Of a stretch of DNA of 64,000 nt, positions 1 through 64,000 are shown piece by piece. Positions within the stretch are counted from its first letter, which is position 1. The number at the start of each line of letters is the position of its first letter. The notes beneath the pieces are model-generated. The model ran no database searches, had not been told where the DNA came from, and saw only the letters and a program-made list of their open reading frames with translations. The stretch is from NCBI RefSeq assembly GCF_947488715.1, contig NZ_CANLAG010000003.1:434001-498000 (forward strand), in the 5' to 3' direction. A program made the position numbers and the translations under genes. This DNA comes from an uncultured Tateyamaria sp. (GTDB lineage: Bacteria; Pseudomonadota; Alphaproteobacteria; Rhodobacterales; Rhodobacteraceae).

Positions 1-490
1 GGCCGGTCTGATGTCGGACGGCATGGTGGCGCAGAACGAAGCGCAACGCGCGGCCTTTTGGACCATCCGCGAGAGCATCCCCGAAGCCAACCGCCGCATC
101 GGCTCCATCAGTTCGCATGACATCTCCGTGCCCTTGGGTGCGCTGGCGGACTTCATTGACGAAGGCGGGCGTCGGATCGACCGGTTGGGCGCATTTCGCG
201 TCAACTGCTTTGGTCACGTGGGCGATGGGAACCTGCACTACAACGTCTTTCCGCAGCCTGGGAAAACACGGGCGGATCACATGGCCGAAAGGGACGAGAT
301 CAAGCGCGTGGTGCATGATCTGGTGCACGAAATGGGCGGATCGGTCAGTGCTGAGCACGGAGTAGGGCGTCTGAAGGTGCCGGACTTGGAACGGTACAAT
401 GACCCAACCAAGATGTCGGCGATGCGGGCCATCAAGGCGGCGCTGGACCCGTTGGGGATCATGAACCCCGGTGCTGTGTTGCGCGCCTGA
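1..490 (+). CDS. FAD-binding oxidase (GlcD/D-lactate dehydrogenase type), C-terminal part
   Basis: This is the 3' end of a gene that begins before the window; the frame is open from base 2 to a TGA at 488-490. The visible 160 residues carry the C-terminal signature of VAO-type FAD-linked oxidases: HVGDGNLHYN, then SAEHGVGRLK, then LDPLGIMNPGAVL near the stop. These residues shape the substrate pocket in glycolate, D-lactate and D-2-hydroxyglutarate dehydrogenases. The N-terminal FAD-binding half is missing, so the substrate cannot be assigned. The family usually works in the cytoplasm or at the inner membrane, passing electrons to quinone or cytochrome. The family is clear; the exact reaction is not. 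Confidence 0.85.
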   Translation, partial: AGLMSDGMVAQNEAQRAAFWTIRESIPEANRRIGSISSHDISVPLGALADFIDEGGRRIDRLGAFRVNCFGHVGDGNLHYNVFPQPGKTRADHMAERDEIKRVVHDLVHEMGGSVSAEHGVGRLKVPDLERYNDPTKMSAMRAIKAALDPLGIMNPGAVLRA

Positions 491-599
491 CACCACGCGT
501 CAAAACACAGGCCCGCCAACAAAATCAGTTGGCGGATGTCCCGTATTGCGCCAACACTACAACCATTGGTGAAGCAATGTGTTGTGAACGGACGTCCCT

Positions 600-1811
600 G
601 TGAAATCTCGGGTCAAACCTAATCCACCGGCCGCGCCTGAACGGCCTCCCTTCGACCTTGTGGGTTTTTTTGCCAAGGTTCTGGGGTCGCTGGCCGCAGT
701 CGCCTTGATCCTCATTATCGTGGATCAGACCCGCTATGCGGTGTGGTCGCCGTACAAAGACACGCAAAAGCTCAAGCACAGCCTTGCCTGCTTTCAACAC
801 GCGCGCACCATCGACACACCCGAAGGTGCCGACGACATCAGCATCGAACGGGTGCGCACGGAACGCGCGGTCTATCAGTTGATGGATGAGGCCCGGCAAG
901 AGATGCAGCCGACGGACTTTTGGGGCAAACTGCGGTTGTTTGCGCTGTGTTCAAACTTTTCCAAGGTGGGGTTCAGCGGGTTCGAGGTTTCGGGCCAAGC
1001 ATCGCAAGCCCGTTCGGTGGCACGTATTGATGCGGGCGAGGCTGACACAATGATCGCCCGTGTGCGCCAGTGGAAGCGTCTGTTCCCCGCGATCCAAGAC
1101 GATACAATCGACAAACTGACCTGCGAACTGGCCCGGCTCAAGGACATCTCTTTTTCTCTTAACAAGCGGTGTGAAAGCGACGGTGGGTTGATTGAAATTC
1201 CAAGTTCGGTCGTCTTGTCACCTGAGTCTGGTAGCTCCAAATTGTTTCAGTGCGCGGTGGACGTGACAACCGGCATCTGCATTCCGCCCGCTGCAGGCGA
1301 TGAACCCTGTGCGTGCAGCTATACAGATATTGGTCAAGTCGACCCCGTGCCAGTTGAACCGGACCCCGTCGAACCGGACCCGGTTGATCCGGATCCGATC
1401 ATATCCACACCTGGTGATGGCAAGCCGCCCGAAGACTCCGAAGCATGGAAGGACCAGTGGCTCTTGGTGACAGGTGCCGATCAGACCTATACCGCCTCTC
1501 GCGATCAGATCAATGCGGTTGAGAAGGCACTGACCGATGCAGGCATTTCCGCCGACGCATATTCGGTCGAACTGCGTTTGATCCGGTCGTGGAAGCGCAC
1601 CGTGGCCGTCTTTGCATCCAAGGAAGATGCCGACGCCGCTCTGTCCCGCACGCGTACGACGCTGCCCTATGGCGGATATGTGCGCAATCAGGGGGCCTGG
1701 TGCCCGGCCTATTCACCCGAGACCCCGCAGGCGGCCACCGACGCAATCGCCAAAGAGGGGCTTGCGAATTTCGACACGCCCGTGCGGCAATGCGTTTTGT
1801 CCGCGTCCTGA
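600..1811 (+). CDS. Membrane-anchored hypothetical protein with Pro-Asp repeat linker
   Basis: 403 residues with a GTG start. A short cytoplasmic N-terminus is followed by one hydrophobic segment (about residues 28-42), so the bulk is probably periplasmic. A cysteine-containing region (about 60-240) leads into an acidic, proline-rich repeat, (V)EPDP three to four times at about 251-266. The C-terminal 120 residues have alternating strands and helices reminiscent of SPOR-like domains, although the similarity is too weak to assert. The gene stands alone between the oxidase and the convergent apt gene. I do not recognise the family. A role at the cell envelope is inferred only from topology and the extended linker. 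Confidence 0.7.
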   Translation: MKSRVKPNPPAAPERPPFDLVGFFAKVLGSLAAVALILIIVDQTRYAVWSPYKDTQKLKHSLACFQHARTIDTPEGADDISIERVRTERAVYQLMDEARQEMQPTDFWGKLRLFALCSNFSKVGFSGFEVSGQASQARSVARIDAGEADTMIARVRQWKRLFPAIQDDTIDKLTCELARLKDISFSLNKRCESDGGLIEIPSSVVLSPESGSSKLFQCAVDVTTGICIPPAAGDEPCACSYTDIGQVDPVPVEPDPVEPDPVDPDPIISTPGDGKPPEDSEAWKDQWLLVTGADQTYTASRDQINAVEKALTDAGISADAYSVELRLIRSWKRTVAVFASKEDADAALSRTRTTLPYGGYVRNQGAWCPAYSPETPQAATDAIAKEGLANFDTPVRQCVLSAS

Positions 1812-1812
1812 C

Positions 1813-2343
1813 CTAGAGCCCCTCAAAGGCGCACAGCGCAGTGACGTCCATGCCCATGGCCTCCAACTTGGCGCGCCCACCCAGGTCGGGCAGATCAATC
1901 ACAAAGGCGCAGGACACGATCTCGCCGCCCAGCCGTTCGACCAGCTTGATCCCCGCCTCGGCGGTGCCACCAGTGGCCAAAAGGTCATCCACCAACAGGA
2001 TCTTTTCACCCGGCGTGATGGCGTCATCGTGCAACTCGACAATCGCCTCGCCGTATTCCAACGTATAGGCTTGGCTGACCGTGGCACCGGGCAGTTTGCC
2101 CTTTTTGCGGATCGGCACAAAACCTACGGACAATTGGTGCGCGATGGCGCCACCCAGGATAAAGCCCCGCGCCTCAAGGCCCACGACCTTGTCGATCTGC
2201 AGGCCCGCATAGGGGTGCAACATCTGATCCACCGCCATGCGAAACCCGCGCGGATCGGCAAACAGGGTTGTGACATCGCGGAACATGATCCCTTCGTGGG
2301 GAAAGTCGACGATAGTGCGGATATAGTCCTGGATCTGTTTCAT
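1813..2343 (-). CDS. apt: Adenine phosphoribosyltransferase
   Basis: 176 residues, the usual length. The enzyme condenses adenine with PRPP to give AMP and pyrophosphate (purine salvage, cytoplasm). The PRPP-binding motif [13 protein letters not shown] lies at about residues 115-127, and the N-terminal region [15 protein letters not shown] is typical of bacterial Apt. The start at 2343 (MKQIQDYI) was chosen because longer in-frame starts would run deep into the upstream LysE gene and the family begins here. The start overlaps the upstream stop by 4 bases, so translation is probably coupled. The neighbouring mtaP releases adenine from methylthioadenosine, giving Apt its substrate. Confidence 0.96.
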
Positions 2344-2975
2344 GTGGATCTCCGAAGGGTTGCGGTCAGCAGGCCCATGCCGATCAGCGTGGCACCGCCC
2401 GCACGGGTCAGCCACATCTGGAAATTGGGCCGCGTGATCCGCGCGCGCATGGCATTCGCAGCCAGCGCAAAGACGAGCGCATTGATACCCGCGATGGTCA
2501 CAAAGGTTGCGATCAGTATGCCCGCCTGCGGGGCAAATGCGGCGTCTGCCTGAATAAACTGCGGAACAAAGGCAACAAAGAACGTGTTCGATTTGGGGTT
2601 CAGCGCGGTGACAGTGGCCAAATCGCGGAACACGCGGGTCGGGGTCTGTCCGGCGGGTTTGTCCATCAGTGCCGATTGCGTGGACGCCGACGTGGCGCTG
2701 CGCAGCATCTTGATCCCGAGATAGATCAGGTACACTGCACCCACCCATTTCAGGATGTTGAACGCCATCGCAGACGCCAGAAACAGCGCACCAAGGCCAA
2801 TCACCGAAAGTGTCATGGCGATCAGGTCGCCGACCGCGACGCCAAGGGCCGATGCAACCGCCACGCGACGGCCTTGGGTCATCGCATAGCTCAGGACCAT
2901 CATCAACGTGGGGCCGGGAATGACCAGCAATGCGGTCGAGGCTGCGGCAAAGGTCAGCCAGAGTTCAAAAGACAT
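2340..2975 (-). CDS. LysE/RhtB family amino acid exporter
   Basis: 211 residues with about six hydrophobic segments, as in the LysE/RhtB superfamily. The N-terminus contains the family hallmark [19 protein letters not shown], followed by GVAVGDL. Members export amino acids or small metabolites such as homoserine, threonine or lysine across the inner membrane. The substrate cannot be read from sequence. It lies 10 bases after mtaP and overlaps apt by 4 bases, making a three-gene operon that may link methylthioadenosine recycling with efflux of a related amino acid; that link is inference. Confidence 0.9.
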
Positions 2976-2985
2976 CGGAGTTTCC

Positions 2986-3864
<879 letters not shown>

Positions 3865-3996
3865 GGGGGTCTCCGTGTGGTCAGAACCAGAATGCTGGAC
3901 GCGCAGTGGTGCGTCGTTGTCCTACGGGTACAAACCCGTGTGGCGGCTGTACACCCCCACCGGGCGCAAGTTCAAAGGGATGCGCAACAGTTGATG

Positions 3997-5736
3997 TCAT
4001 TCACGACGGATGATGCCCGTGATCGCAGCAGCCCCCAACGCGGTGACGATCCAGCCCATGACGCTCAACACCCAGCGCGCCCACCACAGGTGCCAACCCC
4101 AGTCCTGCCGGGTGGTTGAGGGCGCCCAGGCATCGGTCTGGCCGAAATCAATGATCGGGATCACCACGTCAAACCCATAGGCATAGCGGTTGAACGTCTC
4201 CCAATCGCGCCCCGGTGCGGCGGCTTTCCATGCCTCAGGCGTCAACGTGCTGCCAGTTGGCAGTTCGTCACCGGACCAGACAGCGGCGGGTTTGGGTTCC
4301 ATGGCTGCGATGTCTTTCCACCCATCCGAGACCAAAACGGGGGCTGCGTTCGGGGCAAAGCTGCCTTCCTCCCAGGCAAAATGCGCCGGAATGATGGTGC
4401 AGAGGATCAACACCGCTAGGGCCGCGACGCTGCGAAACGGGTAATGACCATACCCCACAACAAAGCGCAGCATCGTATCCCAGAACCGCGACCACAGGTT
4501 GATCGGCATGGCGAGGCTGTGGCCCGATGCGCTCAGTTGCGCACGGGTGCTGTCGCGGCGCAGACGCTCACGGGTATAAAGCACCCGCCGCGCGTCTTCA
4601 TCGTGGCCCGTGTCGCGCAGGAATTTGGCGTATTGTGAGTAGGGCTGGGGGCGAAACTCCGGCCCGAAATAGCTGCCGCTTTTCAGCCAGTCCATCCGCG
4701 CAAGCGAGGTCGACACAGTCCCCTTGATCCGGTCGTAGGTGAACCCATCGAGAAACAGCGCATCGCCATCCGGCCAGTTTTTGGGGTCGTCGTCCAGCTC
4801 TGCCACATGCGCCCCATTCAGGCTGATGGCCCCGGACGTATGTTCGACCTTTTTCCAGACAAATGAATGTTCGACCCGCATGGCTTGACCGTTGAACGCA
4901 TGCCCGGTGTCATTGCGCAGCTTGATCCGCTCGCAGGTCAGCCGCCCCGAAATGCGCGAACCGGCCAACAGCAATTCCCCCGTGCTGTTGCACCCATCGA
5001 GCCGCACCGCGCCATTCACGGTCGCGCCACCCAATGACAGCGATTGCCCCGTCGATGTGGCCACAAACGTCGACTGCTGCGCGTATAGTCCGCCAATGGT
5101 TGCGCCGTTCAGGCGGATTTCACCCGTGGCGTGGAACGGCTTGTCGATGTTTTCCTTTTCAATCTGCGTCCGCGGATGAAAAAAGACGGCACCGTTGATA
5201 CACGCATCCGGCGCGAGGATCGCATAGGCGCTCTGGCAATGGATTTGTGCACCGTTGAAACTCAGTTGACCGTTGATGTTCGACCCGTTGAGGTCAATGG
5301 GCTGCGATGAGGTGATGGACCGCAAAAACACACTGCCTTCGACATAGGACGTCTGAGCACGCCATCCTTTCAGATCGCTTCCGTTCAGGCTCACCATGGC
5401 AAATTTCGTCTGTACGCAGTCGAACCTGGCTTCAAAGCGGCAGTTTTCCAGCCGTGTAGCACCGTGTGCAGTTGCGTAACTGATGTCGAGCGTGCCCGCG
5501 ATTGCGCCGCCGATCAACCGCGTCCCGCGCCCGTCAACGACACAGGCCTCGCACCCACCAAGAAGCAGATAGCGCAAGATCTCCGATCGGATCGTGCGGT
5601 CGGGATCACGCTCTGTCGGGCAAGACCCATCGCCCAAAGTGCACCATTCACCAGCTTTGCACGCGGCGATTAGTTTGGTTTCCGCGTCCGTTGGATCAAG
5701 CGCCAGAACCTCGGCATACGTTCTTATGATTGCCAT
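3997..5736 (-). CDS. Membrane protein with repetitive beta-helix-like N-terminal region
   Basis: 579 residues. Residues about 75-330 repeat a loose unit with LNGS/LNGA-x-I/V-x-G every 20 or so residues (for example LNGSDLKG, LNGSNINGQ, LNGATIGGL, LGGATVNGA). This resembles a pentapeptide or right-handed beta-helix fold. The C-terminus holds two strong membrane segments (about 428-450 and 545-572) separated by a hydrophilic loop. Similar Rhodobacterales proteins are often labelled membrane-associated oxidoreductase, but I see no cofactor motif to justify that. Early cysteines (CKAGEWC, CEACVVD) are noticeable. Single gene, divergent from sulP. Function unknown. Confidence 0.72.
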   Translation of the reverse strand: MAIIRTYAEVLALDPTDAETKLIAACKAGEWCTLGDGSCPTERDPDRTIRSEILRYLLLGGCEACVVDGRGTRLIGGAIAGTLDISYATAHGATRLENCRFEARFDCVQTKFAMVSLNGSDLKGWRAQTSYVEGSVFLRSITSSQPIDLNGSNINGQLSFNGAQIHCQSAYAILAPDACINGAVFFHPRTQIEKENIDKPFHATGEIRLNGATIGGLYAQQSTFVATSTGQSLSLGGATVNGAVRLDGCNSTGELLLAGSRISGRLTCERIKLRNDTGHAFNGQAMRVEHSFVWKKVEHTSGAISLNGAHVAELDDDPKNWPDGDALFLDGFTYDRIKGTVSTSLARMDWLKSGSYFGPEFRPQPYSQYAKFLRDTGHDEDARRVLYTRERLRRDSTRAQLSASGHSLAMPINLWSRFWDTMLRFVVGYGHYPFRSVAALAVLILCTIIPAHFAWEEGSFAPNAAPVLVSDGWKDIAAMEPKPAAVWSGDELPTGSTLTPEAWKAAAPGRDWETFNRYAYGFDVVIPIIDFGQTDAWAPSTTRQDWGWHLWWARWVLSVMGWIVTALGAAAITGIIRRE

Positions 5737-5941
5737 AAAGTCCTCGACATGGTGCGCTTGCGCGTCAGACTAGCGGAAGTTGTCCAATTGTTAACCCTGA
5801 TATGTGATCTGCATAGGCATCCGTGGTGACATTTTCGGCGCGTTTGGCACGGACATCCGCGCCGGACGCCGAGGCCATGGTCATTCCGTCCGTCGTGCGA
5901 TAGAGGGCGCGCAAAGCGGCATCATTGCAGGTGGAGCCTTT

Positions 5942-7567
5942 ATGGCCTTTTTCGACAATCTGAACAGAAAAACCCGGTTTGGCGACTTTTCCATCGCACC
6001 CGGCGACACAAAGCTGACCCCCTCACAGATCCGCACGGACCTGCTGTCGGGGCTGACGGTGGCGCTGGCGTTGGTGCCCGAAGCGGTGGCCTTTGCCTTT
6101 GTGGCCGGTGTGCACCCGCTGGTGGGGCTTTATGCGGCGTTCATGGTTGGCCTGATCACCGCGCTCTTTGGTGGGCGTCCGGGCATGATCTCCGGGGCCA
6201 CAGGGGCCTTGGCCGTGGTCATGGTGGCGCTGGTTGCGCAACACGGTGTCGAATACCTCTTTGCCACCGTGGTGCTGATGGGGCTGATCCAGATTTTTGC
6301 CGGTGTGATGCAATGGGGCAAGTTCATCCGCCTGGTGCCGCATCCTGTTATGCTGGGCTTTGTGAACGGGCTGGCGATTGTGATTTTTCTGGCCCAGTTG
6401 ACGCAGTTCAAGGTGCCCGGCACGGCCGAGGCGTCGGGGCACGGCATGGCGGGCGGTGACTGGCTGACAGGCATGCCGCTATACCTGATGCTGGGGCTTG
6501 TGGGCCTGACCATGGCGATCATCTGGCTGGCGCCGCGGGTGACGCGGATCATTCCGGCACCGCTGGCAGGCATCGGCATCGTGGCGGCCATCGTCATCGG
6601 TTTTGGGTTGGATGTACCGCGCGTCGGCGATCTGGCCAGCATCGAGGGTGGGTTGCCGCCGTTCCACATTCCTGCCGTGCCGCTGAATTGGGAGACGTTC
6701 CAGATCATCCTGCCGTATGCGGTGATCCTTGCAGCCATTGGCCTGATCGAGAGCCTTTTGACGCTGAACCTTGTCGGTGATCTGACCGGCCAGCGCGGTG
6801 GTGCGAGCCAGGAGTGCATTGCGCAAGGTGTGGCCAACACGGCCACCGGGTTCTTTGGTGGCATGGGCGGCTGCGCCATGATCGGCCAGTCGATGATCAA
6901 CGTGAAATCGGGCGGACGTACGCGGATCGCCGGTGTCGCTGCGGCGCTGTTTTTGCTGATGTTCATCCTTGTCGGATCGAGCGTGATCGAGTTGATCCCT
7001 CTGGCCGCGCTGGTGGGTGTGATGTTCATGGTGGTGATCGGGACCTTTGCGTGGAACAGCCTCAAGATCCTGCGCAAGGTGCCGTTGACCGATGCCTTTG
7101 TGATTGTGCTGGTGACGGTTGTGACGGTTATGGAAGACCTTGCCGTGGCGGTGGTCGTTGGTGTGATCGTGAGCGCGCTCGCCTATGCGTGGAACAACGC
7201 GCGCCGCATTCATGCCAAAGCCTATGAAACACCCGAAGGCGCGCGGGTTTACCAGGTGCAGGGGCCGCTGTTCTTTGGGTCGGCCACCGGGTTTGTGGAG
7301 ATGTTCGACATCGATAATGATCCGACCGAAGTGATCGTGGATTTTGCCGACAGCCGCGTTGTGGACCAATCCGCGTTGCAAGCAATCGAGGCGATTGCGG
7401 GCAAGTACGAGGCTGTAGGCAAACGGGTCCAATTGCGTCACCTGACACGTGATTGCCACCGATTGTTGACCAACGCAGGCCACCTAGTGGTCGATAGCGA
7501 CGACGACCCGGATTATGGCGTGGCCGTGAACTACGGTGTACGGACGGGTATTCTGGGCGGTCATTGA
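5942..7567 (+). CDS. SulP family anion transporter
   Basis: 541 residues. SulP proteins move sulfate, bicarbonate or related anions across the inner membrane. The N-terminal part has about 10-12 hydrophobic segments with the family start DLLSGLTVALALVPEAVAFA. The C-terminus (about 430-530) is a STAS domain with the DFADSRVVDQSAL core. ATG at 5942 is preferred over the earlier in-frame start at 5804 because GGTGGAG lies 7 bases upstream and the protein then begins like the family. The internal sequence GGMGGCAMIGQSMINV matches conserved SulP helices. The exact anion cannot be told; bicarbonate or sulfate are both possible in a marine cell. Confidence 0.93.
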   Translation: MAFFDNLNRKTRFGDFSIAPGDTKLTPSQIRTDLLSGLTVALALVPEAVAFAFVAGVHPLVGLYAAFMVGLITALFGGRPGMISGATGALAVVMVALVAQHGVEYLFATVVLMGLIQIFAGVMQWGKFIRLVPHPVMLGFVNGLAIVIFLAQLTQFKVPGTAEASGHGMAGGDWLTGMPLYLMLGLVGLTMAIIWLAPRVTRIIPAPLAGIGIVAAIVIGFGLDVPRVGDLASIEGGLPPFHIPAVPLNWETFQIILPYAVILAAIGLIESLLTLNLVGDLTGQRGGASQECIAQGVANTATGFFGGMGGCAMIGQSMINVKSGGRTRIAGVAAALFLLMFILVGSSVIELIPLAALVGVMFMVVIGTFAWNSLKILRKVPLTDAFVIVLVTVVTVMEDLAVAVVVGVIVSALAYAWNNARRIHAKAYETPEGARVYQVQGPLFFGSATGFVEMFDIDNDPTEVIVDFADSRVVDQSALQAIEAIAGKYEAVGKRVQLRHLTRDCHRLLTNAGHLVVDSDDDPDYGVAVNYGVRTGILGGH

Positions 7568-7628
7568 CGGCGGGTGACGCTGTTTTCGTCCGGCATGCGC
7601 CGTCCGAAAAGGCGCCCCACCCGCCGTC
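7566..7628. terminator. Nested inverted repeat between convergent genes (bidirectional terminator)
   Basis: Perfect 11-base arms GACGGCGGGTG (7566-7576) and CACCCGCCGTC (7618-7628) enclose a second inverted repeat, TTTTCG (7583-7588) with CGAAAA (7605-7610). The structure fills the gap between the convergent sulP and acetyltransferase genes and starts at the sulP stop codon. It would stop transcription from either side, although neither strand has a long terminal T-run. Confidence 0.55.
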
Positions 7629-7631
7629 CCG

Positions 7632-8264
7632 TCAACCGCGCAGCAGGCTGTCTATATCATTTGCCATCAGTGCTGGGCGCGCCGCCTTGATCCGGTCTGC
7701 GGGCCAGTGCCACCACGCGCATTCGGTGAGTGCTTCGATTTGGGCCGGTGTAAAGCGTCGTTTTATCACCTGTGCTGGATTTCCCGTAACCACCGCATAG
7801 TCTGGTACCGTGCCGCGCACCACGGCGCCAGCGCCGACGATCACTCCGTTTCCGATCCGCGCGCCGGGGCATACGATTGAACCGTATCCAAGCCACACGT
7901 CATGTCCTACAACTGTGTCGCGGTGATCGGGTTGATATCCTGTGATTTGGTTTGGATCAAAGATCGGAAAGGGAAACGTGGTGATGCCGTCCGTCGCGTG
8001 ATTTGCGCCTGCGGTCAGGAACCGCACGCCATGCGCGATCTGGCAGAACCGTCCAATGCGCAGGCGACCGGGGCCCGGCCCAAAAAGGTAGGGGGCAAGC
8101 CGCGCGGCCCAATCCGCAGGTGGGTCGAAATCGGACGCATAGCTGTAGGCCCCGACATCCCAGCCGGGATGATCAATCACTTGGTCCAGAAACACCGTTC
8201 CGGCATGCGCTGATCCGTCGGGCAAGGTGACGGGATAGGCGCGGCCTGCGTCTGGAAAGCTCAC
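7632..8264 (-). CDS. Hexapeptide-repeat acetyltransferase (CatB/XAT type)
   Basis: 210 residues. The middle section (about 70-165) shows left-handed beta-helix hexapeptide repeats, for example IGRFCQIAHGVRF, VGHDVWLGYGSIV, GARIGNGVIVGAGAVV. The loop TAGANHATDGITTFPF is typical of xenobiotic/chloramphenicol (CatB-like) O-acetyltransferases. The end VTGNPAQVIKRRF is also family-typical. It would transfer an acetyl group from acetyl-CoA to a hydroxyl. Resistance should not be assumed, since most members in environmental bacteria have unknown acceptors. GTG start at 8264 overlaps the upstream flavin reductase stop by 4 bases (GTGA). Confidence 0.87.
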   Translation of the reverse strand: MSFPDAGRAYPVTLPDGSAHAGTVFLDQVIDHPGWDVGAYSYASDFDPPADWAARLAPYLFGPGPGRLRIGRFCQIAHGVRFLTAGANHATDGITTFPFPIFDPNQITGYQPDHRDTVVGHDVWLGYGSIVCPGARIGNGVIVGAGAVVRGTVPDYAVVTGNPAQVIKRRFTPAQIEALTECAWWHWPADRIKAARPALMANDIDSLLRG

Positions 8265-8866
8265 TCGCCCGGCCGTTTTAGCGAAAACGCCTCCCGTACG
8301 ACGGAATAGTCACGGTAACCCAACCGTGTCAGCGGGTTGTAGCGCAACACGTCAAAGATGCCGTCGACGATGCAGTCGTCGCGCAGGTGCACGCCGATCA
8401 CTTCGCCAAAGACCACGTAGTTGGACGCCCCTTCGATTTGCACGATTTGGGTCATGCGACATTCCAGCGATGCAGGTGCCGCCCCGACGCGGGCGCAGTC
8501 GATTTCGGAACACGGCGCTTTTTCGATCTGGGCCAGCGCAAACTCGTCCGTCTCGGCCTCCCACGGGCCTGACGTCTGGTTCATCGCGTCCTTCATGGCG
8601 TATTCCACCACGTTGACACAGAACACGCCGGTTTCGCGGATGTTGGCCACGCTGTCCTTGGTGCCGTCGCGGTCCGGTTTGGTGCCGGTCGAGGCGAACA
8701 TTACCTGCGGCGGCACATAGGCGACACCGTTGAAGAACGAATAGGGCGCTAGGTTGTCGGATCCATCCGTGCCGCGGGTCGAGACCCAGCCGATCGGGCG
8801 GGGGGTCACGATGGCGTTGAACGGGTTGTGCGGCAACGCGTGGCCGTCTGAGGGTCTGTAGAACAT
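8261..8866 (-). CDS. Flavin reductase family (FMN-binding split barrel) protein
   Basis: 201 residues from ATG at 8866. The stretch NPFNAIVTPRPIGWVSTRG, followed by NLAPYSFFNGV, is the FMN-binding signature of the flavin reductase-like split-barrel family, here of the DIM6/NTAB type. Such proteins reduce flavin with NAD(P)H or act as flavin oxidoreductases in the cytoplasm. The track start at 8992 was rejected: the extra 42 residues are not family-like and the ATG matches the usual N-terminus. Translationally coupled to the following acetyltransferase. Substrate unknown. Confidence 0.9.
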   Translation of the reverse strand: MFYRPSDGHALPHNPFNAIVTPRPIGWVSTRGTDGSDNLAPYSFFNGVAYVPPQVMFASTGTKPDRDGTKDSVANIRETGVFCVNVVEYAMKDAMNQTSGPWEAETDEFALAQIEKAPCSEIDCARVGAAPASLECRMTQIVQIEGASNYVVFGEVIGVHLRDDCIVDGIFDVLRYNPLTRLGYRDYSVVREAFSLKRPGE

Positions 8867-8990
8867 GGGCGCTCCGATTTCGGTGGTTTGCGCAAGACCT
8901 AGCCCCATGCTAGGGCGGGGGCCAGCCCAATCCAAAGCGATGGGGATTTGCCCCGACGCCGCCCCAAAGCCTGCCTGACGATCCGACCAC

Positions 8991-9476
8991 ATGTATCACC
9001 TCACCCAAGAAGCACCCCCCGACTGGTGGGAGGTCGAGGCGCTCTATGACCTGTGTTTTGCGCCCGGTCGCGAAGCCCTGTCGTCATATCGTTTGCGCGA
9101 TGGTGTTCCGCCGCAGGCCGGGCTGAGCCACGTGGCGCGGGACGCCGATGGTATTCTGGCCGGTGCCATCCGGTATTGGCCGGTGCGCATCGGAACCCAT
9201 CTGGCGCTGTTGCTTGGTCCCGTTGCCGTGCACCCCACGCGCCAGGGCGAAGGGCTGGGTGGCGAGCTCATTGAAACATCCCTTGAGGTCGCGGCGCAAT
9301 CGGGCTGGGCGCGGGTCATGCTGGTGGGTGACGCGCCCTACTACAGCCGCTTTGGATTTGCCCCGCTGCACCACGTCCATATGCCGCCGCCCACCAACCC
9401 GGACCGAGTGCTGGGGCGGGCGTTGACCGCTGGTGCATGGGACGCGGTGACGGGCGACGTCACGCGCGTCCATTGA
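8991..9476 (+). CDS. GNAT family N-acetyltransferase
   Basis: 161 residues. The acetyl-CoA loop is seen as GPVAVHPTRQGEGLGGELIETSL (key residues RQGEGLG), preceded by a beta-strand LALLLGPVAV. The C-terminal YYSRFGFAPL matches the YhbS-like subgroup (usually GYYARFGF). The enzyme would acetylate an amine; the acceptor is unknown. Divergent from the flavin reductase with 124 bases between the starts. No operon partner: EcsC follows after 31 bases on the same strand and could be cotranscribed. Confidence 0.9.
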   Translation: MYHLTQEAPPDWWEVEALYDLCFAPGREALSSYRLRDGVPPQAGLSHVARDADGILAGAIRYWPVRIGTHLALLLGPVAVHPTRQGEGLGGELIETSLEVAAQSGWARVMLVGDAPYYSRFGFAPLHHVHMPPPTNPDRVLGRALTAGAWDAVTGDVTRVH

Positions 9477-9507
9477 AACGCGCTGCGATGATGCCAACAT
9501 AGGCTGT

Positions 9508-10266
9508 ATGAGCGACATCATCCTGGCCGCCCCGCCCATCGACACCGACGCCGAAATTGACCGGCTTGCCCGCAGGTACAAGGCCGCGGGTGGTCTGGGG
9601 GTCCAACTGTTGAATGCGCTGGGCACAGGCGCGGACACATTGCTGGATCAACTGCCCGCCAATGCGCGTGACCAACTCAATGAAACAACCCACGCAGCAC
9701 TTTCGCACGCTTTGACCGCCGCCAGCGCATCGCGGCGCGTGGTGCCGGATCAGGCCGAATGGCTCAACCGTGCGGTCAGCACAGGCCTCGGCGCCGCTGG
9801 CGGATTTGGCGGGTTGCCAACGGCGCTGGCCGAATTGCCCGTGACGACAACGCTGCTCTTGCGCGTGATCGAAGGGGTCGCGGTTGAGCACGACTTTGAC
9901 CCGACATCCGAGTCGGTGCGCTTTGACTGTGTGCAGGTCTTTGGTGCGGCGGGTCCGCTCCAACATGACGACGGGTCCGACGTGGCCTTTCTGTCCGCGC
10001 GCATGGCGCTCAGCGGGGCGGCGACACAGGCGCTGATCACGCGCGTCGCACCACGTCTGGCCGTGGTGCTGGGGCAGAAACTGGCGGCACAGACGGTGCC
10101 CGTACTGGGCGCGATGGCCGGGGCCGCCACCAACTATGCCTACACGAAATACTACACCGATGTGGCGCATGTGCACTTTGGTCTGCGCCGGTTGGCCATT
10201 GCAACAGACGTCCCGCACGACCGCATGGTGGCCCGTCTCAAGGCCGAGGTGCTGGCGCTGCGCTGA
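9508..10266 (+). CDS. EcsC family protein
   Basis: 252 residues. The N-terminal ADIEIDRLARRYKAAGG-like opening, the central GLGAAGGFGGLPTALAELPVTTTLLLRVI and the C-terminal GAATNYAYTKYYTDVAHVHFGLRRL are typical of EcsC family proteins. Hydrophobic glycine-rich patches suggest membrane association. In Bacillus EcsC belongs to an ABC transporter locus, but the alphaproteobacterial members have no agreed function. The last 29 bases overlap the convergent modC gene, so the two transcripts are antisense at their 3' ends. Confidence 0.88.
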   Translation: MSDIILAAPPIDTDAEIDRLARRYKAAGGLGVQLLNALGTGADTLLDQLPANARDQLNETTHAALSHALTAASASRRVVPDQAEWLNRAVSTGLGAAGGFGGLPTALAELPVTTTLLLRVIEGVAVEHDFDPTSESVRFDCVQVFGAAGPLQHDDGSDVAFLSARMALSGAATQALITRVAPRLAVVLGQKLAAQTVPVLGAMAGAATNYAYTKYYTDVAHVHFGLRRLAIATDVPHDRMVARLKAEVLALR

Positions 10267-11338
10267 CCCCGCCGGATATGGCGGTTTGACCAACCGATGT
10301 CGCCTTGATCACTGCAAAAAGCGTCTGACCCGTTTGCAACCCCATCGACGCCACTGCACGCGCTGTCACCCGCGCCAACAAAACGTCGCCGCCTGCATCC
10401 AGCACCACCGCAGCACCGGGGCCGCCGCCTGCGCGTATGTCCTTGATCGTCACGGGCAGGATGTTCTGGGCGCTCAGCCCGCGCGGTGTGTCCAGTGAAA
10501 GCAGCACGTCTTGTGCCAAGACCCGCAGCCGGACGTCAGACCCAACCGGGGCCGACACGCCAAGCAGTTGCAGCGTGCCCGCCGCGACCCGCAATGTGCT
10601 CAACCCGTCATCGCCATGCGCCTCGACCCGTGCGCGCAACACGGCGCCTGCCTCGCGAACGCCGAGCAGGGGGATGGCCGCAGGGTCGGCCATGACGTCG
10701 AATATCGGGCCTTGTCGCGCAATGCGCCCATCCGCCAGCAGAACCATGTGATCGGCCAGCCGCGCGACCTCGTCGACCGCATGGCTGACATAGAGGATCG
10801 GCATGCCCGCTTCTGATTTCAATCGGTCTAGATAGGGCAGGATTTCCGCCTTGCGCGGGCCGTCCAGCGCGGCCAGCGGTTCGTCCATCAACAGAACACG
10901 CGGGTCCGACAACAGCGCACGACCCAGCGCCACCCGCTGACGCTCACCGCCTGACAGGGTTGCAGGTCGGCGCGTCAGCAATGCGCCAATGCCCAGCATC
11001 TCGATCACACGGGCGCGGTCGCGGGTGCGGGCGCCAAAGCGGCGCGCGTAATCCAGATTGTCCGCCACGCTCAGGTGCGGAAACAGCCGCGCATCCTGAA
11101 ACACATATCCCACGCGCCGTTTATGCGCGGGCAGGTGGGTTTTGACGTCATCAAACACAACCCCATCAACCGTGATACGCGCCGTATCTGGCCGCAACAG
11201 GCCCGCGACTGCATTCACCAACGTGGTCTTGCCAGCGCCAGACCGTCCAAAGATCGCTGTGACGCCCGCCGGTGCGTCAAAAGCGATGTCGAGGTCAAAG
11301 GCCCCGAACCTGTGGGCAAGGGTGACGGACAGGCTCAT
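10238..11338 (-). CDS. modC: Molybdate ABC transporter ATP-binding protein
   Basis: 366 residues. Walker A GRSGAGKT at about residues 31-38, signature LSGGERQRVALGRAL, Walker B VLLMDEPLAALD, and a C-terminal TOBE (molybdate-binding-like) domain at about 290-355. The protein powers molybdate import at the inner membrane. The ATG at 11338 (MSLSVTLAHRFG) is the family start; longer in-frame extension reads as antisense of modB. Overlaps modB by 4 bases (ATGA) and overlaps the convergent EcsC gene by 29 bases. Third gene of modABC. Confidence 0.96.
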   Translation of the reverse strand: MSLSVTLAHRFGAFDLDIAFDAPAGVTAIFGRSGAGKTTLVNAVAGLLRPDTARITVDGVVFDDVKTHLPAHKRRVGYVFQDARLFPHLSVADNLDYARRFGARTRDRARVIEMLGIGALLTRRPATLSGGERQRVALGRALLSDPRVLLMDEPLAALDGPRKAEILPYLDRLKSEAGMPILYVSHAVDEVARLADHMVLLADGRIARQGPIFDVMADPAAIPLLGVREAGAVLRARVEAHGDDGLSTLRVAAGTLQLLGVSAPVGSDVRLRVLAQDVLLSLDTPRGLSAQNILPVTIKDIRAGGGPGAAVVLDAGGDVLLARVTARAVASMGLQTGQTLFAVIKATSVGQTAISGGVSAAPAPRP

Positions 11339-12027
11339 GTCCCAGCAATCCGCGCAGCCACCCGGCGGGCCAACCACTCTGAAATGACAACCGCACTCAG
11401 CGCCAGAACACAGGCCCAGAGCACGAGGCGCACCGCGTCGGCTTCGCCCCCCGGCACCTGCAGCAGTGCATAGATCGCTGATGGCAACGTCTGCGTCTCG
11501 CCCGGAATATTGGCGACAAAGGTGATGGTTGCGCCAAATTCGCCAATCGCCTTGGCAAATCCCATGACACCACCAGCCAGAATACCGGGCATGATCAGGG
11601 GCAGAGTGATTGTCGAAAACACGGCCCATCCCGGCGCACCCAGGGTGGCGGCGGCCTCTTCGATCTTGGGGTCGACCGCCTCGATGGCGAGACGGATGGC
11701 CCGCACCATCAATGGGAAGCCCATGACGATGGCCGCAAGGACCGCTCCGGTCCAGCGAAAGGCCAGCACAAGGCCAAAGGTCTGTTCAAGGAAACGTCCA
11801 ATCGGGCCAGTGCGCCCAAAGGCGATCAGCAGCAGGTATCCCGTCACCACAGGCGGCAGCACCAATGGCAGGTGCACCAATGCGTTCAGCACCGCCTTGC
11901 CCCAGAAGTCGCGGCGCGCCAACAGCCACGCGACCCATATGGCCAGCGGCAGAGCCAGGCCGGTGGCGACAACACCTACGAGGAGCGACAGGCGCAACGC
12001 CTCCCAACCTGCGGTGTCGAGCATCAT
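11335..12027 (-). CDS. modB: Molybdate ABC transporter permease
   Basis: 230 residues with about five membrane segments. The binding-protein-dependent permease motif is visible at EEAAATLGAPGWAVFSTITL (EAA-x3-G loop), the site that docks ModC. It forms the inner-membrane channel for molybdate. The start was set at 12027, where two ATG codons lie in tandem and the modA stop TGA overlaps the first (ATGA). Lies between modA and modC. Confidence 0.95.
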   Translation of the reverse strand: MMLDTAGWEALRLSLLVGVVATGLALPLAIWVAWLLARRDFWGKAVLNALVHLPLVLPPVVTGYLLLIAFGRTGPIGRFLEQTFGLVLAFRWTGAVLAAIVMGFPLMVRAIRLAIEAVDPKIEEAAATLGAPGWAVFSTITLPLIMPGILAGGVMGFAKAIGEFGATITFVANIPGETQTLPSAIYALLQVPGGEADAVRLVLWACVLALSAVVISEWLARRVAARIAGT

Positions 12028-12779
12028 GGCAGCGCCACAAAGCCTGCGGCGACAAACGCATCTGTCTGCGCAGCCACCAGGTCCAAAAAGGTCTCGCCCG
12101 CAGGGGTCAAGGCCAGCCCGATATAGCGAATGGGGGGATGCGCGTCTGCTGGGACTTGCCAAACGACGTCGACATCTGTGCTTGCCTGCGCGTCAGAGGC
12201 ATAGACGATGCCCAAAGGTGCTTCACCGCGCGCCACGAGGGCGAGGGCAGCGCGTACATTTTCGGTTTCGGCCAGCTGCTGCCGCAGATCGTCCCACGCG
12301 CCGATGCTGTCCAGCCAAGCTTGGGCATAGATGCCAGCGGGCACGGACATATGCTGGCCCATGGCGAGACGCCCGCCGCTTAGATGTGCACGCAGGGTGT
12401 TCGCGTCCGCATGTGTCCACGGGGCGGAGCCTTGGGCGGCGACCACCACCAGCCGGTTGGACATCAGCGCGCGGGGCGGTGATGGTATCACCCCACGGGC
12501 GACCAGCCAGTCGGACCAGTTCGTATTGGCGATGATGGCGGCATCGGCGGGCGCCCCAAGGCTAATTTGCCGTGCAATTGTGCCGCTGCCGCCGTAGCTG
12601 ATCACGACATCTTCATCCGATTGCACAGCGACCTGATCAAGCGGACCCTGCAAACTGGCGGCCGCGAAAATGCGTACGGTCTCTGCACTGGCGAGGCCCG
12701 GCAGGCACGCCAGCCAACCCAGAACGGCCAAGCCCTTGATCCATTTGCAGGTTTTCATAACGTACGCACTATTGGTCAT
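12024..12779 (-). CDS. modA: Molybdate ABC transporter substrate-binding protein
   Basis: 251 residues with an N-terminal signal peptide (hydrophobic core GLAVLGWLACLPGLASA, cleavage after about residue 32). The mature protein opens ETVRIFAAASLQGPLDQVA, the ModA pattern, and later has SYGGSGTIARQISLGAPADAAI, with serines that contact the oxyanion. It captures molybdate (or tungstate) in the periplasm. ATG 12779 has AAGGTGG upstream; a second ATG seven codons in lacks a ribosome site. First gene of modABC. No convincing ModE operator was found in the 158 bases before the divergent NUDIX gene. Confidence 0.95.
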   Translation of the reverse strand: MTNSAYVMKTCKWIKGLAVLGWLACLPGLASAETVRIFAAASLQGPLDQVAVQSDEDVVISYGGSGTIARQISLGAPADAAIIANTNWSDWLVARGVIPSPPRALMSNRLVVVAAQGSAPWTHADANTLRAHLSGGRLAMGQHMSVPAGIYAQAWLDSIGAWDDLRQQLAETENVRAALALVARGEAPLGIVYASDAQASTDVDVVWQVPADAHPPIRYIGLALTPAGETFLDLVAAQTDAFVAAGFVALP

Positions 12780-12937
12780 GCCGCCACCTTGCTCAAGCGC
12801 GAAAACGACCGATTTTGGCCCGTGGACACGTCAGGTTCACACATCATGTGGTAGCGATCAGGGCGAAAAAACCTGTGAAACTGGTAATCTGCATCAATAT
12901 GACGTATGTAGGTGCGATAACGAGGAGGGCCTGTGCA

Positions 12938-13414
12938 GTGAGCGCCCCAATGATAAAACAACTGCCCCTGCGATTTGCCGGAGCGCATAAAACCGATATT
13001 CGCACGCAATTCGCCGCGCTGTGCTACCGGATCAAAAACGACAAAGTTCAGGTGTTGCTGGTCACGTCGCGTGGGTCCGGGCGCTGGATTGTGCCAAAAG
13101 GCTGGCCGATGAGCGGTCAAACCCCCGCCGAAAGTGCCGCGCAAGAAGCGTGGGAAGAAGCAGGTGTGATCGGACGTGCCGTATCGCGGCCCCTTGGGCT
13201 TTATTCCTACAACAAGATACGCGGCGAAGACGAAGACGATTTGCCGTGCGTGGCGATGGTCTATCCCTTGCGGGTCAAGACCCTGGCACGCGACTATCCC
13301 GAAGCAGGGCAGCGCAAGCGCAAGTGGGTTGGCCGCAAAAAGGCCGCCAGCCTTGTGGATGAACCGGAACTGGCCCGTATCCTGCGCGACTTTGACCCCC
13401 GTCAATTGACCTGA
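12938..13414 (+). CDS. NUDIX hydrolase
   Basis: 158 residues from a GTG at 12938. This start was chosen because AGGAGG (12923-12928) lies 9 bases upstream; an ATG four codons later (12950) is 21 bases away. The NUDIX box reads G-x5-Q-x7-QEAWEEAG, so the catalytic EExxxG core is kept while the first Glu of the consensus is Gln and the Arg is Gln. The preceding WIVPKGWPMSG resembles diphosphoinositol-polyphosphate or dinucleoside-polyphosphate hydrolases. It would hydrolyse a nucleoside diphosphate-linked compound. Substrate not determinable. Confidence 0.88.
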   Translation: MSAPMIKQLPLRFAGAHKTDIRTQFAALCYRIKNDKVQVLLVTSRGSGRWIVPKGWPMSGQTPAESAAQEAWEEAGVIGRAVSRPLGLYSYNKIRGEDEDDLPCVAMVYPLRVKTLARDYPEAGQRKRKWVGRKKAASLVDEPELARILRDFDPRQLT

Positions 13415-13478
13415 GTGCCACCTTTGCGCTGGCCAATGCCATTGCGCCGCGCGTGCGCGCGTCTATGTTGTAACTGCG

Positions 13479-13916
13479 ATGATAAAATACACGCTCAAAT
13501 GTGACCAAGGCCACGGCTTTGAAAGCTGGTTTGCCAACGCAGAAGCCTATGACGGCCTGCGTGCCGCCGGGCATGTCAGCTGTGCGCTTTGCGGATCGAC
13601 CACGGTGGACAAGGCCATCATGGCCCCCAGTGTCGCAACGGCGCGCAAGCGTGCACCCGCCGATGCGCAGCCCGACGCCGCTGACCCATCGCCCGAGCAG
13701 GTCGAGGCCGCACTGACCAAAATGCGCGACGAGGTCGAGAAAAACGCGACCTATGTCGGCGGCAACTTTGCCCGCGAGGCGCGCGACATGCATCTTGGGG
13801 ATGCGCCGGACAGGCCCATCTGGGGCGAAGCCAATGCCCGCGAGGCCAAGGCGCTGATCGAAGACGGCGTGCCGGTGGCACCTCTGCCCTTTATCCCAAC
13901 GCGCAAGGCGAACTGA
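13479..13916 (+). CDS. DUF1178 family protein
   Basis: 145 residues. The N-terminus MIKYTLKCDQGHGFESWFANAEAY and the pair CALCG at about residues 35-39 match DUF1178, a conserved proteobacterial family. The Cys-x-x-Cys plus the early CDQGH suggest a small zinc-ribbon. The C-terminal half is helical and charged. Function is unknown. A short-chain dehydrogenase begins 5 bases after the stop, so the two are very probably cotranscribed. Confidence 0.9.
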   Translation: MIKYTLKCDQGHGFESWFANAEAYDGLRAAGHVSCALCGSTTVDKAIMAPSVATARKRAPADAQPDAADPSPEQVEAALTKMRDEVEKNATYVGGNFAREARDMHLGDAPDRPIWGEANAREAKALIEDGVPVAPLPFIPTRKAN

Positions 13917-13921
13917 ATCTG

Positions 13922-14563
13922 ATGAACATCGTTATTACGGGTGCCACACGCGGCATCGGCGCAGGCCTGGCCGCGCACTACCGCAGCTCTGGTCACAACG
14001 TCGTGGCGACGGGCCGGTCGTCCGGGGCGGATGTCACGCTGGACGTCACCCAGCCCGCCGATCACTCTGCGATGGCTGAGAAACTGGCGGACATGCCGGT
14101 TGACCTGCTGGTGTGCAATGCGGGTGTCTATCTGGACAAGGGGGCCGATCTGGAAACGGGTTACGCGCCGGACCTTTGGGCGCAGAGTTTTGCGGCCAAT
14201 GTCACCGGTGTCTTTCTGACCATCCAATCGCTCTTGCCGCATTTGCGGGCGGCGACAGCGCCCAAGATCGCGATCATCTCGTCGCAGATGGCATCGCATA
14301 CCCGCGCGCCGGGGGGCAGTTACATCTATCGCGCGTCCAAGGCGGCGGTTTTGAATCTGGGGCGCAATCTGGCTGCGGACCTCGCCGGGGACATCGCCGT
14401 AGGGATTTACCATCCGGGGTGGGTTCAGACCGATATGGGTGGCAGTTCGGCGGATATCACGGTCGACGCAGCGGTTGCGGGGCTTGCGGCGCGCTTTGAT
14501 GCGCTCAGCCTTGAGACAACCGGGTGTTTTGAAACCTGGGATGGCCGCGCGCACGCTTATTGA
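13922..14563 (+). CDS. Short-chain dehydrogenase/reductase
   Basis: 213 residues. Rossmann motif TGATRGIGAGLA at the N-terminus, NAG (CNAGVYLDKG) in the middle, a catalytic Ser stretch IISSQMASHT and YIYRASKAA giving the Tyr-x3-Lys pair. NAD(P)H-dependent oxidoreductase of a carbonyl or alcohol, cytoplasmic. A little shorter than the 250-residue average, with a truncated substrate-binding C-terminus. Coupled to the DUF1178 gene. Substrate unknown. Confidence 0.9.
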   Translation: MNIVITGATRGIGAGLAAHYRSSGHNVVATGRSSGADVTLDVTQPADHSAMAEKLADMPVDLLVCNAGVYLDKGADLETGYAPDLWAQSFAANVTGVFLTIQSLLPHLRAATAPKIAIISSQMASHTRAPGGSYIYRASKAAVLNLGRNLAADLAGDIAVGIYHPGWVQTDMGGSSADITVDAAVAGLAARFDALSLETTGCFETWDGRAHAY

Positions 14564-14758
14564 CCGGTGCCGCACCTGCTGTAGCCAAAAGGACGCGCTA
14601 ACGCGCGACACGATGTTTTTGTCAGCGGCTTTTCAGCCCCTGACGATTGGCGCTCCGATCCATATCTCAAGCATGGGTGATTTGCGTTTGCGCAGCCGGT
14701 TCTTGCAACTGCGGCGTCCGAACGATATGGGCGGGCGGACGAAAAATTGGGGCGGACT

Positions 14759-15997
14759 ATGCCTGTTCTTGTGATGAAATTCGGTGGCACATCAGTGGCC
14801 ACATTGGACCGTATTCGCCGCGCGGCCAAGCGTGTGGGCGTTGAAGTGGCCAAGGGCTATGACGTGATCGTCATCGTGTCGGCCATGTCCGGCAAGACGA
14901 ACGAGCTGGTGGGCTGGGTCAACGAAACCTCGCCGCTGTTTGACGCGCGTGAGTATGATGCGGTTGTGTCGTCGGGCGAGAATGTGACTGCTGGTTTGAT
15001 GGCGCTGACCTTGCAGGAAATGGACGTGCCCGCGCGCAGTTGGCAAGGGTGGCAGGTGCCGCTGAAGACCAATTCCTCGCATTCGTCCGCGCGTATCGAA
15101 GAGATCCCGCCCGAAAACATCAACGCCAAGTTTGCCGAAGGTATGCGTGTGGCCGTGGTCGCGGGTTTTCAGGGGATCAGCCCTGAGGGTCGGATCACCA
15201 CGCTGGGCCGGGGTGGGTCAGACACAACCGCCGTGGCTTTTGCAGCTGCGTTCGAGGCGGAGCGTTGCGACATCTATACGGACGTGGATGGTGTTTACAC
15301 CACCGATCCACGTGTCAGCCCCAAGGCGCGCAAGCTGGACAAGATTGCGTTCGAAGAGATGCTGGAACTGGCGTCTTTGGGTGCCAAAGTTTTGCAGACC
15401 CGCTCGGTCGAGCTGGCGATGCGGTACAAGGTCAAGCTGCGGGTTTTGAGCAGTTTTGAGGAACAATCCGACGATGCCGGGACGCTGGTATGCGACGAGG
15501 AGGATATCATGGAAAGCAATGTTGTGGCCGGTGTGGCCTTTTCCCGCGATGAGGCAAAGATGACGCTGGTGTCGGTGGCCGATCGCCCTGGCATTGCCGC
15601 CACGATCTTTTCCGCGCTCAGTGATGCGGGTGTGAATGTGGACATGATTGTCCAGAACATCAGCGAAGAGGGGCGCACGGACATGACCTTTTCCTGCCCG
15701 ACAGAGCAGGTGGCGCGCGCCGAAAAGGCTATGGATGAGGCCAAGACCAGCGGCATCATCAACTTCCATGAGCTGATCGCGGACACGGATGTAGCAAAGG
15801 TCAGCGTTGTGGGCATCGGCATGCGCAGCCACACAGGCGTGGCGGCCAAGATGTTCCAGTGCCTGAGCGCCGAAGGTATCAACATCAAAGTCATCACCAC
15901 GTCAGAGATCAAAATCAGCGTGTTGATCGACCGCAAATACATGGAACTTGCCGTGCAGGCGTTGCACGATGCGTTTGAGCTGGACAAGGCGGCCTGA
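14759..15997 (+). CDS. lysC: Aspartate kinase
   Basis: 412 residues. Catalyses ATP-dependent phosphorylation of aspartate, the first step to lysine, threonine and methionine. N-terminal MPVLVMKFGGTSVA is the aspartokinase signature; LGRGGSDTTAVAFAAA follows at about residue 155. Two ACT domains fill the C-terminus (about 265-410) and give feedback control by lysine and threonine. ATG 14759 is preceded by GGGGCGG; a TTG four codons earlier is in frame but unlikely. Stands after a 195-base gap with no gene. Confidence 0.96.
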   Translation: MPVLVMKFGGTSVATLDRIRRAAKRVGVEVAKGYDVIVIVSAMSGKTNELVGWVNETSPLFDAREYDAVVSSGENVTAGLMALTLQEMDVPARSWQGWQVPLKTNSSHSSARIEEIPPENINAKFAEGMRVAVVAGFQGISPEGRITTLGRGGSDTTAVAFAAAFEAERCDIYTDVDGVYTTDPRVSPKARKLDKIAFEEMLELASLGAKVLQTRSVELAMRYKVKLRVLSSFEEQSDDAGTLVCDEEDIMESNVVAGVAFSRDEAKMTLVSVADRPGIAATIFSALSDAGVNVDMIVQNISEEGRTDMTFSCPTEQVARAEKAMDEAKTSGIINFHELIADTDVAKVSVVGIGMRSHTGVAAKMFQCLSAEGINIKVITTSEIKISVLIDRKYMELAVQALHDAFELDKAA

Positions 15998-16094
15998 TTG
16001 GCCGCTTGGGTAAACCACTGCGACTTCATGCTTTTTTCTATCCATACGGGTTAATTGCTGCTTAGAGTGCGTCATTCAATTTAAGGATGACGTT

Positions 16095-18026
16095 ATGGTA
16101 GCAATGGAAATCGCGGCATTTGCGTGGGAACATGTCGGCAAGAGCAAGGTGCGTGACCTTGTTTTTGGCGAAGATCCGGGCCAGATTCAGAACAACGGTC
16201 AGCGGATGCTGATCAACATTCTCAGCGATGATTACGAACTGGAAATGGCTCTGAGGGACATTGCCGTCCTCAAAGAGCAGGTGTCGGTTCTGTCTGACGC
16301 CGTTGTGGCGGTGGACAAGAAGGTCGAGTGGTCGCTCTATGCAGGTGCTTTGCAGCATTCGATCCACGACGTCATGGACCGCTGGGAAGATTTCGAGGCC
16401 TTTTGCAAAGATATGGCTGCGGGCGGATTTTCAGCGGCCGAGCGCCGGGCCAAGATGCCGGATTCGTTGCACAACCAGTGCCAGGGCTTTGACGAAATCG
16501 CAGGTGCCATGCACGAGGCCATTATGGGCCGCGACGAGAATGGTAAGACCGTGCGCAGCGTCCCGTTCTTTCGCGCCTACGAGGCCTACCACCCGAAAAA
16601 GGTGAACTTTGGCAACCCGCGCAAGTATTTTGACGCGCGTTTGGCCGTGTTCCAGCACTATGCCAGCTATCAGATCAAAGCGGTGAGCCTGTCGGTGGCC
16701 TATTACCACGCCGAAGCCGAGAACGAGCGCCAGAAGGGCAATGATTACGGCGCCCGCCACAACGATTCCAAGGCGCTGGAGGTCGAGGCCGACCTTACGC
16801 GCGCACTGGCCGAGCAGTACAAGATGTTCCTCAAGGACATGCCGATGATGGCCAAGGCCGCCGTGGCGGGGCGCAATTCGCTCAGCTTTACGCAATCCGA
16901 AATTGCCATCGCTCCGTCGCCGGACCGCGACGTGGACGACCCGATGAGCGAGAAAAAGCGCCTGCGCCCGTCGCTGCCCTTTTCCGACATCGCCACATCC
17001 GACGGGGACCCCTATGCCGACTATTGGTCCAGGTATCACTGGACTTTCACATATATGGGCGAAACGGACGCGGGCATGGACTTTTACGTCACCCTTGACG
17101 GGGACCTGATGGGCGCGTCGGGCGGCTGGAACCTCAGCTTTAGCAAACAGGTGCCATTGCCCAAGGGTATGACCGGGCCCGACAACGCCACCGACAGCTT
17201 TCTGCGTGTCGGTCGGCAGACTTATGGGGCCGAGCCGGATTTCAGCGGCCTTCCCGGCTATATGTCCGTTGCCATCAATAACATCATGGCGGCCAACAGG
17301 ATGACGACAGCGGAAATTCAATTGGAACCCTTTGTGGTCACGCTGGCGCTGATGACGCCGAACAGCCGCGATGCGCAGGACTACGTGACGCCGCTGGTAC
17401 CGACGCGCCCGCAGACCTTTGACAACCACTATGCCCTGCGGGTCTCGGACCAGAATGCGAGCGGACATGCCGGTGACACGTTGCATCAGCGACGGAACTC
17501 CAAACACGGCGCGCCCCACGCCGCGATCCCGCGCGCACCCGACACCAAGCTGACCGAGGCGTTGCCAAACGCCAATGACTGGGATGGTGCGCTGTATCTG
17601 CCGGATCAGATTGACATCTCGCCATCACCGGCGCGCCGCGCCTTTGTGTATCGTTGGGGTGTGCCGCTGCAAATGCGGGGCGTGGTGTCGCGCGGGATTT
17701 GGACAGATAAAGACTACCAGGTGCGCTATACCGTTCTGACTGAAAACTGCATCGAAGTTTGCAACACGTCAGTCTCCGTCGATTGTGGCCCGGACGGCTG
17801 GAACTATCCTGACGGCTATTTGGGACCAAACGGCAGCCACATCGACTGTGCCTGCCCGGTCATTGCCGTTGCGCTCGACAACAACTGGACAACTTCCGTC
17901 CGTCTCTTCCGCCAGATGAAAGGCGAAAGCGAAGTGGTCGAGGTGCATGATTTCCAGATCATGGACGGCTCCGGCCCCGACGGTGAGCTGCTGATCATGG
18001 ACTTAGGCGGCGTGGTGTTGGCGTAA
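16095..18026 (+). CDS. Large hypothetical protein inserted between lysC and ptsP
   Basis: 643 residues, ATG preceded by AAGGA at 6 bases. There is no signal peptide or membrane segment. The first 290 residues look all-helical with long amphipathic stretches (for example ELEMALRDIAVLKEQVSVLSD, 46-66 region). The rest looks beta-rich, ending in a cysteine-rich segment (about 560-605) with C-x3-C, C-x-C and single cysteines. A helical front and beta back is a layout also found in some pore-forming or two-domain toxins, but no family is recognised and that comparison is only structural guesswork. Codon use resembles its neighbours. It separates lysC from ptsP and probably has its own promoter in 15998-16094. 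Confidence 0.75.
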   Translation: MVAMEIAAFAWEHVGKSKVRDLVFGEDPGQIQNNGQRMLINILSDDYELEMALRDIAVLKEQVSVLSDAVVAVDKKVEWSLYAGALQHSIHDVMDRWEDFEAFCKDMAAGGFSAAERRAKMPDSLHNQCQGFDEIAGAMHEAIMGRDENGKTVRSVPFFRAYEAYHPKKVNFGNPRKYFDARLAVFQHYASYQIKAVSLSVAYYHAEAENERQKGNDYGARHNDSKALEVEADLTRALAEQYKMFLKDMPMMAKAAVAGRNSLSFTQSEIAIAPSPDRDVDDPMSEKKRLRPSLPFSDIATSDGDPYADYWSRYHWTFTYMGETDAGMDFYVTLDGDLMGASGGWNLSFSKQVPLPKGMTGPDNATDSFLRVGRQTYGAEPDFSGLPGYMSVAINNIMAANRMTTAEIQLEPFVVTLALMTPNSRDAQDYVTPLVPTRPQTFDNHYALRVSDQNASGHAGDTLHQRRNSKHGAPHAAIPRAPDTKLTEALPNANDWDGALYLPDQIDISPSPARRAFVYRWGVPLQMRGVVSRGIWTDKDYQVRYTVLTENCIEVCNTSVSVDCGPDGWNYPDGYLGPNGSHIDCACPVIAVALDNNWTTSVRLFRQMKGESEVVEVHDFQIMDGSGPDGELLIMDLGGVVLA

Positions 18027-18135
18027 GATTGCGCACCTGCGCACGTATAACCTGAGGTTGAGTGAAATGTGCGTTCCTTTGTGCCGCGTGCTGTGATTTA
18101 AACGGCGCTGCACAAAGGGATGGACAGGCACACCC

Positions 18136-20376
18136 ATGGCCGAACGCATCGAAACAGAGAGCCGCAAGCTGCTTGGCCGCTTGCGGGACGCCATGGCGGG
18201 GGATGATCCCGGACAGGCGCGTCTGGACAAGATCACACACCTGATCGCTGACAGCATCGGGTCTGAGGTCTGCTCGATCTATCTGTTCCGTGACGAAGAC
18301 ACGCTCGAACTGTGCGCCACCGAAGGGTTGAACCCGGAATCCGTGCACCAGACCCGCCTGCGCCTTGGCGAAGGGTTGGTGGGTCGCGTCGCGCGCCGCC
18401 GCCAGATCGTCAACACCGCGGATGCGCCAAACGCACGCGGGTTCCGCTTTATGCCCGAAACCGGAGAAGAGGTGTTCTCCAGCTTCCTCGGCGTGCCGAT
18501 CCAGCGTTTGGGCGAGGCGCTGGGCGTTCTGGTTGTGCAGTCCAAGGAAGCTCGCGAATTTTCCGCAGATGAGATTTATGCCCTCGAAGTGGTGGCAATG
18601 GTGCTCGCGGAAATGACCGAACTGGGCGCTTTTGTCGGCGAAGGCAGCGCCATGGGCGCGCGGCACAGCCAGCCGTCGATGCTGCGCGGGACCGTCGCAC
18701 AGGAAGGTGTGGCAGAGGGCCATATTTGGCTGCACGAACCCCGTGTCGTGGTCACAAACCCCATTGCGGATGATCCGCACCGCGAACTGGAACGCCTGAC
18801 CGAGGCGGTCGAGGAACTGCGCGTCGGCGTTGACAAGATGCTGGCGCTGGCCGCCGGTGACAAGGAACAGGCCCAGGTGCTCGAAGCCTACCGCATGTTT
18901 GCCAATTCCAAGGGGTGGATGCGGCGGATGCAGGAAGACATCTCAAACGGCCTGTCCGCCGAGGCAGCCGTGGAAAAGGAACAATCCCTGGCCCGCGCCC
19001 GCATGGGGCAGGCGACCGACAATTACCTGCGCGAACGGCTCAGCGATCTGGACGACCTGTCCAACCGCCTGCTGCGCATTCTGACAGGTCAGGGCAAAGA
19101 CACCGGCGCCGACATGCCCGCCGATCCCATTCTGGTCGCGCGCAACATCGGGCCTGCGGAACTGCTGGACTATGGCCGCAGTCTCAAAGGGATCATTCTC
19201 GAGGCCGGGTCCGTCGGCAGTCACGCGGCCATTGTGGCCCGCGCGCTGGCCATTCCGTTGATTGTGCACGCCGACCGCGCCACGCTCGAGGCGTTGAACG
19301 GTGATCACGTCATGGTCGATGGGGAACAGGGCATCGTGCACTTGCGCCCTGACGATACGGTGGTGACGGCGTTCCGGGACAAGATGGCGATGCAGGCGGC
19401 GGCGGTTGAACGCTATGCCTCCATCCGTGACAAGCCTGCCGAAACCCTGTGCGGCAGTGTCGTCAGTCTGAACATGAATGCCGGCCTGATGGCCGACTTG
19501 CCCTCGCTTCAGGGCTCGGGCGCCGAAGGGGTCGGGCTGTTCCGGACTGAGCTACAGTTTCTTGTGCGCAACCAGATGCCGAAACGGTCCGAACTGTCGG
19601 CGCTCTATGCGCGTGTGCTGGACGCGGCGGGTGGTAAGCCGGTTGTGTTCCGCACGCTGGATATCGGGTCGGACAAGGTGCTGCCCTATATGAAGCCCAA
19701 CGACGAACCAAACCCGGCTTTGGGCTGGCGCGCGATCCGGGTGGGTCTCGACAAACCCGGCGTGATGCGGATGCAGTTGCAGGCGCTGATCCGCGCCGCG
19801 AATGGGCGCGCGTTGACGGTCATGTTTCCCTTCATTGCGCAATACGAGGAATACACACTTGCACGCGCAGAGGTGGACAAGGCGCTGGACCGCGAACGCC
19901 GTCTGGGTCACGTGCTGCCCTCCGAGATCAAAGTGGGCGCGATGTTGGAAACGCCCAGTCTCGCGTTCTCGCCGCAAAAGTTCTTTGAAGAGGTCGGTTT
20001 TTTGTCGATTGGCGGCAACGATCTGAAACAGTTCTTCTTTGCCGCGGACCGTGAAAACGAACGTGTGCGTCGTCGCTATGACACGCTGAACGTCTCCTTC
20101 CTGAGCTTCATTGAGCGGATCGTGGAACGCTGTGCGCAGACCAATACCCCGCTGTCTTTCTGCGGCGAGGATGCGGGCCGCCCGGTCGAGGCGCTGTGCT
20201 TTGCTGCCATCGGTTTGCGCAGCCTGTCGATGCGTCCTGCATCCATTGGGCCGGTCAAGTCGTTGTTGCGGCGGTCAAATCTGGATGACGTCCGCAAGGT
20301 CATCGCCGACGCGCGCCACAAGGGCGACATGAACGTCAGACCCGCGATAATGCAGTATTTGCGCGATCAGGGCTGA
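18136..20376 (+). CDS. ptsP: Phosphoenolpyruvate-protein phosphotransferase, EI-Ntr
   Basis: 746 residues, the length of nitrogen-type Enzyme I. An N-terminal GAF domain (about 15-155) precedes the Enzyme I N-domain, the swivelling phosphohistidine domain (GSVGSHAAIVARAL, His363) and the PEP-binding TIM barrel (FRTLDIGSDK, SIGGNDLKQF, SFCGEDAG). It transfers phosphate from PEP to NPr, a cytoplasmic relay that senses nitrogen state via the GAF domain. Downstream NPr and EIIA-Ntr are not in the window. In this group ptsP commonly lies next to lysC; here the 643-residue gene is between them. Confidence 0.95.
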   Translation: MAERIETESRKLLGRLRDAMAGDDPGQARLDKITHLIADSIGSEVCSIYLFRDEDTLELCATEGLNPESVHQTRLRLGEGLVGRVARRRQIVNTADAPNARGFRFMPETGEEVFSSFLGVPIQRLGEALGVLVVQSKEAREFSADEIYALEVVAMVLAEMTELGAFVGEGSAMGARHSQPSMLRGTVAQEGVAEGHIWLHEPRVVVTNPIADDPHRELERLTEAVEELRVGVDKMLALAAGDKEQAQVLEAYRMFANSKGWMRRMQEDISNGLSAEAAVEKEQSLARARMGQATDNYLRERLSDLDDLSNRLLRILTGQGKDTGADMPADPILVARNIGPAELLDYGRSLKGIILEAGSVGSHAAIVARALAIPLIVHADRATLEALNGDHVMVDGEQGIVHLRPDDTVVTAFRDKMAMQAAAVERYASIRDKPAETLCGSVVSLNMNAGLMADLPSLQGSGAEGVGLFRTELQFLVRNQMPKRSELSALYARVLDAAGGKPVVFRTLDIGSDKVLPYMKPNDEPNPALGWRAIRVGLDKPGVMRMQLQALIRAANGRALTVMFPFIAQYEEYTLARAEVDKALDRERRLGHVLPSEIKVGAMLETPSLAFSPQKFFEEVGFLSIGGNDLKQFFFAADRENERVRRRYDTLNVSFLSFIERIVERCAQTNTPLSFCGEDAGRPVEALCFAAIGLRSLSMRPASIGPVKSLLRRSNLDDVRKVIADARHKGDMNVRPAIMQYLRDQG

Positions 20377-20627
20377 AACTGCGTTTTCCGGAATAATAGC
20401 AACGGCTTAAGTGCTACTCCGAAGGCAATACCTTCGTTGTGGCGCGAAGCCCGCACATCCTCCGTTTCCCTTTATCCACAGGATCATTTCGGACGTTTGG
20501 CCAATGCAATATTTCCAATAGCACACAACTAGGAGCGTTTATCCCACGCCTAAGCTCTCAAAATTATAAATAAACGACTTAAGTTGAAAGTTGCCCACAT
20601 CCACAAAAACACATACCCACAGGCACG
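20377..20627. other. Intergenic region after ptsP
   Basis: About 250 bases, noticeably richer in A and T than the surroundings, with no plausible gene. A small hairpin CGAAGG (20420-20425) with CCTTCG (20431-20436), followed by TTGTGG, may end ptsP transcription, but it is weak. Nothing else was recognised. Confidence 0.5.
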
Positions 20628-20656
20628 AAAAAACGCCGCTGGCAGGACCAGCGGCG
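20628..20656 (-). terminator. Rho-independent terminator of the ABC ATPase gene
   Basis: Perfect 9-base stem CGCCGCTGG (20634-20642) and CCAGCGGCG (20648-20656) with a 5-base loop. On the minus strand it is followed by six T (20633-20628). It lies 24 bases after the stop of the ATPase gene. Confidence 0.9.
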
Positions 20657-20680
20657 CTCTATTTTCGGCCTATGTTGCGC

Positions 20681-21742
20681 TTAGCGCAGACGTTGCTCCG
20701 TCTGGGCGTCAAAGAACATCACCCGTTCATCATCAAAGGTGACCGTCACTTCGGTGCCTTCTTCCATGGCCAGATCGCCCTTCGACTCCACGATCAAACG
20801 CTCGCCCGTGGGCGTGGTCAGGTAGTCATAGGCGACGCCCCCCAACCGTTCGCGGATGTCCAACTTGATCGAAGAGCTGCCCTCGGTCAGTTCCATGTCC
20901 TGCGGACGGACACCAACCGTCACAGCCGTGCCCGCCGCCGGCAACGCCACCGAAGTCGTGACCAACCGGTCCGCCAGTCCGGGCACGCGCACGCCGCCGG
21001 CCTCAACCACACCGTTGATGAAGTTCATAGCAGGCGACCCGATAAACCCTGCCACGAATTTGTTGTCTGGGTCCTGATAGAGGTGCATGGGCGAGCCCAC
21101 CTGCTCGATGTACCCCGCACGCAGCACCACGATCTTGTCGGCCAGCGTCATCGCCTCAACCTGGTCGTGGGTCACATAGATCATCGTCGTGCCCAACTCC
21201 TTGTGCAGGCGCGCGATCTCGACCCGCATGTCGACACGCAGCTCGGCATCCAGGTTCGACAGCGGCTCGTCGAACAGGAACACATCCGGCCCCCGCACAA
21301 TCGACCGGCCAATGGCCACCCGCTGACGCTGACCACCGGACAATGCGGCGGGCTTGCGGCTCAGGTAATCATCCAGCTTCAAGATCTTTGAGGCGCCATC
21401 AACCTTGCGCTTGATCTCGTCCTTGGGCACGCCGTTCATCTTCAGGCCAAAGCCCATGTTCTCCTCGACCGTCATGTGCGGGTACAGAGCATAGGTCTGG
21501 AACACCATCGCCACACCGCGCTCGGCCGGGTCCATGTGGGTCACGTCACGCGTGCCGATGTTGATCTGTCCATCACTGGTCTCTTCCAGCCCAGCGATCA
21601 TCCGCAACAGCGTGGACTTGCCACAGCCCGACGGGCCAACAAACACACAGAACTCACCGTCATCAATGGTCAGATCGACGCCATGGATGACCTGTGTGGC
21701 CCCATACCGCTTGATGGCTTTCTGCAAAGTGACGCCAGTCAT
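20681..21742 (-). CDS. Sugar ABC transporter ATP-binding protein (UgpC/MsmK type)
   Basis: 353 residues. Walker [10 protein letters not shown], signature [17 protein letters not shown], Walker [13 protein letters not shown], switch His in [11 protein letters not shown], and a C-terminal TOBE-like regulatory domain (about 240-350). It energises a CUT1-type sugar importer. The forward operon starting at 22746 encodes a binding protein and two permeases but no ATPase, so this gene almost certainly supplies it. ATG 21742; lies 14 bases after the IclR gene and is probably cotranscribed with it. Confidence 0.94.
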
Positions 21743-21756
21743 AGGTCTCCCCCTCT

Positions 21757-22545
21757 TTATTGGCTCGGAAACTGCCAGTTGGCAGCAGCGCCCGCGATGT
21801 CGCGGGCTGTGGATTGAAGGTGCGGCGCAAGCGAGGCCAAATCGTCCAGCGACCTGCGCGATGTGGACGTGGTCACGCTCAGCGCACCGATGGATCGCCC
21901 GACATCCGACAGGATGGGGGCGGCAATACAAATGATGCCGGGTTCATGTTCTTCGCGGTCATAGGCAACGCCTTCGGACCGAATCGCCGCCAGTTCGCGG
22001 CTCAGCGATTCGCGGCTCGTATGTGTATGGGCGGTGTGCGCAAACCAGGCCTGTTGGGACAGCGCAACTTCCAGCGCTTCGTCGGCCAGAAACGCCAGCA
22101 TCGCCTTGCCCACCCCAGTGCAATACCCCGGACCAACCTTGCCCGCTTGGCTGAACATCTCCAGCGGCTCGGCGGCGTTGCGTTTGTCGACGTACAAGAC
22201 CTGCCCGCCGTCCAGTTGCGCCAGATGCACGGTCTCGCCAACGGTCTCGCTCAGCGCATCGATGTGCGCCCGCGCAATTGGGGCCAGTGAACTCTGCCGC
22301 CAGGCCGCATGGGCCAAACTGACAAGGCGCAAACCCGGTGCATAGGTCTGTCGATCCGTGTCGTATCGCAGCATCCCAAGGTTCGTCAGCGTCTGCACCA
22401 AACGGTACAGCGTGGCCTTGGGGTGAGGGGACATGGTCAGCAATTCGGAAAAGCGCACAGGCCGTTCGGCTTGCGCGACAAGGTCCAGCACCTCCAGTGC
22501 CTTACCAATGGTTCCGTCCCCCGAACGGGGGGCTGCCGTGTTCAT
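21757..22545 (-). CDS. IclR family transcriptional regulator
   Basis: 262 residues. N-terminal winged helix-turn-helix (about 18-80: [21 protein letters not shown]) and C-terminal IclR effector domain (about 95-255) with [13 protein letters not shown] and a late [21 protein letters not shown]. IclR proteins act as repressors or activators whose effector is a pathway metabolite. ATG 22545 has GGAGG 5 bases upstream; the longer track frame lacks both. Divergent from the galactoside operon, with two candidate operators between them, so it is the likely regulator of that operon and of itself. Confidence 0.93.
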
Positions 22546-22577
22546 GTGGTCCTCCCAAACCTTGATGCAGGAAACTG

Positions 22578-22606
22578 TTGACCTGCCGCCAGCTCCACCG
22601 CATAGT
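22578..22606 (+). promoter_or_regulatory. Candidate sigma-70 promoter of the galactoside operon
   Basis: TTGACC (22578-22583), a 17-base spacer and CATAGT (22601-22606) make a good sigma-70-like pair. Transcription would begin near 22613, inside the first palindromic operator, leaving a leader of about 130 bases before the binding-protein ATG. Position relative to the operator fits repression by a bound regulator. Confidence 0.5.
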
Positions 22607-22641
22607 TCCAATAGTTGGAATACGGTTTCACTATGTGGAAC
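22605..22641. promoter_or_regulatory. Two tandem palindromes, candidate IclR operators
   Basis: Site 1 is the perfect palindrome TTCCAATAGTTGGAA (22606-22620). Site 2 is the related GTTTCACTATGTGGAAC (22625-22641), imperfect only in the left half. Their centres (22613 and 22633) are 20 bases apart, about two helical turns, so two dimers could sit on the same face. They lie between the divergent IclR gene and the operon. A further weaker repeat AGTCA/TGACT occurs at 22662-22680. Confidence 0.65.
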
Positions 22642-22745
22642 ATCCACAAAGCGAGACTGTAAGTCAAAAGAAATCTGACTTTTCGTTTTCGGGGCAATGA
22701 GACAAGCTCCGGACACGGGAGAAAACGGAACTAAGGGAGGAAACC

Positions 22746-23978
22746 ATGTTCCTGAAACTGAAAACCGCAACAGCGGCAATTGCCCTGACGGCTATGGCCG
22801 GTGCGGCGATGGCCAACGATCTGGTCATCAACTTCGACGACCTCAACCCAGGCCCCAAAAAGGGCTTCGAAGATGCTGTGGAGTTGTTCAAGTCTGAGAA
22901 CCCCGACATCAACGTCGTCGTCAACATCAACGACCGCGAAGCGCACAAGACAGCGATTCGTAACTTCCTGACCGCTGACGCGCCTGACATCACCAGCTGG
23001 TACCCCGGCAACCGCATGGCACCCTTCGTCGATGCAGGTCTGTTCCAGCCCGTCGATGACGTCTGGGCCGACAACGGCTTCAACGAAGACCTGGCCGCGA
23101 TCAAGGCAACCATGAGCCGTGACGGCAAAATCTGGGGCGTGCCTTATTCGTACTACCAGTGGGGCATCTACTACCGCAAAGACATCTTTGACCTGCTGGA
23201 GCTGGAAGAGCCCCAGACATGGGATGAGCTGCTCGCCGCTTGTGGCAAGATGAAAGCCAATGGCGTGACACCGTTCACCATCGGGACCAAGTTCCTGTGG
23301 ACTGCGGCTGGCGTGTTTGACTACATCAACCTGCGTACAAACGGTTACGACGTGCACAACGCACTGACCGCCGGCGAGATCAAGTACACCGATCCCCGCA
23401 TCGTCGCGACATTCGACAACTGGGAAACGCTCATCAGCGAGTGTGGCTTTGTTGACAACCACGCCTCGATGTCCTGGCAGGACGCAATCGCGCCTTTCGC
23501 CAACGGTGACGCCGCGATGTACGTGATGGGCAACTTCTCGGTCGACGGCTACAAGAACGCCGGCCTGACCGAAGACCAGATCGACTTCATGCCGTTCCCG
23601 ACAATCGATCCGGCAGTTGCTCCGGCCGAAGAAGCGCCCGCGGACGCGTTCTTTATCCCGACCAACGCCAAGAACGTCGAAAACGCCAAGAAGTGGCTGG
23701 CCTTCGTTGCGCGCCCTGACGTGCAGACCCAGTGGAACAAGACCATTGGTCAGCTGCCGATCAACTCCAAGGCGGACATCTCGGACGACAAGTTCATCCA
23801 AGAAGGTTTCGCTCTGCTGAACAGCGCCACAGGTCTGGCCCAGTTCTTTGACCGTGACGCCCCCGCGGCGATGGCCAAAGCGGGCATGGAAGGCTTCCAG
23901 GAATTCATGCTGGACCCCTCCAAGAAGATGGCCGTTCTTGAGCGCCTCGATACCGTTCAGGAAGAAGTCTACAAGTAA
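22746..23978 (+). CDS. Sugar ABC transporter substrate-binding protein (CUT1)
   Basis: 410 residues with a signal peptide (core TAAIALTAMAGAAMA, cleaved near residue 21). Family 1 solute-binding fold: GFEDAVELFKSENPDINV near the start and the SYYQWGIYYRKDIFDLL ligand-loop region at about 135-152. It binds a sugar or oligosaccharide in the periplasm. Following genes encode alpha- and beta-galactosidases, so a galactoside such as melibiose, raffinose-type sugar, lactose or an algal galactoside is the likely ligand. ATG is preceded by GGGAGGAAACC. Confidence 0.93.
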   Translation: MFLKLKTATAAIALTAMAGAAMANDLVINFDDLNPGPKKGFEDAVELFKSENPDINVVVNINDREAHKTAIRNFLTADAPDITSWYPGNRMAPFVDAGLFQPVDDVWADNGFNEDLAAIKATMSRDGKIWGVPYSYYQWGIYYRKDIFDLLELEEPQTWDELLAACGKMKANGVTPFTIGTKFLWTAAGVFDYINLRTNGYDVHNALTAGEIKYTDPRIVATFDNWETLISECGFVDNHASMSWQDAIAPFANGDAAMYVMGNFSVDGYKNAGLTEDQIDFMPFPTIDPAVAPAEEAPADAFFIPTNAKNVENAKKWLAFVARPDVQTQWNKTIGQLPINSKADISDDKFIQEGFALLNSATGLAQFFDRDAPAAMAKAGMEGFQEFMLDPSKKMAVLERLDTVQEEVYK

Positions 23979-23992
23979 GGCTTTTCGGGGGG

Positions 23993-24097
23993 GTGGGCAT
24001 CCGTGCCCACTCCCACCGCTCTTTCTCGCGTTAACCTTTTGTAAACACAAAAGTTTCTGTCTTTTCAAAAGGTTGAATTCTGTCCCCGCGGGGACAG
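23993..24097 (+). other. Cluster of RNA hairpins between binding protein and permease
   Basis: The 146-base gap holds three stems: GTGGGCA (23993-23999)/TGCCCAC (24004-24010); CTTTTGT/ACAAAAG near 24036-24053, which competes with a longer pairing AACCTTTTG (about 24033)/CAAAAGGTT (about 24066); and the perfect palindrome CTGTCCCCGCGGGGACAG (24080-24097). Such structures commonly protect the binding-protein mRNA and lower permease expression. Confidence 0.6.
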
Positions 24098-24124
24098 CCC
24101 GATCCTCATATCAGGAGTGCGCTC

Positions 24125-25120
24125 ATGACCCATGCGGTTTCGCCCCAATCAGACGCCCGACCCCAACCCAGTTGGATGAAGCGTAACAAGCTGGCGATCG
24201 CGCCGTGGATCTTTCTGATCCCCGCCCTGATCTTCTTTGCCATCTACGTTGTGATCCCAATCTTTGAATCGCTCTGGCTCAGCCTCTACGAGTGGAACGG
24301 TTTGTATGATGCCGAGGGCAACTCGACTGCGACATGGGTGGGTTTTGCCAACTACGCCAAGCTGTGGGATGACCCGAACTTCTGGACGTCCCTGCGCAAC
24401 AACATCGCCTGGCTGGTGCTCTATATGTTGGCCGTGCCTCTGGGTCTCTTCATCGCGCTGTTCCTGAACCAGACGGTAACGGGGATGCGGTTCTACAAGT
24501 CGATGTTCTTCTTTCCCTTCGTCATCTCCCAGGTTGTCGTGGGTCTGATCTTTGGCTGGTTCTACAACCCGGACTTCGGCGTTGTCGGCACCGTCTGGAA
24601 GGCCGTGTTCTGCGAAGAGACGACGAACATCCTTGGCAACGTGACCTTCACCTGCTCGCGCCCGGCGCCGGACATCCTGTCGAGCCCGGAATGGGCGACC
24701 TACGGTATCATCGCCGCGGGTCTGTGGCCGCAGATTGCGTATTGCATGATCCTGTACCTCACCGGTCTGAACAACGTGGCCGCCGACCAGATCGAAGCGG
24801 CGCGCCTGGATGGCGCGAAGGGGTGGAAGATGCTGTGGTACGTGGTTGTGCCCCAGCTGAAGCCCGCGACATTCATCGCCGTGGTTGTGACAGTGATCGG
24901 CGCGCTGCGGTCGTTCGACATGATCGCCATCATGACCCAAGGGGGACCGTTCGGGTCTACCAACGTGCTGTCGCACTACATGTTCGAGGTTGCGATCTCC
25001 GAATACGGTGAGCGTTACGGCTACGGGTCGTCTGTGGCGACGGTTCTGTTCGGCATCATGCTGTTCTTCATCAGCTACTTCCTGTGGCGCATGTATCAAG
25101 ACGAGAAGGGGGGCCGGTAA
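24125..25120 (+). CDS. Sugar ABC transporter permease (MalF type)
   Basis: 331 residues with about six membrane segments. The EAA loop reads DQIEAARLDGAKGWKMLWYVVVPQL (EAA-x3-G at about 225-240), where the ATPase docks. An insertion rich in polar residues and two cysteines (FCEETTNILGNVTFTC, about 160-175) lies between the middle helices and probably faces the periplasm. First permease of the galactoside importer; AGGAG precedes the ATG at 24125. Confidence 0.93.
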   Translation: MTHAVSPQSDARPQPSWMKRNKLAIAPWIFLIPALIFFAIYVVIPIFESLWLSLYEWNGLYDAEGNSTATWVGFANYAKLWDDPNFWTSLRNNIAWLVLYMLAVPLGLFIALFLNQTVTGMRFYKSMFFFPFVISQVVVGLIFGWFYNPDFGVVGTVWKAVFCEETTNILGNVTFTCSRPAPDILSSPEWATYGIIAAGLWPQIAYCMILYLTGLNNVAADQIEAARLDGAKGWKMLWYVVVPQLKPATFIAVVVTVIGALRSFDMIAIMTQGGPFGSTNVLSHYMFEVAISEYGERYGYGSSVATVLFGIMLFFISYFLWRMYQDEKGGR

Positions 25121-25121
25121 G

Positions 25122-25970
25122 ATGTTTCCACGTCCTATTGAAAAATCCACGCCCACCGCGCGCGCAGCCTACCAAGCGTTCCTGCCTGTGGCGCTGATCA
25201 TCTGGCTGCTGCCGCTGCTCGCCATCCTGCTGACCTCTATCCGGTCGGCCAAGGACATCAACTCGGGCAACGTGTTCGGCTGGCCGTCGGAGTTCGCGAT
25301 CATCGAGAACTACACGGCCGTCTTTACCCAATCGGCTGCGGCGCAATACATGTGGAACTCGGTCCTGATCACCGTACCCACCGTTATGATTTCCGTAGCA
25401 CTTGCATGCCTCGCCGGATACGCGCTGGCGATCTACAAGTTCCGGGTCGCGCTGCCGCTGTTCTTCCTGTTCGTGGCGGGCAACTTTATCCCGTTCCAGA
25501 TCCTCATGGTGCCGGTGCGCGATATGTCCGTGCAAACTGGCCTCTATGACACAATCGCGGGGCAGTTCCTGTTCCACGCGGCGTTCCAGACCGGGTTCTG
25601 TACCCTGTTTATGCGTAACTTTATCAAGGCCTTGCCGTTCGACCTGATCGAAAGTGCGCGGATCGAAGGCATCGCGGAGTGGAAGATCTTCTGGTACGTG
25701 GTGCTGCCGCTGGTGCGCCCTGCGATTGCCGCCTTGGCGGTTCTGATCTTCACCTTTGTGTGGAACGACTTCTTCTGGGCCAACGTGCTGACCCAAGGCG
25801 AAAGCGCCAAGCCGATCACGGCTGGTGTGCGGGCGCTGAATGGACAGTTCGTTAACAACTGGCACCTCGTCTCCGCAGCTTCGCTGCTGGCTGCGATCCC
25901 GCCGGTGGCCTGTTTCTTCCTTATGCAGCGGCACTTCATTGCCGGTCTGACCCTGGGGGCTGTTAAGTGA
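25122..25970 (+). CDS. Sugar ABC transporter permease (MalG type)
   Basis: 282 residues, six hydrophobic segments. EAA loop at IESARIEGIAEWKIFWYVVLPLVRP (about 180-203). ATG 25122 follows the previous stop by one base and matches the family N-terminus, whereas the longer open frame upstream is the shadow of the first permease. Pairs with the 331-residue permease in the inner membrane. Ends in GTGA overlap with the alpha-galactosidase gene. Confidence 0.93.
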   Translation: MFPRPIEKSTPTARAAYQAFLPVALIIWLLPLLAILLTSIRSAKDINSGNVFGWPSEFAIIENYTAVFTQSAAAQYMWNSVLITVPTVMISVALACLAGYALAIYKFRVALPLFFLFVAGNFIPFQILMVPVRDMSVQTGLYDTIAGQFLFHAAFQTGFCTLFMRNFIKALPFDLIESARIEGIAEWKIFWYVVLPLVRPAIAALAVLIFTFVWNDFFWANVLTQGESAKPITAGVRALNGQFVNNWHLVSAASLLAAIPPVACFFLMQRHFIAGLTLGAVK

Positions 25971-28051
25971 TAAGATGTTGGCGCCTGGATGACGGGCGTC
26001 AGACTTTGGTTCTCGGTTCCGACCGGGGGCGGCTGGCGGAGGTGGTCTATTGGGGACCACGTCTGCCGGACGAAGAAGATCTGACGACTCTCTATGAGGC
26101 TTATATCCTTGATGTGACGGGCGGAATGCTGGATGCGAATCCTGAACTCAGCATTTGCCCGGAGGCGACGCGGTCCTTTCCCGGTCAGCCCGGTCTGATC
26201 ATCCGTGATGGGGACGGCACACCGTATCTGCCCAAGTTCTGCCTGGAGCAGGCGGACCTGGCGGATGGTGTTCTGGTGCTGACCTATCTGGATCAGGATC
26301 GCGCACTGACCTATCGCGCGCGGTTCGCTATTGATCCCGCGACGCATATCATCGAGGCCAGCGCCGAGGTCGAGGCCGACCGGCCTATGCACCTGCATTG
26401 GTTGTCGGCCCCGGTGTTCCCGGCGCCGCAACTGGCCGATGAGATGATTGATTTCGCAGGGCGCTGGTGTGGCGAATTCCAGATGAACCGCACCCCTTGG
26501 TCGCCGGGCATACGCTATCGCGAAAACCGCACAGGCCGCACGGGACACGAACATTTCCCCGGTCTGATTGTGCCGGTGCGCGGTGCGTCAAATGCCTCGG
26601 GACAGGCGTTTGCATTCCACTATGGCTGGTCCGGCGGGCACCGCATGGTCGCCGAGGAATTGCCCGATGGCCGTCGCCAGATTCAGTTCGGCCATGCCGC
26701 GCGGGTCGAAGCAACGGCGCAGACCAAATTTGCCACGGGCAAGCTTTATGCTGTGTTCTCGGATGACGGTCTGAACGGCTGTGCGGTGGCGTTCCAGCGC
26801 CATTTGCGCGACCGGATTGTCACTTTCCCCCGGCCCGATGCGCCGCGCCCGGTGCATTACAACTGTTGGGAAGCGGTCTATTTCGATCACAATCTGGACG
26901 AGTTGAAAGACATCGCAGAGCGCGCCGCCAAGCTGGGCGCGGAGCGGTTTGTTCTGGACGACGGATGGTTTGGCAACCGGGATGATGACACGCAGGCCCT
27001 GTCGGATTGGGAGGTTGATCCGCGCAAATATCCTGATGGTCTGACGCCGCTGATCGATCACGTCAAATCGCTGGGCATGACCTTTGGCATCTGGTTCGAG
27101 CCGGAGATGATCAATCCGAACTCGGATATCTTCCGGGCGCATCCCGATTGGGCGCTGGGGGGCGAGGATCAGATCATGGGCCGTCAGCAGATGGCGCTGA
27201 ACATGGCCTTGCCTGCGGTGCAGTCGTTTCTGGTGGCCCGTATCGGTGACATCCTGCGGCGGCACGACATTGAATATGTGAAATGGGACCACAACCGCGT
27301 GTTGCCCATGCCGGATGCGGCGCAGACGCGGGGGTCTTATGCGTTGCTGGACCGGTTGCGCCGCGAGTTCCCGCATGTGGAGATTGAAAGCTGTGCGTCG
27401 GGTGGTGGTCGGATTGATTTCGGCATCATGGAGCGGACGCAGCGCGTGTGGTTGAGCGACAGCAATGACGCGGTCGAGCGGCTGCGCATTCAGCACAACG
27501 CGTCGATCTTCCTGCCGATGGCGGTGACGGGGTCCCATGTGGGTCCGCGCACGTGCCATACCTCGGGCCGTACGCTGGACATCCGGTTCCGGGCCTGGGT
27601 TGCAGCCCAGCGGCACATGGGCTTCGAGATGGACCCGCGTGAGTTGACTGACGAGGAAGCGCAGGTTCTGACGGACGTGACTGCGTGGTGGAAGGGCAAC
27701 CGCGACTGGATGTATGGCGCGGATATTCTGCGGCTCGACAGTGCGGACCCTGCGATTTACGCGGAACAGCATCTCGAAGAGGGCGGCGGGCAGTTCGTTG
27801 TATTTGCGGGTAAATCCGCGACCAGCGATCAGATCGCGCCGCGCCCCTTGCGGCTGACGCGGTTGAGCCCGGAGGCCAAGTACCGGGTGGAGTTGATCAA
27901 CCGCGACGAAGTGGGCGAGTTGTCACGCGGTCAAAATGCGCTCAAGACCGGGCCGTTCGTGGTGAGCGGGGCGTATTTGATGTACCATGGGCTGACATTG
28001 CCGTGGAGTTTTCCGGAACGGATGTGGGTGATCAAGGGCGACCTTGCCTGA
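25967..28051 (+). CDS. Alpha-galactosidase, GH36
   Basis: 694 residues. Hydrolyses terminal alpha-galactosyl units from oligosaccharides such as melibiose or raffinose. GH36/clan D hallmarks: VLDDGWFGNRDDD (about 325-337), nucleophile Asp441 in YVKWDHNR, CASGGGRIDFG, and the acid/base region WLSDSNDA (Asp498). N-terminal beta-sandwich domain (about 1-290) precedes the TIM barrel. There is no signal peptide, so it acts in the cytoplasm on imported sugar. GTG start at 25967 overlaps the permease stop by 4 bases, with GGGGG upstream. Confidence 0.95.
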   Translation: MIRCWRLDDGRQTLVLGSDRGRLAEVVYWGPRLPDEEDLTTLYEAYILDVTGGMLDANPELSICPEATRSFPGQPGLIIRDGDGTPYLPKFCLEQADLADGVLVLTYLDQDRALTYRARFAIDPATHIIEASAEVEADRPMHLHWLSAPVFPAPQLADEMIDFAGRWCGEFQMNRTPWSPGIRYRENRTGRTGHEHFPGLIVPVRGASNASGQAFAFHYGWSGGHRMVAEELPDGRRQIQFGHAARVEATAQTKFATGKLYAVFSDDGLNGCAVAFQRHLRDRIVTFPRPDAPRPVHYNCWEAVYFDHNLDELKDIAERAAKLGAERFVLDDGWFGNRDDDTQALSDWEVDPRKYPDGLTPLIDHVKSLGMTFGIWFEPEMINPNSDIFRAHPDWALGGEDQIMGRQQMALNMALPAVQSFLVARIGDILRRHDIEYVKWDHNRVLPMPDAAQTRGSYALLDRLRREFPHVEIESCASGGGRIDFGIMERTQRVWLSDSNDAVERLRIQHNASIFLPMAVTGSHVGPRTCHTSGRTLDIRFRAWVAAQRHMGFEMDPRELTDEEAQVLTDVTAWWKGNRDWMYGADILRLDSADPAIYAEQHLEEGGGQFVVFAGKSATSDQIAPRPLRLTRLSPEAKYRVELINRDEVGELSRGQNALKTGPFVVSGAYLMYHGLTLPWSFPERMWVIKGDLA

Positions 28052-28052
28052 C

Positions 28053-28076
28053 CCCGATATGAGACCCGATATGAGA
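28053..28076. repeat. Tandem duplication of a 12-base unit
   Basis: CCCGATATGAGA occurs twice in a row (28053-28064 and 28065-28076) in the short gap between the alpha-galactosidase stop and the SDR start. It lies just before the SDR ribosome site and widens the only real gap in this part of the operon. Confidence 0.85.
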
Positions 28077-28084
28077 GTTGAGCC

Positions 28085-28855
28085 ATGAAAGACATTGCCA
28101 CATTCCACGACCTTGCGGGGGCTTCGGTGTTCATCACCGGGGGCGGTGCCGGAATTGGTGCGGCCCTGAGCGAAGGGTTCATCGAGCAGGGGGCCAAGGT
28201 GGCCATTGTGGGCCGGTCGGATGCGACAGCGTTCTGTGACGAGATGGAGGCCAAGCACGGCGTGCGGCCGTTGTTCATGCAGTGCGACATCACCGATACC
28301 GACCTGTTGAAGGCGTGCATCGATCAGGCGGCCGAGGCGCATGGGCCCGTGACGGTGCTGGTCAACAACGCGGCCAATGACAAGCGGCATGCAACGCTGG
28401 ATGTGGACAGTGCGTTCTGGGATTGGATGATCGCTGTGAACTTCAAGGCGTACTTCTTTGCCTGTCAGGCGGTCATTCCGGGGATGCAGGCCGCGGGCGG
28501 CGGGTCGATCATCAATTTCTCGTCTGTGAGCTATATGATGGGGAATGCGGGCTATCCGATCTACACCGGGGCCAACAGTGGCATCAATGGCATGACCCGC
28601 AGCCTTGCGCGCGAGTTCGGGCCTGACAAGATCCGGGTGAACGCGCTGGCGCCGGGCTGGGTACTGACGCAGAAGCAGTTGGACATGTGGGCCACGCCCG
28701 AGGGTTTGGAGGCACATATGGAACGGCAGTGCCTGAAGGAGCATCTTGAGCCGCGCGATATCGTGGGGGCCACGTTGTTCATGGCGTCCGAGGCCAGCCG
28801 GATGATGACCGGGCAGGCCATGGTGATTGACGGCGGCGTGGTGGTGACGGGCTGA
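28085..28855 (+). CDS. SDR sugar dehydrogenase (probable galactose 1-dehydrogenase)
   Basis: 256 residues. Rossmann motif TGGGAGIGAALSEG, NNAAN in place of NNAG, Ser in IINFSSVSYM, and YPIYTGANSG where the usual Tyr-x3-Lys is Tyr-x3-Asn (YTGAN). It resembles bacterial xylose/galactose/arabinose 1-dehydrogenases of the SDR class. Next to a lactonase, KDGal kinase and aldolase it most likely oxidises galactose to galactonolactone, the first step of the De Ley-Doudoroff route. The Lys-to-Asn change is odd and worth checking. TGATG overlap with the next gene. Confidence 0.85.
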   Translation: MKDIATFHDLAGASVFITGGGAGIGAALSEGFIEQGAKVAIVGRSDATAFCDEMEAKHGVRPLFMQCDITDTDLLKACIDQAAEAHGPVTVLVNNAANDKRHATLDVDSAFWDWMIAVNFKAYFFACQAVIPGMQAAGGGSIINFSSVSYMMGNAGYPIYTGANSGINGMTRSLAREFGPDKIRVNALAPGWVLTQKQLDMWATPEGLEAHMERQCLKEHLEPRDIVGATLFMASEASRMMTGQAMVIDGGVVVTG

Positions 28856-29745
28856 TGGCGGATGTGGCGTGGATCGCGGTGGACTGGGGCACGACGCAGC
28901 TGCGCGCGTGGCTGATGGGCCGTGATGGCGTCGTGCTGGACCGTCGGCAATCAGGGCGCGGCATGGGCGGGCTGGACAGCGACGGGTTTCAGCCTGCGCT
29001 GCTGGCGCTGATCGGTGACGTGCTGCCCGCGCCCGTGCTGGCCTGCGGCATGGTCGGATCGCGGCAGGGCTGGCAAGAGGCCCCTTATGCCACCACCCCT
29101 TGCACCCCGCCGGGTGCCGCAGAGGCCGTGCAGGTACCTGACACCGATCTGAACGTGCGCATCCTGCCGGGTGTCAAACAGGACAGACCCGCCGACGTCA
29201 TGCGCGGCGAGGAGACCCAGATCGCGGGCTATCTGGCCACCTATCCGCAATTCGACGGCGTCATCTGCCTGCCGGGCACCCATACCAAGTGGGTGCATGT
29301 GAGCGCGGGCGAAATCGTCAGCTTTCGGACGGCCATGACGGGCGAGATGTTCTCGCTCCTCTCCACGCAATCGGTGCTGCGCCATTCGGTGGGCGGCGGC
29401 TGGGACAAGGCGAGCTTTGACGCGGGCGTTGATCAGGCGCTGTCGCGGCCAGAGGCGCTGGCCGCGTCGCTCTTTTCACTGCGGGCCGAAGGGTTGCTGG
29501 CCGGTCTCAACCCCGATGCCGCGCGCGCGCGTCTGTCGGGCCTTCTGATCGGGGCCGAACTGGCCGCGATGCGACCCTATTGGCTGGGCCAGCAGGTTGC
29601 GATGATCGGGGCCGAGGCGCTGAGCCGCGCCTATATCACCGCGCTGGAGGCGCAGGGCGTGCCGACCCACATGGCGGGCGTCGAGGAAATGACATTGGCA
29701 GGCCTGACCGCCGCCTACACCCAGATTTACGGAGAGGCCGCATGA
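28855..29745 (+). CDS. dgoK: 2-dehydro-3-deoxygalactonokinase
   Basis: 296 residues. ATP-dependent phosphorylation of 2-keto-3-deoxygalactonate to the 6-phosphate. DgoK family marks: IAVDWGTTQLRAWLM at the N-terminus, CGMVGSRQGW, GEETQIAGYL and CLPGTHTKWV, which form the sugar-kinase active site. The ATG overlaps the dehydrogenase stop (TGATG), and the end overlaps the aldolase gene (ATGA). Cytoplasmic. The upstream step, galactonate dehydratase, is not encoded nearby. Confidence 0.95.
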   Translation: MADVAWIAVDWGTTQLRAWLMGRDGVVLDRRQSGRGMGGLDSDGFQPALLALIGDVLPAPVLACGMVGSRQGWQEAPYATTPCTPPGAAEAVQVPDTDLNVRILPGVKQDRPADVMRGEETQIAGYLATYPQFDGVICLPGTHTKWVHVSAGEIVSFRTAMTGEMFSLLSTQSVLRHSVGGGWDKASFDAGVDQALSRPEALAASLFSLRAEGLLAGLNPDAARARLSGLLIGAELAAMRPYWLGQQVAMIGAEALSRAYITALEAQGVPTHMAGVEEMTLAGLTAAYTQIYGEAA

Positions 29746-30344
29746 GCCGAGAGATTATTGCCATCCTGCGGGGCATCACCCCGGATGAGGCCGCCCCGGT
29801 CGCAGACGCGCTGGTCGATGCCGGGATCATGCGGATCGAAGTGCCGCTGAACTCGCCCGACCCCTTTGACAGCATTGGCAAAATGCTGGACGCCCATGGC
29901 GATGCCGCGATGATCGGCGCGGGCACGGTTCTGGATGTGCGCGACGTCGAACGCCTGCACGAGATGGGCGCGCATATGGTGGTGTCACCCGATGCCAATG
30001 CCAGCGTGATCGTGGCCACGAAACAGGCGGGGATGCTGTCCTTTCCGGGGGTGATGACGCCCACCGAATGCTTTGCCGCGCTGCATGCGGGGGCGGATGG
30101 GCTGAAGCTGTTTCCTGCATCCCTCTTGGGTGTCGAGGGTCTGAAGGCCATTGGCGCGGTCCTGCCCAAGGGCACCAAGACCTATGCCGTGGGCGGTGTA
30201 GGGCCTGCAAATTTCGCGGAGTGGTTTGCCGCCGGTATCACCGGGTTTGGCATCGGATCGGCGCTGTTCAAGCCGGGGATGTCCGTGGCGGATGTGGCGA
30301 GCCGTGCCGCCGACATGGTCGCGGCCTACGACGCGGGCCAATGA
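29742..30344 (+). CDS. dgoA: 2-dehydro-3-deoxy-6-phosphogalactonate aldolase
   Basis: 200 residues. Splits KDPGal into pyruvate and glyceraldehyde-3-phosphate. KDPG/KDPGal aldolase fold: IIAILRGITPDEA at the start, MIGAGTVLDVRDVERL, then SFPGVMTPTE and DGLKLFPAS, where the Lys forms the Schiff base. ATG 29742 was chosen from the ATGA overlap with dgoK and the family start; the longer frame is the dgoK shadow. GAP released here joins glycolysis. Confidence 0.95.
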   Translation: MSREIIAILRGITPDEAAPVADALVDAGIMRIEVPLNSPDPFDSIGKMLDAHGDAAMIGAGTVLDVRDVERLHEMGAHMVVSPDANASVIVATKQAGMLSFPGVMTPTECFAALHAGADGLKLFPASLLGVEGLKAIGAVLPKGTKTYAVGGVGPANFAEWFAAGITGFGIGSALFKPGMSVADVASRAADMVAAYDAGQ

Positions 30345-31180
30345 CCGGCGCGCAGGTGGCGGTGTTCGACGACCAGCGCTGTGCGCTGGGCGAGGGGCCG
30401 ATCTGGCACCCTGAACGCAAAGCCTTGTTCTGGTTCGATATTCTGGGAAAGACGCTCTTTGCCAAGGGCGAGACGCGGCAGGCGTGGCAGTTTGACGAAT
30501 ATGTCTCTGCCGCCGGATGGGTCGACCATGACACGCTGTTGATGGCGTCGGCCACGGGGCTGTGGCGGTTTGATATTCCCACCGGCGCGCGCGATTTGGT
30601 TGTCGGGCTGGAGGCGGACAATGCGGTCACGCGGTCCAATGACGGGCGCGCCGATCCGCAAGGTGGTTTCTGGATCGGGACGATGGGTGTGGACGCAGAG
30701 CCGCACGCCGGGGCGATCTATCGGTTTTATCGCGGAGAGTTGCGGCAGCTCTTTGACCGGATCACGATATCCAACGCGATCTGTTTTGCCCCTGACGGGC
30801 GGACGGCCTATTTCACCGACACGTTTTCGCGGCGTATTCAGCGGGTTGCGCTGGATGCAGACGGCTGGCCCGTGGGCGCGCCGGAGGCGTTCATTGACCT
30901 GCGCGCCGACGGGTTGAACCCGGATGGCTGTGTGGTGGATGCGGGCGGAAACCTGTGGAACGCGCAATGGGGCGTGGGGCGCGTGGCCTGTTATGGTGCG
31001 GATGGCGCGTTCCTGCGCAGCATCGCCTTGCCCGCGAGCCAGACGACCTGTCCGGCCTTTGATGGCACGCGGATGTTTGTCACCTCTGCCGCGCAGGGGG
31101 TGGACGAGCCACAGGGCGGCATGACCTTTGAAATCGAGGCTGGCGTGATGGGCCAGCGGGAACATCAGGTGATCCTATGA
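30341..31180 (+). CDS. SMP-30/gluconolactonase family lactonase
   Basis: 279 residues. Six-bladed beta-propeller: the metal-binding Glu lies in CALGEGPIWHPE, Asn/Asp in SNDGRADPQGGFWIGTM, and Asp in GLNPDGCVVDAGGNLWNAQWG. It would open galactono-lactone made by the dehydrogenase, giving galactonate. ATGA overlaps tie it to dgoA before and the beta-galactosidase after. Assignment to galactonolactone is from context; the family also opens glucono- and arabinono-lactones. Confidence 0.9.
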   Translation: MTGAQVAVFDDQRCALGEGPIWHPERKALFWFDILGKTLFAKGETRQAWQFDEYVSAAGWVDHDTLLMASATGLWRFDIPTGARDLVVGLEADNAVTRSNDGRADPQGGFWIGTMGVDAEPHAGAIYRFYRGELRQLFDRITISNAICFAPDGRTAYFTDTFSRRIQRVALDADGWPVGAPEAFIDLRADGLNPDGCVVDAGGNLWNAQWGVGRVACYGADGAFLRSIALPASQTTCPAFDGTRMFVTSAAQGVDEPQGGMTFEIEAGVMGQREHQVIL

Positions 31181-33096
31181 AGCGGACCTTGGGCGTTTGT
31201 TATTACCCCGAACACTGGCCCGAGGCGCAGTGGGCCGAGGATGCGGCGCGCATGGCCGATCTGGGCCTGACATGGGTGCGCATTGGTGAGTTCGCGTGGA
31301 AGCGGATGGAGCCGGTGGAGGGCACTTATGAGTGGGGTTGGCTGGACCGCGCGATCGAGACATTGGGGGCCGCGGGGCTGAAGGTTGTGCTGGGCACGCC
31401 CACGGCCACGCCGCCGGCTTGGGTGGTGGCCAAGCATCCGGGCATGTTGCCTGTGGATGCAGAGGGGCGCGTGCGTGGTTACGGGTCGCGCCGGCATTAC
31501 TGTTTTTCCCATGCGGGATATCTGGAGGAATGTCGCCGGATCGTGACGGCGATGGCCAAGCGGTACGGGCGCAACGGGCACGTGGCGGCGTGGCAGACGG
31601 ACAATGAGTATAGCTGTCACGACACGGTGCTGAGCTATTCCGATGCCGCGCGCGATGCGTTCCGCGACTGGCTGCGGGCGCAGTTTCCGGGGGCGGGCAA
31701 TGACGGGGATATTGCGGCGCTGAACGCGGCCTGGGGCAATGTGTTCTGGTCGATGGACTACGACGACTTCGATCAGATTGGCCTGCCCAACCTGACCGTA
31801 ACGGAGGTGAACCCGGCGCATGCCCATGCGTTCCGGCGGTTTGCGTCCGATCAGGTGGTGGCGTTCAACCGGGCGCAGGTGGATATTCTGCGGGCCCATT
31901 CGGATGCGCCGATTGCGCATAACTACATGGGGCGGATCACGGATTTTGACCACTTCAAGGTGGGGGCGGATCTGGATATCGCGTCGTGGGATTCCTATCC
32001 TCTGGGGTTTCTGGAGGACCGTTCGGGGGCTGGTGACGCACATCAGCGCGCCTATGCGCGGCAGGGCGATCCGGATTTTCAGGCCTTTCACCATGATCTC
32101 TATCGTGCCGTGGGGCGCGAGGGTCGTTGGTGGGTGATGGAGCAGCAGCCCGGCCCGGTGAACTGGGCGCCGTACAATCCCGCCCCCTTGCCGGGCATGG
32201 TGCGGTTGTGGACGTGGGAAGCCTTTGCCCATGGGGCGGAGGCGGTGTGCTATTTCCGCTGGCGGCAGGCGCCCTTTGCGCAAGAGCAGATGCATGCGGG
32301 CCTGTTGCGCCCCGATTCCGCGGAGGCCGAGGCGTTTGGTGAGGCCCGGCAGGTGATGGCCGAGCTGGCAGGGGCGCCGGATGTGGAGGTGGCGCAGGCG
32401 CCCGTTGCGATCCTCTTTGACTACGATGCCGATGCGGCCTGGGCAGTGCAGCCGCATGGGGCGGGGCTGAGTTATTTCGGGCTGGTGTTCGACTGGTACC
32501 GGGCGTGCCGCAAGCTGGGGTTGTCGGTGGATATCGTGCCGGTGACGTGCCGCGATTTTGACTGGTATGACCTCGTGCTGGCGCCGGGGCTGATGCACAT
32601 GACGGACGACCTGAAAACTGCGCTGGAAGCGGCGGATGGTCAGGTGATTGTGGGGCCGCGGTCGGGCGCGCGGGATGCGCATTTCTGCATCCCTACACCT
32701 CTGCCACCTGCATGGCCCGCCAGTGATCTGGCCGTGTCACGGGTGCAGTCGATGCGGCCTGACATGCCGCTCGATGTGGCGGGCGGAGGTCAGGTCATTG
32801 GCTATCTCGAACAGCTCGAAGGTGGTGGCGATGTGGTCATGTCGACCGAAGACGGCGCACCGGTCGCGGTGCGCTGCGGCGCGGGCACGATCTATGTCGG
32901 CGGCTGGGGAGATGACACGGCCCACATGCGCTTGATTCGCGACCTTGCCCCAACGCTGACCACCGTTGAGATGCCCGAAGGCGTGCGGCGTCGGGCGACG
33001 GGGACAGAGCAGTTCTGGTTCAACTACGCGGCACATGACGTGGAAATCCAAGGTGAAATCGTGCCACCGGCAGGGGTCAAACGCACAAGCCTCTGA
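31177..33096 (+). CDS. Beta-galactosidase, GH42
   Basis: 639 residues. GH42 pattern: LGVCYYPEHWPEAQWAED at the start, acid/base Glu144 in WQTDNEYS, nucleophile Glu322 in VMEQQPGPVNW, followed by trimerisation (A5-like, about 390-590) and a small C-terminal beta domain. Cleaves beta-galactosides in the cytoplasm (no signal peptide). Together with the GH36 enzyme it lets the operon use both alpha- and beta-linked galactose. Last gene of the operon; a 53-base gap follows before the arsenic operon. Confidence 0.95.
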   Translation: MKRTLGVCYYPEHWPEAQWAEDAARMADLGLTWVRIGEFAWKRMEPVEGTYEWGWLDRAIETLGAAGLKVVLGTPTATPPAWVVAKHPGMLPVDAEGRVRGYGSRRHYCFSHAGYLEECRRIVTAMAKRYGRNGHVAAWQTDNEYSCHDTVLSYSDAARDAFRDWLRAQFPGAGNDGDIAALNAAWGNVFWSMDYDDFDQIGLPNLTVTEVNPAHAHAFRRFASDQVVAFNRAQVDILRAHSDAPIAHNYMGRITDFDHFKVGADLDIASWDSYPLGFLEDRSGAGDAHQRAYARQGDPDFQAFHHDLYRAVGREGRWWVMEQQPGPVNWAPYNPAPLPGMVRLWTWEAFAHGAEAVCYFRWRQAPFAQEQMHAGLLRPDSAEAEAFGEARQVMAELAGAPDVEVAQAPVAILFDYDADAAWAVQPHGAGLSYFGLVFDWYRACRKLGLSVDIVPVTCRDFDWYDLVLAPGLMHMTDDLKTALEAADGQVIVGPRSGARDAHFCIPTPLPPAWPASDLAVSRVQSMRPDMPLDVAGGGQVIGYLEQLEGGGDVVMSTEDGAPVAVRCGAGTIYVGGWGDDTAHMRLIRDLAPTLTTVEMPEGVRRRATGTEQFWFNYAAHDVEIQGEIVPPAGVKRTSL

Positions 33097-33118
33097 GGCG
33101 GGGCGCGCACTGTCACAT

Positions 33119-33142
33119 CTATTTCACAAAACCATGAAATAG
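33119..33142. promoter_or_regulatory. arsR: Inverted repeat, candidate ArsR operator
   Basis: Perfect 8-base arms CTATTTCA (33119-33126) and TGAAATAG (33135-33142) with an 8-base spacer, ending 7 bases before the ArsR-ArsC start. ArsR-family operators are inverted repeats with TTCA/TGAA cores placed like this, so the site is very likely the autoregulatory operator of the arsenic operon. Confidence 0.75.
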
Positions 33143-33149
33143 AGCGACC

Positions 33150-33980
33150 ATGTTGTTGAACCAATTGTCTATCCTGAGCCATCCCGAGCGGATGCGCGTG
33201 TTTCGCCTGCTGATGCGGCGATGTCCGGATGCCGTGCCTGCGGGAGAGATCGCGCGGGTGCTGGATCTGAAGCCCTCGACTACCTCGGCCTATCTGTCGG
33301 CGCTGTCCGGCGCAGGCCTGATCGGCCAACAGCGCGACGGCACATCGCGGCACTATGCGGTGCGGCTTGCCGGTGTGCGGGCACTGGTTGGGGACCTCTT
33401 TGCCGATTGCTGCAACGGGCGGCCTGATCTGTGTCCGCCCGGCGTGGTTGCCCCGTCCGGCGATGCCGACGGCGCGAGGGATGGCAAACAGAACGTCCTC
33501 TTTATTTGCACGGGCAACGCCGCCCGCTCGATCTTTGCCGAGGCGATTATGCGCGATGCGGCAGGCGACCGGTTCAACGTGTTTTCGGCGGGTACAAACC
33601 CGCAACCACGGCTGAACCCCATGGCCGTCGAGATGCTGCGGCAAAAGGGATTGGACACCGCCACATTGCGGGCCAAACACCTGTCGGAATTCCAGGCCGC
33701 CGACGCGCCAGTCATGGATTTCGTGTTCACGGTCTGCGACGCCGCCGCGAATGAGGAATGCCCGCCCTGGCACGGCCAACCCATTTCAGGTCATTGGGGC
33801 CTGCCTGATCCGGTCAAGGCCACTGGCACGGATGCAGAAAAGCGGCTGGCCTTTCAATCTGCTTATGGCGCGATACGCAACCGTATCGTCGCCTTTGCCG
33901 CGCTGCCGATGGAAACCCTGACGCGCGCCTCACTGCAACACGAGGTCGATGCGATCGGCCAAACGAAAGACGAGACATGA
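33150..33980 (+). CDS. ArsR repressor fused to arsenate reductase (ArsR-ArsC)
   Basis: 276 residues. Residues 1-85 are an ArsR winged helix ([22 protein letters not shown]). Then Cys87, Cys88 and Cys95 ([10 protein letters not shown]) form a CC-x6-C cluster like known As(III) sites. Residues 113-255 are a low-molecular-weight-phosphatase arsenate reductase: P-loop CTGNAARS (Cys120), redox cysteines 196 and 204 ([12 protein letters not shown]) and HWGLPDP. The protein would reduce arsenate and release the promoter on binding the arsenite produced. ATGA overlap with the GAPDH gene. Such fusions are known; both halves look intact. Confidence 0.92.
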
Positions 33981-34969
33981 CGACATACGCGCTGAACGGC
34001 CTGGGCCGCATTGGGAAGCTGGCTCTGAAACCCTTGTTGGAGCGGGGATGTGACATCGCTTTTGTCAACGATGCGGTGGGCGATCCGGCGATGCACGCGC
34101 ATCTGTTGGAATTTGACACGGTGCATGGCCGCTGGGACGCTGCATTTGAGGCGGATGCGACAAGCATAAGCATCGATGGCACACGCATCCCGGCCTATGG
34201 CGTGAGCAAGATTGAGGAACTGCCGCTGGACGGTGTCGATGTGGTGATCGACTGTACCGGCGTGTTCAAGACCGAGGCCAAGTTGGCCCCCTATTTCGCC
34301 GCTGGGGTGAAGAAGGTTGTGGTGTCTGCGCCGGTCAAGGACGGCGATACGGCGAACATCGTTTATGGCGTCAACAACGAGGTCTATACCGGCCAACCCA
34401 TCGTCACGGCGGCGTCCTGTACAACCAACTGTCTGGCACCGGTGGTCAAGGTCATCCACGAAGGTTTGGGAATCAAACATGGCTCGATCACCACGATCCA
34501 TGACGTGACCAACACACAGACCATCGTGGACCGTCCGGCCAAGGATCTGCGGCGCGCGCGTTCGGCGTTGAACTCATTGATCCCGACAACCACGGGATCG
34601 GCGACTGCGATCACGCTGATTTACCCCGACCTCAAGGGCAAGCTGAATGGCCATGCGGTGCGAGTGCCGCTGTTGAATGCGTCGCTGACTGATTGTGTGT
34701 TCGAGGTGGCCCGCGAAACCACCGCCGAAGAGGTGAACGCGATGTTCAAGGCGGCGTCCGAAGGGCCGTTGCAGGGTATTTTGGGCTATGAAACGCGCCC
34801 GCTTGTGTCGACCGACTATGTGAATGACGCACGTTCCTCGATTGTTGATGCGCCTTCGACTATGGTCGTCAACGGTACACAGGTGAAGGTCTATGCCTGG
34901 TACGACAATGAATGGGGTTACGCGCACCGTCTTGTGGATGTGGCGCAAATGGTTGGGGAAAGTCTTTGA
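33977..34969 (+). CDS. gapdh: Glyceraldehyde-3-phosphate dehydrogenase (arsenate-operon type)
   Basis: 330 residues. Type I GAPDH with the N-terminal NAD site [21 protein letters not shown] and catalytic Cys148 in [10 protein letters not shown]. In ars operons this enzyme uses arsenate in place of phosphate to make 1-arseno-3-phosphoglycerate, which ArsJ exports. The placement between ArsR-ArsC and an ArsJ-like gene supports that role over glycolysis. The [12 protein letters not shown] start differs from typical housekeeping GFGRIGR. Overlaps both neighbours. Confidence 0.93.
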
Positions 34970-35688
34970 AGTTACGGAATATATTGTCGGCTTTGGCCGC
35001 GCTCGCCTGGGGAACTGCGGCCGTGGGTCAGCAACCGATGGGCATCGTCTATGAGACGAATGGGGTCAAAGCCATTGATGTGGTGTTTCTGGGGTGCAAG
35101 ACGAACAATCTCTTCGAAGCGCCTAGGGCGGAGTGTAGCGTCAGTGACGGCACCAAACCCAGCGGTTTCGTTGTGGTTGAACCGTCGGCGGCGGCGCTGG
35201 TGCAGGAACCTGCCGGTCTGGAGATGACCCTGACTGTGCGGAATGCGAACGTGGGGACGCCCGCGTTCAGCGATGTCATGGCTTACACCGTCGCGGATAC
35301 GCCGGCCAATACCGCGACGCTGGGTCGTCTCGGGCTGGGGCCCAAGCCGGAGGCGCAGGTTGTTCCAACCCTCGCCGGGATGGCCGGTTTGTGGCATCGC
35401 GACAACAGCACGGATGCGTTTATCATCCACCGAAATTCGGCGGGCTTTCGCTATGACCTTGGCGGCATGGTCAACTTTTTTGTGGCTATCGACGTACGGT
35501 CAGGCAACTGCTCGGGGCATCCGCGTGTTGCGCATCACATCGTGGCGGAGTTCAAACAGGCCGATGGTGGCCCGCAGTGTTGGGACATCGAGGGGTTCAC
35601 CGGTGACACGCTTGTGGTGACGCGGCGCACGCTCGCGACGCGCACGGGGCGTGGCACGACGGCGGTTTACCGGCGTCAAAAGAACTGA
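34966..35688 (+). CDS. Small exported hypothetical protein in the arsenic operon
   Basis: 240 residues from a TTG at 34966 that overlaps the GAPDH stop (TTGA) and has GGGGAAAG before it. The first 20 residues form a signal peptide ([18 protein letters not shown]). The mature part has no recognised domain; cysteines occur at CKTNN, AECSV, NCSGH and QCWD. It lies between gapdh and arsJ, so it may be made during arsenic stress, perhaps in the periplasm. Function unknown. An earlier in-frame start at 34912 lies inside gapdh and was not used. Confidence 0.75.
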
Positions 35689-35712
35689 CGACTGAGGCGC
35701 AAGAGGTTCGAC

Positions 35713-36981
35713 ATGCCTGTCACGGAACGCCCTGCGGGGTTTGCCGCCTATGTGGCGGTCACAGCGGCCTATTGGGCGTTCATGCTGACCGATGGGGCGT
35801 TGCGGATGTTGGTGCTTTTGCATTTCAACAGCCTCGGGTTTTCGCCGGTTCAGTTGGCGTATCTCTTTGTTTTATATGAGATCGCGGGGGTTGTGACCAA
35901 CCTGAGCGCGGGTTGGATCGCGGCGCGGTTTGGATTGACCACGACCCTATATGCCGGGTTGGGATTGCAGGTTCTGGCGTTGGTTGCGCTGGCGCAGTTG
36001 GACCCCGCGTGGTCAGTTGCGGCATCGGTTGTGTTTGTGATGGCCGTGCAGGGCGTGTCGGGCGTGGCCAAGGACCTGGCCAAGATGTCGTCGAAGTCGG
36101 CAGTCAAGCTGCTCGCGCCCGAGGGCGATGGGCTGTTTCGCTGGGTGGCTTTGCTGACAGGGTCAAAGAACGCGGTGAAGGGGTTCGGGTTCCTGCTGGG
36201 GGCGGCGGCGCTGGGTCTGTTTGGCTTTGTGCCAAGCGTTCTGGGGATGGCTGTGGTGCTGGGTGTGATCCTTGTGGCGGTGTTGGTGCGGATGCCGCCT
36301 GGTCTGCCTGCGGGGCGCAAAGATGCAAAGTTCCGGGATGTTTTGTCGAGCAATCCGCGTGTGAATTGGCTGAGTTCCGCGCGCGTGTTCCTGTTCGGGG
36401 CGCGGGACGTGTGGTTTGTGGTGGGCATACCGATCTATTTCTATTCCGTCCTCAGCGATGGCAGTCCCGAAGGGCAACGCGCGGCGTTTTTCATGATCGG
36501 GGTCTTTATGGCGATTTGGGTGATCCTGTACGGCGCCGTACAGGCGCGCGCGCCAACGCTGTTACGCAGCCATGCGCGGTCGGCGCAGGAGTTAGCGGGT
36601 TCGGCGCGGTTCTGGGTTGGTACGCTGGTCTTTGTGCCGGCAGTGCTGGCGCTGGCGGTCTGGCTGGTGGGGCAGCCGACATGGTGGCTGACCACCTTGG
36701 TGGTTGTCGGGCTGCTTGTATTTGGCGTGCTCTTTGCGCTCAACTCGGCGCTGCATTCCTATTTGATCCTTGCGTTCACCAGTGCCGAACGGGTCACGAT
36801 GGACGTGGGGTTTTACTATATGGCGAACGCGGCTGGACGTCTGATCGGGACGGTTCTGTCGGGGCTGACCTATCAGTTGGGCGGTCTGCCTTTGTGCCTT
36901 GGTACGGCTGCGGTGATGATCGCGCTCAGTTGGGTGAGCATTGGGCGCATCAGCGGTGGCGCGTCAACCAGCCCAGCGTAG
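35713..36981 (+). CDS. arsJ: ArsJ-type organoarsenical efflux MFS transporter
   Basis: 422 residues with about 12 membrane segments. The sequence LTDGALRMLVLLHFNSLGFSP and, later, GVAKDLAKMSSKSAVK plus LLTGSKNAVKGFGF are characteristic of ArsJ. It exports 1-arseno-3-phosphoglycerate, which breaks down outside to arsenate, making a net arsenate pump with the GAPDH. No arsenite pump (ArsB/Acr3) is seen nearby. The last 32 bases overlap the convergent hyi gene. Confidence 0.92.
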   Translation: MPVTERPAGFAAYVAVTAAYWAFMLTDGALRMLVLLHFNSLGFSPVQLAYLFVLYEIAGVVTNLSAGWIAARFGLTTTLYAGLGLQVLALVALAQLDPAWSVAASVVFVMAVQGVSGVAKDLAKMSSKSAVKLLAPEGDGLFRWVALLTGSKNAVKGFGFLLGAAALGLFGFVPSVLGMAVVLGVILVAVLVRMPPGLPAGRKDAKFRDVLSSNPRVNWLSSARVFLFGARDVWFVVGIPIYFYSVLSDGSPEGQRAAFFMIGVFMAIWVILYGAVQARAPTLLRSHARSAQELAGSARFWVGTLVFVPAVLALAVWLVGQPTWWLTTLVVVGLLVFGVLFALNSALHSYLILAFTSAERVTMDVGFYYMANAAGRLIGTVLSGLTYQLGGLPLCLGTAAVMIALSWVSIGRISGGASTSPA

Positions 36982-37696
36982 CGTCTGTATCGCCACCGGG
37001 TTTGTATTCCGCACCCAGCGGAGCGGGCCAGCCCGTGAGATGCCCAAAGATCGTGGCATAGTCCAACTCACCATGATCCGGGGCGCCACGGTCGGGGACC
37101 GAGGCGAACTGGATATGCCCGATGATGTCATGCAGATCGGTGAGGCGGGTGAGGATGTCGCCCTCGGTCCGGCCCACGTGGTAGCAGTCGAACATCAGCT
37201 TGAGATTGGGGGCGGCGACCTCGGCAATGATTGCGCGAGCCTGATCGGTGGTCTGCAGAAAATAGCCGGGCGCATCGTGTCGGTTCAGCGGCTCGATCAG
37301 GATGGTACGGGACGTGGCCGCGCAGGCATAGCGCAGGTTGCTGACAAAGGTCGCATGGGCCTCGGACCCGCTTGCAAAGCCACACATGACATGGATGGCG
37401 CCAGCATTTACCACGTCAGCATAGGCAACTGCCTGATCGATCGCGGCGCGCGCGTCGTCGTCGCGGCCCAGCAGGGCGGCAAGGCCATTTTCGCCCCCAG
37501 CCACATCGCCGCGTGACGTGTTCAGACCCAGCATGGGCAGTCCGGTTGCATCCAGCGCCGCCGCCACGTCTGCGGCGGGCGTGTCGTAGGGCCAGTGACA
37601 TTCGACCGCATCGAACCCTGCTGCATGTGCGGCGTGAATTGCGTCGGGCAGAGGGCGATCCGCCCAGAGAAAACCAAGATTTGCGGAGAACTTCAT
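36950..37696 (-). CDS. hyi: Hydroxypyruvate isomerase-like TIM barrel protein
   Basis: 248 residues. AP endonuclease family 2/xylose isomerase-like fold with AHAAGFDAVECHWPYDTP near the start, ILIEPLNRHDAPGYFL, LKLMFDCYHVGRTEGD and a late IGHIQFASVPDRGAPDHGELDY, the Hyi pattern. It interconverts hydroxypyruvate and tartronate semialdehyde. ATGA overlap with the upstream glxR supports a glyoxylate pathway pair. Glyoxylate carboligase (gcl) is not in the window. Confidence 0.9.
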   Translation of the reverse strand: MKFSANLGFLWADRPLPDAIHAAHAAGFDAVECHWPYDTPAADVAAALDATGLPMLGLNTSRGDVAGGENGLAALLGRDDDARAAIDQAVAYADVVNAGAIHVMCGFASGSEAHATFVSNLRYACAATSRTILIEPLNRHDAPGYFLQTTDQARAIIAEVAAPNLKLMFDCYHVGRTEGDILTRLTDLHDIIGHIQFASVPDRGAPDHGELDYATIFGHLTGWPAPLGAEYKPGGDTDATLGWLTRHR

Positions 37697-38592
37697 GCGT
37701 CTTCTCCGGGCAGGGTCAAGCCTGCGTTTCGGGCGTAAACCTTGGCCACGGCGGCGTCATCTTCGCCACCCAGCCCCATGCCCGCCGCCGCAATGAACTG
37801 CTGCAGGGCAGCGGCTGTCACCGGGGCGGAAAAGCTGGCGGATTTCGCGATGTCGAGCACGATGCCGAGGTCCTTGGGCCAGATGTTGACCGAACTGTGC
37901 GGGGTATAGTCACCCGCAACAATGTGTGGCGCGCGGTTCTCCAGCATCCAGGAGGATCCCGCGCATTTGCTGATCACCTCGACAAACTGGTCGGGGGCGA
38001 CGCCCTGAGTCATGCCAAAGGTCAACGCTTCGGCCATGGTGGCGATGTGGACACCTGCCAGCAGTTGATTGACCGCCTTCATCGCGGAACCCGGCCCCGC
38101 CTGATCGCCCAGCCGGAACACGGTTTCAGCAGTCGCATCGAGGATGGCCTCTGCGGCGGCAAAAGCTTCGGGTTTGCCAGCGGCCATGATGGACAGCGCG
38201 CCTTGGGCGGCCTTGATCGAGCCGCCCGAAATCGGCGCATCGAGATAGTGAACACCTTGTGCCTGACACTTCGCCTCCATCTCGCGGGCGAAATCCGGGG
38301 GCACAGTCGCGCATGCCATGACAACCGCGCCGGGTTTCAACGAGGGTACCAGCCCGGCATCGCCAAACAGTACGTTTTCAGTCTGCGCCGCGTTCAGAAC
38401 GACGACAATGACCGCATCAAGGTCGCCTGCCACATCGGCAAGAGCGCCCGCCGCACCCCCTTCGGACTGGAAGCGTTGGACCTGGGTTTCGTTGATGTCA
38501 AACCCGTGGGTGATGTGCCCTGCGGCCAAGCAGGACTGTGCGATGCCGTACCCCATGGAGCCAAGGCCGATAACTGCGGTTGTGTGGGGCAT
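37693..38592 (-). CDS. glxR: 2-hydroxy-3-oxopropionate reductase (tartronate semialdehyde reductase) family
   Basis: 299 residues. 3-hydroxyisobutyrate dehydrogenase-like family: Rossmann GLGSMGYGIAQSCLAAGH, DAPISGGSIKAAQGALSIMAAG substrate loop, and the catalytic Lys in GSAMKAVNQLLAG. Reduces tartronate semialdehyde to glycerate with NAD(P)H. Preceded by AGGAGACGACC. Leads the glxR-hyi operon. Other beta-hydroxyacid substrates cannot be excluded, though pairing with hyi points to glyoxylate metabolism. Confidence 0.88.
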   Translation of the reverse strand: MPHTTAVIGLGSMGYGIAQSCLAAGHITHGFDINETQVQRFQSEGGAAGALADVAGDLDAVIVVVLNAAQTENVLFGDAGLVPSLKPGAVVMACATVPPDFAREMEAKCQAQGVHYLDAPISGGSIKAAQGALSIMAAGKPEAFAAAEAILDATAETVFRLGDQAGPGSAMKAVNQLLAGVHIATMAEALTFGMTQGVAPDQFVEVISKCAGSSWMLENRAPHIVAGDYTPHSSVNIWPKDLGIVLDIAKSASFSAPVTAAALQQFIAAAGMGLGGEDDAAVAKVYARNAGLTLPGEDA

Positions 38593-39019
38593 GGTCGTCT
38601 CCTGATTTGTCAGATTGCGCTATCATGGCCATTGATCGGCAAAGGGCAAGGCGTGAGACGGAAGCGCGTGCGCGGTTGGTTTTGACCGGGGTCGCCAACG
38701 GGTTCGTCGTTGGTGTTGGGCGGTTTGGATCGGGTGGATTTGCATTGCCGCAAAAGTGCCGATTTCAAACAGTTTGGCCTGAACAAATGGCTGGCTTGGC
38801 ATGCTCAAGAAAGAGGCATTTGGGACTACGTTTCGAGATTTCGCATCCACGAAATTCGGATGTTCGGGGCCGTTTCAATGAGATTCGGTTCACTGCCGTG
38901 CGCCATCAAATGCCTGCAATTCGGGTAAGGTGGCGACAGTATCGATCTTGGCGTTTCAAGCGTTGATGTCGCACAAATCGCATTAAAAACAACAACCTAA
39001 ACGTTTCTAAAAAATATTC
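38593..39019. other. Intergenic region upstream of glxR and the second sugar operon
   Basis: About 640 bases separate the divergent glxR and sugar-binding genes (to 39236). Short open frames here have no family features and no good ribosome sites, so I see no gene. The right-hand part, from about 38960, becomes AT-rich and leads into the palindromic operator at 39020, so it probably holds the forward promoter. Confidence 0.5.
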
Positions 39020-39033
39020 TGCAACCGGTTGCA
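39020..39033. promoter_or_regulatory. LacI-type operator, copy 1
   Basis: Perfect 14-base palindrome TGCAACCGGTTGCA with a central CG, the standard shape of LacI-family operators. It lies 203 bases before the sugar-binding protein start, next to an AT-rich run (AAAAAATATTC) that may be part of the promoter. The same core recurs at 43530-43545. Confidence 0.8.
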
Positions 39034-39236
39034 AATTGAGGCAGACGGCGTAGACTTTGTGCATGGCTGCTTGCAAGGGGAGCGTTTCAGTCCCGGCCCG
39101 GACGTCCAGATGACGGACAGAAGGCGGCGGGGTGATCGGCTCAGGAGACGCGCCAGCCAGTGTTGACCAAGGCCTGTATCCAGTGCCGGTCGGACAGAAA
39201 AACACGCGTGCGTCGGGCACGCAAAAGGGAGAGAAA

Positions 39237-40175
39237 ATGAAAAAGTTCCTTATCACAGCGGGCATGGCTGCCCTCATGTCGACCACCGCCATGGCAGAGA
39301 CCATTGGCGTGTCGGTTGCACGTTTTGACGACAACGGCCTGACGATCATGCGCAACGGCATGACAACGCATGCCGACGCGCTGGACGGTGTCGATCTGAT
39401 CATGGAAGACGCGCAGGACGACGTGGCGCGTCAGTTGGACCAGATCAACAACTTTATCGCTTCGGGCGTGGATGCGATCATCGTCAACGCGGTTGATACC
39501 AACGCGACTGCCGCGATGAGCCAGGCCGCGGACTCTGCCGGTGTGCCGCTGGTCTATGTGAACCGCCAGCCGATCAACATGGATACATTGCCCGAAGGGC
39601 AGGCGTTTGTGGCGTCGAACGAGATCGAGTCCGGTACGCTGAAAGCGTTCGAGATCTGCAAGAACCTGCGGGCTGCGGGCAAGTCGGGCGGCGCGACCGC
39701 GTACATGCTGATGGGGCAGTTGTCCAACCAGGCGGCAGTCCAGCGGTCCAAGGACGTCGAGGACGTGTTGGGCATGGACATGTGCAACTTTATCACGCTG
39801 ATCGACAAGCAGACGGCGAACTGGTCGCGCGACCAGGCGCAGGATTTGATGAGCAACTGGATTTCGTCGGGCGAGCCGTTTGATGCGGTGTTTGCCAACA
39901 ATGACGAAATGGCGATTGGTGCCATCCAGGCGATGAAGTCGTCGGGCATTTCGATGGATGACGTCGAGGTTGGCGGTGTTGATGCAACGCCGGATGCGCT
40001 GGTTGCGATGCAGGCGGGCGACATGGATGTGACCGTGTTCCAGGATCTGGCCGGGCAGGGCGCCGGGTCAATCGACACAGCCATCAAGCTGGCCAAGGGC
40101 GAAGACGTCGACAAGACGGTATTCATCCCCTTCAAGCTGGTCACGCCCGACAACGTGTCCGACTTTCTGAACTAA
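39237..40175 (+). CDS. Sugar/polyol ABC transporter substrate-binding protein (RbsB/rhizopine type)
   Basis: 312 residues with a signal peptide (ITAGMAALMSTTAMA). Family 4 periplasmic binding fold: IGVSVARFDDNGLTIMRNGM, then a hinge region VDAIIVNAVDTNATAAM, and FDAVFANNDEMAIGAIQAM. Closest in feel to inositol/rhizopine or ribose-type binders. ATG 39237 follows GGGAGAGAAA; the longer frame has no ribosome site. First gene of an ABC operon with permease and single-domain ATPase. The ligand is not certain. Confidence 0.9.
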   Translation: MKKFLITAGMAALMSTTAMAETIGVSVARFDDNGLTIMRNGMTTHADALDGVDLIMEDAQDDVARQLDQINNFIASGVDAIIVNAVDTNATAAMSQAADSAGVPLVYVNRQPINMDTLPEGQAFVASNEIESGTLKAFEICKNLRAAGKSGGATAYMLMGQLSNQAAVQRSKDVEDVLGMDMCNFITLIDKQTANWSRDQAQDLMSNWISSGEPFDAVFANNDEMAIGAIQAMKSSGISMDDVEVGGVDATPDALVAMQAGDMDVTVFQDLAGQGAGSIDTAIKLAKGEDVDKTVFIPFKLVTPDNVSDFLN

Positions 40176-40276
40176 CCCACTCACGCACGTGATGGATTGG
40201 GCGGTGCAGCAGTGCCGCCCAATCTGCACGACAAGGCATAGACGCGGCGCAAAAGCCGCTGGATGGAGAGGCACCT

Positions 40277-41359
40277 ATGGCCGACGCAACTCAGGGCACC
40301 GGCGGACTGACGTTCGACGCAAAAAAACGGGCCTGGCCGAACGAGCTGAATATCTTTTTCGCGTTGATCCTGATCATTTTCGCCTTCGAGGCGGCGGGGC
40401 AGATCCTGCCGTACATGAAGGGGCAGAGTTTTCTGTTCGACACCCGCGACCGGTTCGACAGCATTTTCAACGAAGCCCGGCTCAAGATCATCATCCTGCA
40501 GGTGGCTATTATCGGGATCATCGCGCTGGGGGTCACGCAGGTGATCATTTCGGGGGGGATCGACCTGAGTTCCGGTCCGCTGGTTGGGGCCACGGCGATG
40601 ATCGTGATGTCCTTTGCGCAGACCGAGCTGGTCAATGGGGGGCCGAACCCCAAGGCCGTGTTCGGGGCGTGGGCCTTTGATCTGCCGGTGTTGGTGCCGG
40701 TTGTGGTGGGTTTGACGTTTGGGGCGTTTATCGGGGCCATAAACGGCAGTCTGATTGCCTACACCCGCATTCCGCCGTTCATCGCGACACTGGGGATGTT
40801 CCTGATCTGCCGCGGTATTGCGCAGGCCTGGACCCGTGGTCAGCCTGTGTCCTTTCCCACGGAAAGCTTTGCTGTGATCGGCAAGGGGATGATGCCGGTC
40901 TATCTGTTTCTGGCGCTGGCTGTCCTGTTTCACCTGATCCTCAAATACACGATCTACGGCAAGCACACCTATGCCATCGGATCGAACGAAGATGCGGCGC
41001 GTATGTCGGGCATCAACGTCAAACGGCACAAGGTCATGGTGTATATGATCGCGTCTATGCTCGCGGCTTTTGCGGCGATTGTGCTTAGTTCCAAGAACCT
41101 AACGGCGCAATCGGGCATGGGCATCTTTTACGAGCTCTATGCCATCGCCATGGCGGTGATCGGCGGGGTCAGTCTTACCGGCGGGCGCGGGTCCATCATC
41201 GGGACCGTTCTGGGTGCCATGGTGTTTGGCGTGATTCAGTCGGGGTTCACCTACATCAAGCTGGACGCGTTCTATCAGTTGATGGCGATGGGGGCGATCA
41301 TCATTGGTGCAGTTGTGCTGGACAAGGTCCGGCAGGAACGTGCGGCGGCGCGAAGTTGA
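40277..41359 (+). CDS. Sugar/polyol ABC transporter permease (RbsC type)
   Basis: 360 residues with 8-10 hydrophobic segments. Ribose-type permease core: QVIISGGIDLSSGPLVGATAM, GAINGSLIAYTRIPPFIATLGMF and the late GGVSLTGGRGSIIGTVLGA. An unusual hydrophilic insert with charged residues (about 45-70, DTRDRFDSIFNEARLK) follows the first segment, as in inositol transporters of this family. Transports the ligand caught by the upstream binding protein. The stop lies 14 bases before the ATPase start. Confidence 0.92.
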   Translation: MADATQGTGGLTFDAKKRAWPNELNIFFALILIIFAFEAAGQILPYMKGQSFLFDTRDRFDSIFNEARLKIIILQVAIIGIIALGVTQVIISGGIDLSSGPLVGATAMIVMSFAQTELVNGGPNPKAVFGAWAFDLPVLVPVVVGLTFGAFIGAINGSLIAYTRIPPFIATLGMFLICRGIAQAWTRGQPVSFPTESFAVIGKGMMPVYLFLALAVLFHLILKYTIYGKHTYAIGSNEDAARMSGINVKRHKVMVYMIASMLAAFAAIVLSSKNLTAQSGMGIFYELYAIAMAVIGGVSLTGGRGSIIGTVLGAMVFGVIQSGFTYIKLDAFYQLMAMGAIIIGAVVLDKVRQERAAARS

Positions 41360-41373
41360 GGGAGGACCAAGCC

Positions 41374-42150
41374 ATGAGCGATACTATTCTTGAGACCAAA
41401 GGTCTGACCAAACACTATGGCGGTGTGCACGCCCTGACGGATGCGGATTTCTCTCTGAAAAAGGGCGAACACGTGGCCATCATGGGGGACAACGGGGCGG
41501 GCAAGTCGACCTTTGTCCGTCAGATCACCGGGGTGGAGCAGCGCACGCGCGGCGAGATCATTTTTGACGGCAAGCCGGTGCATTTCGGCGGGCCACTGGA
41601 TGCGCGTGAGGCCGGGATTGAAACCGTGTTTCAGACGCTCGCACTGGCGGATGATCTGGATGTGCCAGACAACCTGTTTCTGGGTCGCGAGATGACGCGC
41701 TTTAACTGGTTGGGGCCATTCCGTATCCTTGACTACAAGGGGATGCGCCAGGCGACGCTGGATGGGTTGGAAAAGACTGCAGTGAAAATTCCCAACATCC
41801 GCAATACGATCCGCAACATGTCAGGTGGACAGCGGCAATGTGTGGCCATTGCCCGTACTGCCACATTCCATTCCAAGCTGACGATCATGGACGAACCCAC
41901 CGCGGCGCTGGGTGTTCAGGAAACCGCGCAGGTGGAAAACATCGTCCGCACCCTGAAAGAGGCGGGCGAGCCGTTGATCCTGATCAGTCACAACATGCGG
42001 CAAGTCATGGATCTGGTGGACCGCATTGTCGTGTTCCGCAGGGGCCGTATCGTGGCGAACCTGAACAAGGAAGACACGGACGGTCAGGACATCGTGGCCT
42101 ACATCACAGGCGCAAAAACGCAGCCTGAATACGACCTCGAGGCCGTCTGA
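41374..42150 (+). CDS. Sugar/polyol ABC transporter ATP-binding protein, single domain
   Basis: 258 residues. Walker A GDNGAGKST, signature SGGQRQCVAIARTATF, Walker B KLTIMDEPTAALG. Ribose-type importers often carry a double-domain ATPase (RbsA, about 500 residues); this one has a single domain, as in some FrcA-like systems, and would work as a homodimer. ATG 41374 follows GGGAGG. Last gene of the operon; a strong terminator follows. Confidence 0.93.
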   Translation: MSDTILETKGLTKHYGGVHALTDADFSLKKGEHVAIMGDNGAGKSTFVRQITGVEQRTRGEIIFDGKPVHFGGPLDAREAGIETVFQTLALADDLDVPDNLFLGREMTRFNWLGPFRILDYKGMRQATLDGLEKTAVKIPNIRNTIRNMSGGQRQCVAIARTATFHSKLTIMDEPTAALGVQETAQVENIVRTLKEAGEPLILISHNMRQVMDLVDRIVVFRRGRIVANLNKEDTDGQDIVAYITGAKTQPEYDLEAV

Positions 42151-42191
42151 GCATCATAGCCGGTTGGGTTATGGGGTCTCGCAGCAAAGAG

Positions 42192-42219
42192 AAAGGCCGG
42201 TTCTTAGGAACCGGCCTTT
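42192..42219. terminator. Bidirectional terminator between convergent genes
   Basis: Perfect 12-base stem AAAGGCCGGTTC (42192-42203) with GAACCGGCCTTT (42208-42219), loop TTAG, followed by more T on the plus strand. It serves the forward ABC operon and, less strongly, the reverse dehydrogenase gene that ends at 42226. Confidence 0.9.
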
Positions 42220-42225
42220 TTGATG

Positions 42226-43359
42226 TTAGCGCAGTGATGCGGGGCGGGCATCGACCCATGCGCCATCGGCCTTGGCTGAGGCGACGCATTGGTGCACCGC
42301 AGACATGGATCGCAGTCCGTCCATGGCCGTGGGGTAGGCGCCATGCGTTTCGCCGCGAATGGCGGCCGCGAGATCGACGTAGATGTTTGTCACCGCCATG
42401 GGGAAACCTTCGGGGTGGGCAATAGCCACGCGGCTGAGGCGTCCGGCCTCGTCGGACAGCCCGGCCTCGCCTTTTTCCATGATCTGCGTGCGGCCACCCA
42501 GCGGAGTGTACATGACTTGGCCGGGTTGTTCGGCCCACCACTTCATGCCGCCGGTTTCGCCAAAGACCTGTATTTCGAACCCGTGTTGACGCCCGATGGC
42601 TACCGACGATGTCCAAAGCCGACCGATTGTGCCGCCTTCCATGCGGAAGTTGACCATGGCGTCATCTTCGAGCACGCGGCTGGAGATGGTTGAGGCAAAG
42701 TCGGCGGACAGCGTCTTGACCTCGTCACCGGCGATAAAGCTGGCAAGGTGCATGGCGTGAATGCCGCAATCAGCAAATTGCCCGGACACGCCTGCCATGG
42801 CCGGATCATAGCGCCAGCGCACGCGCGGGTTGTCAGCGTCGGCGGCATCCCCGTGGTGGCCGTGGCTGAAATTGACCACGATCACGCGCACTTTGCCGAT
42901 GTCGCCCCGTGCCACAATATTGCGCATTTCGCGCACCATCGGATAGGCGGAATAGCAGTAGTTCACGGCACAGACCTGACCGGTTTTGGCGGCGATCTTG
43001 ACGATCTCTTCGCCCTCTTCGACGGTCATGGTCATCGGCTTTTCGCACAAGACGTTGAACCCGGCCTCGAGAAAGGACTTGGTGATCTCAAAATGGGTGG
43101 AATTGGGCGTGGCGACTGTGACCAGATCGACCTTGTCATCGCGGCCCTTTTCACCCTCGAGCATGTCTTGCCAATTGCCATAGGCGCGGTCGGCTGCAAC
43201 GCCGAGGCGCTGGGCGTAGGCTTTGCCCCTTTCAGCGTCGTGATCGAGCGCCCCTGCCGCCAGGACAAAGTTGCCGTCGGCCTGTGCGCCAAGACGGTGG
43301 GCGGGCCCAATCTGGCTGCCTTCTCCGCCGCCGATCATGCCCCAATTCAGTCGTTTCAT
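42226..43359 (-). CDS. Gfo/Idh/MocA family oxidoreductase
   Basis: 377 residues. N-terminal Rossmann fold (NWGMIGGGEGSQIGPAHRLG), NAD site EKPMTMTVEEGEE with the EKP motif, and C-terminal alpha/beta domain with GIHAMHLASFI, where the His contacts the substrate. Oxidises or reduces a sugar, inositol or related polyol. ATG 43359 has AGGA 6 bases upstream. It faces the sugar ABC operon and has the same LacI-type palindrome at its promoter, so it probably acts on the imported compound. Confidence 0.92.
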   Translation of the reverse strand: MKRLNWGMIGGGEGSQIGPAHRLGAQADGNFVLAAGALDHDAERGKAYAQRLGVAADRAYGNWQDMLEGEKGRDDKVDLVTVATPNSTHFEITKSFLEAGFNVLCEKPMTMTVEEGEEIVKIAAKTGQVCAVNYCYSAYPMVREMRNIVARGDIGKVRVIVVNFSHGHHGDAADADNPRVRWRYDPAMAGVSGQFADCGIHAMHLASFIAGDEVKTLSADFASTISSRVLEDDAMVNFRMEGGTIGRLWTSSVAIGRQHGFEIQVFGETGGMKWWAEQPGQVMYTPLGGRTQIMEKGEAGLSDEAGRLSRVAIAHPEGFPMAVTNIYVDLAAAIRGETHGAYPTAMDGLRSMSAVHQCVASAKADGAWVDARPASLR

Positions 43360-43529
43360 CTGCTGTCCTTTCAAGAGCCGATGGGGTGCAGGCGCTCACC
43401 GTCGACCTGCGTATGGTTCTGTCTATGCCGGGTGACGCGGGGCGATGCAAAAGTCTTTGGCGGTTGCCGGCGTCCATTGCTGTACCTTGTCCCGACACAG
43501 AGTGTCTTTTCAGCGGCTACATGCAAGTG

Positions 43530-43545
43530 TTGCAACCGGTTGCAA
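43530..43545. promoter_or_regulatory. LacI-type operator, copy 2
   Basis: Perfect 16-base palindrome TTGCAACCGGTTGCAA, sharing the 14-base core of the site at 39020. It lies 171 bases upstream of the reverse-strand dehydrogenase start. The 265-base gap 43360-43624 holds no gene. No LacI-family gene is present in the window. Confidence 0.8.
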
Positions 43546-43624
43546 TTGGATAACGGCACTCGGTTTCTTTCTCAAGCTGCAAATGCAGTTTTGAGCAGGA
43601 GCGTTAGACGGACAGTGGAGGGAT

Positions 43625-44635
43625 TTAGGCGGCGCGGCGTTCCAGTGCGCGGCGGGCTTCGTTTTCCTCGGTGATCAGGACATAGGCCCACACCAGAATG
43701 GGCAGTGCGACGATACCGCCAACAGGGCCCCAGAGCCACAGGCCAAAGACGATGGCGAGGAACACGGCCAGAGGGTTGAGCGACAGGCGGCGTCCGACGA
43801 ATGTCGGGGTGACGAATTGCGCCTCGATCAGGTTCAGGACCAGGAAGACGGCGGGGGGCAACAGCACCATACCGCCGGAAAAATGCGTCATGCCTGCGAT
43901 CAAGAGGGACACAACCATGATGGCGGGCCCCAGGTAGAGTACAAAGTTCAGCAGGAAGGCGGCGGCGCCCCAGACCATTGGATCAGGCACTCCCATCACG
44001 GTCAGGGCCGCGGCGACGGCCATCCCAAGCGTGGCGTTCACGGCGGCAATCGTCACAAAGTAGTGGGACACGGCGCGGTCGGCGGTGGTCAGCCGGCGTC
44101 TGGCTCTGGGGCCAAGCCAGTCGTAGATGTCGCTGCGCGTGAGCAGACAGAAAAACAGCGTGCCAAGGGCGATCAGCGCCTGTGCCATCAGGTTCGGCGC
44201 GAGCCAGAGGGCATCGATGACCGTTGGCATTGCCTCTTCCATCGCCTCCTCGCCACGTTCGGCGAGCTGCCCTTCGAGTGCTTCGAGGCCGCGCAGGGCA
44301 AGCGTCAGGTCAGACATCCATGTGCGCAGGTGATCAGAGACGCGTGGCAGGACGTTGACGAGTTCCATGATAATCGGTCCGGCCCACAGGGCGATGAGTG
44401 CCAGTGCGACAACCGCAAAAACAAGCGCGCCAAGTGCGCCGACGACATGCGGCAGGTTCAACCGTGCCATGAGGCGCATCGCGGGCGTCAGTACAGTGGC
44501 GAGGGTCAGCCCCAAGACGATGGGCGCCGACACGGCCTGGCCAAATTTGAGCGCGCCGATGCAGGCGATGGATGCGATTGCTATCAGGCAGACCGTTTGC
44601 AGGTCTGCCCGACCAAAGGGACTTCGGTCATCCAT
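43625..44635 (-). CDS. AI-2E family transporter
   Basis: 336 residues with about seven to eight membrane segments: KFGQAVSAPIVLGLTLATVL near the start and a C-terminal FLAIVFGLWLWGPVGGIVALP, the AI-2E (PerM/TqsA) family signature. Members export small molecules, or possibly ions as reported for Na+/H+ antiport; the substrate is unknown here. ATG 44635; overlaps the preceding gene by 8 bases. Last gene of a stress operon that starts at an EcfG-type promoter near 46281. Confidence 0.9.
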   Translation of the reverse strand: MDDRSPFGRADLQTVCLIAIASIACIGALKFGQAVSAPIVLGLTLATVLTPAMRLMARLNLPHVVGALGALVFAVVALALIALWAGPIIMELVNVLPRVSDHLRTWMSDLTLALRGLEALEGQLAERGEEAMEEAMPTVIDALWLAPNLMAQALIALGTLFFCLLTRSDIYDWLGPRARRRLTTADRAVSHYFVTIAAVNATLGMAVAAALTVMGVPDPMVWGAAAFLLNFVLYLGPAIMVVSLLIAGMTHFSGGMVLLPPAVFLVLNLIEAQFVTPTFVGRRLSLNPLAVFLAIVFGLWLWGPVGGIVALPILVWAYVLITEENEARRALERRAA

Positions 44636-45413
44636 GTGTTGCGCCGCGCCCGTTGCCCTGATTGTCGAGCGCGTCGCGGGCTGCGGCCATGCCGCTGTCG
44701 ATGGCCGATTTACTGCGGGCCTCAAGGGTCGCGATTTCGTCGCGCAGAACGGCTTCGGCGTCGCGCAGCAGCTGGTCACGCTTTGCCCCCAGCACTTCGG
44801 CCTCGCGGCGTGTGCCGGGCAGGGCGGCCCCGATCAACGCGCCGATCCCGGCGGCCACGAGGGTGGTGACGATGGGCCGTTCCTGGTGCGTTTTCTGAGC
44901 TGCGGCGGCCAGTTTGGCGCTGTGGCGTTCAAGCTTTTCCTGTGCCGCGATGGCGTTCAGGCGCGCGGTGCGCACCTTGGCGCGCGCATCGGGGCTGAGG
45001 CGGTCCAGTCCGGCGTCCAGCTTGATCCGCAGGGCCTGCGCGCGGCCTGGACCAACATCGACATTGTCCGCTTGAACACGAGCCTGTTGTTTGTGCCGGG
45101 CGGCGGCACGCGCGATGCGTTTGTTGGCCTCACCGCTCAACGGTGCAGACGATGTCGGCTGTGGTTCTGGCGAGGGGGCGGGGCGTTGCGGCAGGGCGAA
45201 CATCGCAATGCCAGCACCGACAACGGCCACGCTCAGCGGGTTGGCGCGGGCGCGCCGGGTTACGAGGCGCGCGAGATCAGCCAGTTGCGTTGTGGCAGCA
45301 TGCCCGGCCGCTTCGGGTGCGCGGTTTGACAACAAGGCGTTAAGCGCCAGTGTCAAACCTTCGCGGTGCCCGTCAGCGTCGGCGCGGGCGGTGTCCATTG
45401 AATTACGAGACAT
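44628..45413 (-). CDS. Hypothetical protein of the stress operon, alanine-rich
   Basis: 261 residues from ATG 45413, preceded by GGAG. A basic, alanine-rich protein with a hydrophobic stretch at about 62-75 and a glycine-zipper-like hydrophobic segment at about 184-200 (LVAAGIGALIGAALPG), the second followed by a helix rich in Arg, Glu and Ala (coiled coil probable). It resembles an extended version of the DUF883/YqjD type of membrane-tethered helical protein. Overlaps the gene before by 11 bases and the AI-2E gene by 8. Function unknown. Confidence 0.75.
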   Translation of the reverse strand: MSRNSMDTARADADGHREGLTLALNALLSNRAPEAAGHAATTQLADLARLVTRRARANPLSVAVVGAGIAMFALPQRPAPSPEPQPTSSAPLSGEANKRIARAAARHKQQARVQADNVDVGPGRAQALRIKLDAGLDRLSPDARAKVRTARLNAIAAQEKLERHSAKLAAAAQKTHQERPIVTTLVAAGIGALIGAALPGTRREAEVLGAKRDQLLRDAEAVLRDEIATLEARSKSAIDSGMAAARDALDNQGNGRGATHG

Positions 45414-45795
45414 GAGTTTTCTCCGTGACGAGGCGTATGGTTTCAGCGGCATGTGCCGCCGTGCGTGTGGGTGCGATGGCCTTTGGGGACAGGCGGTTCA
45501 GACCCAGCCACAGGGCAAGTGCCGATACAATCAACAGGCCTGTGCCCGTTGCGAGCGCGGCGAGCCAAGCGGCGAGACCGAGTGCCGTGAGCCCGAGAAA
45601 CAGAGCCGCTGTCAGAGCAAAGAGTGCGCTGAACGTGGCGGCAAAGCCGATCGCGGCGAGGATCAAGCCGGTGCGCGCCGCCCGCAGGTTCTGCGCCATC
45701 TCGCCACGGGCCAAACGCCATTCGCTGATCAAAAGGCCGCGCAGATGCGCCGCCACGTTTTCGATTTGCGCAAGGGGCGAAGGGTGGGGTTGCAT
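45403..45795 (-). CDS. Phage holin-like/YqjE-type membrane protein
   Basis: 130 residues from ATG 45795. Two strong membrane segments (about 45-70 and 78-100) follow an amphipathic N-terminal helix, and a short charged tail ends the protein. This is the layout of the putative Actinobacterial holin-X/YqjE family, which in enterobacteria is encoded next to yqjD. Nothing points to phage. It shares one base with the upstream stop (TAATG), so translation is coupled in the order DUF883-like, YqjE-like. Confidence 0.75.
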   Translation of the reverse strand: MQPHPSPLAQIENVAAHLRGLLISEWRLARGEMAQNLRAARTGLILAAIGFAATFSALFALTAALFLGLTALGLAAWLAALATGTGLLIVSALALWLGLNRLSPKAIAPTRTAAHAAETIRLVTEKTHVS

Positions 45796-46226
45796 TACGA
45801 CTGCTCCAGATGATTTGCCCACGGATCATGTGCGCCCGCCACGTCGTCAGGCCGCGCACCGGCCTTGAGAAAGCGGGCCGCGGCAAAGCCCAAGAGCGCC
45901 GCGCCGCCCAAAACAAGCGCGGGGTTGCGGCGTGTAAAGTCGCCAGCCTGACGGGCCAACGCCTCGATATCTGATGACTTGAGGTGATCGGCAACGTGCC
46001 CAAGCGCGCTGATCGCGTGATCCAACATCGGGTCGGCGATATGGTTCTCGGGCAGTGCATCGCGCGCAGCCTCAGTGGCGTCAGCGACCTTGGACACATG
46101 CGCGGCGGCGTCAGATTTTACGCTGTCTGCAGTGCGGGATGCGGTGTCCTTGATACCGTCGGCAATCTGGTGTCCGGCATGCGCAATGTCGTCCTGTACC
46201 TGAAGGTGCGGTTCGCTACGGCTCAT
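45795..46226 (-). CDS. DUF883/YqjD-like membrane-anchored protein
   Basis: 143 residues from ATG 46226, which has AGAGGA 7 bases upstream; two earlier ATGs lack a site. A helical, charged N-terminal part (ADGIKDTASRTADSVKSD) is followed by a C-terminal membrane segment in the pattern RRNPALVLGGAALLGFAAARFLKA, the ElaB/YqjD/DUF883 mark. In E. coli such proteins tie ribosomes to the membrane in stationary phase. First gene of the four-gene operon with the holin-like, alanine-rich and AI-2E genes. Confidence 0.82.
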   Translation of the reverse strand: MSRSEPHLQVQDDIAHAGHQIADGIKDTASRTADSVKSDAAAHVSKVADATEAARDALPENHIADPMLDHAISALGHVADHLKSSDIEALARQAGDFTRRNPALVLGGAALLGFAAARFLKAGARPDDVAGAHDPWANHLEQS

Positions 46227-46280
46227 GAAACTATCCTCTTGCATATGGGTGGTGCGACCGTGTCGCCCAGTTGGATAGTC

Positions 46281-46305
46281 AACGAACGATGCCGCTGTTT
46301 GTTCC
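46281..46305 (-). promoter_or_regulatory. EcfG-type promoter of the DUF883/AI-2E operon
   Basis: On the minus strand: GGAAC (46305-46301), 16-base spacer, CGTT (46284-46281). This fits the alphaproteobacterial general stress consensus GGAAC-N16/17-CGTT. It lies 54 bases before the start at 46226. Confidence 0.82.
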
Positions 46306-46384
46306 AAAATAGATTGGGCGGGTGTGCCCCTTGGCCGTCATTCGTTCGGCGCGCTCTGCCGCCCGCTGACGCCGCTCAGGCAAC

Positions 46385-46419
46385 AAAAAGGCGCGCTGCC
46401 AGGACAGTGGCAGCGCGCC
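46385..46419 (-). terminator. Rho-independent terminator of the PRC-barrel gene
   Basis: Perfect 12-base stem GGCGCGCTGCCA (46390-46401)/TGGCAGCGCGCC (46408-46419) with loop GGACAG, followed on the minus strand by five T (46389-46385). It lies 75 bases after the PRC-barrel stop. Confidence 0.88.
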
Positions 46420-46493
46420 TGCGTTGGACCGGATGGGGATATCCCGGTCACTCTCAGGGGCATGGCGGACGGGCCAAGCCCCCTGGTTTCGCC

Positions 46494-46964
46494 TTATGAC
46501 TCGTATGCGGGCAAAGCTTCCAACTGGGATTCGGTCATCGCGGCGTAGACGCGCATATCGTCGCCTTCGGCTTCTTGCTTGATCGTGAGGCTGTCAAAGC
46601 TGACCAACACGTCTTTTTCACCGATGGCGAGGAAACCGCCGACGCCCAGAACAGCGCCCTGGATGGTGCCGTCGGTCGAGACGATCACGCTGTCGATTTC
46701 GCCGATCCATTCATCGTTTGCATCGTAGACGCGCATGCCCGTCAACTCTTCGGTTGTCAGCTCTGTCGCCGGTGCAATAACCCACCCGTCGCGTTCAATC
46801 TGAGGCGCGTCGAACGTGGCCAAGTCGTCGGATTTCCAGTTCTCGTCCATCACGATGGGGCTGTCGCCATACGCGGTCTCGTTCTTGGTTGCTTTGGCTG
46901 TGTCACCAGCGATCAGCGGTGTTGCAACAGTCAGGGCAAGGACGGACGCAAAAATGCGTTTCAT
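46494..46964 (-). CDS. Exported PRC-barrel domain protein
   Basis: 156 residues with a signal peptide (FASVLALTVATPLIAG). The second half is a PRC-barrel: LTGMRVYDANDEWIGEIDSVIVSTDGTIQGAVLGVGGFLAIGE, with the turn positions of this small beta-barrel. Such exported PRC proteins are frequent in alphaproteobacteria and often belong to the stress regulon; the exact role is unknown. Its own EcfG-type promoter lies 58 bases upstream and a strong terminator follows. Confidence 0.88.
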   Translation of the reverse strand: MKRIFASVLALTVATPLIAGDTAKATKNETAYGDSPIVMDENWKSDDLATFDAPQIERDGWVIAPATELTTEELTGMRVYDANDEWIGEIDSVIVSTDGTIQGAVLGVGGFLAIGEKDVLVSFDSLTIKQEAEGDDMRVYAAMTESQLEALPAYES

Positions 46965-47021
46965 AGTGTTTCCTCCATTTTAATCATGGTGTTAGCGCAG
47001 CGGCGTGCTGCTTGGGAATGA

Positions 47022-47046
47022 AACGGGCGACGCTGTGAAAGGTTCC
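47022..47046 (-). promoter_or_regulatory. EcfG-type promoter of the PRC-barrel gene
   Basis: Minus strand GGAAC (47046-47042), 16-base spacer, CGTT (47025-47022), 58 bases before the start at 46964. It forms a divergent pair with the forward site at 47084. Confidence 0.82.
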
Positions 47047-47083
47047 CGGTCGGTCGAAAATTATTTGGTGTTTTGCCGACAAT

Positions 47084-47109
47084 GGAACGATTGTGCCGTG
47101 GTTTGGGTT
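47084..47109 (+). promoter_or_regulatory. EcfG-like promoter of the 47142 operon
   Basis: GGAAC (47084-47088), 17-base spacer, GGTT (47106-47109); one mismatch from CGTT. It lies 32 bases before the ATG at 47142, the same spacing as the other forward sites of this island. Confidence 0.65.
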
Positions 47110-47141
47110 GTGCCTGTGAACGTCAGAAAAGGAGAGACCCA

Positions 47142-47309
47142 ATGTCTGCACCCGACACGAACATTAAGGCCCAAGCCTGGTATCACCGCCCCTCGTTGAT
47201 CGGCATGGCGGTTGTCCTCGTCGGCGCGCTTGTTTTTGTCTTTGGTGCGCAACTCGCACCCGATGATGACGCCGCCCTGACCGAAGCACCGATTGCAGCA
47301 ACCGAGTAA
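47142..47309 (+). CDS. Small single-pass membrane protein
   Basis: 55 residues. ATG 47142 is preceded by AAAGGAGAG; the longer frame from 47073 would start before the promoter. One membrane segment (about 20-38, LIGMAVVLVGALVFVFGAQ) and a short acidic tail. No family recognised. It begins a two-gene unit with the next small protein, probably under EcfG control. Confidence 0.75.
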   Translation: MSAPDTNIKAQAWYHRPSLIGMAVVLVGALVFVFGAQLAPDDDAALTEAPIAATE

Positions 47310-47320
47310 AGGAGAGCGAC

Positions 47321-47470
47321 ATGGAAGCCCCTATTATCCCAATTCTGTTTATGCTGACCGCCTTTGCGGTGATCGTATGGGCATGGATGAGCAAGCGCGC
47401 GACCGAACAGCGGATGGATGACCCTGACGCGCCGAAATCGACGCTCGCCAAGGACGCGCCCGATCACTGA
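47321..47470 (+). CDS. Small single-pass membrane protein, second of pair
   Basis: 49 residues, below the usual gene-finding cut-off. ATG 47321 has AAAGGAGAGCGAC upstream, as strong as that of its partner 11 bases before. One membrane segment (about 4-22, PIIPILFMLTAFAVIVWAW), then a basic and an acidic tail ending KDAPDH. The good ribosome site, spacing and topology support a real gene. Confidence 0.7.
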   Translation: MEAPIIPILFMLTAFAVIVWAWMSKRATEQRMDDPDAPKSTLAKDAPDH

Positions 47471-47486
47471 CCGCAAGATTGCAAAG

Positions 47487-47516
47487 ATCCCGCGACACCG
47501 ATGTGTATCGCGGGAT
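47487..47516. terminator. Hairpin between small membrane gene and FNT gene
   Basis: Perfect 9-base stem ATCCCGCGA (47487-47495)/TCGCGGGAT (47508-47516), 12-base loop, then ATTTG. Lies between two convergent genes and could end both transcripts; T-tracts are short. Confidence 0.6.
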
Positions 47517-47532
47517 ATTTGCCGTGTGAGGG

Positions 47533-48372
47533 TCATGCGTTTGATTTGACCTCGGGCATGATCTGGGCCCAGACCAAGACCGTAAAGATGACTGTGCCGC
47601 CCACCACATTGCCGGCCAGAACGGGTATAAAAAATTCGAACAGCGCTGATGCCAGACCCAGGTCACCCTGCACCAACAGGTAAGCCATTTCGACGGACCC
47701 GGCGACGATGTGCGTGAAATCACCCAAGGCAATCAGCCAGGTGAACAGAAAGATCAACGCCACCTCACTGCCCTTGGCGCTGGGCAACATCCACACCAGC
47801 GCGGCGATCAGGACGCCGGCGGGAATCCCGCGCATGAACCCTTCGCCCGGTGCCATGCTTGTGGCGTGTGCGCTGAGCTGTTGAAAGGCATCAGCCACGT
47901 CTTCGGCGAGGACAGGGGCATAGGCGAGGAACGTCGCGACCACAAAGGCGCCAATCACGTTGGCGGCGATCACGATAGTCCATAATTCGACGGTGCGGAT
48001 CAGACAGGCACGCGATCGTTGGACCAGAACAGGGGCGACCGTGGTGATGGTGTTTTCGGTAAACAACTGCATCCGCCCGAGGATGACGAGCAAGAAGCCG
48101 AACGTATACCCCATGTTTTCAATGATATAACGCCATTCCGCGTCTGGAAGCCGTGCGCGCAAGAGGGCCTCGCCCAGCACGGAAAACGATATCAGGATGC
48201 CTGCGGCGATGCCCGAAAACCAAAGAGACCGGTTGGGACGTTCCAACTCTTCTTCGCCATTGCGGCGGATGGCTTCAAAGATCAGTTTGGGCGACAGCGG
48301 TGCCACTTCGTCGACGGCATCTGCCTCGTCGGCGTGGTCGATGAGGTCTGATGGGTCTGAGTGGACGGACAT
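47533..48372 (-). CDS. Formate/nitrite transporter family (YfdC-like) channel
   Basis: 279 residues with about six membrane segments after an acidic 30-residue N-terminus. Family features: GRMQLFTENTITTVAPVL (FTEN replaces the usual FTGN), AANVIGAF and a symmetric GDFTHIVAGSVEMAYLLV. FNT proteins carry small monovalent anions such as formate, nitrite or hydrosulfide. The Glu in place of Gly at the pore motif is typical of the YfdC branch, whose substrate is not known. An EcfG-type promoter lies 43 bases upstream. Confidence 0.88.
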   Translation of the reverse strand: MSVHSDPSDLIDHADEADAVDEVAPLSPKLIFEAIRRNGEEELERPNRSLWFSGIAAGILISFSVLGEALLRARLPDAEWRYIIENMGYTFGFLLVILGRMQLFTENTITTVAPVLVQRSRACLIRTVELWTIVIAANVIGAFVVATFLAYAPVLAEDVADAFQQLSAHATSMAPGEGFMRGIPAGVLIAALVWMLPSAKGSEVALIFLFTWLIALGDFTHIVAGSVEMAYLLVQGDLGLASALFEFFIPVLAGNVVGGTVIFTVLVWAQIMPEVKSNA

Positions 48373-48415
48373 ATATGTCTCCGGGTTGCAGTGCGGATTG
48401 CACCATTCAGACAGA

Positions 48416-48441
48416 AACGCATGGGACGCGGGATGGGTTCC
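48416..48441 (-). promoter_or_regulatory. EcfG-type promoter of the FNT gene
   Basis: Minus strand GGAAC (48441-48437), 17-base spacer, CGTT (48419-48416), 43 bases before the start at 48372. Divergent from the site at 48522. Confidence 0.82.
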
Positions 48442-48521
48442 AACGGAAATTTTGCCTGACGCACAGGGCGCGTGGACAGTTGCGGGCAGCCGCGTGTTTC
48501 AAGGTTCCGTGGGGAATGAAG

Positions 48522-48546
48522 GGAACAAATCCGCATCTGCGACGTT
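48522..48546 (+). promoter_or_regulatory. EcfG-type promoter of the DUF2945 operon
   Basis: GGAAC (48522-48526), 16-base spacer, CGTT (48543-48546), 31 bases before the ATG at 48578. Confidence 0.85.
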
Positions 48547-48577
48547 GACCCCGTGAAGACCAAACGGAGACATCACA

Positions 48578-48787
48578 ATGGCCGCAATCGGCGACCGGGT
48601 CACATGGAACTGGGGCAACGGCACCGGATCTGGACAGGTCAAACAGGTATTCACCGACACGGTGACCAAGACGATCAAAGGCACCGAGGTCACGCGAAAC
48701 GCCACTGACGACAATCCCGCCTATCTGATCGAACAGAAAGACGGGGATTGCGTCCTCAAAAGCAGCTCGGAGATCGAGGCTGCGTAA
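48578..48787 (+). CDS. DUF2945 (HVA1/Tudor-like) small protein
   Basis: 69 residues. The opening GDRVTWNWGNGTGSGQV and the motif GTEVTRNATDDNPAYLIEQ match DUF2945, a small beta-barrel family related to the hypervirulence-associated Tudor-like domain. It is cytoplasmic and has no known biochemical role; members are often stress-induced. An EcfG-type promoter lies just upstream and a small membrane gene follows after 21 bases. Confidence 0.88.
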   Translation: MAAIGDRVTWNWGNGTGSGQVKQVFTDTVTKTIKGTEVTRNATDDNPAYLIEQKDGDCVLKSSSEIEAA

Positions 48788-48808
48788 TCGACCAAAAGGA
48801 GAAATATC

Positions 48809-49006
48809 ATGGGTATCGAAGTTGCCGGCATTGGCGGTTTTATCCTTCTCATCCTCGTCATCTGGGCCATCGTGTCCATCGTCAGTTCGGGCGCCAGCAC
48901 CGGGAGCAAGGTGTTGTGGGTCTTGCTGGTGCTGGTCTTGCCAGTGATTGGCTTTATCGTATGGCTTATCGCCGGGCCGCGCGGCCGCGGTCGCGCCAGC
49001 ATCTAA
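48809..49006 (+). CDS. Small membrane protein (PLDc_N-like)
   Basis: 65 residues with two membrane segments (about 7-25 and 36-54) and the ending VLPVIGFIVWLIAGPRG, the mark of the PLDc_N domain (N-terminal membrane part of cardiolipin synthases, found alone in many stress genes). Preceded by AAAAGGAGAAAT. Cotranscribed with DUF2945 and closed by a strong terminator. Confidence 0.82.
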   Translation: MGIEVAGIGGFILLILVIWAIVSIVSSGASTGSKVLWVLLVLVLPVIGFIVWLIAGPRGRGRASI

Positions 49007-49045
49007 CGCCGTACACACGACGCGCCATTCCCTCGGTGCGGAAAC

Positions 49046-49080
49046 AGGCCCGCCACATCCAGTGTGGCGGGCCTTTCTCG
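49046..49080 (+). terminator. Rho-independent terminator
   Basis: Perfect 12-base stem AGGCCCGCCACA (49046-49057)/TGTGGCGGGCCT (49063-49074), loop TCCAG, followed by TTCTCG. It ends the DUF2945 operon and could also stop the convergent Crp/Fnr gene. Confidence 0.85.
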
Positions 49081-49109
49081 TTTCTCCGGCTTGGTCACAG
49101 GCTGTTCGT

Positions 49110-49838
49110 CTAGATCAAGGGGCGCGTTGCAAACCTGTCTTCTTCGATTTGTGCGATTTCGCCCAGCCGTTCGAGGTTGTGGACCGTCAACTGATCGTGG
49201 GACCACGTGACGACCTGCTCTTCGCGCAGGCTGGCCAGCGTCTTGTTGGTATGGACCAGCGACAGACCCAGCGCATCGGCGAGATCCTGTTGGCGGTAGG
49301 GCAGCGGGACGGAGTTGCCCGCACCCAGCTTTACGTCGCTGAGCCGCGTGAAAAAGCGGTGCATCGCCCAAGCCACTTTGGCGCGCGCGTCAAGTTGCCC
49401 GACAACGGCAAGCGCCTCGCCCAAAAATTGTTCCTCGACCGCTGCGATGCGCGTGAGGTCATAGGCGCGGTCCGGATGGGTTGTGAAAAGCGTCCACAGT
49501 TCCGATCGGTTGAACGTACACAGCTGCATTCGCGTCGACGCCTCGACCGAGTGGCCCATTTCGGACATCACCCCGGCCTGCAAGCCGATGAAATCGCCGG
49601 GCAGGACAAAACCGATCACCTGGCGTCGCCCGCTTTGCAATGTCTTGTAACGCACCCCCATCCCTCGAAGGCATGTGAACAGATGTGTCGAGGATTGGCC
49701 CTGCGCCATGATCTCAGTGCCGGGTTGGGCCTCCAGCTCTCCGGTTTTGAACCTTTCCATAAAGGCAATTTCCGAGGTGGACATGGGAAGGAACGCATCA
49801 ATTTTGCGCAGTGGACAGTTTGAACAATTGGTCGACAT
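49110..49838 (-). CDS. Crp/Fnr family transcriptional regulator
   Basis: 242 residues. N-terminal cyclic-nucleotide-binding-like beta barrel (about 20-140) and C-terminal helix-turn-helix (YRQQDLADALGLSLVHTNKTLASL, about 178-201). Early Cys5-x2-Cys8 (CSNCPLR) resembles the FNR cluster, but a full set of four correctly placed cysteines is not evident, so oxygen sensing is doubtful. It has no EcfG-type site. Divergent from the degenerate receiver gene; may control stress or respiratory genes nearby. Confidence 0.9.
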   Translation of the reverse strand: MSTNCSNCPLRKIDAFLPMSTSEIAFMERFKTGELEAQPGTEIMAQGQSSTHLFTCLRGMGVRYKTLQSGRRQVIGFVLPGDFIGLQAGVMSEMGHSVEASTRMQLCTFNRSELWTLFTTHPDRAYDLTRIAAVEEQFLGEALAVVGQLDARAKVAWAMHRFFTRLSDVKLGAGNSVPLPYRQQDLADALGLSLVHTNKTLASLREEQVVTWSHDQLTVHNLERLGEIAQIEEDRFATRPLI

Positions 49839-49921
49839 TTTTTCCGTCTTCTATGTCACAGTTTAATTCGCGACGTTTCTGGCTGTGGCAAGAGGGGTGT
49901 CTGTGGCCATGGGAATGAAAA

Positions 49922-50293
49922 ATGACTCCTCGCGATCTAAGCCGACAATCCGCGTTGGTGGTTGGCACCAATGCGGTCGAAATCATGGATATCGAAGAGT
50001 ATCTGACACTGTCCGGCTGGAGCACACCCGTCATAGCACAAGCGTTTGATGAGGCAGAGCGCATTCTGGAACGTGCGGATGGCGCCATTCACCTCGTGAT
50101 CGTTTTGCTGCCACAAGGGCACCCGGACGCAGCCGCCATTATCCGCACCTGCATCTCGCTTGGCATTGGCCTCATTGTGATGAACGGCGCGCGGACGAAG
50201 CTCGTGGATGGCCAAGTCATCATGCTGACCCGGCCATTTGTTGAGCGCGACCTTGATGAAGCGTTGCACGCTTTGGGTCTAGCGGTCGTTTAG
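49922..50293 (+). CDS. Degenerate response-regulator receiver protein
   Basis: 123 residues. The fold order (ALVVGTNAVEIMDIEEYL, LVIVLLPQGHPDA, GLIVMNGA, MLTRPFVERDLDEAL) matches a stand-alone receiver domain. The phosphoacceptor position after LVIV is Leu rather than Asp, the acidic pair near the N-terminus is missing, and the conserved Lys of KPF is Arg (RPF). It therefore cannot be phosphorylated in the usual way and may act by binding only. Lies beside the Crp/Fnr gene; the stop overlaps the convergent gene. Confidence 0.78.
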   Translation: MTPRDLSRQSALVVGTNAVEIMDIEEYLTLSGWSTPVIAQAFDEAERILERADGAIHLVIVLLPQGHPDAAAIIRTCISLGIGLIVMNGARTKLVDGQVIMLTRPFVERDLDEALHALGLAVV

Positions 50294-50595
50294 TCGCGCC
50301 GCGCCAGCGCAAAGCCCACCAGCACACCAAGGCCCACGGCCCCTGCGACGGCCATGCCCGGATTGCGGCGCACGGTTGCAAGCGCACTGTCCTGGGCGCT
50401 TTTTGCCGTCTTTTCAACACTATGCGCCGCTGTTTGCAGTGCTTCGCGTCCGTCATGAGCGACGGCACCAACCGTTTCGCGCAGGGTGTCGGCTTGGGCG
50501 CGCGCACTGTCCGCCCATTCGGCGGCGGTCGCGCTGATGCTGGTGTCAGATCCGTTGGGTGTCGGCAGAATGGATGTGGTTCGAGCGTTCGACAT
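50290..50595 (-). CDS. DUF883/ElaB-like membrane-anchored protein
   Basis: 101 residues from ATG 50595 with AAGGA upstream. An amphipathic helical part (ADSARAQADTLRETVGAVAHDGREAL) ends in RRNPGMAVAGAVGLGVLVGFALARRD, a C-terminal membrane anchor of the same ElaB/YqjD type as the gene at 45795. Second member of the family in the island. Has its own EcfG-type promoter. Its stop overlaps the receiver gene stop by 4 bases (convergent). Confidence 0.8.
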   Translation of the reverse strand: MSNARTTSILPTPNGSDTSISATAAEWADSARAQADTLRETVGAVAHDGREALQTAAHSVEKTAKSAQDSALATVRRNPGMAVAGAVGLGVLVGFALARRD

Positions 50596-50627
50596 TGTAA
50601 GTCCTTTCGCGGTTGCTTCGGACGTTA

Positions 50628-50653
50628 AACGAGTGGTGCGGCGAAATTGTTCC
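50628..50653 (-). promoter_or_regulatory. EcfG-type promoter of the 101-residue gene
   Basis: Minus strand GGAAC (50653-50649), 17-base spacer, CGTT (50631-50628), 32 bases before the start at 50595. Confidence 0.85.
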
Positions 50654-50666
50654 ATTGCCTTTTTGG

Positions 50667-50692
50667 GGAACCAAATGACGGCAGATGGCGTT
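50667..50692 (+). promoter_or_regulatory. EcfG-type promoter of the DUF1328 gene
   Basis: GGAAC (50667-50671), 17-base spacer, CGTT (50689-50692), 31 bases before the ATG at 50724. Only 13 bases separate it from the reverse site, making a compact back-to-back pair. Confidence 0.87.
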
Positions 50693-50723
50693 GACCCTTC
50701 GAACCGAGACGAAAGGAAACACA

Positions 50724-50891
50724 ATGCTTTACTGGTCTGTTATCTTCTTAATCATCGCTCTTGTGGCCGCTGTCTTTGGATTTGGTGGTATCGCAGCGGC
50801 GTCCACGGGTGTCGCACAAATTCTGTTTGTGCTGTTCATCATTCTGTTTGCAATCACGCTGGTGGTGCGGTTGCTGCGTGGCCGTCCCTGA
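50724..50891 (+). CDS. DUF1328 (YtjA-like) small membrane protein
   Basis: 55 residues. [25 protein letters not shown], then a second hydrophobic segment [19 protein letters not shown], matches DUF1328/YtjA. ATG 50724 has AAAGGAAACACA upstream; an earlier start at 50685 would precede the transcription start. Two membrane segments, inner membrane. Members are often part of general stress regulons; biochemical role unknown. Confidence 0.9.
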
Positions 50892-51050
50892 TGCGCGCAG
50901 GGCGCATGATCTGATCATTCCTCCCTTCCTGAATTGCCACGAGTTCTACTACGCCGTTGGTGCGGACTGGGGTCGAACACAGCAAGTCTCAGCCCGCGTA
51001 CCATTTCATTCAAAACGTACATTCTCGCCGCGAAACGTTGCACAGCGTGT

Positions 51051-51076
51051 GGAACCCAGCGGCGGGGCTTGGCGTT
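51051..51076 (+). promoter_or_regulatory. EcfG-type promoter of dps
   Basis: GGAAC (51051-51055), 17-base spacer, CGTT (51073-51076), 36 bases before the ATG at 51113. Confidence 0.87.
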
Positions 51077-51112
51077 AGATTTACAACCGAGAGACACAAA
51101 AGGAGAGGCATC

Positions 51113-51613
51113 ATGTCAAACGCATTGAACGTCGTCCCATCCGAAGATGAAGTCAGCACAGGTGTGCGTGACACCGCCGCAATTGCCGAAGGTCTCGCCG
51201 ACGTTTTGGCAGACACATACCGCTTGGTGTTCAAGTCGCACGCCTATCACTGGAACGTCGAGGGGCCGCTGTTCTACTCGGTCCACAACCTGACGGAAGA
51301 GCACTACGGCAACATGTTCGGCGCCGCCGACGATCTGGCAGAGCGTATCCGCGCGCTGGGTCACCTGGCACCAACGTCGATGGCCGACATCGTGGGGCGG
51401 TCGCGCATTGACGACCGACACGGGCCGTCGAGCACTGAAGACATGGTTTTGGATCTGGCCGCTGACCACGAACGGCTGGCGCACCGGCTGCACGCGCTGA
51501 TCGAGATGGTGGAAGGTCGCAAGGACCCGGTGACCGAAGACATGGCAACGGAGCGCAGCGCGTTCCACGAGAAAGCCGCGTGGATGCTGCGGGCGCTGGC
51601 CAAGTCTAGCTAA
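51113..51613 (+). CDS. dps: Dps family DNA-protection/ferritin-like protein
   Basis: 166 residues. Ferroxidase motif residues are present: LVFKSHAYHWNVEGPLF, then EEHYGNMFGAADDLAERIRALG, with the conserved His, Trp, Asp and Glu. Dps forms a 12-subunit shell, oxidises ferrous iron with peroxide and shields DNA under stress or starvation. ATG 51113 with AGGAGAGG upstream; longer frames start before the promoter. Directly under an EcfG-type promoter, next to phyR. A terminator follows. Confidence 0.95.
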   Translation: MSNALNVVPSEDEVSTGVRDTAAIAEGLADVLADTYRLVFKSHAYHWNVEGPLFYSVHNLTEEHYGNMFGAADDLAERIRALGHLAPTSMADIVGRSRIDDRHGPSSTEDMVLDLAADHERLAHRLHALIEMVEGRKDPVTEDMATERSAFHEKAAWMLRALAKSS

Positions 51614-51642
51614 GGGTTAACAAGTGAGTGGGTGAAGAGTGG

Positions 51643-51675
51643 CCCCCGCGGCATCCGCCGCGGGGGACTTTTTTT
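51643..51675 (+). terminator. Rho-independent terminator of dps
   Basis: Stem CCCCCGCGGC (51643-51652)/GCCGCGGGGG (51657-51666), loop ATCC, then AC and seven T (51669-51675). The T-run overlaps the phyR stop codon on the other strand. Confidence 0.93.
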
Positions 51676-52483
51676 ATGCTTTGAGGATAGCAGAGGACGC
51701 AAAGAACATGGCCTGGCTGATGGCGGATCGCACCTGTTCCTCGGTGTAGGGTTTGGAGATCAGGAAGGCGGGCTCAGGACCCTCGCCGGTCAGCAGGCGT
51801 TCCGGGTAGGCCGTGATGAAAATCACAGGAATATCGCCTGCATCTGCCGTGATCCGGTTGACCGCGTCGATCCCGCTGGAGCCGTCCGCCAATTGGATAT
51901 CCGACAGGATGAGGTCCGGGCGCTCGCGTGCAAAAAGGTCAATCGCCTGCGTCTCGGTGCGTGCGACGCCTGTGATCTGGTGGCCCAGATCCGCCGCGAT
52001 GTTTTCCAGATCGACCGCAATGATCGCTTCGTCCTCGATAATCATCACCTTGCCACTGACCGACTTGGCCATTTCGCTATAGGCAATGTCGAGCAGCGCG
52101 CCGATTTCGTCCGCATCCGTCTGCATGATGTAGGCCGATTGCTCTGGTGTGAACTCCTCGAGCGTGCGCAGCAACAGCACCTCACGGGTGCCGGCGGTGA
52201 GGGTCGCCAAGTGGCGTTGTGCACGGGCGGCTGGCCCGTCCTCATCACTGCCAAGTTGCGCCCCACTGGACACCCAGATGGTGTGAAACACGGCGAACAG
52301 AGCGGTTTTGGGCGCCACGTCATCGGAAAACAGGTCTGGATCCGACAAGATCGCCTCAAGCGCTGTCGCGGCATAGGCATCACCGCGCGACTGACTGCCT
52401 GTGAGCGCACGCGCATATCTGCGCAGATAGGGCAGGTTGGGTCCAATTTTGTCTGCCAGGCTCGGCGTGCTAGACTGCGACAT
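51674..52483 (-). CDS. phyR: PhyR, anti-anti-sigma response regulator
   Basis: 269 residues. Residues 1-135 are a sigma-factor-like domain (EVLLLRTLEEFTPEQSAYIM) that mimics EcfG; residues 145-265 are a receiver domain with acidic IIEDE, phosphoacceptor Asp195 in LILSDIQLADG and SKPY near the end. When phosphorylated it exposes the sigma-like part, binds NepR and frees EcfG. Convergent with dps and divergent from nepR-ecfG, the standard arrangement. Confidence 0.96.
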   Translation of the reverse strand: MSQSSTPSLADKIGPNLPYLRRYARALTGSQSRGDAYAATALEAILSDPDLFSDDVAPKTALFAVFHTIWVSSGAQLGSDEDGPAARAQRHLATLTAGTREVLLLRTLEEFTPEQSAYIMQTDADEIGALLDIAYSEMAKSVSGKVMIIEDEAIIAVDLENIAADLGHQITGVARTETQAIDLFARERPDLILSDIQLADGSSGIDAVNRITADAGDIPVIFITAYPERLLTGEGPEPAFLISKPYTEEQVRSAISQAMFFASSAILKA

Positions 52484-52516
52484 TTGATGTCACTCCCGTT
52501 TTTTTGCAATTTTCAT

Positions 52517-52548
52517 GGAACAAATGCCGCTGCGGCGCATTTAGTTCC
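52517..52548. promoter_or_regulatory. Overlapping face-to-face EcfG-like promoters of phyR and nepR
   Basis: Forward: GGAAC (52517-52521), 16-base spacer, CATT (52538-52541), 32 bases before nepR ATG. Reverse: GGAAC (52548-52544), 17-base spacer, CATT (52526-52523), 39 bases before the phyR start. Both have CATT in place of CGTT. The two elements occupy the same 32 bases. Confidence 0.6.
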
Positions 52549-52573
52549 CAAATAGTTGCAGGTTTTTGTGCTT

Positions 52574-52753
52574 ATGACCCAGAAAATGAACCGAGCGGGC
52601 AAGACATCAAGTGTTGCCGATGAGATCGACAAGAATATCAAACGCGCCTTTGATGACGTGGCCAATCAGGCGTTGCCGTCACGCTTTACGGACCTTCTTG
52701 ATCAACTTCGCGCGCAGGATGGTGCCGGTTCGGAGGGCAAGCATGACAAATGA
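52574..52753 (+). CDS. nepR: NepR anti-sigma factor
   Basis: 59 residues from ATG 52574; an ATG four codons later is also possible. The core IKRAFDDVANQALPSRFTDLLDQLR is the NepR signature (FDDV-x4-LP-x-RF-x-DLLDQL). NepR holds EcfG inactive and is taken up by phosphorylated PhyR. Ribosome site weak. The last 11 bases overlap the start of ecfG, so the pair is translationally coupled and made in balance. Confidence 0.92.
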   Translation: MTQKMNRAGKTSSVADEIDKNIKRAFDDVANQALPSRFTDLLDQLRAQDGAGSEGKHDK

Positions 52754-53294
52754 TCCTCGTGACGAGCTTGTCACCCATATTGGCCCGATGCGCGCCTTTG
52801 CCATCAGCCTGACCCGCAATGCGTCTTTGGCCGATGACATGGTGCAGGATGCGCTGGTCAAAGCGTGGAGCAATATCGACAGCTTTCAGGCGGGCACAAA
52901 CATGCGGGCCTGGTTGTTCACAATCCTGCGGAACACCTATTATTCGCATCACCGTAAGCGCCGGCGCGAAGTGGAGGACGTCGAGGGCGCGTTGTCCGAA
53001 AAGCTGGCGCAAAAGCCGGACCATGATGGCCGTCTGCAAATGCGCGACTTTGCCGCTGCGTTCGAAGAGTTGCCCGAAGATCAGCGCGAGGCTTTGGTTC
53101 TGGTGGGGGCAGGCGGCTTTTCATACGAAGAAGCTGCGCAGACCTGCGGTGTTGCCGTTGGCACAATCAAGAGCCGTGTCAACCGTGGTCGCGCCAAGTT
53201 GGTTGAACTGATGGGCGTCTCTGACGATGAACCGATGGAAGTGACCGCAGCCGTGACACAGGGCATCGTTGCGATGAACCAGAGCATCGCGTGA
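52743..53294 (+). CDS. ecfG: EcfG general stress sigma factor
   Basis: 183 residues. Sigma region 2 (NASLADDMVQDALVKAWSNIDSF, MRAWLFTILRNTYYSHHRKRRRE) and region 4 (FEELPEDQREALVLVGAGGFSYEEAAQTCGVAVGTIKSRVNRGRAKL), the EcfG/ECF15 layout. It directs RNA polymerase to GGAAC-N16/17-CGTT sites, eight of which lie in the flanking 6 kb. ATG 52743. Ends TGATG with the kinase gene. Confidence 0.96.
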   Translation: MTNDPRDELVTHIGPMRAFAISLTRNASLADDMVQDALVKAWSNIDSFQAGTNMRAWLFTILRNTYYSHHRKRRREVEDVEGALSEKLAQKPDHDGRLQMRDFAAAFEELPEDQREALVLVGAGGFSYEEAAQTCGVAVGTIKSRVNRGRAKLVELMGVSDDEPMEVTAAVTQGIVAMNQSIA

Positions 53295-55036
53295 TGTTGC
53301 CGTTTTTCGGCAAGCTGCGCGTCAGGCTGGTTTTGCTGACCCTCTTGGCGTTGCTGCCGCTGGGTGTCATCGCTATGGGGCAGGCGGTTCGGTCCGCTGA
53401 CATCAACCGCGACCGGATACAGCAGTCGCTGATTGACGCGACTAACGTAGCTGCCGTCGATCAGAGCGCCAAGATCAAACAGGCGGTCGGCGCCGGAGAG
53501 GGGCTGGCCGCGATTGTACCGGTTGTGGATCTGGACACGTGCCGGGCCGCCATGTCCCAATTGCTAAGCAGCAACCCGAATTATGCCTTTGCTGGTTTCA
53601 TTGGAATTGACGGCGTCCTCGAATGCAGCAGCTCTGACGATCTGGTCATGGACTTTTCGGAGTTTCCATCCTGGCAGGCCGCCGTCGATCGATCCGACAC
53701 ATTTGTCGAAGTGAACGCCGATGGGACGGTCAGCGGGCAATCCGTTGTGATCGTCAATGTGCCAGTACGCGATGCGGGTGAAATGCTGGGTTTCGTGTCG
53801 CTGTCATTGCCCCGGACGGCCGTGACGTCGGCGGCTCCATTTGAGGAAAGCGAAGATGTCGCCCTGTTTGGCGTCGCGACATCCGGCGCTGTGTTTTCAT
53901 TGTCAAAAGGGGCAACAGATGTCGCGCAGTACCTGCCACGCGACATGTCGCCCTCGGATCTGCGCGACAAGGCGGGGCGCATTTTCTTTGCAACCGACCG
54001 CGCCGGAGAAAGGCGCGCGTTTTCAGTAACCGAGACGGTGGCTGACAGTTTCTTCATTGTCGGCAGTTGGCCCCGGTCCGTGGTGTTCGGGAACGAACAG
54101 TGGAAACAGGCCCTGACGCCTGTGCTGTTTGCGGTGCTGATGTGGGTGGCCAGCATGTCCGTCGCGTCCTTTGGGCTGGACCGGATGGTGTTGCGCCATT
54201 TGGCTGATTTACGCTCTGCGATGCGCCAATTTGCGTTGGGGGAACGCAATTCCGAAGGCCTGAGCCTGAACAATGCGCCGAATGAGTTCAAGGATGCGGA
54301 ACGTGCGTTCAATCGGATGGCGTTGTTGATCACCGAAGCCGAAGCGGCGCGTTTGACCGACCTGCACGACAAGGAAGTGCTGCTGCGCGAGGTGCACCAC
54401 AGGGTCAAGAACAACCTCCAGATGATCGCGTCGATCATGAACCTTCAGGCGCGGGCGGCGCGTACTGATGACGTGCGCGATGTTCTGGCGAGTTTGCAAC
54501 GGCGTGTGCGTGGTCTCGCGATGTTGCACCGCTCGCTCTACACCCAGCCTGAGACAAGCCAGGTGGACGCGCGCGATCTTGTTTCGGCGGTTGTGTCGGA
54601 CACGTCAGCCATTTTGCCGGATCAGGCGCTTGCCATTGAGACGGACCTCAGTTCGGCTTTGTTGTACCCGGACCAAGCTGTGCCGTTGTCCATGTGGGTG
54701 ACCGAGGCGCTGACCAATGCGGTCAAATACGTGGGGCGACCACCCGACGGCACCGCCAGCATAACCGTCACCATGCGCACGGACGTCCCCGGTGAGGTTG
54801 CGTTGGAAATCGCCAACACGCTCGGAACACCGTTGGTGGCCAGCCCAAGTGGGATCGAGAGCACTGGGTTGGGCGCAAAGCTGATGCTTGCCTTTTGTCG
54901 GCAGTTGGACGGTCAGGTTGAGACGGAAGAGACGGATCATCTCTATGTGCACGTGTTGCGTTTTGCTGTGCAGGACTTTGACCCGGAACCAGCAGACTTG
55001 GTGAGCGAAGAACGCGAAGCTGCACGCGTCGGGTAG
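53294..55036 (+). CDS. HWE/HisKA_2-type sensor histidine kinase
   Basis: 580 residues. A first membrane segment (about 10-30), an extracytoplasmic sensor (about 35-265) with cysteines DTCRAAM and LECSSSD, a second membrane segment (about 275-300), a HAMP-like region and then HisKA_2 with LLREVHHRVKNNLQMIASIMNLQ (His368/His369) plus an HATPase region. Kinases with this histidine motif phosphorylate PhyR. ATG 53294 shares bases with the ecfG stop. Probably the stress-sensing partner of the locus; signal unknown. Confidence 0.93.
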   Translation: MLPFFGKLRVRLVLLTLLALLPLGVIAMGQAVRSADINRDRIQQSLIDATNVAAVDQSAKIKQAVGAGEGLAAIVPVVDLDTCRAAMSQLLSSNPNYAFAGFIGIDGVLECSSSDDLVMDFSEFPSWQAAVDRSDTFVEVNADGTVSGQSVVIVNVPVRDAGEMLGFVSLSLPRTAVTSAAPFEESEDVALFGVATSGAVFSLSKGATDVAQYLPRDMSPSDLRDKAGRIFFATDRAGERRAFSVTETVADSFFIVGSWPRSVVFGNEQWKQALTPVLFAVLMWVASMSVASFGLDRMVLRHLADLRSAMRQFALGERNSEGLSLNNAPNEFKDAERAFNRMALLITEAEAARLTDLHDKEVLLREVHHRVKNNLQMIASIMNLQARAARTDDVRDVLASLQRRVRGLAMLHRSLYTQPETSQVDARDLVSAVVSDTSAILPDQALAIETDLSSALLYPDQAVPLSMWVTEALTNAVKYVGRPPDGTASITVTMRTDVPGEVALEIANTLGTPLVASPSGIESTGLGAKLMLAFCRQLDGQVETEETDHLYVHVLRFAVQDFDPEPADLVSEEREAARVG

Positions 55037-55262
55037 GGCGCGTCGTTTGTTTTCTATTCAATGTTGGGTAACACGTGCGTTAGTGTATGGCATTCAGGTG
55101 TAGAAAACCGACCGTCTGTATATCCTATCAACGCGCATTTGTTGGAGTGGTACTATGCTGCATTCCAATATGGTCGTTTTTGCGTGAAATGTACCAGCAG
55201 GGTTGGCACAATACTTCTGGCCGAGATGAGGAAAGTAACAGCGAAACTGATGTGGTACAAAT
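55037..55262. other. Lower-GC intergenic region after the stress kinase
   Basis: About 226 bases visibly richer in A and T than the rest of the window. Short open frames occur but none has a ribosome site or recognisable features. No terminator hairpin was found directly after the kinase. Confidence 0.4.
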
Positions 55263-55574
55263 CTAGTTAAATTGCCGCCGGATTGCCTCTACGGCAATTT
55301 CGTGAATGGTTAATCCAGGTTGGGATGCACAAAGCCGCTCCACTTCGAGCAGCAGCCAATCGGATGCAAAAGTCTGACCATGCTCTTGTCCTGTAATGGA
55401 AAAAAGCTGTTCCAATGGTTCCCGCGCGCCGCTGCGGTAGGTAGTGTACGCCTCAAAAGCTTCAAAATCACTGTTGATGGTGCGCAGTCCGTCCAGGCAA
55501 CGCATTGAAAATATTGGATCGTCGGCAAAAGCGGGGGATCCGATCACGGCACCAGCAAATAGAAGATTTTTCAT
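55263..55574 (-). CDS. Small exported hypothetical protein
   Basis: 103 residues with a short signal peptide (MKNLLFAGAVIGSPAFA, cleaved before DDPIF). The mature part has two cysteines (MRCLDGL and RLCASQ) that could pair, and ends in an amphipathic helix. No family recognised. Ribosome site weak (GAAAG). Lies in an AT-richer stretch unlike the flanking genes, which hints at recent arrival or relaxed selection. It stands alone between the kinase and the remnant upstream of tRNA-Cys. Confidence 0.6.
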   Translation of the reverse strand: MKNLLFAGAVIGSPAFADDPIFSMRCLDGLRTINSDFEAFEAYTTYRSGAREPLEQLFSITGQEHGQTFASDWLLLEVERLCASQPGLTIHEIAVEAIRRQFN

Positions 55575-55675
55575 CGTTCACTTTCAATTTGGTCGTCACA
55601 GCATCGCGCCAAAACTCAGAGAAAGTCATATAGGTTGTTAGGCGCACCAGAGATGGTAGTTGAAGGTGCCTTTTA

Positions 55676-55938
55676 TTAGCGTCTCTTGATGAATGCCAGC
55701 AACACTGTTTCTGACTTGGTTCCGCCCGCAGTTTCTTCGGATTTTACTACGACCCGCATATCGGCGGCAGCGCCACTGAGTTTATTTGTGTCTTTGCGTT
55801 CGATATCCAGTCAGGCACTTTAAGAATGTTGGGGATACGAACTGAAGCAGTTACTTCTTCCTGTGCAGCGCCAATTTTCAACTCTGAAATGATTGAAGCA
55901 CCTAACGTCACGAAAAACGGAACTGGTGCAAATTGCAA
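55676..55938 (-). pseudogene. Probable frameshifted gene remnant
   Basis: On the minus strand one frame reads protein-like from about 55938 (FFVTLGASIISELKIGAAQ ... VRIPNILKVPD). It is then out of phase; a different frame continues from about 55810 (LDIERKDTNKLSGAAADMRV ... LLAFIKRR) to a TAA at 55676-55678. Adding one base near 55808-55819 would join them as KVPD-LDIERKD. The front also lacks a proper start, with a stop just before. This pattern suggests a decayed gene. Family not recognised. Confidence 0.4.
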
Positions 55939-56211
55939 GCATCAAAAAATTTGCAGTTGTGCCTTCGACCATTGCGCTTCTGCCGTTTGTGAGCAAACCA
56001 ACACCGCACACGCACGGCCTTTTTAGTGCCGCAGTGAAAGTAGAGGTGAAAGTATCCGAAGACTTGACGCCGAGTGATCTGTCTGCTGCGGTTATCTTAC
56101 GCCGTTTCGAGTTTGGTTGTTTAGTTTGCTACGGGGCCCGACGACAGACAATGGGTCGGCAGGCGCGCGGAAGTCCCTCGGCGCTCAATTGTAATGATGT
56201 CGTGACAAAAA
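55939..56211. other. AT-richer segment before tRNA-Cys
   Basis: No convincing gene. A forward frame crossing 55940-56120 has a protein-like stretch (AAVKVEVKVSEDLTPSDLSA) but it runs on into the antisense of tRNA-Cys and has no ribosome site, so it may be another remnant or chance. Confidence 0.3.
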
Positions 56212-56285
56212 TGGAGGCGAGTACCGGAATCGAACCGGTGTACACGGATTTGCAATCCGCTGCGTCACCACTCCGCCAACTCGCC
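56212..56285 (-). tRNA. tRNA-Cys (GCA)
   Basis: 74 bases including an encoded CCA (56214-56212). Acceptor GGCGAGT pairs with ACTCGCC, discriminator T, T-arm with GGTTCGATTCC, anticodon stem around TTGCAAA with anticodon GCA (56253-56251). Delivers cysteine to UGC/UGU codons. The usual antisense open frame is a by-product. Confidence 0.96.
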
Positions 56286-56648
56286 ATCCGTGGTGTGCCT
56301 CGCCCGTCACTTGCCCAACAAACAATCCAAAAAGCGCACAGGGTACTTTTCCAGGCCTTGCGTGTCAGGCGATCCTACGGTCCAAGACAGTGATCTACTA
56401 GTTTTTGCGGCAAAGCGTGTCCAGCAGTTATTCGCGGAAATGGCACATATTCTTGTACCAGTTCTCGGGTCAAACGACGCGTGCTAGGCGGCTTGCCTCC
56501 GTCACAGGCCTCACAAACGACGTCGCGCAGATGGACACAAACGCTGCCTTGACCCAATATCCCTGTGTGCGACGTCAAGCGCGTTGCTCCGCCGTGTGTG
56601 ATGTGGCACATCTGTAAACAGGATTCTGAACGAACGAGTTTAGCTGCA
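56286..56648. other. Region between tRNA-Cys and PCMT gene
   Basis: About 360 bases without a credible gene; the short open frames are not protein-like and overlap each other on both strands. It must contain promoters for the leftward tRNA and the rightward methyltransferase. No strong boxes were recognised. Confidence 0.5.
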
Positions 56649-57302
56649 ATGACAGACTTCGCCGCCCGACGTACTATGATGGTTGATACGCAAGTGCGAC
56701 CTTCGGATGTCACCAAATTTCCTATCATCGACGCCATGCTGACTGTGCAGCGTGAGGACTTTGTGCCCAGCGGGCAACGCGAAGCGGCCTATATGGGGGA
56801 AAACCTGGATCTGGGCGCAGGCCGTGTCCTGCTGGATCCGCGCACCTTGGCCAAGATGCTGGATGCGCTGGACGTCGCGCAGGACGAGCTGGTTCTCGAT
56901 GTCGGCGTGGCTTATGGATATTCGGCGGCAGTGATTGCGCACATGGCCGAGGCGGTTGTCGCACTGGAAAGCGATGAGGCCATGGTTGGCGAGGCGCAGG
57001 ACGCTCTGATGAGTGCGGGCATCGACAACGTAATCACCCAAGCCGGTGCATTGCACGAAGGCGCGGCGGAGCACGGACCCTATGATGTGGTGATCGTGCA
57101 AGGGGGCGTGGCCCACGTGCCGGACGCCCTGTTGGCACAGCTCAAGGACGGAGGCCGCATTGCCTGTGTCTTTATGGATGGCGCATTGGGCGAAGTGCGG
57201 ATCGGGTACAAACTGGATGGGCGTTTGACGTGGCGCCGGTCTTTCAACGCTGGCGCGCCGGTGCTGCAAGGGTTTGAAAGACACGACGCGTTCCAACTCT
57301 AG
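56649..57302 (+). CDS. pcm: Protein-L-isoaspartate O-methyltransferase family
   Basis: 217 residues. SAM-dependent methyltransferase that marks isoaspartyl sites for repair. VDTQVRPSDVTKFPIIDAML at the front and the SAM motif LVLDVGVAYGYSAAVIAHM (normally DxGxGxGY; here GVAYGY), then VVALESDE. The usual catalytic GTG-x-Q-like substrate loop is altered, as in many alphaproteobacterial copies that may have another function. ATG 56649 by family length. The TolC-type gene follows after 51 bases, as commonly seen in this group. Confidence 0.88.
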   Translation: MTDFAARRTMMVDTQVRPSDVTKFPIIDAMLTVQREDFVPSGQREAAYMGENLDLGAGRVLLDPRTLAKMLDALDVAQDELVLDVGVAYGYSAAVIAHMAEAVVALESDEAMVGEAQDALMSAGIDNVITQAGALHEGAAEHGPYDVVIVQGGVAHVPDALLAQLKDGGRIACVFMDGALGEVRIGYKLDGRLTWRRSFNAGAPVLQGFERHDAFQL

Positions 57303-57353
57303 AGACGACAAACAGGCGCGACAGGCCAGGGCGCCAATGTGGGGGTAGAGCAA

Positions 57354-58778
57354 ATGAAAAAGACTGGGATCAACCTGACATGGCGGCGCGCGGCTGGGAT
57401 CGCGGGCGTGATTGCGGCGCTTGGCGCACCTGCGGCGCAGGCCGATACACTCGCGGATGCAATGGTCGGGGCTTACACGCACAGCGGCTTGCTGGATCAA
57501 AACCGCGCCCTGCTGCGCGCCGCGGACGAAGACGTGGCCATTGCTCTTTCGACCTTGCGGCCGATTGTTGGATGGTCTGCTGAAATCAGCCGTCAATTCG
57601 GGAACGCGTCTTCAGCTTCGACGGGTGGCTTTTCCAATGACGCCGGTGCAACCAGCGCAACCATCGGTCTGAGCGCCACGCTCCAATTGTTTGACGGTGG
57701 TGCGGACGCGGCCCGTATCGAAGCGAACAAGGAAACCGTTCTGGCAACCCGCGCCGGTTTGCTGGGCATTGAGCAAAACGTATTGCTGCGTGCGGCGGCC
57801 GCGTTTTTCAACGTGGGACGGCAACAAGAGTTCGTGGCCCTGCGCCAGAACAACCTGCGCCTTTTGCAAGAAGAACTGCGCGCGGCGCGGGACCGGTTTG
57901 AAGTGGGCGAGGTGACGCGCACCGATGTGGCACTGGCCGAAGCCGCAGTTGCGCAGGCGCGCAGCAACCTGGCCGCATCCCAACGTGATCTGGCGCAGGC
58001 GCAGGCGGAATACGCCAGCGTCACAGGGCGCCAGCCGGGCCGCCTGTCCGGCTTGCCGCGTTTGCCACAAAGCACGACAGATGTGCCAAACGCACAGGCC
58101 GTGGCCGTCCGAAACCACCCCGAAATGGATCAGGCGCGCCACCAAATCAGTGCAAACGAATTGCTGGTCACAGCAGCCGGTGCCGACATGTTGCCGACTG
58201 TTTCACTCGAGGGTTCGTTGTCGGTGAGCGAGACGTTCAACAGCCAAACCAGTTCTGAGATTGGCAGCGTGGGGGTCAGCGTCAGCGGCCCAATCTACCG
58301 TGGTGGTGAACTGTCAGCCCGCGAGCGTCGGGCGCTTGCCGTGCGCGATGCGTCACGTGGCAACCTGCACAACGTCCGCCACGATGTGCAACAAGACGTG
58401 GTCGACGCCATTTCGAATCTCATCGCGGCCCGTGCGAGCCTTGTTGCCTCCGAGCGTCAGATTCGTGCCGCGCGCGTTGCTTTCCAAGGTGTCCGCGAAG
58501 AGGCGACACTGGGCGCACGGACCACATTGGACGTGCTGGACGCCGAACAGGACCTGCTGGATGCGGAAACCAACCGGATTTCTGCGCAGGCCGATCAATA
58601 TATTGCGGCCTATTCCGTGCTCGAAGCGCAGGGGTTGTTGACCGCCGAACGGCTCAAGCTGCCTGTGCAGATCTACGACCCCGCAGCCTACTATAACCTG
58701 GTCAAGGACGGCCCCGCGAAACGGTCCAAGCAGGGCAAGCAGTTGGACAAGGTCATCCGCGCCCTGCAAATCGATTAA
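57354..58778 (+). CDS. tolC: TolC family outer membrane protein
   Basis: 474 residues with a signal peptide (GIAGVIAALGAPAAQA). Two TolC repeats: ALRAADEDVAIALSTLRP ... and RFEVGEVTRTDVALAEAAVAQARSNL, then EEATLGARTTLDVLDAEQDLLDAETN in the second half. These form the coiled-coil tunnel and the outer membrane barrel of type I secretion and efflux systems. ATG 57354 is preceded by a GTAGAG ribosome-like site; an in-frame GTG five codons earlier is less likely. No inner-membrane partners are adjacent. Confidence 0.94.
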   Translation: MKKTGINLTWRRAAGIAGVIAALGAPAAQADTLADAMVGAYTHSGLLDQNRALLRAADEDVAIALSTLRPIVGWSAEISRQFGNASSASTGGFSNDAGATSATIGLSATLQLFDGGADAARIEANKETVLATRAGLLGIEQNVLLRAAAAFFNVGRQQEFVALRQNNLRLLQEELRAARDRFEVGEVTRTDVALAEAAVAQARSNLAASQRDLAQAQAEYASVTGRQPGRLSGLPRLPQSTTDVPNAQAVAVRNHPEMDQARHQISANELLVTAAGADMLPTVSLEGSLSVSETFNSQTSSEIGSVGVSVSGPIYRGGELSARERRALAVRDASRGNLHNVRHDVQQDVVDAISNLIAARASLVASERQIRAARVAFQGVREEATLGARTTLDVLDAEQDLLDAETNRISAQADQYIAAYSVLEAQGLLTAERLKLPVQIYDPAAYYNLVKDGPAKRSKQGKQLDKVIRALQID

Positions 58779-58852
58779 GGTTTTCAGCACAGTATTGTGC
58801 GACTCTCACACGCAGGGTAGACTGTGTGCTGAGGTTGAGAGTGGTACAAAAA

Positions 58853-59833
58853 ATGTCTGATCCGATGACCAACACCGAGGTGGAGGACGTTTTGGCGTCA
58901 ATCCGCCGTTTGGTGTCCGACGACAAACGCCCGGAAACAGAGGCCGAAGCGGCCCCCGCGACAGACCGTTTGGTGCTGACGCCGTCACTGCGTGTGATGG
59001 ATGATGTGCCCGCGCCTGAACCTGAGATGGAGCCTGAGGCCGAGCCCTTTGAGGCGGAACACGAGGCCGAGGCCGTTGATACGGATCAAGATGATCACGC
59101 CGCACAGGATACGGACCACGACGTAGAGACAGAGGCCGTAGAGGTCTCTGACATGGATGTCGTTGAGGAAACGCCGGAGACGGCGGAAGTATCGGATCTC
59201 GATGACGTGCAGGTATTCGATGTCGTGGAACAGGACGACACGCCCGAAACTGTGGACCTGTCCCAGATGTCTATTGACGAGGCGTTCGCTCAGGGCATCG
59301 AGGAAGAAGATACGTCTGATCGCGAAGCCGAAGCAGAGGCACCGTTTCAGGAACAAGCCGACGAACATGATGCTGTCGAGGAGACGGATACGGCAGAAAC
59401 CACAGATGACGCATCGGATGGCGATGACCCTGTGGACGTGCCATCGCCGACGCTCAGCGACAAGATCGCAGCGCTGGAAACTTTGATCGGTGGCCGGGAC
59501 GACCAGTTCGAACCTGATGATGCCGGTGCGGATGCCTATGCGGGCACCGAACCCCCTGCAATGGCGTGGGAAGACGCGGAAGAGACGCCGCCGACCTATG
59601 CCGCCTACGCAGAGACCCGCCCGCCTGAGGACGAAGACGACACCGCCGAAACAGCAGCACAGATCTTTTCCACTGACGAAGATGTCCTGGACGAGGAAGC
59701 ACTGCGCGATCTCGTGAGCGACATCGTCCGTGAAGAGCTTCAGGGCGCTCTGGGCGAGCGGATCACGCGCAACGTGCGCAAATTGGTCCGGCGCGAGATA
59801 CATCGCGCACTTGCCGCGCAAGAGCTGGAGTGA
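58853..59833 (+). CDS. PopZ-like DUF2497 protein, very acidic
   Basis: 326 residues. N-terminal EVEDVLASIRRLVSDDK matches the conserved PopZ/DUF2497 start, followed by about 200 residues dominated by Glu, Asp, Ala and Val, then a basic helical C-terminus (EEALRDLVSDIVREELQGAL). This is the PopZ layout: acidic disordered linker and oligomerising C-terminus that anchors the chromosome origin at the pole in Caulobacter. ATG 58853; another ATG four codons later is possible. Polar scaffold role inferred. Confidence 0.82.
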   Translation: MSDPMTNTEVEDVLASIRRLVSDDKRPETEAEAAPATDRLVLTPSLRVMDDVPAPEPEMEPEAEPFEAEHEAEAVDTDQDDHAAQDTDHDVETEAVEVSDMDVVEETPETAEVSDLDDVQVFDVVEQDDTPETVDLSQMSIDEAFAQGIEEEDTSDREAEAEAPFQEQADEHDAVEETDTAETTDDASDGDDPVDVPSPTLSDKIAALETLIGGRDDQFEPDDAGADAYAGTEPPAMAWEDAEETPPTYAAYAETRPPEDEDDTAETAAQIFSTDEDVLDEEALRDLVSDIVREELQGALGERITRNVRKLVRREIHRALAAQELE

Positions 59834-59867
59834 CGGCCGTATTGCCGGGTGCGACATCTGATCGGGC

Positions 59868-60446
59868 ATGAACACGCCAGCGCATTTGCTGATGGGGGCG
59901 GCGGTTTTTGGCCGCCCGGCACAGACCAAAATCCTGCTTGCTGCGTTTTTCGGCGCAGTTCTGCCTGATCTGTCACTTTATGTGATGGCGGGCACGTCTC
60001 TGCTGATCTTGGGCATCTCACCGCAGCGGGTTTTCAACGAACTGTACTTTTCGGACGCGTGGCAAACGGTGTTTGCCATCGACAATTCGTTCATCCTGTG
60101 GGGCATTCTGTGTCTGGTCGCGATTTGGTGGCGTCGACCCTGGGCCGTGGCGCTCACGGGGGCGGCGTTGCTGCATCTGTGTCTGGATTTTCCACTGCAC
60201 CACGATGATGGGCGCCCGCATTTCTGGCCGATGTCCAACTGGGTGTTTGAAAGCCCGGTCAGCTATTGGGACAGCGCACAGGGCGCCAACTGGGTCGCGC
60301 CGATCGAGTTGGTGATGGCCCTGGGTTGCGGCGTTGTGCTGTTGGTGCGGCGGGTGCCGATCTGGGCTGTTCCGCTCACGCTGGTCTTGATGGCTGCCGA
60401 GATCTGGATCGTCCGGCAGTGGCTGTTCTTTTTCGCCAACAGCTGA
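59868..60446 (+). CDS. Integral membrane protein, HLLMG type
   Basis: 192 residues with about four membrane segments. The start MNTPAHLLMGAAVFGRP, PDLS at about 41-44, and a later LHLCLDFPLHHDDGRPHFWP give a His/Asp pattern like membrane-bound metal-dependent hydrolases (YdjM type), although members in this group carry assorted labels. Function unknown. It follows the PopZ-like gene by 34 bases and ends before a strong terminator of the opposite-strand gene. Confidence 0.8.
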   Translation: MNTPAHLLMGAAVFGRPAQTKILLAAFFGAVLPDLSLYVMAGTSLLILGISPQRVFNELYFSDAWQTVFAIDNSFILWGILCLVAIWWRRPWAVALTGAALLHLCLDFPLHHDDGRPHFWPMSNWVFESPVSYWDSAQGANWVAPIELVMALGCGVVLLVRRVPIWAVPLTLVLMAAEIWIVRQWLFFFANS

Positions 60447-60452
60447 CCCACA

Positions 60453-60482
60453 AAAAAAAAACGCGCCCAGCAGAGGGCGCGT
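60453..60482 (-). terminator. Rho-independent terminator of the DUF6280 gene
   Basis: Stem CGCGCCC (60463-60469)/GGGCGCG (60476-60482), loop AGCAGA, followed on the minus strand by ten T (60462-60453). Lies 29 bases after the stop of the reverse-strand gene. Confidence 0.92.
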
Positions 60483-60511
60483 ATTCTTTAGCAGCAGTCT
60501 CTTGATCGTGA

Positions 60512-60832
60512 TCAGGCGGCTTCGGCCTGTTGCGCGGCGTTGCGACGCTCGGATTCTTCGCGGCTCAGCGCGACAGATGTCCGGACACCTTTGCCGACAA
60601 ATTCCATCAGACCTTCGACAACCCGCTCATTGGGGTCGATACCCGCACAGCTCAACACTTCGCGGCCATCGCGCGAACGTGCCCAGCGGGCGATTTGCTC
60701 CGGTCCATTGCCATACTTCTTATCGTCAGCGATGGCATCATCCAGCGCAGCCAACACAACGGCTGCAAACAGTTTACGTGCACGGTTGCCTTGTTCGTTA
60801 TTAAAGGCTGTGCCGTCAACGAAATCTTTCAT
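60512..60832 (-). CDS. DUF6280 family small protein
   Basis: 106 residues from ATG 60832, preceded by AAGGAAGGACGACGA. MKDFVDGTAFNNEQGNRARKLFAAVVLAALDDAI, KKYGNGPEQIARWARSRDGREVLSCAGIDPNERVV and the ending ERRNAAQQAEAA are seen in a conserved Rhodobacterales family (DUF6280). Cytoplasmic; role unknown. Single gene with its own terminator. Confidence 0.8.
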   Translation of the reverse strand: MKDFVDGTAFNNEQGNRARKLFAAVVLAALDDAIADDKKYGNGPEQIARWARSRDGREVLSCAGIDPNERVVEGLMEFVGKGVRTSVALSREESERRNAAQQAEAA

Positions 60833-61051
60833 TCGTCGTCCTTCCTTTATTCTTGCTCTTGTCTTTTCGGCGTGACGTTGGTTATGGCCTATCCGCTTCG
60901 ATTCGAATACCCCATTTTTGCATGGCACCCTTGCATTCTGCGCATGGCTCGCTGCGGCTGCAGCACAGTATCTGGTTGTCTTGCCGCCTGTTCATCACCG
61001 AGATATAGGAGGCATCAACTTTTCATCAACCTTTTGCCATGGTTTTGACAC

Positions 61052-61615
61052 ATGCCTAAAATCAACGGAAACGAGATACGCCCCGGAAACGTGCTGGAGC
61101 ATAACGACGGCCTTTGGGCTGCGGTCAAAGTGGACCACGTCAAACCGGGCAAGGGGGGCGCCTTTGCACAGGTCGAAATGCGCAACCTGCGCAACGGTTC
61201 CAAGCTGAACGAACGGTTCCGCAGCGCCGACAAGGTCGAGCGTGTGCGCCTCGAGCAGAAAGACCAGCAGTTCCTCTATGAGAACGACGGTATGCTGGTG
61301 TTTATGGACACCGACACCTACGAACAGATCGAACTGCCTGCGGAAATTCTGGGCGACCGCCGCCCGTTCCTGCAGGACGGTATGACGATCGTGGTCGAAT
61401 TTTATGACGCCGAGGCACTCAACGCCACGTTGCCTCAGAAAGTGACCTGCAAGATCGTTGAAACCGAACCGGTGGTCAAAGGTCAGACGGCTGCCAACTC
61501 GTTCAAGCCTGCGGTGCTGGACAATGGGATAAAGGTGATGGTGCCGCCCTTTGTCGGGCAGGACGAAGACATCATCGTGAACACCGAGACCATGGAATAT
61601 TCCGAACGCGCCTAA
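61052..61615 (+). CDS. efp: Translation elongation factor P
   Basis: 187 residues. Relieves ribosome stalling at polyproline stretches. KOW-like N-domain with the loop KPGKGGAF, whose Lys34 is the site modified by EpmA/EpmB-type enzymes, followed by two OB domains ending [23 protein letters not shown] 61052 starts the typical [12 protein letters not shown]. Only 6 bases separate its stop from the convergent ygfZ stop. Confidence 0.97.
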
Positions 61616-61621
61616 GGCACG

Positions 61622-62368
61622 TTATGTCTCTGCTGTGACCCGCCGCACATCGGCGCTGTCGGCCTGCATGGGGCCGTCGGCGCGGTCATAGCGCAGATAG
61701 GCAATCGCCCGGTTCCCTGCGCGGCTGTGCAAGGTGCCGACCGGTTTGCCGTCAGCGGTGATATCGCTGCCCGTGGCCGCATCGCCGTGCACCTCAACCG
61801 TCGCCAAGCCTTTGCGCAACCTGGTCTTGTGCTTCATCCGTGCGGTGACCTCTTGGCCCACGTAACACCCTTTGCGGAAATCGACGCCGTGCAGCGCCTC
61901 GAACCCGGCCTCAAGGATATAAGTGTCGGGGTGCAGCTCAATCCCCGTCTCAGGCACCCTGTGCGCCACACGCAGCGCCGTCCAGTCGGTCGTGTCATCC
62001 GTTTGCGGCGTCGCACGGTAGGCACGCCATCCCAGCGCACCGTGGCGCGGGTCGTTCATGCCGTCAGACGGTGTGCTGTCCAGCCCACGGTGCAGATGCA
62101 GGTCCGCGTCCTCTATCGCAACATCCGCACGCAGTTTGTACATGGTCAATCGCTGGCGCAGCGCGTCCGCCTGTGATGCGTGCGCGTCCAGATGCACAGC
62201 ACCGTCCTGCGCGAACAGGAAGAAGTCGGCCAGGTACTTGCCCTGCGGCGTCAAAAGCGCGGCATAGACCAGCCCTTCGTCGACGCCGTTGACGTCATTG
62301 GTCACCAGACCCTGCAAAAAGCTGCGGGTATCGGGGCCGGTCAGGCGAAAGATATGGCGGTCAGACAC
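61622..62368 (-). CDS. ygfZ: YgfZ/GcvT-like folate-binding protein
   Basis: 248 residues. GcvT-like fold with the YgfZ signature DFRKGCYVGQEVTARMKHK, in which the Cys is conserved. It uses tetrahydrofolate and helps repair or assemble Fe-S enzymes, as established for E. coli YgfZ and its mitochondrial relatives. GTG start at 62368 with AGGA upstream. Divergent from the glycosyltransferase, 67 bases apart. Confidence 0.93.
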   Translation of the reverse strand: MSDRHIFRLTGPDTRSFLQGLVTNDVNGVDEGLVYAALLTPQGKYLADFFLFAQDGAVHLDAHASQADALRQRLTMYKLRADVAIEDADLHLHRGLDSTPSDGMNDPRHGALGWRAYRATPQTDDTTDWTALRVAHRVPETGIELHPDTYILEAGFEALHGVDFRKGCYVGQEVTARMKHKTRLRKGLATVEVHGDAATGSDITADGKPVGTLHSRAGNRAIAYLRYDRADGPMQADSADVRRVTAET

Positions 62369-62435
62369 AAGGCGTTCCTTTCACTGCGAACCCTTTTCAT
62401 ATAACAGCCATCCGCACGTGCAAAAGGGGGGCGAT

Positions 62436-63107
62436 GTGCCTGCACCACTGTCTATTGTCATTCCTACGATGAACTCCGGATCCGGGCTGCACACCTGCCT
62501 GTCCGCGCTGATGGAGGGGATCGAGGCCGGCTTGATCGCTGAGCTGATTGTGACCGACGGCGGATCAGATGACGAAACGCGCGCCGTCGCCGACGCATGG
62601 GGTGCCGAGATCGTCACTGGCCCACCGTCGCGTGGTGGGCAATTGCGCCGCGGGTGTGACGCTGCGCGTGGGACGTGGCTGCTGATCCTGCATGCTGACA
62701 CTGTTCTGGATGCCGGTTGGACCAGTGCTGTGGACGCCCATCTGGGCCAGGCCGACGCGGGGTATTTCGCGCTGCGCTTTGACAGGGGCGGGCGCGCGGT
62801 GGCGGCCTGGGCCAATCTGCGTGCGAGGCTCTTTGGTTTGCCCTACGGGGATCAGGGCCTTTTGATCCGGCGCAGCCTCTATGACCGGGTGGGTGGTTAT
62901 GCCGATATCCCGCTGATGGAGGACGTCGCCATGGCGCGGGCACTGCGTGGACACCTGACCCAACTGGACGGCATCGCGATCACCAGCGGCGAGAAATATC
63001 GCCAGCAAGGGTGGCTCAGACGCGGCGCGCGCAACCTTTGGACGTTGGTGCAGTATCTGGCTGGGGTAAATGTGGACACGCTGGCCCGGCAATACCGTCG
63101 TGAGTGA
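62436..63107 (+). CDS. TIGR04283-type glycosyltransferase
   Basis: 223 residues from GTG 62436, preceded by AAGGGGGGC. GT2 fold: APLSIVIPTMNS, LIVTDGGSDDET, then PSRGGQLRRGCDAARGTWLLILHADTVLD, the Asp-x-Asp-like HAD metal site. This subgroup is labelled rSAM/selenodomain-associated or arsenosugar glycosyltransferase. A role in arsenosugar synthesis is possible but no arsenosugar partner genes (such as a SAM radical enzyme) are adjacent. Confidence 0.85.
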   Translation: MPAPLSIVIPTMNSGSGLHTCLSALMEGIEAGLIAELIVTDGGSDDETRAVADAWGAEIVTGPPSRGGQLRRGCDAARGTWLLILHADTVLDAGWTSAVDAHLGQADAGYFALRFDRGGRAVAAWANLRARLFGLPYGDQGLLIRRSLYDRVGGYADIPLMEDVAMARALRGHLTQLDGIAITSGEKYRQQGWLRRGARNLWTLVQYLAGVNVDTLARQYRRE

Positions 63108-63110
63108 AGC

Positions 63111-64000
63111 CTAGCCCCAAAACCGCGACCGCAAACGGGTCAGCAGGCCGGGTGCAGGCGTGTCTTCGGCGGCCTGACCGTCTGCGGCTATGGTGACATT
63201 GGCGTCGATGACGGTCTTGCCGTCCTTGAACTGCAACCGGTACAGGTCGGCATAGATGCCACCCCGGTCCAGCAATTCCTCATGGGTGCCGGAATCCATG
63301 ACTTTGCCCCGGTCCATCACCACGATTTTGTTGGCACCGCGAATGGTGGACAGCCGGTGCGCGATGACCAGCGTGGTGCGCCCCTTGGACAACCGGTCAA
63401 GCGCGGTCTGCACGACTTTCTCCGATTGCGCATCCAGTGCAGAGGTGGCTTCGTCCAGCAGCAGGACAGGCGTGTCGCGCAAAAGAGCGCGCGCAATCAC
63501 AACCCGTTGACGCTGCCCGCCAGATAGGGCTGACCCGCGCGGGCCAACATGACTGTCGATGCCGTTGGGCAGCTTGTCGATGAAATCTGTCACATGGGCG
63601 GCGTCCAGTGCGGCCTGCAGTTGCGCATCGCTGACATCCGTCCGACCCAACAGCACATTCTCGCGCAGCGTTTCGTCAAACAGCAGCGCCTCTTGCGTCA
63701 CCACAGAATACAGGCCGCGCAGGTCCTCAAGGGACATGTCAGTGGTCTTGACGCCGCCGATGCGCACGGCACCTTGCTGTGGGTCGACCAGCCGCGTCAG
63801 CAGGTTAAAGATACTGGATTTGCCCGCGCCGGACGCGCCAACTAACGCTGTGGTCTCGCCGGGACTTGCAACCAGCGACACGCCGTCCAGAACCCGCGTG
63901 TCACCATAGTCCAGCGCGACGTCTTCGATCGCGATCTCTGGCACGCCGTCAGGCGCGGTTTCCGGATTGTCCGGCGAGGTCAAGGCAAGGGGCGCATCCA
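63111..64000 (-). CDS. ABC exporter (MsbA/ABCB type), C-terminal nucleotide-binding part
   Basis: Incomplete: the frame continues off the right edge, so only the last 296 or so residues are seen. The ATPase domain has Walker A GASGAGKSS, signature [17 protein letters not shown], Walker B VLLLDEATSALD and switch His in VIAHRLSTI, the layout of fused membrane-ATPase exporters. The missing front would hold the six membrane helices. It could export lipids, peptides or drugs. The apparent TTG start at 63983 is internal. Confidence 0.9.
   Translation of the reverse strand, partial: DAPLALTSPDNPETAPDGVPEIAIEDVALDYGDTRVLDGVSLVASPGETTALVGASGAGKSSIFNLLTRLVDPQQGAVRIGGVKTTDMSLEDLRGLYSVVTQEALLFDETLRENVLLGRTDVSDAQLQAALDAAHVTDFIDKLPNGIDSHVGPRGSALSGGQRQRVVIARALLRDTPVLLLDEATSALDAQSEKVVQTALDRLSKGRTTLVIAHRLSTIRGANKIVVMDRGKVMDSGTHEELLDRGGIYADLYRLQFKDGKTVIDANVTIAADGQAAEDTPAPGLLTRLRSRFWG

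What the first reader, a model, noticed from the sequence alone, without database searches (positions are those of the whole stretch)
43625..55036. General stress response island with nine or more EcfG-type promoters around phyR-nepR-ecfG
Seen: eight sites match GGAAC-N16/17-CGTT (one has GGTT), at 46281, 47022, 47084, 48416, 48522, 50628, 50667 and 51051, each 31-58 bases before a start codon and on the correct strand. They arise in divergent pairs. Known: this is the EcfG consensus. Inferred: the island is a self-contained regulon in which the switch (kinase, PhyR, NepR, EcfG) sits among its targets, chiefly small membrane proteins, an FNT channel and Dps. Clustering of so many targets beside the regulators is unusual, since they are normally scattered.
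Basis: partly seen in the sequence, partly recalled or inferred. Interest (0 to 1): 0.78.

Follow-up and report, generated by a model that had tools for sequence, protein, structure and literature searches.

The report
Stress-response locus with mirror-image master promoter
The genes that switch on this bacterium's general stress response sit among many of their own targets, an arrangement common in its relatives, and the switch's two halves appear to be read from one mirror-image DNA element that RNA polymerase can probably use in only one direction at a time.

Summary
Seven perfect GGAAC-N16/17-CGTT sites and one GGTT variant lie where stated, 31-57 bases before start codons. None of 100 shuffles reaches the window's count. 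The genome has 79 perfect matches, most of them chance; about half of the excess over wrong-spacing controls (about 14, imprecise) lies in this 4.8 kb.

The regulators are PhyR, NepR, EcfG and a PhyK-like kinase. Clustering is not peculiar to this genome: 135 distinct phyR loci of the same family hold 542 correctly spaced sites against about 38 expected. "Self-contained" is too strong.

Between phyR and nepR-ecfG (52517-52548) lies a 32-bp inverted repeat that reads as an EcfG promoter in both directions, fully interleaved. A GGAAC...GTTCC element of 30-33 bp is there in 115 of 134 loci (scrambled controls 0-4). Spacers stay at 16-17 while other distances vary. In other families where both promoters were found, 10 of 16 loci have them back-to-back.

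Likely mechanism (inferred): RNA polymerase-EcfG binds in one orientation at a time, tying PhyR output to NepR-EcfG output. Here both -10s are CATT, which weakens the case for this genome. New variant of a known kind.

The parts
43625..44779 (-). AI-2E family transporter gene (frame start; true start not settled), last gene of the leftmost minus-strand cluster
   Evidence: PF01594 E=2e-38
44628..45452 (-). protein of unknown family (membrane association is my reading only)
   Evidence: no Pfam match; relatives in 19 of 134 loci
45403..45822 (-). Holin-X (Phage_holin_3_6) family membrane protein
   Evidence: PF07332 E=4.5e-15
45795..46226 (-). DUF883-like small membrane protein (my reading), probable EcfG target
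   Evidence: no Pfam match for 45795-46232; EcfG site upstream; relatives in 20 of 134 loci, 7 with strict site
46281..46305 (-). EcfG promoter GGAAC-N16-CGTT
46494..46964 (-). PRC-barrel protein, probable EcfG target
   Evidence: PF05239; of 24 loci with a relative only 2 have a strict site before it
47022..47046 (-). EcfG promoter GGAAC-N16-CGTT
47084..47109 (+). EcfG promoter variant GGAAC-N17-GGTT
   Evidence: C/GGTT is the published consensus in M. extorquens (PMC4814048 passages)
47142..47309 (+). 55-aa small membrane protein
   Evidence: no Pfam match; 7 of 9 relatives have a strict site before them
47321..47470 (+). 49-aa small membrane protein, probably same transcript
   Evidence: no Pfam match
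47533..48372 (-). formate/nitrite (FNT) family channel
   Evidence: PF01226 E=9e-52; 6 of 15 relatives have a strict site
48416..48441 (-). EcfG promoter GGAAC-N17-CGTT
48522..48546 (+). EcfG promoter GGAAC-N16-CGTT
48578..48787 (+). Hva1/TUDOR small protein
   Evidence: PF11160 E=3e-21
48809..49006 (+). PLDc_N small membrane protein
   Evidence: PF13396; 45 of 134 loci, 22 with strict site
50290..50595 (-). DUF883-like membrane protein
   Evidence: searched as 50290-50592: PF05957 E=0.0013, below cut-off; 27 of 36 relatives have a strict site; start corrected
50628..50653 (-). EcfG promoter GGAAC-N17-CGTT, back-to-back with the next
50667..50692 (+). EcfG promoter GGAAC-N17-CGTT
50724..50891 (+). 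DUF1328 small membrane protein
   Evidence: PF07043; 84 of 134 loci, 46 with strict site, 61 with GGTT/CATT included
51051..51076 (+). EcfG promoter GGAAC-N17-CGTT
51113..51613 (+). Dps/ferritin-like protein
   Evidence: PF00210 E=2e-25; 14 of 30 relatives have a strict site
51674..52483 (-). phyR, anti-anti-sigma response regulator
   Evidence: PF22029, PF22233, PF00072; NF006623 344 bits against cut-off 240
52517..52548 (.). interleaved bidirectional EcfG promoter: forward GGAAC 52517-52521 with CATT 52538-52541 (N16) towards nepR-ecfG; reverse GGAAC 52548-52544 with CATT 52526-52523 (N17) towards phyR
   Evidence: GGAAC...GTTCC of 30-33 bp at this place in 115 of 134 loci
52574..52753 (+). 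nepR, anti-sigma factor
   Evidence: PF18557
52743..53294 (+). ecfG sigma factor
   Evidence: Sigma70_r2/r4_2, PhyR_sigma2; NF009198 306 bits against cut-off 270
53291..55036 (+). HisKA_2/HWE histidine kinase, PhyK-like
   Evidence: PF07568, PF07536; best NCBIfam match PhyK, 179 bits, below its cut-off of 750

Best explanation
This is the general stress response locus of a bacterium of the order Rhodobacterales. The partner switch (kinase -> PhyR~P -> NepR released from EcfG) sits among many of its own EcfG-transcribed targets. Once EcfG is free it also transcribes its own switch genes from one 32-bp inverted repeat that is an EcfG promoter in each direction. The -10 of each promoter lies one or two bases from the -35 of the other, so RNA polymerase-EcfG can occupy the element in only one orientation. 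Each initiation therefore makes either PhyR (which keeps EcfG free) or NepR plus EcfG (inhibitor plus activator), so the two sides share one site and their ratio is set by the element rather than by two independent promoters. Shown: the genes, the promoter-type sites, their clustering, the element, its near-fixed geometry, its conservation and its place. Inferred: transcription in both directions, mutual exclusion, ratio setting.
For: Regulator families. Site statistics. Family-wide clustering: over 135 distinct phyR loci (window included), spacers 16 and 17 have 334 and 208 sites, each of twelve other spacers 10-25. GGAAC...GTTCC of 30-33 bp upstream of phyR in 115 of 134 loci (window included); both promoters strict in 55, one in 45, neither in 15. 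In the same stretches the inside-out pattern occurs in 4, the reversed letters in 1 and a direct repeat in 0 of 134. Of 155 CGTT half-sites found with any gap from 0 to 6 allowed, all have spacer 16 (103) or 17 (52), while the CGTT-to-opposite-GTTCC gap is 1, 2 or 3 (21, 129, 5): promoter spacing is at least as tight a constraint as the half-site. Stricter element GGAACNNAAYG-N10/11-CRTTNNGTTCC in 66 of 394 family genomes, two copies in one and one in the others, reversed control 0 in every row; the 30 copies fetched, of 67, all lie between phyR and nepR/ecfG. The window's CATT/CATT form with the same spacers is shared by an uncultured Tateyamaria (L195), whose central bases differ. CATT occurs among EcfG-dependent S. 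melonis promoters (#1442, #1831 in Table 1 of PMC6599016, passages). That phyR and nepR-ecfG are divergent and both EcfG-dependent in most Alphaproteobacteria is published (PMC4814048 passages; PMC8103513 passages); mapped starts for both exist in S. meliloti (rsiA1, rsiB1; PMC3616915 passages).
Against: No transcription data for this genome. In the window neither -10 is CGTT; both are CATT, and the window does not match the stricter family pattern. The loose pattern GGAAC-N20..23-GTTCC alone is not rare: 14 places in this genome, against 28 for its reversed control; its weight comes from its place and its conservation. 19 of 134 loci lack the element, eight of them titled Paracoccus. In E. 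coli, bidirectional promoters at basal activity are too weak for polymerase competition to matter (PMC12825309 abstract), so exclusion may have no consequence. The loci are related and not independent, and the 80 named ones are the best of 441. The half-site gap is 2 in 129 of 155, so a dimer-type symmetry is not excluded.
Confidence: 0.66

Rival explanations
1. The two promoters are real but independent in effect. Their overlap is inherited and has no regulatory consequence, because each fires too rarely to hinder the other.
For: Basal sigma70 bidirectional promoters in E. coli do not compete (PMC12825309 abstract). phyR-nepR intergenic regions are short; the nepR matches begin mostly about 70-150 bases from phyR.
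Against: The length stays at 30-33 bp in 115 of 134 loci while the centre of the element is unconserved. Mere compaction should allow other offsets. A 32-bp version exists in a distant family (f42, three genomes).
Confidence: 0.28
2. The inverted repeat is chiefly an operator for a dimeric regulator, for example the neighbouring Crp/Fnr-type protein, and the EcfG-like match is secondary.
For: Strong dyad symmetry; gap of 2 in 129 of 155 half-sites. A Crp/Fnr-type gene lies in 47 of 114 loci with the element against 1 of 19 without (window left out; could be shared ancestry).
Against: 67 of 114 loci with the element have no such match in the stretch held (some stretches are short). Half-site spacing flexes (gap 1-3) while EcfG spacing stays at 16/17. 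Half-sites match the single EcfG sites of the loci, also in preferring C after GGAAC (224 of 384).
Confidence: 0.11
3. In this particular genome the element has decayed: CATT is inactive, and phyR and nepR-ecfG are read from another promoter.
For: CGTT is the commonest -10; CATT is the nepR-side -10 in 7 of 115 and the phyR-side -10 in 3 of 115 elements, window included.
Against: A relative with a different centre keeps AATG/CATT at both places (L195). In family f42 CATT faces phyR in 3 of 3 genomes. CATT precedes EcfG-dependent genes in S. melonis (PMC6599016 passages), and up to 14 different -10 boxes were reported in Sphingopyxis (PMC7083833 section 10).
Confidence: 0.18
4. One reading: a self-contained regulon that is unusual because its targets lie beside the regulators.
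For: About half of the genome's excess of perfect sites lies in 4.8 kb.
Against: Clustering is family-wide. Promoter-like sites also lie elsewhere. phyR-bearing family genomes carry about 10.8 more perfect sites than phyR-less ones, against about 4.0 per locus near phyR (542 in 135).
Confidence: 0.1

Closest known systems
PhyR-NepR-EcfG (sigma ECF15) general stress response locus of Alphaproteobacteria
   Same: Same genes, same divergent layout, same kinase neighbour, same promoter consensus; EcfG control of both phyR and nepR-ecfG is published for most of the class (PMC4814048, PMC8103513, passages seen). R. sphaeroides has the same order with a Crp-Fnr gene beyond phyR (PMC5830050, section 14 read).
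   Different: Here many further targets cluster at the locus, and the phyR and nepR promoters are interleaved on one inverted repeat. Of 46 outside-family phyR loci read, both promoters were found in 16, back-to-back in 10 of them.
Bidirectional (pseudo-symmetrical) sigma70 promoters of E. coli (Warman et al., PMC12825309; abstract and introduction read)
   Same: One symmetrical sequence directs divergent transcription, and two polymerases cannot bind at once.
   Different: Those share a -10 element with start sites most often 18 bp apart. Here each direction has its own -35 and -10, the whole promoters are interleaved, predicted starts lie about 30 bp apart, and both directions would use the sigma factor that the element itself serves.
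Ordinary back-to-back divergent EcfG promoters (for example 50628/50667 in this window)
   Same: Same sigma factor, same consensus, divergent genes.
   Different: Their -10 elements face outward and do not overlap the opposite promoter.

Membership tests
PhyR anti-anti-sigma factor | Sigma-like N-terminal domain plus C-terminal receiver domain | tested here: met
   PF22029, PF22233, PF00072 in order; NF006623 344 bits, cut-off 240
NepR anti-sigma factor | NepR domain in a small protein encoded just before ecfG | tested here: met
   PF18557 46 bits, cut-off 25.7; no NCBIfam match; overlaps the ecfG start
EcfG (ECF15) sigma factor | ECF sigma domains 2 and 4, encoded after nepR and opposite phyR | tested here: met
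EcfG (ECF15) sigma factor | Directs transcription from GGAAC-N16/17-CGTT promoters | not testable with these tools
   The motif is enriched near the gene; no transcription data
PhyK sensor kinase | HWE/HisKA_2 kinase with full PhyK architecture | tested here: inconclusive
   HisKA_2 and HWE_HK met; PhyK model 179 bits, far below its cut-off of 750
EcfG promoter (the eight listed sites) | GGAAC, spacer 16 or 17, C/GGTT, close before a start codon | tested here: met
EcfG promoter (the phyR/nepR pair in the window) | GGAAC, spacer 16 or 17, C/GGTT | tested here: inconclusive
   -35 and spacing met; -10 is CATT in both
Bidirectional promoter in the sense of Warman et al. | Symmetrical sequence that can bind RNA polymerase in two exclusive orientations | tested here: inconclusive
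   Symmetry and overlap met by sequence; binding not testable
Bidirectional promoter in the sense of Warman et al. | Shared -10 element | tested here: not met
   Two separate -10 elements 11 bases apart in the window

The most novel reading that the evidence does not exclude
The phyR/nepR-ecfG element is a one-site ratio setter. By forcing RNA polymerase-EcfG to choose, at each firing, between the anti-anti-sigma factor and the anti-sigma/sigma operon, it fixes the PhyR:NepR:EcfG ratio during positive feedback whatever the stress level. It is selected for that, is typical of this Rhodobacterales family and arose separately in at least one other alphaproteobacterial family, while most other families with both promoters keep them back-to-back.
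Probability: 0.33. Interest if true: 0.72.

Novelty: new variant of a known kind. Interest (0 to 1): 0.52.

Why it matters
Positive feedback on both an activator and its inhibitor is a general problem: the switch works only if the proportions hold. A single symmetrical promoter that serves both arms would be a very compact solution, and it is directly testable because one or two bases disable one direction at a time. It would also extend bidirectional promoters from housekeeping sigma factors to an alternative sigma factor that reads its own switch. The family-wide clustering of targets beside phyR gives a motif-based way to predict stress-response genes in a large group; in my searches few papers treated this response there.

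Tried and rejected
The site at 54298 (spacer 18, inside the kinase gene) and the one at 36169 were set aside as chance. RNA hairpin or attenuator readings of the inverted repeat were not pursued, since predicted starts lie at its edges. A class-wide pattern scan hit one outside-family genome (G352, upstream of a 179-aa single-domain response regulator); the reversed control also hit in two genomes (G246, G376), so that hit may be chance. That pattern's spacing does not cover the f42 elements in either orientation and missed them; they came from reading upstream regions. A PDB search with the f42 PhyR gave 3n0r as best match, which I recall as C. crescentus PhyR, so f42 may be Caulobacteraceae; not established. 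My first outside-family table had minus-strand loci unoriented and was redone. My first comparison of phyR-bearing and phyR-less genomes used 108 of 149 genomes picked by hand, and its printed note about completeness is not accurate; one search supersedes it with 146, leaving out three with partial PhyR (G022, G031, G142) and counting G114 as phyR-bearing. One search has no correction for base composition or kinship; the reversed motif differed between the groups the other way (median 21.3 against 27.5 per Mb). Testing whether outside sites lie in genes by open frames does not discriminate: 66 of 71 overlap a frame of 100 aa or more on some strand, and so do four of my five candidates. Literature: ten searches and eight papers opened (PMC5830050 section 14 and passages; PMC7083833 section 10 and passages; PMC12825309 abstract and introduction; passages only of PMC6599016, PMC4814048, PMC8103513, PMC3073932, PMC3616915). 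What I saw does not describe interleaved phyR/nepR promoters; the library holds only part of the literature, and the early papers on this response were not read.
Full report
WHAT WAS CLAIMED AND WHAT IS THERE. The finding lists eight EcfG-type sites between 46281 and 51076. All eight exist as stated: seven exact GGAAC-N16/17-CGTT and one GGTT, 31-57 bases before an ATG. None of 100 shuffles reaches the window's eight matches, one of which (36169) is far outside the island. In the 4.13-Mb genome there are 79 exact matches; the motif written backwards has 131, so by that control there is no genome-wide excess. Wrong spacers are the closer background: six spacers of 10-15 give 200 and six of 18-23 give 187, so about 64.5 of the 79 are expected by chance. 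The excess of about 14.5 (counting error roughly 9) is half accounted for by the seven here. Of the 72 matches elsewhere, 71 were looked at in their flanks; 24 of them have some candidate start with a ribosome-binding-like sequence within 160 bases, 15 places were printed, and by eye five look like promoters, 21-43 nt before an ATG (L001, L132, L145, L146, L159). So the regulon is concentrated here but probably not confined here.

GENES. Pfam and NCBIfam confirm PhyR and EcfG, and Pfam confirms NepR; the kinase is HWE/HisKA_2 but below the PhyK model's cut-off. Targets include PRC-barrel, FNT, Hva1-TUDOR, PLDc_N, DUF1328 and Dps proteins and several small proteins without a family.

IS THE CLUSTERING UNUSUAL? 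No. A PhyR search over 149 genomes of the same family found a match over the cut-off in 63. I fetched 60 regions of up to 20 kb around PhyR from 57 of these (three genomes gave two; left out were the window's own genome and G021, G091, G114, G119 and G147): 258 correct-spacing sites against 22 for the reversed motif. A scan of named genomes gave 441 relatives, of which the best 80 were kept. Merging six duplicates gave 134 distinct loci, 135 with the window. Spacers 16 and 17 have 334 and 208 sites, and each of twelve other spacers has 10-25. The densest 1-kb bin is the one just on the nepR side of the phyR start (166 sites), next the second on the other side (75), with fewer sites towards 10 kb. 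Of 110 loci with at least 8.5 kb on both sides, the window included, 24 have seven or more strict sites and 12 have none. Matches that recur beside phyR: DUF1328 in 84 of 134, PLDc_N 45, DUF883-type 36, Dps 30 (some stretches are cut by contig ends). phyR-bearing family genomes have 15.8 perfect sites per Mb against 13.1 in phyR-less ones (63 and 83 genomes, 3 left out; Mann-Whitney p=1.4e-5, without correction for kinship or composition), an excess of about 10.8 per genome. Against about 4.0 per locus near phyR, in a partly different set, that suggests that roughly a third of real perfect sites lie next to the switch, as a family trait.

The phyR-nepR intergenic region holds GGAACAAATGCCGCTGCGGCGCATTTAGTTCC at 52517-52548. 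Read forward it is GGAAC-N16-CATT, read backward GGAAC-N17-CATT. In many relatives the same place holds forms such as GGAACCAAACG-N10-CGTTTGGTTCC. A GGAAC...GTTCC element of 30-33 bp lies 13-78 bp before the phyR start in 115 of 134 loci with enough sequence, window included: both directions strict in 55, one in 45, none in 15. Scrambled versions of the pattern occur in 4, 1 and 0 of the same 134 stretches. The arms are conserved (the two GGAAC blocks by selection of the pattern), the centre is not. The loose pattern by itself is common: 14 places in this genome against 28 for its reversed control.

PROMOTERS OR OPERATOR? With the gap between CGTT and the opposite GTTCC left free (0-6), all 155 CGTT half-sites fall at spacer 16 or 17, while the gap takes 1, 2 and 3 (21, 129, 5). 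In 31-bp elements the gap is 1 in 12 of 12, which keeps spacer 16. That favours two interleaved promoters over a rigid dimer site, without excluding the latter. C after GGAAC is also preferred in single sites (224 of 384). An association with a Crp-type neighbour exists (47 of 114 against 1 of 19), but 67 loci have the element without such a match.

UNIQUENESS AND SPREAD. A stricter form of the pattern occurs in 66 of 394 family genomes, two copies in one and one in the others; the reversed control reads 0 in every row. The 30 copies that were fetched, of 67, all lie between phyR and nepR/ecfG. The window itself and another genome of its genus do not match that stricter form. Outside the family I read 46 of 47 PhyR places found in 289 genomes of the class: 10 have back-to-back pairs (6 of them with 5' ends 7-10 bp apart), 6 have face-to-face pairs (f42: three at the 32-bp geometry; f37: two at 27 bp; one with 130 bp), 13 show one direction only and 17 none with the motifs used. 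So the interleaved layout is typical of this family but not unique to it. That the family (f1) belongs to the Rhodobacterales follows from six loci whose 200 bp upstream of phyR are identical to named records, for example Palleronia rufa, and from the closest named relative, Tateyamaria; one of the six bears a title that does not fit (see noticed).

CATT. The window's -10s are CATT on both sides. A Tateyamaria relative keeps AATG/CATT with the same spacers and a different centre (L195). f42 has CATT facing phyR in three of three. CATT stands before EcfG-dependent genes of S. melonis (PMC6599016, passages). This makes activity likely but not shown.

MECHANISM. EcfG control of phyR and nepR-ecfG is established elsewhere (PMC4814048, PMC8103513, passages). 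New here, as far as I saw, is the geometry: each -10 lies one or two bases from the opposite -35, so simultaneous binding should be sterically excluded (inference, by analogy with PMC12825309). I expect a shared site to couple the amounts of PhyR and NepR-EcfG. Whether competition matters at real firing rates is open; in E. coli it does not at basal activity but can on activation (PMC12825309 abstract).

VERDICT. Observation confirmed; interpretation partly supported; the locus is a known kind with a conserved promoter variant that I did not find described in what I read.

Noticed in passing
49110-49838: Crp/Fnr-type regulator on the minus strand, FnrL-like but far below the FnrL cut-off; a relative lies in 49 of 134 phyR loci, as also described for R. 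sphaeroides (PMC5830050).
   Followed up: partly
49922-50293: 123-aa orphan protein, receiver-like by my reading, without a Pfam match; relatives in only 8 of 134 loci.
   Followed up: no
L329:1501-1532: Only outside-family hit of the class-wide element pattern: upstream of a 179-aa single-domain response regulator in a genome of family f95; the reversed control hit in two genomes, so it may be chance.
   Followed up: partly
L278, L282, L286: Three genomes of family f42 carry a 32-bp interleaved element at phyR with CATT towards phyR and CGTT towards nepR.
   Followed up: partly
G047, G065, G004, G399: Genomes with two full PhyR loci each.
   Followed up: no
More than half of the sampled family genomes (86 of 149) have no PhyR match over the family cut-off, so the response may be patchy in this family; some of these assemblies are incomplete.
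   Followed up: no
L202: A record titled Enemella evansiae (an actinobacterium) carries a phyR locus of this alphaproteobacterial family, identical upstream of phyR to L110; the title or the assembly looks wrong.
   Followed up: partly
56212-56285: tRNA-Cys (gca) on the minus strand just beyond the island.
   Followed up: no
L195: Closest named relatives by PhyR (76% identity) are an uncultured Tateyamaria and Shimia ponticola.
   Followed up: no
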